DNA of 33,600 nt, taken from assembly GCA_003599595.1 (NCBI GenBank), contig QZIP01000023.1, positions 1-33,600 of the forward strand, in the 5' to 3' direction. The translations under genes were made by a program, and so were the position numbers. Below the pieces are notes generated by a model. That model was not told the origin of the DNA. It made no database searches and worked only from the letters and a program-made list of their open reading frames with translations. This DNA comes from Candidatus Parcubacteria bacterium. GTDB lineage: Bacteria > Patescibacteriota > Microgenomatia > Levybacterales > GWA1-39-11. Below, piece by piece: positions 1 to 33,600 of this stretch (position 1 is its first letter; each line of letters begins with the position of its first letter).

Positions 1-13
1 GCTCTTCCGATCT
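1..13. other. Sequencing-adapter remnant at contig end
   Basis: The first 13 bases, GCTCTTCCGATCT, are identical to the 3' end of the standard Illumina TruSeq adapter. The adapter's last T joined to the following AA makes a false in-frame TAA at 13-15, just ahead of an otherwise open reading frame. These bases are very probably not genomic. Position 14 is the true contig start, and the first gene is cut by the contig end rather than by a real stop. Confidence 0.93.
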
Positions 14-582
14 AAGGTAGTTTTGGAACCGCTAAACCCAAAACCAATAGTGCTTTACTTCGTGTTGCTTCCAATAGGTTAGCTGAGAATGGTAGTATAA
101 TGATTATCATTTCTCAGACTAGAGATAACATTGGATTTGGAAGTCAGTTTAATCCCAAGGTATATTCGGGTGGACATGCATTAAAGTTCTATGCAGCTTT
201 GCAGATTTGGCTCTCAAGTGTTGGGGACATAAAGAAAACCGTTAAGGGCAAACCCAGACAGCTTGGAATAAATTCAAGATTACATGTTAAGAAAAATCAT
301 ATTACTGGTGCTAAGGGTGCTGTAGATGTTCCAATTCATCATAATCCTGGGGTATTAGATGATATTGGTAGTGCTGTAAGTTATTTAATAGAGGAAGGAC
401 ATTGGTCGGAAGATAAGGGTAAGGTTAAAGCTCCAGAGTTTGATTTTGAAGGATCAGTTGAAAAGCTTTGTCAGAAGATTGATGGTGAGAATCTTGAAAG
501 AGATTTACAGGCTTTAGTTGTTGAAGTTTGGGATGATATTCAAACTGCTTGTAGATTACAAAGGAAGGTTAAATACGAATGA
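14..582 (+). CDS. RecA-like recombinase, C-terminal part (5' truncated)
   Basis: The frame is open from the adapter junction, so the methionine codon at 100 is internal. The translation has the layout of the C-terminal half of a RecA/RadA-type ATPase core. A hydrophobic strand ends in IISQTRDNIG, matching the RecA INQIR strand. It is followed by a Gly-Gly-x-Ala-Leu-Lys-Phe-Tyr segment like RecA's GGNALKFYAS. After that come the VKKNHITGAKG and VDVPI segments and a helical tail. The Walker A and B motifs would lie upstream and are missing. Likely role: ATP-dependent strand exchange in phage recombination or replication. Its stop overlaps the next start (ATGA at 579-582). RecA-superfamily membership is quite sure; the exact subfamily (RecA, UvsX or Sak4-like) cannot be decided from this fragment. 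Confidence 0.82.
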
Positions 583-767
583 TCAATGTCAATTGTGTTG
601 ATTGCCAAAAACTACTGGCTGTAAAAACGTATAATGATAAGGAAATGAGGTTTGAAATAGCTTTCTTACCAGGTATATTAGTTGAAGGGCGTGAGAATGA
701 ACCTCGTATACGATGTGATTGTGGACATTATTTGTTTTTAATCGATGGGAGAATTATAGATGAATGA
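579..767 (+). CDS. Small zinc-ribbon-like protein
   Basis: A 62-residue protein that starts inside the stop of the recombinase gene (ATGA), so translational coupling is likely. It has two Cys pairs, CVDC near residues 6-9 and CDC near residues 46-48, separated by a predicted beta-rich stretch; this is the spacing of a small zinc ribbon. No specific function is recognised. It belongs to a run of short metal-binding candidates around the recombinase. Its stop overlaps the next start by eight bases. Confidence 0.65.
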   Translation: MINVNCVDCQKLLAVKTYNDKEMRFEIAFLPGILVEGRENEPRIRCDCGHYLFLIDGRIIDE

Positions 768-1128
768 AATAATTGATAAGTCTGAAAATATCAGAGCATT
801 GATGGAAACATTGAAGCAATTGGAAGCTGATTGTTTTCCTTCAGCTCCATCATATGAGAAAGTTATTAAAATTCAGGAAGAGTGGATTAACCGTTTTGTT
901 GGACCTGGATTTTATGTATCTAGTCCTGGTGCAAAAATTGAAAAGATTGGTGAAGTGAAGGAAATGAATTATGGCAGTTCTGAGGAGCCAGATTGTAATC
1001 TTCCTCAAGGACGTTGTTCTTGTGATGGTAAAACTTCTATGTGTATAATTTGCGCTATGGAAATGAGGGATAGAGCAAAAGGAATTACTACATCAGCTAA
1101 GAGAAATCCATTTTACAAATACGAGTAA
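760..1128 (+). CDS. Hypothetical protein with Cys-rich C-terminus
   Basis: A 122-residue protein overlapping the previous gene by eight bases. The N-terminal two thirds is acidic and helical. The C-terminal third carries five cysteines within about 25 residues, including RCSC and CIIC, a plausible zinc-binding knuckle. I do not recognise the family. Same-strand packing with its neighbours and codon use like theirs support it as a real gene. Confidence 0.6.
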   Translation: MNEIIDKSENIRALMETLKQLEADCFPSAPSYEKVIKIQEEWINRFVGPGFYVSSPGAKIEKIGEVKEMNYGSSEEPDCNLPQGRCSCDGKTSMCIICAMEMRDRAKGITTSAKRNPFYKYE

Positions 1129-1132
1129 ATCT

Positions 1133-1576
1133 ATGAGCATGTCCACACAAGGTTCTTCTTCTTTTCCTTTTCCATTTATTGTTGCTTCCCAGCAAGGAGG
1201 TAATAATTTATTGGAAAATGATGCTCCAGCACGAGTTAAGACTGCTTTAGATTTTTTACAGCAGTTGATAATCAAAACAATGCCAAGGGCAGCTGCTTCT
1301 GATAATCAAATAGAGTGGGCTCCTGAAACTAAGTTAAATGCAAATGAAGTAGCTGCTCAAGGAGCAGCTTGTAATTTATTAGTTAAGTATTTTTCAGGAG
1401 ATTTGAAGGCTGATAGTTGGGAAGAAGTTAGAAGAAAAGCTGCAAAAGAAGGTATGCTTCCAACTAGAACTTGCGGAACTTTGATGCGTTGTTTTGGGTG
1501 CGCTCCAGATTATACTGGTGAATGTCATATTTGTGATGGTAAGAGAACTGTTTTAGTATACCCTTCAGGTAATTAA
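1133..1576 (+). CDS. Hypothetical protein with C-terminal Cys cluster
   Basis: A 147-residue protein that begins four bases after the previous stop; methionine codons at 1133 and 1139 are both possible starts. The N-terminus is Ser/Phe-rich, the middle is helical, and the last 40 residues hold six cysteines, including CFGC and CHIC, a likely zinc site. Its stop TAA overlaps the next ATG at 1576. No homologous family comes to mind. It continues the series of small Cys-pair proteins in this early region. Confidence 0.6.
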   Translation: MSMSTQGSSSFPFPFIVASQQGGNNLLENDAPARVKTALDFLQQLIIKTMPRAAASDNQIEWAPETKLNANEVAAQGAACNLLVKYFSGDLKADSWEEVRRKAAKEGMLPTRTCGTLMRCFGCAPDYTGECHICDGKRTVLVYPSGN

Positions 1577-1866
1577 TGTTAACAGCAATTGAAAAGAAAA
1601 TAGTAGCTCAAAGATCTAGTTTATGGAAGGGTCCGCCCGCTTGGGGTTTAAAAGACGGTTATAGATTAGGCTTGTACGACGCTGTAAACAATCTAGGATT
1701 TGCTTGACCAGGAATAACCCTAGCTAAGTTTAGGGGTCAACTAAACGAATCTGGGATAATCCTCGCCGTGCGCGAGATAAGTGATTATTTCACTAGTAAG
1801 ACTGGTGAGAGTTATTTGAAAAATAGATTGAGTGGTATAGATACTTCAAAAGTGTTTGAGGAGTGA
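1576..1866 (+). pseudogene. Small gene interrupted by one in-frame TGA
   Basis: An ATG overlapping the previous stop opens 43 codons to a TGA at 1705-1707. The same frame then stays open for 52 more codons to a TGA at 1864-1866, just before the next gene. Read across the internal TGA, the product would be a coherent 95-residue protein (with Trp at residue 44: LGFA-W-PGITLAKF). Other genes here end in TGA in tight overlaps, so TGA is a normal stop in this genome. This is either a nonsense mutation, a sequencing error or recoding. The TGA lies within a possible stem (1704-1709 with 1735-1740). The segment is richer in G+C than its surroundings. Function unknown. Confidence 0.55.
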
Positions 1867-1869
1867 AAA

Positions 1870-2334
1870 ATGCCGTTGTCTGATGCCATTTTAGGTATAG
1901 CTGATGATATGGAAGAAGTCGCCAAGGAAGGAGATAATCTTATGTTAAAAACATTTGCTAAGCAACTTCGTCGTGCTGTACAAGCTTCTGTTGAACCAGA
2001 AAAGCCAAAGTATGTTAAGCCTAACTGGGAAGAAGAAGCCAGATTAGAATTCAAAAACTCAAAGAAAATATTTGCTCAAAAAGCTTCTTTGGAAGAAAGT
2101 TTTCTCGGTGAACAAGTGGAAATAGTTGATGGTCCTTTAGGAAGTGATGATGGAGTTCCTAATTTATGGCCAATTCCGCCTGGTGGAACTCCTGGATCAA
2201 AAGCAGTTTTAGACAATCAGTTTGTATATAAGTTGGGTGAAGATAGAAAACTCCATTTTTTACCAGATGAAACTAAAGTTTTGAGAGAGTCTGTAGCAAA
2301 CTCCCAACCCAAAATAATATTAGGGGAGGCGTAA
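1870..2334 (+). CDS. Hypothetical protein
   Basis: A 154-residue protein with a good start: GAGGAG lies 8-13 bases upstream of the ATG, within the end of the interrupted gene. The N-terminus is an acidic helix, the middle is rich in Lys and Glu, and a Pro/Gly-rich stretch (WPIPPGGTPG) precedes a short beta-like tail. No cysteines, signal peptide or membrane segment. I do not recognise it. The next gene's ribosome site, GGGGAGG, is embedded in its 3' end. Confidence 0.6.
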   Translation: MPLSDAILGIADDMEEVAKEGDNLMLKTFAKQLRRAVQASVEPEKPKYVKPNWEEEARLEFKNSKKIFAQKASLEESFLGEQVEIVDGPLGSDDGVPNLWPIPPGGTPGSKAVLDNQFVYKLGEDRKLHFLPDETKVLRESVANSQPKIILGEA

Positions 2335-2336
2335 AC

Positions 2337-2558
2337 TTGGCAGTTAAAATATCTTGTGATAAGTGTGGAAAAGATATAAGTACAGTTCATTCTGGATTTG
2401 ATGAATATAAATTTCATCTTAGTTATTCATGCGTGCCAAATACTCAAACTATGAGATATGCTGTTTATATTACACCTCCCCTTCCTGGTGATATGGTTTT
2501 CTGTTCTTTACAATGTTTGTTAGATTGGTTAAAGGAGCATTTACATGTTGAAAAATAA
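2337..2558 (+). CDS. Small zinc-binding protein (TTG start)
   Basis: A 73-residue protein starting at TTG, chosen because GGGGAGG lies eight bases upstream and the frame opens right after the previous stop. It contains CDKC near residue 7 and FCSLQC followed by a leucine-rich helix near the C-terminus. This is a treble-clef or zinc-ribbon pattern resembling small phage and plasmid zinc-finger proteins. A nucleic-acid-binding role is possible but not shown. Confidence 0.65.
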   Translation: MAVKISCDKCGKDISTVHSGFDEYKFHLSYSCVPNTQTMRYAVYITPPLPGDMVFCSLQCLLDWLKEHLHVEK

Positions 2559-2796
2559 AGTAAGACGTTACTGGCGTAAGGATTTACATACTGATTTAAA
2601 AGAAAAAACAGCTGTTACAAAGGATTTCGATGATGCTATTGCTGATATTTCATCAGTTTTAAGTTTATCAAAAGCAGAAGTTTCATCTAAATTGATAGCT
2701 AAAGGTTCGTTAGAAAGCAAATACCAAGTTTGGAATCTAATAACTGGACCGGTTAATCCATTTGCTCTTAGTGCAAAAAAAACTCCATTGGAATAA
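2545..2796 (+). CDS. Hypothetical small helical protein
   Basis: An 83-residue protein overlapping the previous gene by 14 bases, with AAAGGAG placed about five bases before the ATG. The N-terminus is basic (KNKVRRYWRK), followed by helices and a Ser-rich stretch. Function unknown. It is the last gene before a strong terminator, so it closes the first transcription unit. Confidence 0.6.
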   Translation: MLKNKVRRYWRKDLHTDLKEKTAVTKDFDDAIADISSVLSLSKAEVSSKLIAKGSLESKYQVWNLITGPVNPFALSAKKTPLE

Positions 2797-2801
2797 ATTA
2801 A

Positions 2802-2836
2802 AACACCTTCAAGAAATTTTCTTGAAGGTGTTTTTT
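2802..2836 (+). terminator. Rho-independent terminator
   Basis: A 14-base-pair perfect stem (2802-2815 with 2819-2832, AACACCTTC.../...GAAGGTGTT) with a tiny loop is followed by a run of T. It directly follows the stop at 2796. An A-run on the other side could let it act in both directions. It separates the recombinase unit from the protease/cytochrome unit. Confidence 0.93.
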
Positions 2837-2847
2837 CATATCAATTT

Positions 2848-2867
2848 ATCATTTTTATAAAAATGAT
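2848..2867. promoter_or_regulatory. 20-bp perfect palindrome, possible operator
   Basis: Positions 2848-2867 are a perfect inverted repeat with ten-base arms (ATCATTTTTA and its complement) between the terminator and the promoter candidate at 2888. A dimeric repressor site is one reading; a chance AT-rich palindrome is another. Confidence 0.4.
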
Positions 2868-2887
2868 ATCTAATTCTCGCTTTTTGT

Positions 2888-2917
2888 TTGTCTTTTTAAT
2901 CGTAATCAATTTATAAT
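2888..2917 (+). promoter_or_regulatory. Candidate sigma-70-type promoter
   Basis: TTGTCT at 2888-2893 and a perfect TATAAT at 2912-2917 are separated by 18 bases, in the 222-base gap after the terminator and ahead of the gene at 3019. Transcription from about 2925 would give a leader of roughly 90 bases ending in a purine-rich stretch (GGTAGGAGAGAG) that serves as the ribosome site. This is the clearest promoter in the window, but AT-rich sequence makes false matches easy. Confidence 0.55.
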
Positions 2918-3018
2918 AGATGTTTGTAAGAGACAATGAAGTCTTGGCGTGAGAGTTACGTTCACATTACCTAAATCTCAAAAATAAACTAGGTAGGAGA
3001 GAGAGAAAGAAAATATGA

Positions 3019-3516
3019 ATGTCTCTTTTTTGGGCGAATTTATATTCTCTGGTTATTATCGCACAAACTCAAGTTGATCCTATATCTGGAGGGGCTGGTT
3101 GGGTAGGCGCTGGTTTATTGGGGTTGGTACTTGGTTGGTTGTTACTAAAACATCTTCCAGATAAGGATAAATACATCAAGGAAATAATTAAAGAACATGG
3201 AGAAACTGTTAATAAAGTTACAGAAAAACATGAGATAACAGTTAAGGGAGTTGCTGAAAAACATGAACAATCTCTAAAGTTAGTTGCTGAAAAACATGAG
3301 TTAGCTATAAAACAAGCAGCTGAAAAACATTCAGCTGCGGTAGAGGCTGCTGCTCAAAGAACTGAACTAGCAGTAAATAAAGTTGCTGAAAAACATGCTG
3401 AAATAGTTACAGCAATGGCTACTACATTTACAGCATCGTTAGAAAATGTAGTTAATCATTGTAAAGATGAAATGGATAGAATTGCTAGTTATTGGCAACA
3501 AAGTAAAAATAATTAA
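3019..3516 (+). CDS. Membrane-anchored hendecad coiled-coil protein
   Basis: A 165-residue protein. Residues 24-44 form a Gly-rich membrane segment (GGAGWVGAGLLGLVLGW). Residues 56-132 then hold seven consecutive 11-residue repeats, most of the form VAEKHExxxKx. An 11-residue period predicts a long, nearly straight coiled-coil rod. An ATG at 3015 gives only a short frame, so 3019 is the start; GGAGAGAG lies upstream. It is first in its transcription unit, directly before the subtilisin-like protease. A lysis or spanin-like role, or an envelope tether, is conceivable; nothing proves it. Confidence 0.75.
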   Translation: MSLFWANLYSLVIIAQTQVDPISGGAGWVGAGLLGLVLGWLLLKHLPDKDKYIKEIIKEHGETVNKVTEKHEITVKGVAEKHEQSLKLVAEKHELAIKQAAEKHSAAVEAAAQRTELAVNKVAEKHAEIVTAMATTFTASLENVVNHCKDEMDRIASYWQQSKNN

Positions 3517-3528
3517 GGTATTTTAAAT

Positions 3529-4578
3529 ATGAGCGATTTTGTACTTCCACCTTTTACTGTTGAACAACAAATGATGTCTCTTACAGAGACTATGGATTGG
3601 TCTTTGTCATTATATGGAATTCCAAATGCTTGGAAGAGAAGTAGAGGTAAGGGTCAATTAGTTGCTGTTCTTGATACAGGAGTTGATAAAAGACATTATG
3701 AACATGGGGATCTTAAAAATTCAGTAGTAGCAGCTAAGGATTTTACAAATTCTAGAGTTGGTTTTTTTGATTTGAATGGACATGGGACACATACTGCTGG
3801 AACTATTGGTGCAAGAGAAGATAATAATGGTGTTGTAGGGGTGATGCCAGAATCTAGTTTGGCAATTGGTAAAGTTCTTGGTGATAGTGGTGGTGGTAGT
3901 GGTCAACAGGTTGGAGATGGTATTGATTGGTCAGTCAGTATTGGTGCTAGTGTAATAAGTTTGTCATTAGGTTCTAATTATGCTGACCCAATAATGTATC
4001 AAGCTATTAAGAGAGCAGTAGAAGCAGGATGTCATGTTATATGCGCTGCAGGTAATGAAGGTAAAATTACAGGTGAAAATACTGTGGGATATCCTGCTAG
4101 ATGGGCAGAGTGTGCAGCTGTTGGAGCAGTAGATGAAAATGGTAGAGTTGCTTCTTTTTCTTCTAGAGGTCCAGAAGTTGATATTTGTGCTCCTGGCGTC
4201 AATATATTGAGTACATATTTGAACGGTGGATATGCTAAGTTATCTGGAACAAGTATGGCAACTCCGTTTGTTTCTGGAGTTGTGGGTTTACTTTTAAGTA
4301 CTGGCGTTAAATTGTCTCCTAAAGCCTTGATTGAAATGCTTAGAAGTACTGCAAGAGCTTGGAAGCCAGGCGATGATTGTGATGGTTCGGGGGTAGGTTT
4401 GATTAATCCTGAAACGTTATTGACACCACCTCCACCTCCACCACCTCCACCTCCACCACCTCCGCCTTCTGTACCAGAACCTCCACCAAATTTGGAGATG
4501 GTTAAAATTGGTCCTTTTTCAGTTTCAGTAGAAAAAATAAGAGATAAAACTGGATTATTTATTTGTGTGGGGGGATAA
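3529..4578 (+). CDS. Subtilisin-like serine protease (S8 family)
   Basis: A 349-residue protein with the full subtilase catalytic set: Asp49 in VLDTGVD, His85 in GHGTHTAGT, oxyanion Asn176 in AAGNEG, and Ser242 in GTSMATPF. It begins almost at the mature catalytic domain, with no signal peptide and no inhibitor-type propeptide. After the protease core there is a run of 14 prolines (about residues 300-313) and then a short tail of some 30 residues ending CVGG. Such proteases are uncommon in phages. Possible jobs are host surface-layer breakdown, virion maturation or lysis. It overlaps the next small gene by one base and follows the coiled-coil membrane protein closely. Family assignment is very sure; its role is not. 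Confidence 0.93.
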   Translation: MSDFVLPPFTVEQQMMSLTETMDWSLSLYGIPNAWKRSRGKGQLVAVLDTGVDKRHYEHGDLKNSVVAAKDFTNSRVGFFDLNGHGTHTAGTIGAREDNNGVVGVMPESSLAIGKVLGDSGGGSGQQVGDGIDWSVSIGASVISLSLGSNYADPIMYQAIKRAVEAGCHVICAAGNEGKITGENTVGYPARWAECAAVGAVDENGRVASFSSRGPEVDICAPGVNILSTYLNGGYAKLSGTSMATPFVSGVVGLLLSTGVKLSPKALIEMLRSTARAWKPGDDCDGSGVGLINPETLLTPPPPPPPPPPPPPPSVPEPPPNLEMVKIGPFSVSVEKIRDKTGLFICVGG

Positions 4579-4697
4579 TGAGTAAGATAATAGCATTAGA
4601 GATGGCTGATGATTTTGAATCTGTTAAACCATATTTAGTAGAATTAATTGCAAGAATTCGTTTTGTGTGTCGTGTTGTTCCTATTGTTTGTAGATGA
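4578..4697 (+). CDS. Small ORF of 39 residues
   Basis: The ATG overlaps the protease stop (TAATG), and the frame runs 39 codons to a TGA eight bases before the next gene's run-up. The N-terminal half is acidic; the C-terminal half is hydrophobic and basic (LIARIRFVCRVVPIVCR) with two cysteines. The tight stop/start overlap and exact filling of the gap suggest a real coupled gene. Function unknown. Confidence 0.5.
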   Translation: MSKIIALEMADDFESVKPYLVELIARIRFVCRVVPIVCR

Positions 4698-4707
4698 GGA
4701 AATTTAA

Positions 4708-5091
4708 ATGCCTTATGCACCGCCAACGTTAAGTCAAGCTCAAACAGCATTAAGTGATGCCCTTGAGCCACTTACAACTGGAAAGATTAATACCCCAAAG
4801 CAAATTTGGGCATTAGAAACATTGCAGTTGTTTGCTATTGCAAACATATTTAGTATACCAGAATCTGGAATTGTAGCTGCACAAGCTACCCCAGAATCTA
4901 AAGTTGAGTTAACAGATGAGCAAATGCTTGTGTTGTTAAATCAGTGGAATACCAGTGGTAATATGTATACTACAATTGCCCATCCTCAAAATGCTAATTT
5001 ACTAGCTGGTATTAATTGGGCACAGCTTATTAAGATGATATTGCCTCTATTGTTGAATGAAATATTGAAGTATTTAGATACTTCTAAGTAA
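4708..5091 (+). CDS. Hypothetical protein with hydrophobic C-terminal helix
   Basis: A 127-residue protein; GAGG lies about ten bases before the ATG. Mostly helical and Ala/Thr/Leu-rich, with a C-terminal stretch (INWAQLIKMILPLLLNEIL) hydrophobic enough to sit in or on a membrane. No known motif. It closes the protease subcluster. The next 276 bases contain no ATG-started gene but do contain a structured-RNA candidate. Confidence 0.6.
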   Translation: MPYAPPTLSQAQTALSDALEPLTTGKINTPKQIWALETLQLFAIANIFSIPESGIVAAQATPESKVELTDEQMLVLLNQWNTSGNMYTTIAHPQNANLLAGINWAQLIKMILPLLLNEILKYLDTSK

Positions 5092-5101
5092 CGCAAAACA
5101 C

Positions 5102-5218
5102 AATGGGTGGGCATGAGATGGTGATAAAACAATCAATTCGATGTGGATCACTTACTGCAATCTCCAATGCATTTCCCCAATTGGAGTCATCTCTGATGCC
5201 GGCAGTTGCTCACCCATT
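5102..5218 (+). ncRNA. Structured RNA candidate / cis-regulatory leader
   Basis: Four nested or adjacent stems can be drawn in 117 bases. P1 pairs 5102-5112 with 5208-5218 (11 pairs, one G-U). P2 pairs 5115-5120 with 5188-5193. P3 pairs 5121-5125 with 5147-5151. P4 pairs 5162-5168 with 5180-5186 (7 pairs). P2, P3 and P4 would form a three-way junction inside P1. The 3' arm of P4, ATTGGAG, recurs at 5227-5233, overlapping a strong Shine-Dalgarno sequence (GGAGGAG, 5230-5236). The P4 5' arm could therefore pair with either one. That is the logic of a translational switch. It matches no RNA family I recognise. Confidence 0.5.
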
Positions 5219-5229
5219 ATTAATACATT

Positions 5230-5367
5230 GGAGGAGTTACAATTACCCGTCATCAAAGGAAAAGGAAGACTAAGCGGATAAGGGAATATCAAAAGATTGT
5301 TAAGAAAGAAAAATTTGGTTTAGTCAATGTTGATTTAATAAATCAAAACATTGTAAAAGAGGAGGAA
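5230..5367 (+). other. Possible ATT-started N-terminal extension of the next gene
   Basis: GGAGGAG (5230-5236) has no ATG, GTG or TTG at normal spacing. It does have an ATT at 5242-5244, in frame with the gene at 5368, with no stop in the 42 intervening codons. The encoded stretch is very basic (RHQRKRKTKRIRE). Either translation can start at ATT, giving a longer isoform whose signal sequence is internal, or this is leader RNA that happens to be open, or an ATG has been misread. The ATG at 5368, with its own AGAGGAGG and signal peptide, remains the main start. Confidence 0.3.
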
Positions 5368-7266
5368 ATGAAGAAATATTGGAGAGTTTTGTTGTTGGCA
5401 CTGTTTACTCCTTTTTTATTGGCGTTTTCAGGAGAAAACGAGGTATCTTCTTTTTCTGGGGACAATAATAAACAGCCAAAAGTAGAAAATCAATTTGTTA
5501 AAGTTGACCAACCAATAAGTGGTCCCCCTGCTCCCAGAGTTGATGTCCCAGTTAATAATGCTGTGAGACTTTCTATTCCGTTCGATGCAGTTTCAGTTGT
5601 TCAGCAAGATGCGATTGAAGTAGAACAAAAAGATCCTTTTTCTCTCCCATTTATTCGGTGGATATGGGTTCAATCTGGAGACATAAATGACTTTCAAGCA
5701 TTATCAGACACATTGCAAAAAATCAGCAGAAGCGAAGTGCCAATACAGCCAGTCATACGGGGAATTGTCGCCAGGATTGATTTGCGGTGGTTTGCCGCAA
5801 GCAAAGAGGATCTCCAAGATTGGATCAATCTTTGGGAAAACTTTCAGTTTGATCCGTGGTTCTCAACAAACATCACACAGAATACCTTAGCATTACTATC
5901 TGAAGATTATAAGCAGAATAAGATAGTTCAGGTTTGGAAAAATAGAAGAGTTTGGGATAAAGACAAACAAATATGGGTTAATACAGGTGAGAAAGTAATT
6001 GCTGATGTTAAAATTGCTAGTTTAAAGGATGTTCTTGTAGTTCGGTCTAATGCTGATCATTTGAAAAAAAGTGGAATTGAAATGCTACAATTTGGAACCA
6101 AAACTTTGGCTCCAGTTGTAGATAGTAGGTATTTTACTGGTAGAGTATTATCTACTATTAAAGGAAAAATAAATGGAAAAGATAGTGTATTTAGTACCAT
6201 TTGGGGTGGTTTGTATTATGAGTTTTCAGGTATTAGAAAGGCGACCACTAAAGGGATCAAAAATGATTTTGATCAATTGTTGTTTGATTTAGGAGTTGGA
6301 AGTAAAGAAGAAGATTATGAACAATTGTTCGAAAGAACACGCGGTGGATTAGAAGCTGCCGGAATGTTTCATTCTAATGTCACTGGAAAACCTAGAAGAA
6401 TTATTTGGTTTCCAATAGAAAAGATGAGATTGACTCAGGGCATACCTGCAATATTTATAACTGAAGATATTAAAGATGAAGATGTAGATACTGATGCTCA
6501 TCCAATTTTAAATTTGGTGAAGTTTAAACCAGATGCATATGAAGTTATTTTTGTAAAACTAAATGGTCAACAGGGGTATGCCATATTTAATGGGAAGAAA
6601 GAGTTATTAGATGAAGCCACTCAGGATGTGGTATCAGATCACAAGATTCCTGTTCCTAATACTACTAGATTACAGTCTGCAATAAGTTGTATTAGATGTC
6701 ATGGTAGTGATGATGGTTGGAAGCCATTTTCTAATGATGTTAAAACTTTATTGTCTAGGAAGAACAATAACAATTTGTTAGATGTGTTTGGAGATACTAG
6801 TAAAAGTGAGTTGAATAAACCAATTTTTGACACATTGTTGAATATTGCTGGAAAATATGAAGGGGATCCTACTGTATTGATGATGGATTTGAGAAGAGCT
6901 TATGCTAAAGGAGTTTTAAGAGCTACTGGCCCTTGGAAAAATGATAATGGACAACTGAATACTGTTAAACTTTCTTCTGAAAGAATAGCAGCTGTATACG
7001 CAGAAGACAGGTATAATTTAATTGATGCTGAACTTGCGTTAAGATATTTAGGATATCCACAAGCTCCAAAAGGAAAAGAAGTAGAAGTTCTGAATAAAGT
7101 ATTACCACCAGTTAAATTGAATATTGGTGGAATAGTTCCTGAAGACGCGAGAATAGGAGCTTTAAAAAGAGGTATAAAGATTACACCAAGAGATTGGGCA
7201 TTTGTTTATTCTTTTGCACTAACAAGGGCAATGGAAACAGCCTCTCAAATGAAGGATAAGAAATGA
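5368..7266 (+). CDS. Exported cytochrome-c-like protein with one CxxCH motif
   Basis: A 632-residue protein with a clear signal peptide (MKKYWRVLLLALFTPFLLAF) and one c-type heme attachment motif, CIRCH, at residues 441-445. A stretch near residues 95-165 (FIRWIWVQSGD... and ARIDLRWF...) resembles the N-terminal part of large exported planctomycete proteins that carry a C-terminal cytochrome-like domain, as I recall them. The start is supported by AGAGGAGG and the signal peptide. Such proteins acquire heme outside the cytoplasmic membrane, using the host maturation system. In a phage this is very unusual. It lies in a unit with a second CxxCH protein (7660-8691) and a subtilase. No electron-transfer partner is evident, so the motif could also be structural or vestigial. 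Confidence 0.72.
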   Translation: MKKYWRVLLLALFTPFLLAFSGENEVSSFSGDNNKQPKVENQFVKVDQPISGPPAPRVDVPVNNAVRLSIPFDAVSVVQQDAIEVEQKDPFSLPFIRWIWVQSGDINDFQALSDTLQKISRSEVPIQPVIRGIVARIDLRWFAASKEDLQDWINLWENFQFDPWFSTNITQNTLALLSEDYKQNKIVQVWKNRRVWDKDKQIWVNTGEKVIADVKIASLKDVLVVRSNADHLKKSGIEMLQFGTKTLAPVVDSRYFTGRVLSTIKGKINGKDSVFSTIWGGLYYEFSGIRKATTKGIKNDFDQLLFDLGVGSKEEDYEQLFERTRGGLEAAGMFHSNVTGKPRRIIWFPIEKMRLTQGIPAIFITEDIKDEDVDTDAHPILNLVKFKPDAYEVIFVKLNGQQGYAIFNGKKELLDEATQDVVSDHKIPVPNTTRLQSAISCIRCHGSDDGWKPFSNDVKTLLSRKNNNNLLDVFGDTSKSELNKPIFDTLLNIAGKYEGDPTVLMMDLRRAYAKGVLRATGPWKNDNGQLNTVKLSSERIAAVYAEDRYNLIDAELALRYLGYPQAPKGKEVEVLNKVLPPVKLNIGGIVPEDARIGALKRGIKITPRDWAFVYSFALTRAMETASQMKDKK

Positions 7267-7640
7267 TTAATGATTGTGTTGAATGTAATGAAGTTGGTTA
7301 TTCTATTGGAAATGTATTTGTTCATTTGTCAAGTACTATGATGTTTGGGAATTATGGGTTGGGTAATATAAGTATATCGTCTAGCGATGATGAAAAGCTA
7401 AAAGTGGAGGACATTAAAAAACTTTCCCCGAAGTCAGGAGATCTTTTGGTTTTTAAGTTTAAAGATCGTGTTGAAGGTTTGTATGAAAAGCTTAGAAATC
7501 ATTTAGATGACTGGGGATTTAAAGATATACATTTTGTTATTATGATAGAGGGTAATGATGTTTCTTGTCTAGATGAGGGGGAGATGGAGAAATTTGGATG
7601 GATTCGCAAACGTGAAAATCGTGGTTTTGAATTTTTATGA
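7263..7640 (+). CDS. Hypothetical protein
   Basis: A 125-residue protein whose ATG overlaps the stop of the cytochrome-like gene (ATGA). It is acidic with alternating beta-like and helical segments, and CVEC near the N-terminus. There is no signal peptide, so it is cytoplasmic, unlike its two exported neighbours. I do not recognise it. The overlap implies co-translation with the gene before it. Confidence 0.6.
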   Translation: MINDCVECNEVGYSIGNVFVHLSSTMMFGNYGLGNISISSSDDEKLKVEDIKKLSPKSGDLLVFKFKDRVEGLYEKLRNHLDDWGFKDIHFVIMIEGNDVSCLDEGEMEKFGWIRKRENRGFEFL

Positions 7641-7659
7641 TCCTTATCTAGAGGTATAT

Positions 7660-8691
7660 ATGCGTTGGTTCCTTTTAGTTTTTGTAGTGTTAATTGCTAT
7701 TTTGGTTAGTATTCCTTCAGCTCAATCAGCTGAAGTAGTTAATAGTGATGGATATGTGCATGCTGATGGCTTTTATGTCAAAAATGGTGTGACTCATACT
7801 CGTGATATTGTTTGGTATAAGAAATGGGTTTGGGTTAATGCTTGTTATAAGGGTGGTTGCTATGTAAATGGTTATTGGACATACACTTGGGAATACTATT
7901 ATGAATATACTCCAGTAAAGCTGCCAGCTGCTTCTGATCCTGAATGGCGCATTAAGTTGTTAGCTATTGCTGCGGCTCGTGACAAGGCCGAAGGCAAGTT
8001 GCGTTATTATGCCCAAGAACAGAATCATTTCTTGGAAGCTGTTAATGCTTTGGGTCTTCATGGTAATTTTAGATATGAGGCTTATGGTCGTAACCCAGTA
8101 GCTCCTACTGGATATGGTAATTTACAATTATCTCATGCTGGTATAAATGGAAATACTATTTATGGATATAGCTATTCACAGGTTGCTGATGCTTACGGAC
8201 ATACTGATTTAAACGCTTTATATCAACAGTCTGGGTTCCTTACTAAGAACGCGCAGCAGCTTGCAGGACAAGCTAATAGCGAGTTTAACGCTTTAATCCA
8301 GCAGGCTGGTGGAAACGCTGCTAGGATTGCTGAGATACTTGCTAAAGGTAAGGTTGGAAGGGATGTTATCGAAAGTATCAAGGGAAGTCCAGAAACTAGA
8401 GTTGAAACAAAAGTTAATGGAACTGTAACTGTTCCAAATACTGTTAATGCGTCTAGTGATGTTGTTCAGAGTTTCTTGAAATTAAGTGGACCAGCAACAT
8501 GTGTTGCTTGTCATAGTGGAAATAAGTTGGAAGGTGGATTTGATGTTTCTAGGATTCCAACTATGGAACCACAAGAAATAATTGAAAAAGTTCTACCAAG
8601 ATTAGTGGATAAGAATGAAAAGAATAGAATGCCAAAAGGACTTCCTGCTTTAACTGGTGAACAAGTTAGACAATTTATTGGTGGAAATTAA
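7660..8691 (+). CDS. Exported cytochrome-c-like protein, C-terminal CxxCH domain
   Basis: A 343-residue protein. The ATG at 7660 is preferred to an upstream in-frame start at 7573 because it begins a signal peptide (MRWFLLVFVVLIAILVSIPSAQSA), has GAGG just upstream and follows the previous stop. The N-terminal part is rich in Tyr, Trp and Gly (about residues 20-90), and the middle is Ala/Gln-rich and helical. The C-terminal 70 residues look like a small c-type cytochrome domain: CVACH at residues 281-285, then a Gly-Gly-Phe-Asp segment, then NRMPKG (possible Met axial ligand) and a final LTGEQVRQFI helix. It matches the planctomycete cytochrome type in outline. Expected location: periplasm or envelope. 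Confidence 0.75.
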   Translation: MRWFLLVFVVLIAILVSIPSAQSAEVVNSDGYVHADGFYVKNGVTHTRDIVWYKKWVWVNACYKGGCYVNGYWTYTWEYYYEYTPVKLPAASDPEWRIKLLAIAAARDKAEGKLRYYAQEQNHFLEAVNALGLHGNFRYEAYGRNPVAPTGYGNLQLSHAGINGNTIYGYSYSQVADAYGHTDLNALYQQSGFLTKNAQQLAGQANSEFNALIQQAGGNAARIAEILAKGKVGRDVIESIKGSPETRVETKVNGTVTVPNTVNASSDVVQSFLKLSGPATCVACHSGNKLEGGFDVSRIPTMEPQEIIEKVLPRLVDKNEKNRMPKGLPALTGEQVRQFIGGN

Positions 8692-8946
8692 ATGTGTGTG
8701 TATTCTATGGTAATGGATCACTACTATGAAAAGTTTCAAGAAAAGAAGTCCATTCCATGGCCCCCTTACGTTTATCCACCGCAGCCAATGATCACTCAGG
8801 AAGAGATTGAGGAATTTAGGAAGTTATTAGAACGCGCAAAGGAATATGATAAGAAGAATAATGAGCCTGATTGTGAACTGGAAGAGAAGCGTAAAAAGGT
8901 GAAGGATCTGGCTAAAGAGTTGGGTGTTGAGATAGCGTTTTTGTAA
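8692..8946 (+). CDS. Small hypothetical protein
   Basis: An 84-residue protein starting directly after the stop of the CxxCH gene. A Pro/Trp/Tyr-rich N-terminal part (PWPPYVYPPQP) is followed by a charged helix (EEIEEFRKLLERAKEYD) and a Lys/Glu-rich tail ending LGVEIAFL. It has no export signal. Direct abutment suggests the same messenger. Function not recognised. Confidence 0.65.
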   Translation: MCVYSMVMDHYYEKFQEKKSIPWPPYVYPPQPMITQEEIEEFRKLLERAKEYDKKNNEPDCELEEKRKKVKDLAKELGVEIAFL

Positions 8947-8964
8947 TTCTCAGAAAGGTCAAGT

Positions 8965-9264
8965 ATGAGAAAGTTTGTGTATGGTTTGATCGCAGCTGCA
9001 GCTCTGTTTATTGCAGCACCAAAGGCTCAGGCAAGTAATGTGTTTTTCGTAACTGATTCATTTACTCCTGTGACTGTGGTTTCTACTAATTTTGGAACAA
9101 CTACTTTTTTCACTCCTAATAACAGAGTGTTTGTCAGAGGGTTTAATCCTTTTGTCAGAGTTAACAATGTTGTAGTTGTGCAAAATCGTGGATTTTTCAG
9201 AGACCGTGTGGTTGTTCGTGGGTTTCGTGGTCGTGTAGTTGTAAATAACGTTTTTGTTCGGTAA
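8965..9264 (+). CDS. Small secreted Val/Arg/Phe-rich protein
   Basis: A 99-residue protein with a textbook signal peptide (MRKFVYGLIAAAALFIAAPKAQA) and a highly repetitive mature part dominated by Val, Phe, Asn and Arg (FVRGFNPFVRVNN..., RVVVRGFRGRVVV). The net charge is strongly positive and the pattern alternates, suggesting a beta-rich, envelope-binding or self-associating peptide. AAAGG lies about eight bases upstream. It is the last gene before two hairpins at 9273-9319. No family recognised. Confidence 0.7.
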   Translation: MRKFVYGLIAAAALFIAAPKAQASNVFFVTDSFTPVTVVSTNFGTTTFFTPNNRVFVRGFNPFVRVNNVVVVQNRGFFRDRVVVRGFRGRVVVNNVFVR

Positions 9265-9272
9265 TCACTTTA

Positions 9273-9319
9273 ATCTCCGTTGGAATTAAACATCCCAACG
9301 GAGATCCTCCTTTTGGAGG
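9273..9319 (+). promoter_or_regulatory. Tandem hairpins, second hides the ribosome site
   Basis: A perfect 11-pair stem (9273-9283 with 9295-9305) is followed immediately by CCTCC-TTTT-GGAGG (9306-9319). The GGAGG in the second stem is the Shine-Dalgarno sequence of the ATG at 9325, so folding would block initiation. There is no T-run, so this is not a standard terminator. Translational control or a processed RNA end is more likely. Confidence 0.6.
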
Positions 9320-9324
9320 TTAGT

Positions 9325-9693
9325 ATGGGTGATGTATTTGTAGTTTGTGTTATTATTGTTGGATTGTTGTTGTGCTGTTGGAACATTGTACTTACAATAC
9401 AAAACCGTCGTCGCAAAGCAGATATTGAATATTTCTGCAAATACCTTTCTGAATTTTCAATCAAGTTTAATAAATTAGTCGTAACTGTTTCGAACCATTC
9501 TACTACAATATGGTTTCTGGCAGAGAACGATCATCTTAGTATAGCTGCACTTAGTCAAATTAAACAGACTATAAAGCAGTTAGAGATTGAGGTGCAAGAA
9601 TTTTTAAATAGTATGGATGACGGTTCTGGATATGGGGAATCTTGGAAAAATGGATATAGACCAGATGGATCTAAAATTGATGATGATGAATAA
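9325..9693 (+). CDS. Small membrane protein with cytoplasmic tail
   Basis: A 122-residue protein. The ATG at 9325, six bases after GGAGG, is chosen over an in-frame ATG at 9280 that lies within the hairpin arm. Residues 4-25 form one strong membrane segment (VFVVCVIIVGLLLCC). It is followed by a basic stop-transfer patch (QNRRRKAD), a helical region and an acidic C-terminus. This resembles a single-pass inner-membrane protein. A holin- or spanin-like role cannot be excluded, but nothing specific supports one. Confidence 0.65.
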   Translation: MGDVFVVCVIIVGLLLCCWNIVLTIQNRRRKADIEYFCKYLSEFSIKFNKLVVTVSNHSTTIWFLAENDHLSIAALSQIKQTIKQLEIEVQEFLNSMDDGSGYGESWKNGYRPDGSKIDDDE

Positions 9694-9707
9694 ATTTGGT
9701 GAAAATT

Positions 9708-9968
9708 ATGAGATGGGCTTTGGCTGCCTTAATGTCAATGATGATATTGGGTTATGGATGGTCCATATATGCTGAGATTAATTTAGGACAAGAATGGACA
9801 ACATCTCATATGGTGAGATATTTTTTTATTCATCGTTCACCAGTAGGACTTTGGCTTGCTGGTTGGATTTGTTGTAGATTGGTTTGTACATGTTTTCCAG
9901 ATATTAAATGGTGGCGCACCGATTTATTAGTTTTAGGAGGTATATTTATAGGACATTTGTTTTGGTAG
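9708..9968 (+). CDS. Small integral membrane protein
   Basis: An 86-residue protein with two or three hydrophobic segments (residues 3-20, about 45-65, and the C-terminal LLVLGGIFIGHLFW). The ATG at 9708 has GGTGA six bases upstream; GTG at 9699 and TTG at 9696 are possible alternatives. It follows another membrane protein, so the pair could form a lysis (holin/antiholin-like) unit. That is inference from position and topology only. Confidence 0.6.
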   Translation: MRWALAALMSMMILGYGWSIYAEINLGQEWTTSHMVRYFFIHRSPVGLWLAGWICCRLVCTCFPDIKWWRTDLLVLGGIFIGHLFW

Positions 9969-10024
9969 GAAGGGGAGGAGAAAATTTAAAAAGGTTCCTC
10001 TAAATACCATGTGAGATTGTCCCT

Positions 10025-10216
10025 ATGTACCAAGTTTGGATTAGAGACTCATATCGTGCTAAGTGGCGTAAATTAAACACCAGAGAATTTCAAGAAGAGT
10101 GGGAAGCTAATTGGTATATAGATAGAAGATTGGATTTAGGTAAAGAAGGAGAAGCAGTCCCTGTATTAATTAGTGAAACTCCTTGGACATCAAATAAAAG
10201 TAGAAATCTTGGGTAA
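10025..10216 (+). CDS. Hypothetical 63-residue protein
   Basis: A short protein rich in Trp, Arg and Tyr (YQVWIRDSYRAKWRKLNTREF) with no close ribosome site. GGGGAGGAG lies about 45 bases upstream, and TTCCTC between them may pair with it. There is no membrane segment. Codon use resembles that of its neighbours. Not recognised. Confidence 0.5.
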   Translation: MYQVWIRDSYRAKWRKLNTREFQEEWEANWYIDRRLDLGKEGEAVPVLISETPWTSNKSRNLG

Positions 10217-10220
10217 TAAA

Positions 10221-10466
10221 ATGCATGATAATGATAACCCCTGTTGCTCTAGTGAGCAACAAGCATGGATTGATTTAGTTCAAGGATTAAGAAGTCATTT
10301 GGCTAAACATATAAATAAGAAACCTCAAATATCTCTTACAGGAATTGGTGGATTAATTGAGTTGACATCTTATTTAATACAACTACATGCAAATGCGTCA
10401 GCATTTGATGAGACTTGTCAAGCTGTTAAAGCAAGACAATTAAAAAGACAAAGATTATGTGAATAA
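10221..10466 (+). CDS. Hypothetical small helical protein
   Basis: An 81-residue protein from the ATG at 10221, four bases after the previous stop. An in-frame ATG at 10173 would overlap the previous gene by 44 bases and is less likely. It has CC near the N-terminus, then helices with a basic C-terminus (KARQLKRQRLCE). The next gene begins with GTG eight bases before its end. Function unknown. Confidence 0.5.
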   Translation: MHDNDNPCCSSEQQAWIDLVQGLRSHLAKHINKKPQISLTGIGGLIELTSYLIQLHANASAFDETCQAVKARQLKRQRLCE

Positions 10467-10677
10467 ACATAGTGAAGAACGTAGGATAGCTTCTAAAATT
10501 GTTGAGGCAGCTATGAAGTCTCTTCAATCTATGGAGTCATTTAATAAATTATTTGAAAAATCAGATTCCAAGCTATATTATCACTATATAGATGTTTTAA
10601 CTGATGTTGTGGAGAAGATAATAATATTAGAGTGGCCTTATTTTGAAGATGATGATCTTTTTTACTCAGGTGGATAA
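10459..10677 (+). CDS. Hypothetical small protein (GTG start)
   Basis: A 72-residue protein starting at GTG and overlapping the previous gene by eight bases. It is predicted helical, with an acidic, aromatic C-terminus (EWPYFEDDDLFY). No motif recognised; the overlap and the immediate spacing to the next gene at 10680 support it. Confidence 0.5.
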   Translation: MNKHSEERRIASKIVEAAMKSLQSMESFNKLFEKSDSKLYYHYIDVLTDVVEKIIILEWPYFEDDDLFYSGG

Positions 10678-10679
10678 AT

Positions 10680-10874
10680 ATGTCAGTTGAACATGGTTGG
10701 CGCGATCAATCAATGCCAAAAGTTGAAAGAAGAAGTTTATCAGAAGAAAATTCTGGGAATGAGCAATTACATTTTACGATTTCAAATCTTAGAGCAATAA
10801 TATTGAAACATGAAGCAACAATAGAAAGATTGCAAAGGCAATTAGCAGAAGAGAAGATTAAGAATATGTCTTAA
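10680..10874 (+). CDS. Small coiled-coil protein
   Basis: A 64-residue protein. The C-terminal half (LHFTISNLRAIILKHEATI and onward) has heptad spacing of Leu/Ile and would form a coiled coil. Its stop TAA shares a base with the ATG at 10874. No function recognised. Confidence 0.55.
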   Translation: MSVEHGWRDQSMPKVERRSLSEENSGNEQLHFTISNLRAIILKHEATIERLQRQLAEEKIKNMS

Positions 10875-11944
10875 TGGGGGAGGAAATATGTGCAAGGCAG
10901 CTTGTTGTTTATTTGATTTTAAAAATAGGTGGTTGTGTGAAAAAGAAGAGTTTACCTGCTGAATTGGTTTGTGAGTTACTTGAACAATTTCCAGATGCTC
11001 CTGCTTTAACATTGGCTAAAAAAGCATATAGGGAGAATCCTGGTTATTGGTCTACACAAGAAGCTTGCAGAAAAATGTTCCAGTATTATTTGGGAGTATG
11101 TGGCAGAGAGAATTTATCTAATTTGAAAGACAAGAAGTTTGTAAGAGAACCAAGAAAATCTGGATGGTCAGATGTTATTCCAGAAGCTTTAGTCCAGCTT
11201 AATGATTGGAATACATTACAAATATCTGGCCCTAACAAAACATTGATTTTAGCTGATGCTCATATACCATTTCATGATGAAGAAGCATTGAGTCTTGCTT
11301 TAGATTATGGAGCTAAAGAAGATCCTTCCATAATTATTCTTAATGGTGATATGGTTGACCATTATGCTTTATCCCGTTGGGAAAAGAATCCTGCGTTTAG
11401 AAGATTTCCCGAAGAAGTTAAATCAACTATTTATTTCTTATCTGGCCTTCGCAAAAGGTTTCCAAAAGCTAGAATCATATATAAGCATGGTAATCACGAA
11501 GAGCGTTTTGATGCTTATATGAGAATGAAGGCAATTGATTTGCTTGGCATTCCTCAGTTTGATTGGAAAAACGTTTATGATTTAGACAAGTATAATATCG
11601 AATTAGTAAGTCAAAAACGCCCAATCAGACTTGGTAAATTGAATATTATTCATGGTCATGAGTATGTATTCAACATTTCTAATCCAGTAAATCCTGCTCG
11701 TGGAATGTTTTTAAAAGCCAAAGCCCATGTGTTGGGTGGGCATTTTCATCAAACTTCTCAACATAGTGAGAAGAGTTTAGAGCAACATGTTATTTCTGCT
11801 TGGTCTACTGGATGTTTATGTGATTTGCATCCAGAGTATAGACCTTTAAATCCTTGGAACCATGGTTTTGCTTTTGTTATCACGGATGATGAAGGCGGGT
11901 TTCATGTGGAAAATCTTAGAATAGTTATGGGTAAAGTTTGGTAA
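10874..11944 (+). CDS. Calcineurin-like metallophosphoesterase
   Basis: A 356-residue protein with all metallophosphoesterase motifs in order: DAH (128-130), GD in LNGDMVDH (158-159), GNHE (206-209), HGH (260-262) and GHFH (289-292). Together these residues bind two metal ions. The N-terminal 115 residues are a separate helical region with no motif I know. The start is uncertain: ATG at 10874 overlaps the previous stop, while GTG at 10937 has AGGTGG upstream. Substrate unknown; phage relatives act on nucleic-acid phosphate ends or cyclic nucleotides. It precedes a homing endonuclease and nucleotide-metabolism genes. Confidence 0.9.
   Translation: MGEEICARQLVVYLILKIGGCVKKKSLPAELVCELLEQFPDAPALTLAKKAYRENPGYWSTQEACRKMFQYYLGVCGRENLSNLKDKKFVREPRKSGWSDVIPEALVQLNDWNTLQISGPNKTLILADAHIPFHDEEALSLALDYGAKEDPSIIILNGDMVDHYALSRWEKNPAFRRFPEEVKSTIYFLSGLRKRFPKARIIYKHGNHEERFDAYMRMKAIDLLGIPQFDWKNVYDLDKYNIELVSQKRPIRLGKLNIIHGHEYVFNISNPVNPARGMFLKAKAHVLGGHFHQTSQHSEKSLEQHVISAWSTGCLCDLHPEYRPLNPWNHGFAFVITDDEGGFHVENLRIVMGKVW
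10888..10962 (+). CDS. Possible nested 24-residue Cys-rich ORF
   Basis: GGGGGAGG sits four bases upstream of an ATG at 10888 that opens a different frame inside the 5' end of the phosphoesterase gene. Its 24-residue product has five cysteines. The strong ribosome site, with no better candidate nearby, is the only support. It may instead serve translation of the phosphoesterase from GTG 10937. Confidence 0.2.
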   Translation: MCKAACCLFDFKNRWLCEKEEFTC

Positions 11945-12730
11945 ATGCCAATAATAATTAAAGTATGTGAGTTTTGCTCTGTATTATTTAATTGTCACAA
12001 TCCTAAACGTAGATTTTGCGGTCTCAAATGCAGCTCTAAATATTCAGGAAGTTTGAAAAAAGGTAAAAAGCTATCCCAAAAACATAGAGAACGTCTTAGT
12101 GTTTCTGCTAAACGTAGGAATAAATGGGTTGGAAAGGATAATCCTAATTACCAAAATAAAACGTTGAGTAGGGAGGATGTGTATAATAGATGGAAAAAGT
12201 CTATGAAAATAAGGGGCCAGCCTTGGGGAGAAAAAGAACGCAAGGAACATTCTGAAAGAATGTTAGGACCAACAAATGGAATGAGAGGAAAATCTCATAC
12301 AGATAAATACAAAAGAAATATGTCTGAATTAAAAATTCAACAATATAAGGATGGAATTGTTAAATTCAGATCTAGTCATTCTTCAAAAGCAGAATTAGAA
12401 GTAGGAGAACTATTAAATAGTTGGGGACTAGCTCCTGTTCCCCAGTTTCAAATTAGAGGATTTACATACTTTTACGACTTTTACATTCCATCTTTAAATC
12501 TAATATTGGAATTTAATGGTGATTATTGGCATGCAAACCCAAATAAATACAAGTCTGGAACTTTAATCAAATTTATGAATCAAGATTCTGTATTAGTGGA
12601 TGAAGTTTGGGAAAGAGATTCAATTAAAACAAAAACAGCTTTGGATAATGGATTTAAAATAGTTGTGTTGTGGGAGAATGAATTCATGTTAAATGGTGAG
12701 AAGGCGTTGAGGGGATTGTTAAAAATATGA
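11945..12730 (+). CDS. Free-standing homing endonuclease, Vsr-like nuclease domain
   Basis: A 261-residue protein starting directly after the phosphoesterase stop. The N-terminus has a zinc-finger pattern (C8, C11, C25, C29). It is followed by very basic segments of NUMOD3-like DNA-binding type (GPTNGMRGKSHTDKYKRNMS, about 108-127). The C-terminal domain has E150, D178 in FYDFYIPSLNLILEFNGDYW, E189 and H196. That is the layout of the Vsr/EDxHD nuclease fold known from phage homing enzymes. It likely cuts a site in a related genome lacking the insert, spreading itself. It overlaps the next gene by four bases. No duplicated gene end was seen here, unlike the inserts at 18818 and 30165. Confidence 0.85.
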   Translation: MPIIIKVCEFCSVLFNCHNPKRRFCGLKCSSKYSGSLKKGKKLSQKHRERLSVSAKRRNKWVGKDNPNYQNKTLSREDVYNRWKKSMKIRGQPWGEKERKEHSERMLGPTNGMRGKSHTDKYKRNMSELKIQQYKDGIVKFRSSHSSKAELEVGELLNSWGLAPVPQFQIRGFTYFYDFYIPSLNLILEFNGDYWHANPNKYKSGTLIKFMNQDSVLVDEVWERDSIKTKTALDNGFKIVVLWENEFMLNGEKALRGLLKI

Positions 12731-13281
12731 ACACAATAAGAATATGTCTTTTAGATGTGGATGGTGTGCTTGCTAATTTTGAAGCTTCTGCAATGAAAGC
12801 AATGGGTATAACTAAGGAAGAGTTATATACTAAGGTGCCTCCTGGAAAATGGAGTATGAATGAACCGTTTATGAGTGATGATGATTTTTGGAAGTGTATA
12901 GATGCGGTTCCTGATTTTTGGGAGACGTTACCTAAATATGATGATGCAGATGATATCGTTAAAGTTTGTCAAAAGTATTTTGGTGATCAAATAATTGTGG
13001 TTACAACTCCTCCTAAGAATCCATTATCGTATGCTGGAAAAGCTCATTGGATGAAGCATAATTTTCCAAAGTTATACAGACAAACTTTCATTGGTCCTAA
13101 GAAACATATGTTAGGGCATCCAGGTGCCGTATTGGTGGATGATTACGAATTGAATTGTAGTAAATTTCAAGAAACTGGTGGGCAAATTGTGCTAGTTCCA
13201 AATAGAGGGAATAAACATTATGAATTGATTTCAGATAGAGTTAAGTATGTGGATGAAAGATTGAAAGAACTTTGTAGTTGA
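12727..13281 (+). CDS. 5'(3')-deoxyribonucleotidase-like HAD phosphatase
   Basis: A 184-residue protein. HAD motif I is LLDVDGVLANF, with nucleophile D10 and acid D12. Motif II is the VVTT strand near 91-94, and motif IV is LVDDYELN (D138, D139). The small size and the LPKYDDADDIV segment fit the NT5C-type deoxyribonucleotidase family, which removes phosphate from dNMPs. With the deaminase and kinase that follow, it would tune deoxynucleotide pools during infection. Confidence 0.85.
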   Translation: MNTIRICLLDVDGVLANFEASAMKAMGITKEELYTKVPPGKWSMNEPFMSDDDFWKCIDAVPDFWETLPKYDDADDIVKVCQKYFGDQIIVVTTPPKNPLSYAGKAHWMKHNFPKLYRQTFIGPKKHMLGHPGAVLVDDYELNCSKFQETGGQIVLVPNRGNKHYELISDRVKYVDERLKELCS

Positions 13282-13290
13282 GGGGGAGAA

Positions 13291-13968
13291 ATGGTTGAGT
13301 TGTCCGAAAAGTTTATCCATAAGTATATGAGGAAAGCTAAAGCTGTAGCAGATGATAACAAAATCTGTTATAGTAGACAGCTTGGTGCTGTAATTATTAA
13401 AGTGTATGATGATGGAACTTCCAGGGGTGTTAGTAGTGGTTATAATGGACCTCCTAAGAAAACCCCTCATTGTGACACAGAAGAGTATTTGAGAGAAGTG
13501 TTTTGGCCGCAATTAACTTATGAAGAAAAATGTACAGCTGCTAAGAAAGTAAATTTAGTTGTTACAGTTCCAGAAAATGATGAAGGTGGTAATGAGTATT
13601 TGGATATATTAGCCAGTTGCAGTTTTGCAAAGAGCGCTGCAGGTTGTGGAAGCTGCCCTAGAAGATTGATAGACGCTAAAACTGGACAAAGGGTTGAGTT
13701 ATGTTCTTGCCAACACGCTGAGCGAAATGCTATATACAATGCAACTGAAGACACTTATGGATGTTGGATGTTTTGTTGGTGTGGTGTTCCTTGTTCAGAT
13801 TGTACTGGAGCCATTATTAATGCTGGTATTAAAAGAGTGTATTGTTTAGATGATAATACTGGTGCTCATAAAGGTGATTATAGTTATTCTTCTAGATGGT
13901 TATTTGAAAAAGCTGGTGTTAAGTTAGTTTGTATGAATAAAGAATTATTTCTGGAGGAGCAGAAATGA
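13291..13968 (+). CDS. dCMP deaminase family protein
   Basis: A 225-residue protein with the zinc deaminase signature: HAE (142-144) and PCSDC (167-171). Extra cysteines at about 110-140 (CGSCP, CSC) suggest a second zinc site, as in phage dCMP deaminases. It converts dCMP to dUMP, feeding thymidylate synthesis. GGGGGAG lies just upstream of the ATG. Its stop overlaps the kinase gene (ATGA). Confidence 0.9.
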   Translation: MVELSEKFIHKYMRKAKAVADDNKICYSRQLGAVIIKVYDDGTSRGVSSGYNGPPKKTPHCDTEEYLREVFWPQLTYEEKCTAAKKVNLVVTVPENDEGGNEYLDILASCSFAKSAAGCGSCPRRLIDAKTGQRVELCSCQHAERNAIYNATEDTYGCWMFCWCGVPCSDCTGAIINAGIKRVYCLDDNTGAHKGDYSYSSRWLFEKAGVKLVCMNKELFLEEQK

Positions 13969-14606
13969 AACTGATTGCAATTAGTGGCAGAAAACAAAGC
14001 GGTAAAGATACTTTAGGTAATTTTCTAATAGCTGATTATGGAGCTAAGAAGTATGGATGGGCTGATTCTTTGAAAAGAATGATTGGGGATTTGTTTGTCG
14101 TACCAGATGAATGGTTGTGGGGAACTGAAGAAGATAAGAATAATCTGACTTGTGTGAAATGGAAAGATCTTCCCCATTGGTATGTATTAGTTACAGAAGC
14201 TATTCATAGAGGTGAAACAGAAAAAGAAGTAGAATTAAGGGGTGATCAATATTTGACTGTCAGAGAGTTACTTCAACAGTTTGGAACTGGTATTGTTAGA
14301 ACAATGTATTGTGATGCTTGGGTAAATGCGGGAAAAGCAAGATTAAGAAGGGAAAAGCCTAAGTTTGCCGTTATAATTGATATGAGATTTCCAAATGAAT
14401 TATTTGCAGTGAAGGAATTAGGAGGCAAATGTATAAGACTAACAAGGAAACAGGATGAACCTGCTAATCATGAAAGTGAATGGTCTTTGGACCCAGATAA
14501 GTTTGATTGGCGAAATTTTGATGCTGTAATTGACAATAGTAAAATGAATTTGAAAGAGCAAGAAGAAGCTCTTGTTAATGTTATGAAAGGTTGGGGTTGG
14601 ATTTAA
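13965..14606 (+). CDS. Deoxynucleoside monophosphate kinase
   Basis: A 213-residue P-loop kinase. The N-terminal ISGRKQSGKDT (Walker A, residues 6-16) has the SGKDT form typical of phage dNMP kinases. It is followed by a WADSLKRMIGDLF segment and a central RELLQQFGTG helix, then IIDMRFPNEL with a conserved Arg. It phosphorylates dNMPs to dNDPs using ATP. GGAGGAG lies five bases upstream within the deaminase gene, and the two genes overlap by four bases. Confidence 0.88.
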   Translation: MKLIAISGRKQSGKDTLGNFLIADYGAKKYGWADSLKRMIGDLFVVPDEWLWGTEEDKNNLTCVKWKDLPHWYVLVTEAIHRGETEKEVELRGDQYLTVRELLQQFGTGIVRTMYCDAWVNAGKARLRREKPKFAVIIDMRFPNELFAVKELGGKCIRLTRKQDEPANHESEWSLDPDKFDWRNFDAVIDNSKMNLKEQEEALVNVMKGWGWI

Positions 14607-14827
14607 TGAGTTTTAGTTTTATTACAGATAACACCAAGTTGAAATACAACAAGTTATGGTCGCCTGATTTTCCCTATTGTAATAATTGTGGGATCATAAC
14701 TGCATGTTCTAGAGGAATTTGTACTGGATGCCAAGACTCAGTTCCATGGGATCTTGAACGCACTACAAGATTGACCGATATAATTACTAAAGATTGGGAC
14801 ATAGAAGAAAGTACAACGGAGTACTAA
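14606..14827 (+). CDS. Small zinc-ribbon protein
   Basis: A 73-residue protein whose ATG overlaps the kinase stop. A TTG at 14591 would extend it by five residues but has no advantage. CNNC and CTGC are spaced about 13 residues apart, a classical zinc ribbon. An acidic tail follows. Possibly nucleic-acid-binding; family not recognised. Confidence 0.65.
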   Translation: MSFSFITDNTKLKYNKLWSPDFPYCNNCGIITACSRGICTGCQDSVPWDLERTTRLTDIITKDWDIEESTTEY

Positions 14828-14828
14828 T

Positions 14829-15206
14829 ATGGAATCTTGTGGGTTAACTGTCTTATTGTTATCTTTATTTTTGGATTCTTATGCGTTTAGTGCTCGTCAC
14901 CAAGCTCATAATGAACTTGAAAAAATGGGTGTTATTGCTATTCCACAAATGACGTTAGTTATCAAGGAAACAAAGTCATTGGAAGCTTATGTAAGACTTA
15001 AAAGACTTATAAATAGACAAAATACTGCTTTAGTAAGCAGTATGGTTAATGGACTACCACCATATATTGATAGTATACCGGAAGAAGGTTTAGGAGAACT
15101 TTGTTCATGCTTGAATAGGCACGATGTAGTAAATCATTACTTACAACTTGCTAGATCAGAAAGTTTAATGGAACGTCTTATTGATGAGCAAAAAACTATG
15201 TGGTAA
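14829..15206 (+). CDS. Protein with planctomycete-type RxxAxxELEKxG module
   Basis: A 125-residue protein beginning with a hydrophobic segment (CGLTVLLLSLFLDSYAF). Residues 21-62 read ARHQAHNELEKMGVIAIPQM...SLEAYVRLKRL. This matches in outline a helical repeat often found in planctomycete proteins (RxxAxxELxxLGxxAxPxL...SxExxxRxxxL), as I recall it. The rest is helical. Role unknown; perhaps a scaffold acquired from the host. Confidence 0.6.
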   Translation: MESCGLTVLLLSLFLDSYAFSARHQAHNELEKMGVIAIPQMTLVIKETKSLEAYVRLKRLINRQNTALVSSMVNGLPPYIDSIPEEGLGELCSCLNRHDVVNHYLQLARSESLMERLIDEQKTMW

Positions 15207-15363
15207 GGAAGATAGATGGCCTGAATATAGATTAGCTGGGAGACTTTGGTTAGAAAGTTGTCTATCTGATGGAGTAGATCCAACCAAATTGATAAAAACA
15301 GTCAGAAAACTACAAGATAGGTGTGTTTATTATCTAAATAATAGAAATAATTGGCCTAATTAA
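15184..15363 (+). CDS. Small basic protein
   Basis: A 59-residue protein from the ATG at 15184, overlapping the previous gene by 23 bases. It is basic and Trp/Arg/Leu-rich (WPEYRLAGRLWLESC) with a single helix-turn pattern. No family recognised. It is followed by 74 bases without a gene. Confidence 0.5.
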   Translation: MSKKLCGKEDRWPEYRLAGRLWLESCLSDGVDPTKLIKTVRKLQDRCVYYLNNRNNWPN

Positions 15364-15437
15364 TAAAAATATGCTTTTCTCCTGGTTCAATTCATATTAT
15401 CCTTGTGTTAGGAGGATTAAAGAATGGTGAAAATATT

Positions 15438-15623
15438 ATGCCTTTTGATCCTAAAGCTTTGAAGCTTCTATATAGTACCATAATGGAAACAATCAAAAAG
15501 ATGGAAATCAAAGAGCGTTTTGGTTTAATTGAAAGAATTCTTGGTACATATTGTAGTTGTGGAGAAAAATTAAATAAGTCACAATGTCCCAAATGTGATT
15601 TTTACAGAGAAAATGAAGAATGA
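15438..15623 (+). CDS. Small zinc-binding protein
   Basis: A 61-residue protein. The ATG at 15438 has GGTGA eight bases upstream and is preferred to an in-frame GTG at 15405. A helical N-terminus is followed by CSCGE and CPKC near the C-terminus, a short zinc ribbon. Its stop overlaps the small terminase candidate (ATGA). A regulatory or packaging accessory role is possible from position. Confidence 0.6.
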   Translation: MPFDPKALKLLYSTIMETIKKMEIKERFGLIERILGTYCSCGEKLNKSQCPKCDFYRENEE

Positions 15624-15967
15624 ACGAAGAAAATCCTAATCCTGAGAAGAAAAAGAGTCATTTGTTTGGCCCAGGAAATAAAGCAGCCGCAGGCCATAAG
15701 AGACCGCATCATAAGGCAGTAAGAGCTCTTCAGAATTGTATTTATGAAGAAGTTACACCTGAAGAATTATCTAAAATAGTAAGGAAACTTATTTGGAAAG
15801 CTAAAAGAGGCGATGTCAAGGCTGCCCAAATATTATTAGACCGTTCTCTTGGTAAACCTGTTCAATCTATGGAAATGATATTGAACGAGGGTGATGGAGA
15901 CATGAGAGAATTCACTCAAGATGAATTGATGAGAATGATAATGGGCGATGGTAATAACAATAATTAA
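15620..15967 (+). CDS. Small terminase subunit candidate
   Basis: A 115-residue protein. The N-terminus has the motif FGPGNKAAAGHKRPHH, like the FxxGNxxxxGR start of DUF5681-type phage packaging proteins. A helical core follows (TPEELSKIVRKLIWKAKRGD, AAQILLDRSLGKPVQ), where LLDRxLGKP is typical of small terminase-like DNA-binding proteins. It lies directly before the large terminase, separated by a terminator and a leader ORF. Expected role: recognising phage DNA for packaging. Confidence 0.75.
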   Translation: MNEENPNPEKKKSHLFGPGNKAAAGHKRPHHKAVRALQNCIYEEVTPEELSKIVRKLIWKAKRGDVKAAQILLDRSLGKPVQSMEMILNEGDGDMREFTQDELMRMIMGDGNNNN

Positions 15968-15972
15968 TGTTT

Positions 15973-16006
15973 GGGTGAGAGAATTCTCTCACCCATTATA
16001 TTTTTT
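15973..16006 (+). terminator. Terminator or attenuator before the large terminase
   Basis: A perfect 22-base palindrome, GGGTGAGAGAA/TTCTCTCACCC (15973-15994), is followed by ATTATATTTTTT. It lies between the small and large terminase genes, which are usually co-expressed, so it may be a partial terminator that sets their ratio. The 3' arm sequence CTCACCCATTAT also occurs at 5209-5220. Confidence 0.85.
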
Positions 16007-16023
16007 AAAGGAGGAGGTTTATA

Positions 16024-16113
16024 ATGTATTTGTTGAATAATTTGATTTTTGAAAGGCGACTGGAGGAGTTGAATATTCCAGTTTATAGAAAATGGCAGAA
16101 GATAACAGTTTAA
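16024..16113 (+). CDS. 29-residue leader ORF overlapping the large terminase start
   Basis: AAAGGAGGAGG lies five bases before an ATG at 16024. Its 29-codon frame ends at 16113, 22 bases inside the large terminase gene. The terminase ATG at 16092 has no good ribosome site of its own. Translation of this short peptide would therefore deliver ribosomes to the terminase start. The peptide (29 residues, ending WQKITV) has no recognised motif. Confidence 0.6.
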   Translation: MYLLNNLIFERRLEELNIPVYRKWQKITV

Positions 16114-18113
16114 ATCCAAAAGAAAACGATTTACGTCAGGCAGCAGCGCAAGAACTTCTTAGAAGACAAAAAGCACGTACAAATCTTATTGATTTTACCC
16201 GCTATACGTTTCCCACTTATATAGCGGAACCAGCTCACGAATTAATTGCCAGTAAACTAGATGATGTCATCAACGGTCGTATAAAACGTTTGATGATTTC
16301 GATCCCCCCACAACACGGAAAATCAGAGCTCGCATCAGTTAGAATGCCGGCGTTTTGGCTTGGTAAAAGACCAGATGATCCTATAATTTTATGTTCTTAT
16401 GGTGCTAGTTTAGCTGAATCTAAATCTAGACAAGCTAGACAAGTTGTAGAATCAAGAGAATATAATCTTTTATTTCAAGGCGCTAGTACCAGAAAAGACA
16501 GTAGAAGTATATCTGAGTGGCAAATTAATCAAGGAAGAGGTTATTTAGTAGCAGCTGGTGTTTCTGGTCCAATTACTGGAAAAGGTTGTATGTTGGGTAT
16601 TATTGATGACCCTTTGAAAGATTGGCAAGAAGCACAATCTCAAACTATTCGAGATGCATGCTGGGATTGGTATAGAACTACATTTCTTACTCGTGTGTGG
16701 GAAGCTGGAGCCATTATTGTGATTCAAACAAGATGGCATGAAGATGATTTAGCTGGTAGATTGATAAAAGAACAGCCTGGTAAGTGGGAAGTTTTGCGGC
16801 TTCCAGCCATTGCCGAAACTCAAAATGAGCGAGATGAAAATGATGAATTTTTAGGTCTTTCAAGAGGTAATGTAGATCCATTAGGTAGATCTCCTGGTGA
16901 TCCTCTTTGTCCAAGACGGTATAGTTTAGAAGCGTTAGAATCACTTCGTAATGCTGTAGGTCCTAGTGGTTTTGCTGCATTATATCAAGGTGTCCCCAGA
17001 GCTACTGAAGGTAATCAATTTCATAGAAATTGGTTTCAATTAACAGAATCTGTACCTTATGAAGCTAAAAGAGTAAGAGCTTGGGATAAAGCTGGTACTA
17101 AAGGTGAAGGTGACTATACTGTTGGTGCACTAGTTGCTATGCATGAAGGAAAGTTTTATGTAGAGGATATCGTTCGAGGAAGGTGGCTTGCTGGTGAGCG
17201 CGATAAAATAATGCGCACCACTGCGGAACAAGATGCTACTAGGTATAAAAACAAAGTAGTAATATGGGTTGAGCAAGAACCAGGTTCTGGCGGTAAAGAT
17301 AGTGCTCAAAGTTCTATTCAACTCCTTGCTGGTTTTCCTGTATATGTTGATAAAGTATCTGGTCCTAAAGAAGTTAGAGCTAATCCATTTGCCGCGCAGG
17401 GGTTTGCTATGAATGTATATATGAAAAGAGGACCATGGAATACTGATTTGTTGAATGAATTTTTAGCGTTTCCAAATGGTAAACATGATGACATAGTAGA
17501 TGCTGTTTGTATGGCGTTTAATAAGTTAGCCATTGGAGTTGGTTTGACCCCAACAGTTAGGGTATATGGATTAAAGACAGGCGGTTTGAACCTTGGCGCT
17601 AAGATTCCAAAAAAACAAATTAGAATAGCTGTTTGTAGTAAAGAAGAATTGGAATTTTTACATTTAGATCAAGAGTGTGTTCTTATATCAATAGTTGATC
17701 CTAACACAACTCATACAGTTCCCCCACATAGATGTGAAAGAATGTTAGGCAGAATAGAACTATCATTTGCTGATATAGATCCAAATTCCAATGAGTGTAC
17801 AGATTGGAGTAAAGAAATAGAACCTTGGGGACAAACTGCTGAAGAATTAATGATGAGTCGTGAACAAGCTAGGAAAATGTGGGGTTTTATTTTGAAGAAA
17901 AGAGATGTACCTCCCATAACTTATATTATTCAAGATAATGGAAATGGGGATAGAAGAGCATTAAGTATGGCATTAGGAATCTCAGATGGATTGGGATTTG
18001 TAAAAGGTAAAGCTGTATATTTGGTGAATAATCCAGATTTCATTTGTGAGGAAGAACCATCAAATAAGCATATATATCAATTGTGTAAATCTACTAGATA
18101 CATGGTAATTTGA
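16092..18113 (+). CDS. terL: Large terminase fused to a degenerate phosphatase-like domain
   Basis: A 673-residue protein. Residues 1-480 are a complete large terminase: Walker A in IPPQHGKSE (71-79), Walker B in MLGIIDDP (167-174), then a RNase-H-type nuclease with D332 (RAWDKAG), E394/E396 (WVEQEPGSGG) and D466/D467 (GKHDDIVDA). After a linker, residues 509-673 look like a small tyrosine-phosphatase-type domain: ISIVDP, RIELSFADIDP, SREQARKMW, then a strand reading TYIIQDNGNGDRRA. There the catalytic HCxxGxxR signature has become QDNGNGDRR, so catalysis is not expected. Such a fusion is new to me. A protein- or phosphate-binding accessory role is a guess. The next gene's start region overlaps the end. 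Confidence 0.92.
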   Translation: MAEDNSLNPKENDLRQAAAQELLRRQKARTNLIDFTRYTFPTYIAEPAHELIASKLDDVINGRIKRLMISIPPQHGKSELASVRMPAFWLGKRPDDPIILCSYGASLAESKSRQARQVVESREYNLLFQGASTRKDSRSISEWQINQGRGYLVAAGVSGPITGKGCMLGIIDDPLKDWQEAQSQTIRDACWDWYRTTFLTRVWEAGAIIVIQTRWHEDDLAGRLIKEQPGKWEVLRLPAIAETQNERDENDEFLGLSRGNVDPLGRSPGDPLCPRRYSLEALESLRNAVGPSGFAALYQGVPRATEGNQFHRNWFQLTESVPYEAKRVRAWDKAGTKGEGDYTVGALVAMHEGKFYVEDIVRGRWLAGERDKIMRTTAEQDATRYKNKVVIWVEQEPGSGGKDSAQSSIQLLAGFPVYVDKVSGPKEVRANPFAAQGFAMNVYMKRGPWNTDLLNEFLAFPNGKHDDIVDAVCMAFNKLAIGVGLTPTVRVYGLKTGGLNLGAKIPKKQIRIAVCSKEELEFLHLDQECVLISIVDPNTTHTVPPHRCERMLGRIELSFADIDPNSNECTDWSKEIEPWGQTAEELMMSREQARKMWGFILKKRDVPPITYIIQDNGNGDRRALSMALGISDGLGFVKGKAVYLVNNPDFICEEEPSNKHIYQLCKSTRYMVI

Positions 18114-18121
18114 GGTGGAAT

Positions 18122-18814
18122 ATGTCTGAGTCTATGTTAGCGTCTGATTTGTTTGCTAAATCTCAAGGCAGTGTTAATAATGGGATTCAAAATTGTCATT
18201 GGTGTTCTGCAGCATGTGATATGACTTGGAGACATGACGATCCTCCTCCAATTCCATTTTTGAAAAATAAAAATCTAGCCAGATGTCCTGCTAATTCATT
18301 TATGTGTGTTGGGTGTTGGTTATGGCGAAGATCTAGAGTGACTGTATTCTTTCTAGATAATTCATATAAAGATAGTCAAACAGCAGCAAATCATTCTTGG
18401 TGGATAACTGACAGTGATGCCAAGGTAATAACACCCGATTGTCAAAAGTTATTGCAAGCAACTTTGTTAAAACCACCAAATAGATTTGTTCTTAGTTTGA
18501 AAACAGATCCTGTCATTCCTAATCATTTACATCTTGCTATTGCTAATGATGTTTCTATTATTGAAGCAAACACACCATTGATGTTTTCTTTCAATAATAT
18601 TGTTAGTGAATATACAGTGTATGATTTAGAAACAGCATTAAAAGATAAAGATGCGGTACGAACTCCTGGCGTTAGATTATTATTGAGTTACTTTACTCCA
18701 TGGGAGTATCCTGCTATGGATAAGAAACGTACTGCTGGAAAACCGCCCGAGATTCAGTTGTCTGCCACCACCAAGAAAATAATCACAACGTCTGGTAATA
18801 CTGCTCAAACATAA
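18122..18814 (+). CDS. Zinc-binding hypothetical protein, 3' end rebuilt by HEG insertion
   Basis: A 230-residue protein from ATG 18122 (GAGGTGG upstream; TTG 18110 is less likely). It has CHWCSAAC near residues 25-32 and CPANSFMCVGCW near 51-62, a probable zinc site, then a beta-rich region (HSWWIT, FVLSLKTDPVIPNHLHLA). Its last 24 residues, PPEIQLSATTKKIITTSG plus six more, resemble the last residues of the homing endonuclease that follows. This suggests that the insertion displaced the original end and supplied a new one. Its place behind the large terminase suggests a packaging or head role. Family not recognised. Confidence 0.72.
   Translation: MSESMLASDLFAKSQGSVNNGIQNCHWCSAACDMTWRHDDPPPIPFLKNKNLARCPANSFMCVGCWLWRRSRVTVFFLDNSYKDSQTAANHSWWITDSDAKVITPDCQKLLQATLLKPPNRFVLSLKTDPVIPNHLHLAIANDVSIIEANTPLMFSFNNIVSEYTVYDLETALKDKDAVRTPGVRLLLSYFTPWEYPAMDKKRTAGKPPEIQLSATTKKIITTSGNTAQT
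18743..18796 (+). repeat. Upstream copy of duplicated C-terminal coding segment
   Basis: Encodes PPEIQLSATTKKIITTSG. The downstream copy at 19682-19735 encodes PPEVMLSQTTKKVIQMSG. By hand count, 12 of 18 residues are identical and 36 of 54 bases match. Seven of the 12 identical residues use different synonymous codons. The two copies flank the homing endonuclease body. Confidence 0.75.
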
Positions 18815-18817
18815 ATT

Positions 18818-19756
18818 ATGAATAAAAGTAAAAATTTCTTCAGAAATTGTCCCAATCCAGATAATAATTTTAACTGTAAGAATCGGATAGGACATATTTC
18901 GGAGAAAGGGATGATCTATGCTGATCAAAATAAGAGAAAATGTTCTAGTTGTAAAATGTTTAAAAATGACAAGGTTATTCAAAGTAAAAATGTTTTAAAT
19001 AAATTGTATTTGAGAAAATGTCCAAACGTAAATGGCAATCCAAACTGTTTGTTATTATTGAGTTACATATCTGAAAATAATATGTGGGTGGCTGAAGAGA
19101 TGGGAATTTTGTGTACAAGTTGTACACAAAAAAGAAATGGTAATACTAAAGGAGAAAACAATCCATTTTATGGCAAAACACATAATGAGGAAACAAGGAA
19201 TAGAATGTCTGTATTAAAGAAAAAATGTATTGTGGATGGAAGATTTGGTTTTGGGACAAATGGAGGTATATGTGGAGTACATATTTCTAGTGAGCTTCCT
19301 TTTTACAGCAGTTGTGAATTGAATTTCATATTAAACTATGAAGATCGCAAAAATTTAGTAAGAGCTGATGTTGGGATAGAACGCATGCCTATACCTTATG
19401 GTGACACAACATATCTTCCGGACTTTAAATCTAAAGACAAAGTTCCCAATGTAATTTACGAAATAAAAGAGACAGGTGTTAAAGTAAAGAAAAAGTGGAA
19501 GACGATTAAGGAAAAGCTTGTTTGTGCTGTAAACTGGTGTAAGGATCAATCAATGATTATAAAATTGGTTGAAATGCCAACTCTTAGCAAAACAAGAGTC
19601 GTTTTTCCGTTATGTAGATCTGGAGTAATATCCCTTAGAGGTAAATGGAAGAAACAATATGATGAATGGTTAAAGAATCAACCCCCCGAAGTGATGTTAT
19701 CTCAGACAACTAAAAAAGTAATTCAAATGTCTGGTGTCCCCAATGAAAAAGCTTGA
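18818..19756 (+). CDS. Free-standing homing endonuclease, PD-(D/E)xK type, with captured gene tail
   Basis: A 312-residue protein. The N-terminus has two copies of a Cys module (CPNPDN...C...CSSC and CPNVNG...C...CTSC). A NUMOD3-like motif follows (GENNPFYGKTHNEETRNRMS, 112-131). The nuclease core has E167 (SSCELNF), P201-D202 (TTYLPDF) and E215-x-K217 (VIYEIKE), a PD-(D/E)xK arrangement. The related enzyme at 27319 ends shortly after KWKKQYYE. This one continues past KWKKQYDEWL with about 25 residues that resemble the end of the upstream gene. There is no clear ribosome site; it starts four bases after the previous stop. Confidence 0.87.
   Translation: MNKSKNFFRNCPNPDNNFNCKNRIGHISEKGMIYADQNKRKCSSCKMFKNDKVIQSKNVLNKLYLRKCPNVNGNPNCLLLLSYISENNMWVAEEMGILCTSCTQKRNGNTKGENNPFYGKTHNEETRNRMSVLKKKCIVDGRFGFGTNGGICGVHISSELPFYSSCELNFILNYEDRKNLVRADVGIERMPIPYGDTTYLPDFKSKDKVPNVIYEIKETGVKVKKKWKTIKEKLVCAVNWCKDQSMIIKLVEMPTLSKTRVVFPLCRSGVISLRGKWKKQYDEWLKNQPPEVMLSQTTKKVIQMSGVPNEKA
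19682..19735 (+). repeat. Downstream copy of duplicated C-terminal coding segment
   Basis: This is probably the original 3' end of the gene at 18122, now fused in frame to the endonuclease. It still leads into the overlapping start of the next gene at 19743, as the original layout probably did. See the matching copy at 18743-18796. Confidence 0.7.
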
Positions 19757-20000
19757 AATTAGATGGGTTAATTGTGCTGAGTGCGACCAAGAAGTATTGG
19801 GTGAATCAATGCAGGATTGGTACGATTCTTTAGATTTGATAGAAAAAGCAAATCATAGAATAGTTGTAGGTAGAATACACGGAAGACCTTACTGTAACAT
19901 ATGTTGCGGAGATGAGGAAATAGATGTTGGGTCAATAATAAGGAAGAATAGGAATTGGGAAGAAATGGAAGATTCTTCTGATCCAGAAGAAGAGATTTAA
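19743..20000 (+). CDS. Small zinc-ribbon protein
   Basis: An 85-residue protein starting inside the endonuclease tail (14-base overlap); an in-frame GTG at 19734 is an alternative. CAEC and CNICC are spaced by about 40 residues, consistent with a zinc ribbon, and the C-terminus is very acidic. It lies just before the terminator and the portal gene. Function unknown. Confidence 0.62.
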   Translation: MKKLEIRWVNCAECDQEVLGESMQDWYDSLDLIEKANHRIVVGRIHGRPYCNICCGDEEIDVGSIIRKNRNWEEMEDSSDPEEEI

Positions 20001-20066
20001 CGTTGGGTTAAAGTATATTATCGTGTATAATTGGTGCAAGGGAAAATATATATTCAAATTTGTATT

Positions 20067-20095
20067 CTTTGCTGTTACCGTCTTAGCAAAGTTTT
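20067..20095 (+). terminator. Rho-independent terminator before the portal gene
   Basis: CTTTGCT (20067-20073) pairs perfectly with AGCAAAG (20085-20091), followed by TTTT. It sits in the 140-base gap between 20000 and 20141 and closes the terminase unit. No clear promoter follows it. Confidence 0.75.
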
Positions 20096-20140
20096 ATATG
20101 CCTAATTGATTATTGGAGGAGGAGGATTAAGGTGAGTTAG

Positions 20141-21886
20141 TTGGGTAGACTTGCAAATCTAATGAAGTCAGGAATAACAACTCAAAGGTATCTTGGGGTT
20201 GGTCAAAACCCACGTACGCTTCGTTCAGAAGTTGAGTTAGGCAGATCCCGTTGGCGTGAAGCATTTCATAACAAAGAAGAACCAAATAGAGAAACTCCTA
20301 AAGTAATACCTGGTGGATCTTGGGGTAGATCTTCATTATCCACGGATGCCAGTGTTCGTAGATTAGTGGAGGCAATGAGATCGCAAGCTCCCGGAGGTTG
20401 GAGCGACAACCGCTGGGAGCAATCACAACACTTCGTTGGTATTACATATGCTGCCATTCATAGAATTGGCGAGCAGATGGCACAATCTGAATTTCAAGTG
20501 TATGTTAAAGATGATAATCATCAAGATGGTAAAAGACCCGTTAAAAGAGGAGAGCCTGGTTGGGATTTAATTAAGTTGTTGGAAAAACCCAATCATGATG
20601 ATACGTTTGGTGAGATGTTATATAAGATAAATTTACAAATGGATTTAACTGGAATGTCATTAACTTGGATGGTTCCTAACGTTATGGGAATGCCAATGGA
20701 ATTGTATTCAATTCCAACTTCTATAGCTATTCCTCAACCAGCTATCAATCCAGATTATCCTGATGGATATTATAGAATCCAACCAGTATATCCATATGGA
20801 CCATTCTCTTCTTATCCTACACCTGCATCAGCTGTTGGTGCTCCAATTCCAGCACAGTGGATGCTAAGAATTAAATATCCGCATCCAATATTACCATATG
20901 ATGGATATTCTCCTCAAACAGCTATGAGGCTTCATCTTGATGAGATCGAGCAGATGGATAGAAGCCGTTGGTATAATATGAAGAGAGGTATTAGTCCTTC
21001 TGCAGTTCTTCAATTTTCAAAAGATAATGCCCAACCATTACCAGAAGAAGAAATAGCTCGTATTAGAGCAGAAATGGAAAATACATTCCAAGGTCCAGAA
21101 AATGCAGGACAATTTTATGTCGCAACGCCAGGTGCTGAGTTACAACCCTGGGGAAATAAACCCATTGATATGGATTACCAGAGTGGATGGGATCAATTGG
21201 TTTCATTCGTACTGGGCGCAGGTTTTGGCATTACTAAACCAGCTGCTGGTATGATCGAAGATTCTAGTTATTCCACTTTGTTTGCAACATTAAAACAATT
21301 ACATCTTATTACTATTGGTCCTAAATGTAATAGAATTGCTTCTAAATTTACTCGTCATCTTGCTCCGTTTTATGGTGATGATTTAATTGTTGAAATAAAA
21401 GCTCAACGAATTGATGACCATGAAGTACTTTCAGGCAAGCTTTCTCAACTGGCTGGCAATAGGGCAATGACAATTAATGAGCTTCGTAAGGCATTAGATT
21501 GGCCAATGACTGATGAAGAGTGGGGTAAAGAAAGAGTTGGTGAGCCACCTGCGCCTCCAGGTATGGAAGGAATGCCACCAGGTGGTGGAGGAATGGGTGG
21601 ATTAGAAGCTATGATGGGTGGTGGAATGCCAGGTATGGAAGGTGGTAATCCAGAAGAAATGGCTGCTCAAGGCGGAGAAGTTGATGCTCTAGGTGGAATG
21701 CCATTACCTCCTGATCTTGATGAAGAACCAACTGAAGTTACTGAATCAAGACCATTAGCTGGTAAGCTCGGACTTGGTGCATTAGGGCCGCGTAAGAGAT
21801 TCGATACTGAAGTGGTTGATATTAAAAAGAAACTTAGGGCTCGTTACAAGAAATTAGCCAAAATTAGTTCTAACGGAGTACATTAA
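20141..21886 (+). CDS. Portal protein
   Basis: A 581-residue protein (TTG start with AAGGTGAG upstream; ATG 20162 is an alternative). The sequence has the layout of an HK97/SPP1-type phage portal. There is an N-terminal YAAIHRIGEQMAQSEF helix, a PxHDDTFGEMLYKINLQMDLTG stretch, a Pro/Tyr-rich wing, and a long helical stem (EEEIARIRAEMENTFQGPENAG). It continues through DYQSGWDQLVSFVLGAGFGI to a C-terminal part. That part has a Gly/Met/Pro-rich linker (about 463-515) and a basic end (KKKLRARYKKLAK). Twelve copies would form the DNA channel at the capsid vertex that docks the terminase. Position after terminase supports the call. Confidence 0.88.
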   Translation: MGRLANLMKSGITTQRYLGVGQNPRTLRSEVELGRSRWREAFHNKEEPNRETPKVIPGGSWGRSSLSTDASVRRLVEAMRSQAPGGWSDNRWEQSQHFVGITYAAIHRIGEQMAQSEFQVYVKDDNHQDGKRPVKRGEPGWDLIKLLEKPNHDDTFGEMLYKINLQMDLTGMSLTWMVPNVMGMPMELYSIPTSIAIPQPAINPDYPDGYYRIQPVYPYGPFSSYPTPASAVGAPIPAQWMLRIKYPHPILPYDGYSPQTAMRLHLDEIEQMDRSRWYNMKRGISPSAVLQFSKDNAQPLPEEEIARIRAEMENTFQGPENAGQFYVATPGAELQPWGNKPIDMDYQSGWDQLVSFVLGAGFGITKPAAGMIEDSSYSTLFATLKQLHLITIGPKCNRIASKFTRHLAPFYGDDLIVEIKAQRIDDHEVLSGKLSQLAGNRAMTINELRKALDWPMTDEEWGKERVGEPPAPPGMEGMPPGGGGMGGLEAMMGGGMPGMEGGNPEEMAAQGGEVDALGGMPLPPDLDEEPTEVTESRPLAGKLGLGALGPRKRFDTEVVDIKKKLRARYKKLAKISSNGVH

Positions 21887-22092
21887 TGAATCCATATTAC
21901 CAAAAATGGTTAAATTATGTAGCAGAAACAAATAGGACAGCAGAACAAAAAAGATTGAAACATTATTATGGAACCAATGAAAATAAAAAGATGAAAAGCG
22001 AAATTGCTAAATTGAAAAAGGAGTTTATGAGTAAATACAAACAATTAGAAAGAACTACAGGTAGATTGTCTACTGAAATAGATAAGAGATAA
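21886..22092 (+). CDS. Small basic coiled-coil protein
   Basis: A 68-residue protein overlapping the portal stop by one base. Lys-rich, with a heptad helix in the second half (EIAKLKKEFMSKYKQLERTT). It might act with the portal or as a small head protein; this is positional inference only. Confidence 0.55.
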   Translation: MNPYYQKWLNYVAETNRTAEQKRLKHYYGTNENKKMKSEIAKLKKEFMSKYKQLERTTGRLSTEIDKR

Positions 22093-22095
22093 ATT

Positions 22096-22440
22096 ATGCC
22101 TTCAGCAATTTTAATTAGTCAAAGCGGCGGTGTTGGGTTAATAAGTGGTAATATATTTTCAGGTACACCATGGCCGTTAGGTGGTGTGCAATTACAATAT
22201 AACGCTAGTGGTCCTGGACCAATTTATGTTGGATTACCCAGCCCAATATCTGCTACTGGTGCCGTAACAATTAAAAGCGGTGGTGGTTTAAGTAGTGGCG
22301 GACTGGCAGATGGAGTAGAAATATATCCTGGACAACCATATTTTGTTTCAAAAGCTAGATTAGTGAGTGGAATTGAAACCATACGTGTTGGTGTTCCTGC
22401 TGCTTCTTCTGGTGCTAGAGTTGATTGGGAATATTTCTAA
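22096..22440 (+). CDS. Probable small virion protein
   Basis: A 114-residue Gly/Ser/Val-rich protein with alternating beta-like segments and many SG pairs, ending RVDWEYF. No membrane segment. Composition and location between portal and fibre-like genes suggest a head decoration or tail component. The family is not recognised. Its stop overlaps the next ATG (TAATG). Confidence 0.6.
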   Translation: MPSAILISQSGGVGLISGNIFSGTPWPLGGVQLQYNASGPGPIYVGLPSPISATGAVTIKSGGGLSSGGLADGVEIYPGQPYFVSKARLVSGIETIRVGVPAASSGARVDWEYF

Positions 22441-22604
22441 TGCTCAGAATATTAAGTTATTTTCAATCTATGGCAGTTGGTTTAGGTAATGCTTTGATGG
22501 GAAATACATATTATACAGGTGAAAAAATTCCTGCCACAGCAATGCTTGCTGAAGACGATCAAGTCATGCTTACTGAAGATGGTCAAACAATGCTTACTGA
22601 GTAA
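22440..22604 (+). CDS. Small repeat protein (MLxEDxQ)
   Basis: A 54-residue protein starting within the previous stop. The C-terminus is two and a half copies of an eight-residue unit: MLAEDDQV, MLTEDGQT, MLTE. Short phage proteins with LLxEDG repeats occur among structural genes, as I recall them. It fills exactly a gap that would otherwise be empty. Confidence 0.6.
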   Translation: MLRILSYFQSMAVGLGNALMGNTYYTGEKIPATAMLAEDDQVMLTEDGQTMLTE

Positions 22605-22630
22605 TTTAATTTTTTTAGAGGAGAGTTGAA

Positions 22631-23002
22631 ATGATTGTAAATTTGTCAATGGTAGAACGTATTCTTTTGGCCAATATATTGGCTGGTAAGTCTTATAATG
22701 GGTTAAATTTGAAAGCAATACGAAAATTTAGGGAAGATATGGAATTTACAGATGAGGAAGAAGTTGATTGGGGAATTAAGATAGAAAATGGAAGTTTTAG
22801 ATGGGGTGCTTGTTATACTTGTGCTTCAAATAATTTGGATGTTGAAAAATGTCAACATAGAATTAAGGAATTTTCTATTGGTTCTTCGGTGGAGAAAGTT
22901 ATCAAGGATCATTTTGAGTCATTAGATAAAAGTAATGGTTTGAAATTACAAGATTTTGATTTAGTTGAAAAGTTTTGTCCTCATCTATTTCCTGATGAAT
23001 GA
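22631..23002 (+). CDS. Hypothetical protein
   Basis: A 123-residue protein with AGAGGAGAG upstream of the ATG. The N-terminal 45 residues (LSMVERILLANIL... LKAIRKFREDMEFTDEEE) look like a small conserved phage helical domain, but I cannot name it. CYTC and further Cys and His residues follow in the second half. It sits between virion-like genes. Confidence 0.6.
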   Translation: MIVNLSMVERILLANILAGKSYNGLNLKAIRKFREDMEFTDEEEVDWGIKIENGSFRWGACYTCASNNLDVEKCQHRIKEFSIGSSVEKVIKDHFESLDKSNGLKLQDFDLVEKFCPHLFPDE

Positions 23003-23010
23003 GATAAAAT

Positions 23011-24276
23011 ATGGCCATTAAATGGTCTGCTCTTGATTCGGTACCTGCTGCAATAGCAGCAGCTGATGTTGGTTGTATAATCCAAGATGGGGTATCGTAT
23101 AAATTTACGATGACCAACTTGGCAGCATTTGTTGCTGCTAACGGTATTACATTAGCAGGTGTTGCCGGCGTGCTCACGGCCACGGCTCCGACGCAGACCA
23201 CCGATACCCAGGCGGGCGTGGGCTGGGCGATCACCGCGTCAGATGCTGTGGCTGGGTCGAGCAACGCAGGAGCAGCGTCTGGCGGTTCTGTGACTATCGT
23301 TGCTGGGGATGCCAAACGGCTTACTTCTGGCAACAGTCAGGGTGGGTCGATAAATCTCAAGTGCGGCCTTGGGGTGGGTTCTCCGGCTGTTCCTGGGTAC
23401 CACAACTTTCAGGTTGATGGGGCATTTTCTTACACCACACTTAGGATTTCTGACGACGCGTCGGCTTATTTTGACCAAGTCCTTTCCGTAGACGGCGGCA
23501 GTAACCAGCAGACTTTGAGCCTTCAGTCGTATCCAGGTTCCGGAGCCGCTTTATGGCTGTTTTGGTCTACCACAACGGCTAATCAGGTAGGAGGGGATTT
23601 ATGGATAATGGCCGGAGACGGTGTAGGAGGCAATAGCGCTGGCGGCCCGGTGATACTTCTTCCTGGCGAAGGTGCCGGTTCCGGTGCCGACGGCAAGGTC
23701 ATCGTCCGCCAGCCGGGAGGCTCGGCGGGGACGGATGAGGGCCAGCTAACACATGATGGTACTTATCTTAATATAGTAAACCCTGATGCTTCAAAAGTAA
23801 TTAGAAGTTCTGATGGCACAACTAATTGTTGGCTTCAGAACACTGCTGGTCGAGCCAGGGTTTCCACCCAGTTCGATTCGACCAGTGAAACATTGGCCGA
23901 CATTACCGGATTGTCGGTCACCGTTATTGCCGGACGAACCTACACGTTCATCGCTAGGGTGTGGACTAGTTTTGGAGCCGGGGCCGTCAAATATTCGGTT
24001 GGCGGCACTTGTACAGCGACGGCTATCCGCTGGTCAAGCAATCTAGCGTGGCCAACCGGAGACGCTCAAGCCTACTACAACACGGCCATGAGAACGGCCC
24101 TGGGCACTGAGGATGTCTATGCCGGGGCTATTTCAAACACCGGTTGGTTAGATATTACTGGTACTATTACGGTGAATGCTGGTGGAACTCTGACTATCCA
24201 ACTAGCTAGAAACACCGCTTCTGGAACTACTTCAGCTTTGATTGGTTCGTATCTGATCGTGGAGGACATGCCTTAA
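23011..24276 (+). CDS. Fibre-like virion protein, GC-rich mosaic gene
   Basis: A 421-residue Gly/Ser/Thr/Ala-rich protein. The N-terminus (IKWSALDSVPAAIAAADVG) looks like the adaptor part of fibre or appendage proteins. The middle is beta-rich with repeated Gly-Gly turns. The C-terminal part, from DSTSETLADITGLSVTVIAG, looks like a compact jelly-roll tip found on phage fibres. Base composition shifts sharply: 23161-23748 and about 23831-24160 are far richer in G+C and use different codons than the AT-rich start, centre and end. This points to recent modular exchange. Probable host-binding or capsid-fibre protein. Confidence 0.7.
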   Translation: MAIKWSALDSVPAAIAAADVGCIIQDGVSYKFTMTNLAAFVAANGITLAGVAGVLTATAPTQTTDTQAGVGWAITASDAVAGSSNAGAASGGSVTIVAGDAKRLTSGNSQGGSINLKCGLGVGSPAVPGYHNFQVDGAFSYTTLRISDDASAYFDQVLSVDGGSNQQTLSLQSYPGSGAALWLFWSTTTANQVGGDLWIMAGDGVGGNSAGGPVILLPGEGAGSGADGKVIVRQPGGSAGTDEGQLTHDGTYLNIVNPDASKVIRSSDGTTNCWLQNTAGRARVSTQFDSTSETLADITGLSVTVIAGRTYTFIARVWTSFGAGAVKYSVGGTCTATAIRWSSNLAWPTGDAQAYYNTAMRTALGTEDVYAGAISNTGWLDITGTITVNAGGTLTIQLARNTASGTTSALIGSYLIVEDMP

Positions 24277-24385
24277 TATCGTTCATGTTGATCGAGGATA
24301 TACTATAAATGAGATATTCGTGTGAGTGATTTTTTGGTAATGTTTGTTTAGTAAAAATAAATGTATGAAGAGTTGGTAGTAATGA
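24277..24385. other. Non-coding gap
   Basis: 109 bases between the two fibre-like genes. It is AT-rich, with TATACT and TATAAA strings around 24299-24309 but no convincing -35 partner and no hairpin terminator. I see no small gene in it. Confidence 0.4.
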
Positions 24386-27316
24386 ATGTTAGGTCCAACA
24401 AGTTGGGAGAATACTATTCTTAGTTCACTTTCACTAACTTCTGGTCAAGTCCAGTCTGGTAATATTGGTAATAATGCTGTTACCAGTGGTAACGTTGCAT
24501 CTGGACAACTTGCTTGGGTACACCTTGGCTCTGGAGCTGTTCAATCAGGGAATATAGCTTCTGGTCAGATTCTTACGTTCCATCTTTCTAGCGGTGCTGT
24601 TCTTAGTGGTCAAATTGGTAATAATGTAGTTGTTAGTGGTAATATAGCATCTGGTCAGATATTTACCTTACACATAGCAAGTGGTGGATTATTGTCTGGA
24701 GCGTTTGGTTCTGGACAAATAGGACTTAATCATATAGCTTCTGGTGCGGTAGGAGCAGGAAGGGTTGGTAGTGGTGCAATCCAAAGCGGCCAAATAGCAA
24801 GTGGTCAAGTATTCACTCTTCATATTGCTTCTGGTGGAATAGGCTCAGGAGGAATTGGTTCTGGACAAATTGGATCAACACACCTTGCCAGTGGTTTAAT
24901 TGGTCTTGCTAGTGGTTCTGTTACCTCAGGGTTAGTAGGCAATAACACCATAAATAGTGGTAATTTATCTTCAGGCTCAGTTAGTTGGGCGCATCATAGT
25001 TCTGGAAGTGTTCGTTCTGGAAATTTATCAGATGGTTCTGTTACTTCTGGTAATATAGCATCTGGTCAATTATTCACTTTACATATAGCAAGTGGTGGAA
25101 TACTTTCTGGAGGTATTGGTTCTGGTCAGATAGGAAGACATCATTTGTCTTCAGGTTCAGTTAATTCTGGACATATTGCTAATGCTGCTGTTACAAGTGG
25201 TTCTATTGCTAGTGGTGTATTAACTGTATTTCATATTGCTAGTGGTGGTTTTGGCAGTGGTGTATTGAACAGTGGTGTTGTTGTATTAAACAATTTAGCA
25301 AGTGGTGTAGCTCTACCAGTTTCTGGTAGTGTTCAACAATTCCAATTAGGTTCCGGCGCAGTAAATTCTGGGCAAATAGCTTCAGGTGCTGTACAAGGTA
25401 GAAATGCTGGCGGAACTTACCATATTGCTTCTGGATCAATTAGTACGTTAGATATTGGTTCTGGAAGCATAGTATCTGGATTAATAGCAAGTGGCCAAAT
25501 TGGTCCAAATCATTTAGCTTCTGGTTTAATAATATCTGGTGCTTTCTTATCTGGTGGAATAACTTCTGGGAATATTAACAGCGGTCAAGTTGGATTCCCC
25601 CATCTTGCAAATAACTCAGTGTTGTCTGGAACAATCGGATCAGGTGTAATTAGTTCAATTCACCTTGCTAGTGGTTGTGTACAGTCTGGGGATATTGGAA
25701 GTGGTTCAGTGGGAGGAGCCAACCAAAGTGGAGCCAGAGGTATAGTATCAGGTTCTATTGGAACATTTGATTTAGGCTCCGGTGTTGTAACTTCTGGACA
25801 ATTGGGAGATAATGCGGTTGGTTCTGGTAATATTGGATCAGGTCAAATTGGAGCAATGCATGTTGCTAGTGGTGGTTTGTTTAGTTCTGGTTTAATTGGA
25901 ACGTATAGCATTGCTAGTGGAACGGTAGTTACTAGAGCAGGATATGTTACTCCATATAATAGTGGTTTGCTTGCAACAATAATTACCGAAGAGCCAATTT
26001 CTGGCGTAAGAGCAGTAACAATATCTCAGTCTGGCGCAGTTCGTATTGCCATGGCTTCTGTAAGTGGAAGAATGCCAGCAATTGGAATTGTTGCAGATAA
26101 TGTTGCTTCTGGTATTCAGGTTAATGTTTATTCTATAGGAGCATTCCAACTTAGTTCTGGAATGAACGATTTTAGTGGCTATTTGGGACAACCATTAGTT
26201 GTTGGTCGTTCTGGTCAAATAGTTACTTATTCTGGGGCTTGGAACTCTGGTGGATTAATGTCTGGGGACATTACTCAATTAATGGGTTCTGTTGGTGGCA
26301 ATAGTGGATTTATAGAAGTAGACACTCAACGCCCAACTGTAATTACTTCTGGTCAAATAGGCAGTGGATATCTTGGAAATGCATCTGTTTTAAGTGGTAA
26401 TCTTGGTTCTGGTCAAGTGTTTACCTTCCATATTGCTTCTGGTGGTTTACTATCAGGTTCAATTGGCTCAGGTCAAATATTTACTCTAAGTGTTGCTTCT
26501 GGCGGTTTGCTTTCTGGTGCTTATGGTTCTGGACAATTAGGTACTGCTCATATTGCTAGTGGTGGTTTAGGTAGCGGGGCAATAGGTTCTGGCCAGATAT
26601 TCACTCTTCATATAGCATCTGGCGGTATTGGTTCTGGTGGAATAGGCTCAGGTCAAATATCAACTCTACATGTAGCAAGTGGCGGATTTGGCAGTGGAGC
26701 CATTGGCTCAGGTCAAATATTCACCTTACATGTTGCTAGTGGAGGTATTTTATCTGGAGGTTTGGGTTCTGGACAAATAGGCAGAATGCATCTTAGTTCA
26801 GGATCAATCAGTTCTGGACACATTGCTAATGCTGCTGTTACATCTGGAAGTATAGCTTCTGGTGTTGCTGTAGCTTATGCTAGAATTGGATTTGATGATA
26901 CTTGGGTAGCTGGAGAAATGATTAGTGGGTTGTGCCCAGTATGTATCAATATTTCTGGTGGGAATTCGTTATTGATTGCTAATGCGGCATCTGGGTTGAG
27001 ATTACCTGCAATTGGAATTTCAATAACTAATGCTGCAAGTGGAGCTTCTGTTAGTATTGTAACAAACGGTTTGATTACCAATCTTGCAAGTGGTTTACTT
27101 TCTAGTGGTTTTAATGGAAGAAATTGTTATGTTGGTAGCGGGCTTGTAATTGATTTGTCGGGTTTTGCAGGAAATGGTTTTGGACCTTCACCAGCTGTTG
27201 CTGGTGCTTCTGGTAATATGGTTCAAAGATTAGGAGTGAAAGTATCTGGTGGAATTTTTGTTAATATAGGCGAAGTAACTTCAGGATTAATAAGTGGTTT
27301 GTTGGGGCAATTTTAA
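24386..27316 (+). CDS. Giant Ser-Gly repeat tail-fibre-like protein
   Basis: A 976-residue protein built almost wholly from short SG-centred units. In the best regions the period is 20 residues, typified by GSGQIFTLHIASGGIGSGGI; by eye there are eleven copies of (H/S)(I/V)ASGG. This regular pattern predicts a beta-solenoid or triple-stranded fibre. Two related non-repeat modules interrupt it, at about residues 513-640 and 830-960 (ISGxxxVxIS...RxPAIGI...). They may be structural knobs or binding domains. Serine codons swap between AGT and TCT from copy to copy, so the DNA is much less repetitive than the protein. Only a weak ribosome site is visible. Probable host-range determinant. Confidence 0.78.
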   Translation: MLGPTSWENTILSSLSLTSGQVQSGNIGNNAVTSGNVASGQLAWVHLGSGAVQSGNIASGQILTFHLSSGAVLSGQIGNNVVVSGNIASGQIFTLHIASGGLLSGAFGSGQIGLNHIASGAVGAGRVGSGAIQSGQIASGQVFTLHIASGGIGSGGIGSGQIGSTHLASGLIGLASGSVTSGLVGNNTINSGNLSSGSVSWAHHSSGSVRSGNLSDGSVTSGNIASGQLFTLHIASGGILSGGIGSGQIGRHHLSSGSVNSGHIANAAVTSGSIASGVLTVFHIASGGFGSGVLNSGVVVLNNLASGVALPVSGSVQQFQLGSGAVNSGQIASGAVQGRNAGGTYHIASGSISTLDIGSGSIVSGLIASGQIGPNHLASGLIISGAFLSGGITSGNINSGQVGFPHLANNSVLSGTIGSGVISSIHLASGCVQSGDIGSGSVGGANQSGARGIVSGSIGTFDLGSGVVTSGQLGDNAVGSGNIGSGQIGAMHVASGGLFSSGLIGTYSIASGTVVTRAGYVTPYNSGLLATIITEEPISGVRAVTISQSGAVRIAMASVSGRMPAIGIVADNVASGIQVNVYSIGAFQLSSGMNDFSGYLGQPLVVGRSGQIVTYSGAWNSGGLMSGDITQLMGSVGGNSGFIEVDTQRPTVITSGQIGSGYLGNASVLSGNLGSGQVFTFHIASGGLLSGSIGSGQIFTLSVASGGLLSGAYGSGQLGTAHIASGGLGSGAIGSGQIFTLHIASGGIGSGGIGSGQISTLHVASGGFGSGAIGSGQIFTLHVASGGILSGGLGSGQIGRMHLSSGSISSGHIANAAVTSGSIASGVAVAYARIGFDDTWVAGEMISGLCPVCINISGGNSLLIANAASGLRLPAIGISITNAASGASVSIVTNGLITNLASGLLSSGFNGRNCYVGSGLVIDLSGFAGNGFGPSPAVAGASGNMVQRLGVKVSGGIFVNIGEVTSGLISGLLGQF

Positions 27317-27318
27317 TT

Positions 27319-28251
27319 ATGGCTAAGAATTATTTGTTTTGTAGAAAATGTCCCAATCCAGATAACAATGAAAATTGTAAACTTTTAATTGGTTATAAAT
27401 ACGAAAATAAAATGTGGGATGCTGAGGAAAGACAAACTTTTTGTAAGAGTTGTACATTTCTGGGAAACAGGAACCCATTCTTTGGCAAGAATCACACCGA
27501 AGAAACTAAAGAAGCAATGTCTAAAATTCGTATTGATCTTTGGGAATCTGGTGTGTTTGATACACCTGAAGTTAGATTTAATATGAGTCAGTCTCATATT
27601 GGAAATAAATCTACTTCTGGTCAAGAATTATCCATAAGGCGAAGATTTGCTATTAGGAAAAGAATGATGGGTGAAAATAATCACTTTTATGGTAAAAACC
27701 ACACTCATGAATCAAGGAAAAAGATTTCTAAATCTAGAGAAGGAAAATATTTTGGTGAGAATAATCCTTTTTATGGTAGAAAACACTTAGAAGAGACTAA
27801 AGAATTATGTAGAGAAGGAGCATTAAAAAGCAAAGGATCTGGTCATGGAATAAGTGGTAAATATAATGGGCTACATTTTAGATCTACATGTGAGTTGTTG
27901 TTTTTAAAACAAAACTACACCAACACCATGGTTTCGGCAGAGGCAAAAGGATTCAGGTGTGAGTATATAGATTCTACTGGAAAATTAAGATATCATTATC
28001 CCGATTTTGTAGATGGAAATGTAGTTTATGAGATCAAACCATTTGGATGGGAAAGAGATTCAAGGTGTGTTGATGTACCATTGAAAAGAAAAGCAGCTGA
28101 AAAAATAATTACTGATAAAGGATTTAAATATGTTTTTATTGAAATGAAATGTATTTCCAAGTCTGAGGTGTTTGCTTTATTCGCGCAAGGTAAAATTGAT
28201 CTGGACACCAAGTGGAAAAAACAGTATTATGAAAAACTTGGAGTTTATTAA
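27319..28251 (+). CDS. Free-standing homing endonuclease, PD-(D/E)xK type
   Basis: A 310-residue protein starting two bases after the fibre gene. The N-terminal Cys module (C8, C11, C20, C42, C45; CPNPDNNENC) is shared with the enzyme at 18818. Three NUMOD3-like units follow (GNRNPFFGKNHTEETKEAMS, MGENNHFYGKNHTHESRKKI, GENNPFYGRKHLEETKELC). The nuclease core has E192 (STCELLF), P228-D229 (YHYPDF) and E238-x-K240 (VVYEIKP). Its end, KWKKQYYEKLGVY, defines the natural C-terminus of this subfamily here. No duplicated gene ends were found at its borders. It overlaps the next ATG by one base. Confidence 0.87.
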   Translation: MAKNYLFCRKCPNPDNNENCKLLIGYKYENKMWDAEERQTFCKSCTFLGNRNPFFGKNHTEETKEAMSKIRIDLWESGVFDTPEVRFNMSQSHIGNKSTSGQELSIRRRFAIRKRMMGENNHFYGKNHTHESRKKISKSREGKYFGENNPFYGRKHLEETKELCREGALKSKGSGHGISGKYNGLHFRSTCELLFLKQNYTNTMVSAEAKGFRCEYIDSTGKLRYHYPDFVDGNVVYEIKPFGWERDSRCVDVPLKRKAAEKIITDKGFKYVFIEMKCISKSEVFALFAQGKIDLDTKWKKQYYEKLGVY

Positions 28252-28511
28252 TGTCTACTATTACTTCAATTAGTGGGCAAAGAGTAATATTTAGTGATTC
28301 CAGTTCATTAGAAGTCCCATGGGAATTGACTCCTATGCACAATGGATCAGATATTACTTTGAAGTTGGATATTTCTAGAAGAGAGTTTAGATTTGATTTA
28401 GATGTCACTAAAAGACATTTTATCAATAGTATAAATGTTTTGATGGTAGATTCTTGGAGACTTAGTGGAAAAGAAGGCAAGCCAAGATTAGTGCCATTGG
28501 AGAGTACCTAA
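28251..28511 (+). CDS. Hypothetical virion-region protein
   Basis: An 86-residue protein overlapping the endonuclease stop and the next start by one base each. Its predicted beta-strand content (SGQRVIFSDSS, DITLKLDISRREFRFDLDV) suggests a small barrel. Location between fibre and putative internal proteins suggests a structural role. Not recognised. Confidence 0.55.
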   Translation: MSTITSISGQRVIFSDSSSLEVPWELTPMHNGSDITLKLDISRREFRFDLDVTKRHFINSINVLMVDSWRLSGKEGKPRLVPLEST

Positions 28512-29239
28512 TGAGAACTAGAAAAGAAATAATCAGACGGTTGAAATCTTTAGAAAACGAGCAAAATAAAGTTCAACCACCAAAACAAGATTCTCACCAA
28601 GACATTAAAACTGAGCCCAAAACTAATGATTCGTTAAAACCAGTTTTCTATCATTCAGATGTTGAATCTACAAGTTCTGGGAATCAAAATTTTGAATCAC
28701 CACCTGTACAAAATACTCAGAAAACCGAACTAAAACAACCCGTTTCATCCCAACAATCTGAACCAGAAGATTCATATTGGACCAGAAAACGCGGCTATGG
28801 ATATTCAAAACCTGCTTCTGTGGAAGATAGATATCCAGGTCATTTTGCTTCACCTAGTGAAATAATTGTAAATTACCCCGAGGTATTTAGACCTTTACTT
28901 CAAAATTCAAAACAAGGTCGTGATTTAGTAGATACCATACTTAATGGTGATGAGGATGCTGCTTTTGCATTAAAAGATGTGTTGTTGGATTTAGGAAGTC
29001 CTGAAGCTGCTGCACTACTGGATGAAAATCATTGGACTGAAGATGAAAGAATGAATGGTCTTCTTAATTGGTATATGGATCATGTTGAGTTTGATCCAGG
29101 ATATATGGATTTTATAGCCCCATCAGAAACTATTGAATATGCTAATCAAAAAGTTAATGATTATTTGAGTAAGTATGGCTTGAGTGCAGAGAAGTTTCAG
29201 GAACAAGTTGAGCAATATATGTTGGATAATGAGCTATGA
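28511..29239 (+). CDS. Protein with basic N-terminal motif, disordered linker and helical domain
   Basis: A 242-residue protein. Residues 1-15 are basic and amphipathic (MRTRKEIIRRLKSLEN). About 85 residues of Gln/Pro/Ser-rich linker follow, then a helical domain with DLVDTILNGDEDAAFALKDV and LGSPEAAALLDE. The same plan occurs in the genes at 29451 (N-terminus and linker) and 32477 (N-terminus, linker and the same helical motif). The helical motif recalls the short planctomycete repeat-companion module (A-x-L-x-x-x-L-x-x-x-G-x-x-x-A), which I rate as tentative. Function unknown; a head-internal or ejected protein is possible. Confidence 0.6.
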   Translation: MRTRKEIIRRLKSLENEQNKVQPPKQDSHQDIKTEPKTNDSLKPVFYHSDVESTSSGNQNFESPPVQNTQKTELKQPVSSQQSEPEDSYWTRKRGYGYSKPASVEDRYPGHFASPSEIIVNYPEVFRPLLQNSKQGRDLVDTILNGDEDAAFALKDVLLDLGSPEAAALLDENHWTEDERMNGLLNWYMDHVEFDPGYMDFIAPSETIEYANQKVNDYLSKYGLSAEKFQEQVEQYMLDNEL

Positions 29240-29454
29240 CTCTTCCAGAATTCAAAAAATCAATAGATGGTAAGAAGTTGAAACAAGCAACTTCCTTGGA
29301 GCAAACAAATTTTAGAAATGGTGCCAAGGTTGAAGGATTACAGTATTTCTTTAGTGCCATTACTAAAGATGATCAAGTTGTTTTTGCTGAAGGAGGTTCT
29401 TGGGATGATGTGTTTTCAAAGGTCCCAGATTGGTTGAAACGAGAAAAGAAATGA
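29236..29454 (+). CDS. Small hypothetical protein
   Basis: A 72-residue protein overlapping both neighbours by four bases (ATGA at each junction). A basic N-terminal half is followed by a beta-like segment (GLQYFFSAITKDDQVVFAEG) and a Trp-containing end. The compact size and double overlap suggest co-translation with the two linker proteins around it. Not recognised. Confidence 0.6.
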   Translation: MTLPEFKKSIDGKKLKQATSLEQTNFRNGAKVEGLQYFFSAITKDDQVVFAEGGSWDDVFSKVPDWLKREKK

Positions 29455-30149
29455 TTTCATTCAGTAGTCCATTTTCTGGTGGTGGCAGAGGCAAAAAAGC
29501 TCTAAAGCTTCGATTGAAGTCTTTGTCTAAATATAGATCTAAAAATAATCCAGAGAACACTGATGCAGTTCAACCAAATCCAGAAGAAGCAATGCAGGTA
29601 ACGGCTAATCCACAAGATATGCAAAATGTAGAACAATCTACTAATATGGCTCCTCCAGGTGGACAACCTCAAATGCAAGAAGGAATGCCTCCTGGACAAC
29701 AAGGTGCTCCTCCCGCAGGACCAGGAGAAGCTCCTATGGACCCTGCTCAAAACCAACAACCACAACAGCAGCCAAAACCTAAGAAAGAACCCCAATATAC
29801 TCCAATGGAGGTAAATAGGGAAGAGGTTTCAGGAGCCCAATCTGGTTGGACAATGTTACATGATATCAAAGATGTATTTGATAATGATATGAATTTAGCA
29901 GTAGCTACTTATGCATTAGATCAATTTGAACAAGATCCCAAAGAAGCAGGGAAGCACATTGGGATAATGTTAGCATTATCGCCTTATTGGGGTAAAAAGT
30001 ATTCTGGAGAAGGTGTAGATCAAGTCAGAGTGTTAGATTTGATTAGAAAACAAGGTGGAGACAAAGCTAAGAAGTTTATAGATGAAATACGAAAAGCCTA
30101 TGTTGCTTATGAACCAAGTAAATTTACTTTGGCTACTATAAAAGATTGA
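29451..30149 (+). CDS. Protein with basic N-terminal motif and Pro/Gln/Met-rich linker
   Basis: A 232-residue protein from ATG 29451 (overlapping the previous TGA; an in-frame TTG at 29430 is less likely). Its N-terminal basic helix (KKALKLRLKSLSKYRSK, residues 15-31) resembles those of the genes at 28511 and 32477. About 85 residues rich in Pro, Gln, Met and Gly follow. The C-terminal domain is helical (DIKDVFDNDMNLAVATYALD... LALSPYWGKKY). Probably a structural or scaffolding-type protein given its neighbours; no family recognised. Confidence 0.62.
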   Translation: MISFSSPFSGGGRGKKALKLRLKSLSKYRSKNNPENTDAVQPNPEEAMQVTANPQDMQNVEQSTNMAPPGGQPQMQEGMPPGQQGAPPAGPGEAPMDPAQNQQPQQQPKPKKEPQYTPMEVNREEVSGAQSGWTMLHDIKDVFDNDMNLAVATYALDQFEQDPKEAGKHIGIMLALSPYWGKKYSGEGVDQVRVLDLIRKQGGDKAKKFIDEIRKAYVAYEPSKFTLATIKD

Positions 30150-30164
30150 TAAAAGGTGAATTAA

Positions 30165-31001
30165 ATGGCTGGTGAAATAAAACATTGTGAAAAATGTAAT
30201 TGTGAACATGATGGTTCTTATGGCTCAGGTAGATTTTGCTCTAAACATTGCGCCTATGGTAGAAATGTGAATGGAAATAAGAATCCCATGTATGGTCAGA
30301 CAGTATATGAGATTTGGGTAAATAAGTATGGTAAAGAAGTTGCGAACATAAAATGGAGAAACTGTGTGATTTCTCAAAAGGGTAAGGGAACTGGCCCCAG
30401 GCCTAATCAGTCTGTTAAGGTTTCTGGTTGTTTAAATCCTATGTGGGGTCGTACACATTCTGATGGGGCAAAAGCTGCAATATCCCATAAAAATACAGGC
30501 AGAAAACATTCAATTAAGTCTAACATTCAAAAATCTATATCTGGAAAAAGAGCTTATGCTGAAGGTAGATTTAAGTTTTCCGGAGAGAAAAGATCAATAA
30601 GAGGATATTGGAAAGGATTGTATTATGGAAGTACATCTGAATTGATGAGAATGATGAATCATCCAAATTTATCTTTATTGAAAAGAGGCCCATCGATATC
30701 ATATGAGTGGTTTGATGGTTCTCACCACACATATTTATCAGATTTCTTGAATGTGTTGTCAAACACAATTGAAGAAATAAAATATCCAGGCAAACAACTA
30801 TCTGAGTTAGAGCAACTTAAAGTTGAAGCAGGTAAAAAATATGCAAAAGAGAATGGTTTAAATTATAATGTGTTGTACGAACATTCAATACCCAAGGAAG
30901 AAATGTTTATTTTAAGGAAACATTATATGGTTACTTTAGATTCTAAACATGAAACAGAATATCAAATATGGTTGGAAAGGAGAAACAAACGTGGCTGGTG
31001 A
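30165..31001 (+). CDS. Free-standing homing endonuclease with captured gene start
   Basis: A 278-residue protein with AAAGGTG upstream. The N-terminal Cys cluster (C8, C11, C13, C25, C29) resembles a zinc finger. NUMOD3-like stretches follow (NKNPMYGQT, LNPMWGRTHSDGAKAAIS). The nuclease core has E159 (STSELMR), D193 (TYLSDF) and E204-x-K206 (IEEIKYP), the same plan as the enzymes at 18818 and 27319. Its first residues, MAGEI, and 13 bases of DNA are repeated at the start of the next gene. The simplest reading is that it inserted just inside that gene, took over the original start and rebuilt one at its own 3' end. The two genes overlap by 11 bases. Confidence 0.85.
   Translation: MAGEIKHCEKCNCEHDGSYGSGRFCSKHCAYGRNVNGNKNPMYGQTVYEIWVNKYGKEVANIKWRNCVISQKGKGTGPRPNQSVKVSGCLNPMWGRTHSDGAKAAISHKNTGRKHSIKSNIQKSISGKRAYAEGRFKFSGEKRSIRGYWKGLYYGSTSELMRMMNHPNLSLLKRGPSISYEWFDGSHHTYLSDFLNVLSNTIEEIKYPGKQLSELEQLKVEAGKKYAKENGLNYNVLYEHSIPKEEMFILRKHYMVTLDSKHETEYQIWLERRNKRGW
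30166..30178 (+). repeat. 13-bp direct repeat, upstream copy
   Basis: TGGCTGGTGAAAT covers codons 1-5 of the endonuclease. An identical copy lies at 30992-31004, covering the start of the following gene. The pair marks the borders of the endonuclease insertion. Confidence 0.8.
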
Positions 31002-31653
31002 AATTGCCGCAGATGCTAGTTCAAGTCTTGTATTATATTCCCAGATTAGAAATAGAACTTCGGGGTTCATATTCAATATAAGTAGTGGACAGTTTGAAAC
31101 ATATTCTAGCGCAAGTGGTAATCAAGCTGCTTATGCCCTTTCTATGAGTGAGCAAGGTAGTTGTGGTCACTATGTGGGAAATGCCCCAAGCACATTACCT
31201 GCTGGTGTGTTTGATATCACATGTCGGCAAAGGGTAAATGCTTGGTATGCTGAAACAGATTCCTTGGTGGCCAACGGGGAACTTCAATGGAATACTTCAG
31301 TTGCAGTGCCATTATCTAATTTACCTGCGAGTGGAGTAATTTCAGAAGTTAGAATGACTCGTGGTGTAATGGTACAGAATTTTGGAATATTTCTTAAATC
31401 AAGTGCCGACCATCTCACCAATTTTACCAGTGGAAATGTTAGCGGTCAGATTGCTAGAGATGGAGGTCTTTTTGGTGCTTTGCAATCAGGTGGTTTTACA
31501 GAGACAGGTCTTGGATCTTACGTTGTTACGCTTACATCGGGCGATTTACTTGCAAACACTGTAAGACTTTATTTTTCTGCAAATGGCATTAGTGGTGGTA
31601 CAAGCGATCCTCTTACTTTATCATTCGTATTACAAAGAAGTTCAGGACAGTAA
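30991..31653 (+). CDS. Probable virion (tail/appendage) protein, GTG start
   Basis: A 220-residue protein. GTG 30991 is chosen because AAAGGAG lies upstream, inside the endonuclease gene, and because the sequence VAGEIAADASS repeats the MAGEI start of that gene. Upstream in-frame ATG 30949 lies deep in the endonuclease. It is Ser/Gly/Asn-rich and beta-like. An N-terminal part (QFETYSSASGNQAAYALSMS... GNAPSTLPAGVFDITCRQR) is of a kind common in phage appendage proteins, as I recall them. The C-terminal half has no clear motif. It is the probable target of the homing endonuclease before it. Confidence 0.7.
   Translation: MAGEIAADASSSLVLYSQIRNRTSGFIFNISSGQFETYSSASGNQAAYALSMSEQGSCGHYVGNAPSTLPAGVFDITCRQRVNAWYAETDSLVANGELQWNTSVAVPLSNLPASGVISEVRMTRGVMVQNFGIFLKSSADHLTNFTSGNVSGQIARDGGLFGALQSGGFTETGLGSYVVTLTSGDLLANTVRLYFSANGISGGTSDPLTLSFVLQRSSGQ
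30992..31004 (+). repeat. 13-bp direct repeat, downstream copy
   Basis: Identical to 30166-30178. The two start codons differ only in the base before the repeat (ATG upstream, GTG here). Confidence 0.8.
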
Positions 31654-31655
31654 TA

Positions 31656-31829
31656 ATGATTTCTATTTGTTGTGGTTATTGTGGAAATAAGTCTTCATGG
31701 TTGAAGCCAACAGTAAATAGTGATGATGGAACTTACGTGTGGGCTTGTGATAAATGTTTTAAAGAACAAGAACCCAAAACTAAAACCATTCGTGAGATAC
31801 TAACACAAACTAAAGATGAAGAGGAATAA
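31656..31829 (+). CDS. Small zinc-ribbon protein
   Basis: A 57-residue protein, two bases after the previous stop. C5-C6-x-x-C9 and CDKC (31-34) form a classic zinc ribbon, followed by a charged helix (KTKTIREILTQTKDEEE). Its stop is immediately followed by the next ATG. Confidence 0.65.
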   Translation: MISICCGYCGNKSSWLKPTVNSDDGTYVWACDKCFKEQEPKTKTIREILTQTKDEEE

Positions 31830-32003
31830 ATGATTTTTGACTATTCTCAAATATTGGTTATTCCAGGTGTGATAACGTTTCCTGTGTTTGTATATGGTGA
31901 GCCTTTCCCTGAAGCTCCAGGTGCTGAACAAATTGATATTGGTGGTGCTACTATTGGCGATACACCAGTGAATGTTATAAATATTGGAGGATCACTTACT
32001 TAA
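31830..32003 (+). CDS. Small hydrophobic/Gly-rich protein
   Basis: A 57-residue protein that directly abuts its upstream neighbour. The N-terminus is hydrophobic (ILVIPGVITFPVFVYG), followed by Pro-rich and Gly/Ile-rich stretches (IDIGGATIGD, NVINIGGSLT). It may be a virion surface peptide. Not recognised. Confidence 0.5.
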   Translation: MIFDYSQILVIPGVITFPVFVYGEPFPEAPGAEQIDIGGATIGDTPVNVINIGGSLT

Positions 32004-32004
32004 T

Positions 32005-32181
32005 ATGCGTGCTGAAAAGTGTTTGGAAAAGATTTTGCAAGATGCTAAAAAGTTGAATACAAATAGATTGTCTAAATTGTCTAAGAACAGACAAGATCAA
32101 GAAGTTAGTAAAATAATGGCAAGATGGTTGAAATGGATAAAGAGTGTAAATAGGTTAGGATCATTGGGAGGGGAGGGATAA
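32005..32181 (+). CDS. Small basic helical protein
   Basis: A 58-residue Lys/Arg/Leu-rich protein from ATG 32005 (an in-frame TTG at 31984 would overlap the previous gene). It is predicted all-helical, with MARWLKWIKSVNRLG near the C-terminus. A GGAGG lies about 14 bases upstream. Function unknown. Confidence 0.5.
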   Translation: MRAEKCLEKILQDAKKLNTNRLSKLSKNRQDQEVSKIMARWLKWIKSVNRLGSLGGEG

Positions 32182-32196
32182 CTTTGGAGATTTTGT

Positions 32197-32475
32197 ATGA
32201 AAAATCTGATGAGCCTCCTAGTATGGCAGTTCGTATTGCTCGTACTTTTGGGATTTCTATACGAAATAATTGTGGCTCTGTATATCCTTTCCCTTGCTTC
32301 ACACCAATTGTTCCTGGCAGTAGTATTTTCTACCTTAACTCCCTTCTTCAGTCTCGCTGCCCAACATTGGTTCGTAGAAGCCCCAACTCTATCTCGTAGA
32401 ATTATTCTTACGATGGCCACCGCAGTTGGTTATGGTATTGGTACTTGGGTTTCTTTGTGGATGTTTGGAGCATAA
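32197..32475 (+). CDS. Small multi-pass membrane protein
   Basis: A 92-residue protein; TTTGGAG lies eight bases before the ATG. Three hydrophobic segments (about residues 6-32, 36-54 and 68-90) suggest two or three membrane passes. This topology is that of holins, but position among virion genes and lack of a specific motif leave that open. Another frame over the same bases (from 32184) is judged a shadow. Confidence 0.62.
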   Translation: MKNLMSLLVWQFVLLVLLGFLYEIIVALYILSLASHQLFLAVVFSTLTPFFSLAAQHWFVEAPTLSRRIILTMATAVGYGIGTWVSLWMFGA

Positions 32476-32476
32476 T

Positions 32477-33600
32477 ATGCCCACTCAAAACATAATTGGT
32501 GTTGGTAGATCTAGGAAGTCTTTGTTGAATAGAATTAAGGCATTAGAAGATACACCCAAAGAACCTGAAAAGATCGAGCCAGACGTTGAGCCAACACCAC
32601 ATTCAACTCAACAAACATATTCATCTCCACAACCTTATCCTAAAAGAGAACACTATCAACCCCAACAGGCTGTCAGTAAGCCTGTAGTTAAAAAACCAGT
32701 ATTTGAAGCACCAACTGCTCAACCCAAACCTCAACCACCAACTACTAAACCTCCTGTTGAAACTCCGAAAGAACCTGAAACTAGATTCGTTTCTAAGTAT
32801 AAAGAACCTGGCTTAAATATTGAAACTAGGTTGGATACTGATGGTGATTTATATCATGTATTTATTGATGAGGAAGGAAATGAATCTGGAAGTAGATTTT
32901 CTACTCCTGCTCAAGCACAACATGAATTAGATAGAAGAAATCACTATGAAGGGTTATTGTTTGAATCATTATCTCAAAGTCCAAATATGAGAGATTTTGC
33001 GGAAAAAGTTGGTTGGGAGAATGCAGCATTTGCTATCAATAGAGCTGTTGATAGAGGTTTTTTGAAAGCAGCGGACTCTGTTATAAATTATTTGTCTGGT
33101 CAACCAACAGAGAGTAATCTAAATTACAAGTTTACGCCTAAAGGATTGCTAAAATCCAAAATATTGGAAGATATTGTTAAACAGAACAGAGAAGCATTTG
33201 AGTTGTATGAAGCTTTAAAGGAGGGGGAGGATGTTTGGTTTGCTCTATATGATTCATTATTAGAAATGGGACAATCAGAGGCTGCCAAGATATTGAGAGA
33301 TTCATACAGAAAACCAATTTATAAAGCCAGAGAAAACTCATCTGGTACATATGATATTGTAGATGATGATGGAAATGTAATTGAAAGGGATTTAGATAAA
33401 CGCAGAGCTGGATTTCATGTTGCTGGTCTGATGCATAGAAATTTAGATTTTTTAAACTCTGATAGTTTACCTTTTGATTTGTTTTATAACCGTGGTGAAA
33501 GACTTCCAAATTCAGGTTTGTATGTAGGAACTGCTCCTAATGACATAGAATGGGTAGCTCATAATGATAAAGATTATGAGCAAATGGTTGAAGTTTTTGA
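32477..33600 (+). CDS. Large protein with basic N-terminal motif and linker (3' end beyond window)
   Basis: Open for 374 codons to the window edge. Residues 11-25 (RSRKSLLNRIKALED) match the basic motifs of the genes at 28511 and 29451. About 75 residues rich in Pro, Gln, Glu and Thr follow. Folded regions come next, including AFELYEALKEGEDVWFALYD and LLEMGQSEAAKILRD, related to the helical motif of the gene at 28511. A later segment (SGTYDIVDDDGNVIERD) is beta-like. Its length and repeated design suggest a virion-internal or head protein. It may carry an enzymatic domain beyond the window. Confidence 0.65.
   Translation, partial: MPTQNIIGVGRSRKSLLNRIKALEDTPKEPEKIEPDVEPTPHSTQQTYSSPQPYPKREHYQPQQAVSKPVVKKPVFEAPTAQPKPQPPTTKPPVETPKEPETRFVSKYKEPGLNIETRLDTDGDLYHVFIDEEGNESGSRFSTPAQAQHELDRRNHYEGLLFESLSQSPNMRDFAEKVGWENAAFAINRAVDRGFLKAADSVINYLSGQPTESNLNYKFTPKGLLKSKILEDIVKQNREAFELYEALKEGEDVWFALYDSLLEMGQSEAAKILRDSYRKPIYKARENSSGTYDIVDDDGNVIERDLDKRRAGFHVAGLMHRNLDFLNSDSLPFDLFYNRGERLPNSGLYVGTAPNDIEWVAHNDKDYEQMVEVF

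Follow-up and report, generated by a model that had tools for sequence, protein, structure and literature searches.

Exported-looking, c-type cytochrome-like proteins paired in phages: a possible split two-heme system in an envelope cassette

Results

Two CxxCH genes in a phage contig

The window, by which we mean the whole 33,600-nucleotide stretch of contig QZIP01000023.1 analysed here, belongs to a phage, since it encodes a terminase large subunit (Table 1). The first-pass annotation had described two exported-looking open reading frames (ORFs) with a CxxCH motif each between positions 5368 and 8691, and both are present there, the first (p1) with CIRCH and the second (p2) with CVACH. Its statement that they form one unit is fair, with the correction that p1 and p2 are not adjacent but flank a 125-residue ORF. 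The start of p1 is preceded by AGGAGG. The ATG at 7573 listed for p2 falls within the intervening ORF, and a better start, with AGAGG upstream, is found at 7660. Signal peptides were called by eye from an N-terminal hydrophobic stretch, which in p2 is accompanied by an AQSA-type site.

Table 1 Features of the window discussed in the text.
Position	Strand	Feature	Basis
3019..3516	+	Putative holin-position protein	Short membrane segment, then long coiled coil (by eye)
3529..4578	+	S8 subtilase, proline-rich linker, no obvious signal peptide	Pfam S8 2.4e-53
4708..5091	+	Small cassette protein, probably helical	L255 protein match, blastp 2e-5
5368..7266	+	p1, exported-looking, 632 aa	CIRCH at 6688-6702
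7263..7640	+	125-aa ORF between p1 and p2	phrog_10352 (no assigned function) 5.4e-5
7660..8691	+	p2, exported-looking, 343 aa, predicted C-terminal class I cytochrome c domain	CVACH 8500-8514, Met-Pro 8629-8634
8692..8946	+	84-aa ORF	Weak Pfam matches only, all below cut-off
8965..9264	+	Small secreted-looking repetitive cassette protein	Position after p2
16092..18113	+	Terminase large subunit	phrog_38 1.5e-102
20141..21886	+	Portal protein	phrog_12 6.3e-32; Pfam Phage_portal 1.6e-30

The CxxCH motifs of p1 and p2 are unlikely to have arisen by chance because such motifs are rare both among the ORFs of the window and in shuffled sequences. Among the 39 plus-strand ORFs taken as genes (a set defined without the incomplete last ORF and the minus-strand ORFs), p1 and p2 alone contain CxxCH, and in a wider set of 300 stop-to-stop ORFs (40 residues or more) it occurs in two. 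Shuffling at constant composition produced the motif in 0 of 20000 versions of p1 and in 0.045% of those of p2. Furthermore, p1 has two cysteines in all, both within CIRCH.

As single sequences, p1 and p2 are nearly silent: neither had a significant match in Pfam, PHROGs or NCBIfam or a useful match in the PDB, and their single-sequence structure models were unusable (pLDDT of 35.6 for p1 and 37.4 for p2).

The C-terminal part of p2 as a predicted class I cytochrome c domain

A profile built from 14 p2 relatives, with the window copy excluded, detects the p2 of the window at 4e-7. When searched against solved structures, the p2 family profile matched the cytochrome c subunit of a cytochrome bc1 complex at 1.6e-8, and the best 60 of its 193 structure matches all bear the name of a cytochrome or of another heme protein. 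The Pfam CBB3 family was found in 14 of 15 p2 proteins at E<=0.1. CxxCH is present in all 18 p2 proteins with a readable C-terminus, and each of these contains exactly one later Met-Pro, 29-48 residues past the histidine of the motif. The Met ligand candidate NRMP proposed from the window alone is therefore a conserved feature of the family, and the C-terminus of p2 is, as predicted from these profiles and motifs, a class I cytochrome c domain.

This domain resembles PSCyt1 and CBB3 in its CxxCH, in its putative Met-Pro ligand motif and in the family profile match. The window p2 differs from them in having a long N-terminal region of its own, in being phage-borne and in having its partner, p1, encoded by a separate gene. 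It scores 14.9 bits over the full length and 18.3 bits for the domain alone against PSCyt1 (PF07635), below the curated cut-off of 22, and hence we do not file it as PSCyt1; against Cytochrome_CBB3 (PF13442) it scores 15.8 bits, the curated cut-off being 27.

p1 has mainly planctomycete relatives, whose cellular forms fuse both halves

The window p1 is detected at 2.8e-75 by a profile of 17 relatives that excludes it, and at 1.8e-20 by a profile of the 11 chromosomal split copies alone. CxxCH occurs in all 21 copies, window included. Nothing significant was found for p1 among solved structures; the best match (0.24) is a multiheme cytochrome, and all four of the non-significant PDB matches are cytochromes.

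The p1 family is mainly planctomycete: within one planctomycete class, 142 of the 397 genomes carry family A1, compared with 1 of 35 from other phyla. Its cellular members have both halves joined in one protein; of 37 family ORFs examined, 30 encode one continuous chain that has its cytochrome domain at the N-terminus, followed in some by WD40-like repeats (by eye). The cellular two-CxxCH proteins (e.g. L207, L213 and L215) can be aligned with p1 over most of its length and share both heme motifs with the phage pair. However, they are fused with the cytochrome domain first, whereas in the phage form the halves are encoded separately, p1 ahead of p2, and this form constitutes a separate clade. 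p1 lacks the N-terminal cytochrome domain that its cellular relatives have in the same polypeptide; it contains one CxxCH, and the domain resides in the p2 gene. Scans of two family members (L204 and L205) gave no Pfam name for the p1-like part. As both halves share one ORF in the cellular relatives, p1 and p2 are likely to work together.

The pair recurs in other viral contigs and in phage-derived chromosomal loci

The order p1-p2 is found in 10 viral contigs, namely the window and nine other IMG/VR contigs (the p2 gene of L253 is truncated ahead of its CxxCH), and in nine of the 11 phage-derived planctomycete chromosomal loci read; L261 carries p1 without p2. In L216, L217, L252 and L254 the contig that carries the pair also encodes terminase, tail or virion proteins. 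Searches with single sequences recovered little: scans of IMG/VR with p1, p2 or the p1 of L216 each returned only the query itself, a first p1 scan of genome contigs yielded no relative, and phage and plasmid records contained no match to p1 or p2 at E<=1. The 79 other contigs retrieved with the terminase of the window have no p1 or p2 by phmmer, apart from one weak p2 match (E 0.018).

Could host sequence have been joined onto a phage contig during assembly? The proteins of the IMG/VR record are identical to those of the bin contig, and the two may derive from one assembly. Against such a chimera stand the recurrence of p1-p2 in nine other viral contigs, the phage genes on the same contig as the pair in four of them and a uniform composition: in third-position GC, p1 (0.24) and p2 (0.22) do not differ from the majority of genes of the window (36 of 39 at or below 0.30, range 0.16-0.49), which speaks against a chimeric join. 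We consider misassembly very unlikely.

Nor have p1 and p2 been captured recently from a host, as the pair recurs across viral contigs and phage-derived loci. The tree, in which split and cellular forms separate with a support of 100/100, and the uniform third-position GC rule this out, and the earlier suggestion of captured host surface proteins fails in its recent sense: the split forms lie deeply apart from the cellular ones. An ancient exchange between phage and host may have taken place in either direction.

We found no report of a phage pair of such exported heme proteins in the open-licence literature. The claim that phages are not known for proteins of this kind is nevertheless too strong: SoxD, a c-type cytochrome subunit, is reported to be encoded on two viral contigs (PMC8190135). 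The likeness to phage SoxD and soxC-soxD is that a c-type cytochrome subunit is encoded by uncultivated phages, but SoxD is a sulfur oxidation subunit, found once beside SoxC, and one of the viral copies is described as lacking the first motif and both as lacking the second (PMC8190135), whereas p1 and p2 retain their motifs and adjoin proteases. Judged by its motifs and profiles, the phage keeps a matched pair of putative c-type cytochromes that are predicted to be exported.

Proteases and membrane proteins surround the pair

A protease is encoded at the pair in eight of the 10 viral contigs. The proteases belong to five unrelated families (S8, S53, M12A, C1A and M10A). Six viral contigs have them on the upstream side of p1, and L216 and L255 on its downstream side. 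One copy, the M10A enzyme of L288, also has a peptidoglycan-binding domain scoring over the cut-off. The S8 protease of the window is 54% identical to that of chromosomal cluster L257 (2e-96) and 41% identical to that of phage L253 (1e-60). In L284, which has p1-p2, no protease was found by motif or eye within 6 kb upstream, and in L270 and L271, which also have the pair, the protease slot is filled by a protein without a family assignment. Conversely, all seven chromosomal loci without p1 that were read have a trypsin-like protease over the Pfam cut-off in this slot. The presence of the protease thus does not require the pair.

Besides proteases, the recurring neighbours are membrane proteins and small secreted-looking proteins. 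The coiled-coil membrane protein of the window matches its L255 counterpart (blastp, 8e-7). Pfam holin searches with six such membrane proteins (L288, L289, window, L252, L255 and L216) gave no match, and neither did a PHROGs search with that of L257. The small protein upstream of p1 matched nothing at 0.05 among the other six candidates compared. Small proteins with a signal-like start, similar to the one that follows p2 in the window, occupy this position in L216, L217, L254, L255, L284, L288 and L289; the window protein had no significant match among the seven copies compared (L284, L288 and L289 lay outside this comparison). No counterpart of the 125-residue ORF or of the 84-residue ORF was recognised in the other cassettes read.

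Phage lysis cassettes consist of a holin and an endolysin. The cassette described here is a candidate likeness of this arrangement in that a small membrane protein adjoins a degrading enzyme. It differs in that a protease replaces the muralytic enzyme, two exported-looking cytochrome-type proteins are added and no holin profile is matched.

The host is most likely a planctomycete

The cytochrome c assembly family is present in all 14 planctomycete genomes with a split p1, which fits the notion that the phage would rely on cytochrome maturation by its host. The same family (PF01578) was found in none of the 21 genomes comprising the small-genome bin to which the contig had been assigned (85% complete) and its relatives, in a search whose controls were positive in 9 of 14 cases. 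The contig is therefore probably misbinned, and the host of the window phage is most likely a planctomycete. The small-genome bacterium is disfavoured also by the lack of p1 and p2 in 59 relatives of the bin. A PSCyt1 search of the bin and 20 relatives found nothing but is no evidence of absence, its controls having been silent too. A host of this kind with an uncommon assembly route, or incompleteness of the bin, would be compatible with the missing PF01578 in this set.

Discussion

With a probability of about one half, we read p1 and p2 as the two parts of an exported c-type cytochrome system with two hemes, which is split over two genes and belongs to a phage envelope cassette composed of a membrane protein with a coil, a protease, p1, p2 and a small secreted protein. 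The holders of this system are most likely phages of planctomycetes, together with phage-derived clusters in planctomycete chromosomes. The reading draws on what was observed: both genes and their motifs, the domain class of p2, the recurrence of the pair, the protease neighbours and the presence of assembly genes in pair-carrying planctomycetes. The neighbouring protease and membrane protein genes favour the envelope as the place of action. In the mechanism that we propose, (i) p1 and p2 would be exported, (ii) the cytochrome c assembly enzymes of the host would attach heme at each CxxCH, (iii) the two proteins would interact as a redox pair outside the inner membrane, and (iv) with a protease in the usual position of the endolysin, they would contribute to release by opening or remodelling the envelope of the host. 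The cassette would be expressed late and probably is an exported envelope module that serves egress. To our knowledge, no phage lysis system that uses heme proteins has been described.

A different role would be that of an auxiliary redox system, which feeds electrons to the host periplasm or drains them from it during infection, the proteases being incidental. Class I cytochrome c domains carry electrons, the chromosomal slot contains a protease without the pair too, and phages with SoxD have been presented as a case of auxiliary metabolism (PMC8190135). However, no respiratory or dehydrogenase partner was recognised in the cassettes read, in which most neighbours were assigned by eye rather than by a full family scan, and the genes that recur beside the pair instead encode proteases, membrane proteins and small proteins of secreted appearance. 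We regard this role as unlikely.

p1 and p2 could also be surface or virion proteins, i.e. decoys of cellular planctomycete proteins that act in superinfection exclusion or adhesion or as particle parts, with a structural heme. Their homology to the planctomycete family, their signal-like N-termini and the nearby virion or packaging genes, no more than a few kb away in L216, L217, L252 and L254 and present also in the chromosomal clusters, agree with this. It is made doubtful by the proteases alongside in most viral contigs, by the deep split from the cellular forms and by the strict conservation of both heme motifs, which would be odd in a mere decoy.

Under the split cytochrome reading, a pair of heme proteins in diverse phages would be a rarity that ties the success of a virus to cytochrome c assembly in its host. 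Planctomycete phages have received little attention, to judge from literature searches, and the pair offers a way into the question of how viruses cope with the unusual envelope of these bacteria. A bolder and tentative proposal is redox-assisted envelope opening, in which the exported two-protein cytochrome and a swappable protease would break down or loosen a protein-rich envelope of planctomycetes, the same module also serving a vertically inherited cluster that resembles a gene transfer agent. The pair marks a cluster of phage origin that many planctomycete chromosomes have retained. In line with packaging genes inherited at a fixed chromosomal place, 17 of 18 loci have ParB-AAA/GNAT-terS-terL-portal, and 11 of 18 have the same endonuclease-family flank, both counts including the loci that supplied the queries. 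Beyond the portal, which was read in three loci, G400 and G203 contain further head-type genes by eye, and in G458 cellular-looking genes follow directly.

Identity of the two exported-looking proteins

The window is a phage contig, with a terminase (1.5e-102) and a portal (6.3e-32); IMGVR_UViG_3300007351_000041 (33651 bp) encodes identical proteins (100%) where the two were compared. The reading of one CxxCH in each of the two cytochrome-type proteins, p1 and p2, was borne out, and no other CxxCH was found among the 39 genes checked. The p2 start of the ORF list (7573) is probably wrong; 7660 is preferred because of the ribosome-binding site there.

Features of the window and of related loci
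Feature	Location	Match or remark
p1	window 5368-7266	one CxxCH
p2	window 7660-8691	one CxxCH
160-aa ORF	window 100-582	RecA, C-terminal part only (1.2e-6)
976-aa Gly/Ser-rich repeat protein	window 24386-27316	tail fibre profiles, phrog_892 7e-31
Four look-alike genes, NPFYGK-type motifs	window 11945-12730, 18818-19756, 27319-28251, 30165-31001	
S8 protease, viral	window, L253	
S8 protease, seven chromosomal loci	L248, L250, L257, L258, L259, L261, L272	
S53 protease, kumamolisin type	L216, L255	9.5e-62, 1.4e-42
Astacin (M12A)	L217	2.5e-7
Papain-type protease (C1A)	L252	4.2e-63
Matrixin (M10A)	L288, L289	5.6e-18, 2.3e-15
Sigma-70-type factor	L288 1314-2081	Sigma70_r2 2.2e-14; just upstream of the cassette's small membrane protein and matrixin
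Packaging cluster with common flanks	L257 1-10366; L259, L261, L272 and 13 similar chromosomal loci	

The CxxCH of p1 is kept in 18 of 18 sequences and in three later copies. All 18 p2 sequences, picked by position and motif, carry a CxxCH followed by a single Met-Pro, 29-48 residues past the His. Profiles built without the window recovered p1 (2.8e-75) and p2 (4e-7) among 300 window ORFs, the next-best ORFs scoring 0.12 or worse, and profiles from chromosomal copies only gave 1.8e-20 and 9.7e-7; as the relatives came from searches started with p1, the window-excluded tests measure match strength and are not unbiased discovery. Against solved structures, a p2 domain profile of 15 sequences matched cytochrome c subunits of the cytochrome bc1 complex (1.6e-8), as well as cytochrome c6 and CcoP. 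Members of the p2 family match Cytochrome_CBB3 (14/15) and PSCyt1 (9/15) at E≤0.1, in line with the c-type-cytochrome likeness proposed in the first-pass annotation. Window p2 by itself falls under both Pfam cut-offs. For p1, four PDB matches (E 0.24-0.78), all to c-type cytochromes, are suggestive only of such a likeness.

Distribution of the pair

Phage records (50,697) and plasmid records (72,556) yielded no p1 relative at E≤1. Alignment scans of IMG/VR, in which copies were likely missed since they use a few short patterns, yielded nine further contigs (L216, L217, L252, L253, L254, L255, L284, L288, L289). In all nine a second exported-looking gene lies downstream of p1, within ~0.7 kb; its CxxCH is readable in eight, L253 ending before it, and its start is ambiguous in L252. 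Marker genes for a virion protein (L216, 4.9e-8), terminase (L217, 2.3e-62), tail protein (L252, 2.4e-35) and tape measure (L254, 8.4e-53) were found; the other five are taken to be viral from their membership of the collection.

Among 36 presumed planctomycete genomes, reached through a 16S probe pattern, p1 alone gave matches of some kind in ten at E≤1, several by chance, the best over the CxxCH region (7.2e-6). With an alignment of p1 and four proteins from such genomes, family members were detected (E≤0.001) in 142 of the 397 genomes drawn evenly from a larger group in the class of a Pirellulales bin (G064), and in one of 35 genomes bearing other phylum names, a Poribacteria bin; copy number is a lower bound, as at most three candidates per genome were scored.

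Split and fused forms

Thirty of 37 family ORFs in loci L203-L247, some being one gene fetched twice, carry two CxxCH, 335-396 residues apart, in a single polypeptide; five (L203, L205, L220, L221, L240) are of split type, and L204 and L219, one and the same gene, start inside the first domain. Phages and the chromosomal cluster encode the two parts in separate genes, with p1 leading. Such fusion in other proteins is a classical sign of shared function, from which we infer that p1 and p2 may be the halves of a single system.

The tree of p1-type sequences holds 40 rows, six from phages, ten from the cluster and 24 cellular; left out were the incomplete L249 and L254, the more recently found L284, L288 and L289, and 13 of the 37 family-ORF rows (split-type, duplicate or further cellular). 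It places cellular rows on one side of a branch (support 100/100) and groups the cluster rows (95/98). The phage rows form two groups of weak deep placement (61/8), and 34% of bootstrap trees unite them in one; L216 is a long branch. By this tree the split form is old, and transfer may have run in either direction.

A probable phage-derived cluster in planctomycete chromosomes

Split p1 occurs in eleven planctomycete loci (L248, L249, L250, L257-L261, L270-L272), nine with p2 downstream; L248 stops at a contig edge and L261 is without p2. A split-copy profile matched 15 of 397 genomes at E≤1e-60, the cluster terminase 66. At E≤1e-120, a cut set after the table was seen, 13 genomes remain: in ten the terminase lies 2.6-4.5 kb from p1, in G083 p1 is at a contig end, in G454 the two are on separate contigs, and G295 has no terminase at 1e-60.

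Eighteen cluster loci were compared, 11 with p1 and 7 picked without it, query-source loci counted. Seventeen keep genes for ParB-like and AAA/GNAT proteins, both terminase subunits (small and large) and the portal. A common endonuclease/phosphatase-family flank is present in 11, six with MoaB as well; L249 and L260 break off before it could be judged, and the stretches read of L248, L250, L267, L269 and L271 lack it. The cluster looks phage-derived and inherited in place, and may be gene-transfer-agent-like. In G458 cellular-looking genes directly follow the portal, so that copy is incomplete there.

Proteases and the envelope

The protease neighbouring the pair varies in family. The matrixin carries a peptidoglycan-binding domain that exceeds its cut-off in L288 only; no protease was recognised near the pair in L284, and L254 is cut. 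At the protease position ("slot") of the chromosomal clusters, L249 and L260 are cut, and L270 and L271 have a 256-284 aa protein assigned to no protease family. All seven p1-less loci (L263-L269) have a trypsin-like protease there (Trypsin_2 over cut-off). As the slot is filled by a protease also without p1, the protease is the steadier element of the two, and the pair belongs to one lineage of the slot. By eye, most of these seven also hold a conserved 280-aa protein and an NlpC/P60-looking protein; the one tested (L264) had no Pfam match.

Membrane proteins with a coil lie close to the pair, in the place of a holin, that of the window resembling that of L255 (blastp 8e-7); none matched a holin profile. 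The pair most likely forms an exported, heme-bearing two-protein module that would work with the protease on the host envelope, the envelope part being judged from signals and neighbours. The arrangement of membrane protein and degrading enzyme suggests that it probably acts at egress, and the domain class, only, points to a redox action.

The earlier view that phages are not known for such proteins was too strong: SoxD, a phage-borne c-type cytochrome subunit, has been reported (PMC8190135). Phage cytochrome subunits are not unheard of; a conserved phage pair adjoining proteases was not found described in the open-licence literature. A planctomycete phage is described as released without lysis (PMC10945688, whose main text lacks the word "cytochrome"), and a planctomycete prophage terminase is placed near RcGTA-like ones (PMC7947584).

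Host and other genes

In a small-genome bin of 1.4 Mb, in which no cytochrome c assembly family was detected, the window appears as contig C14 and is probably misbinned. That family was found in none of 21 genomes (the bin and 20 relatives; controls positive in 9/14), versus all 14 of the planctomycete genomes that carry split p1. Most simply, the phage would have a planctomycete host and the contig would be misbinned. Neither p1 nor p2 was found in 59 relatives of the bin.

The NPFYGK-type genes scattered through the phage are, we presume from the motif, probably homing endonucleases; that at 11945-12730, the sole one of the four scanned, has a weak Pfam match.
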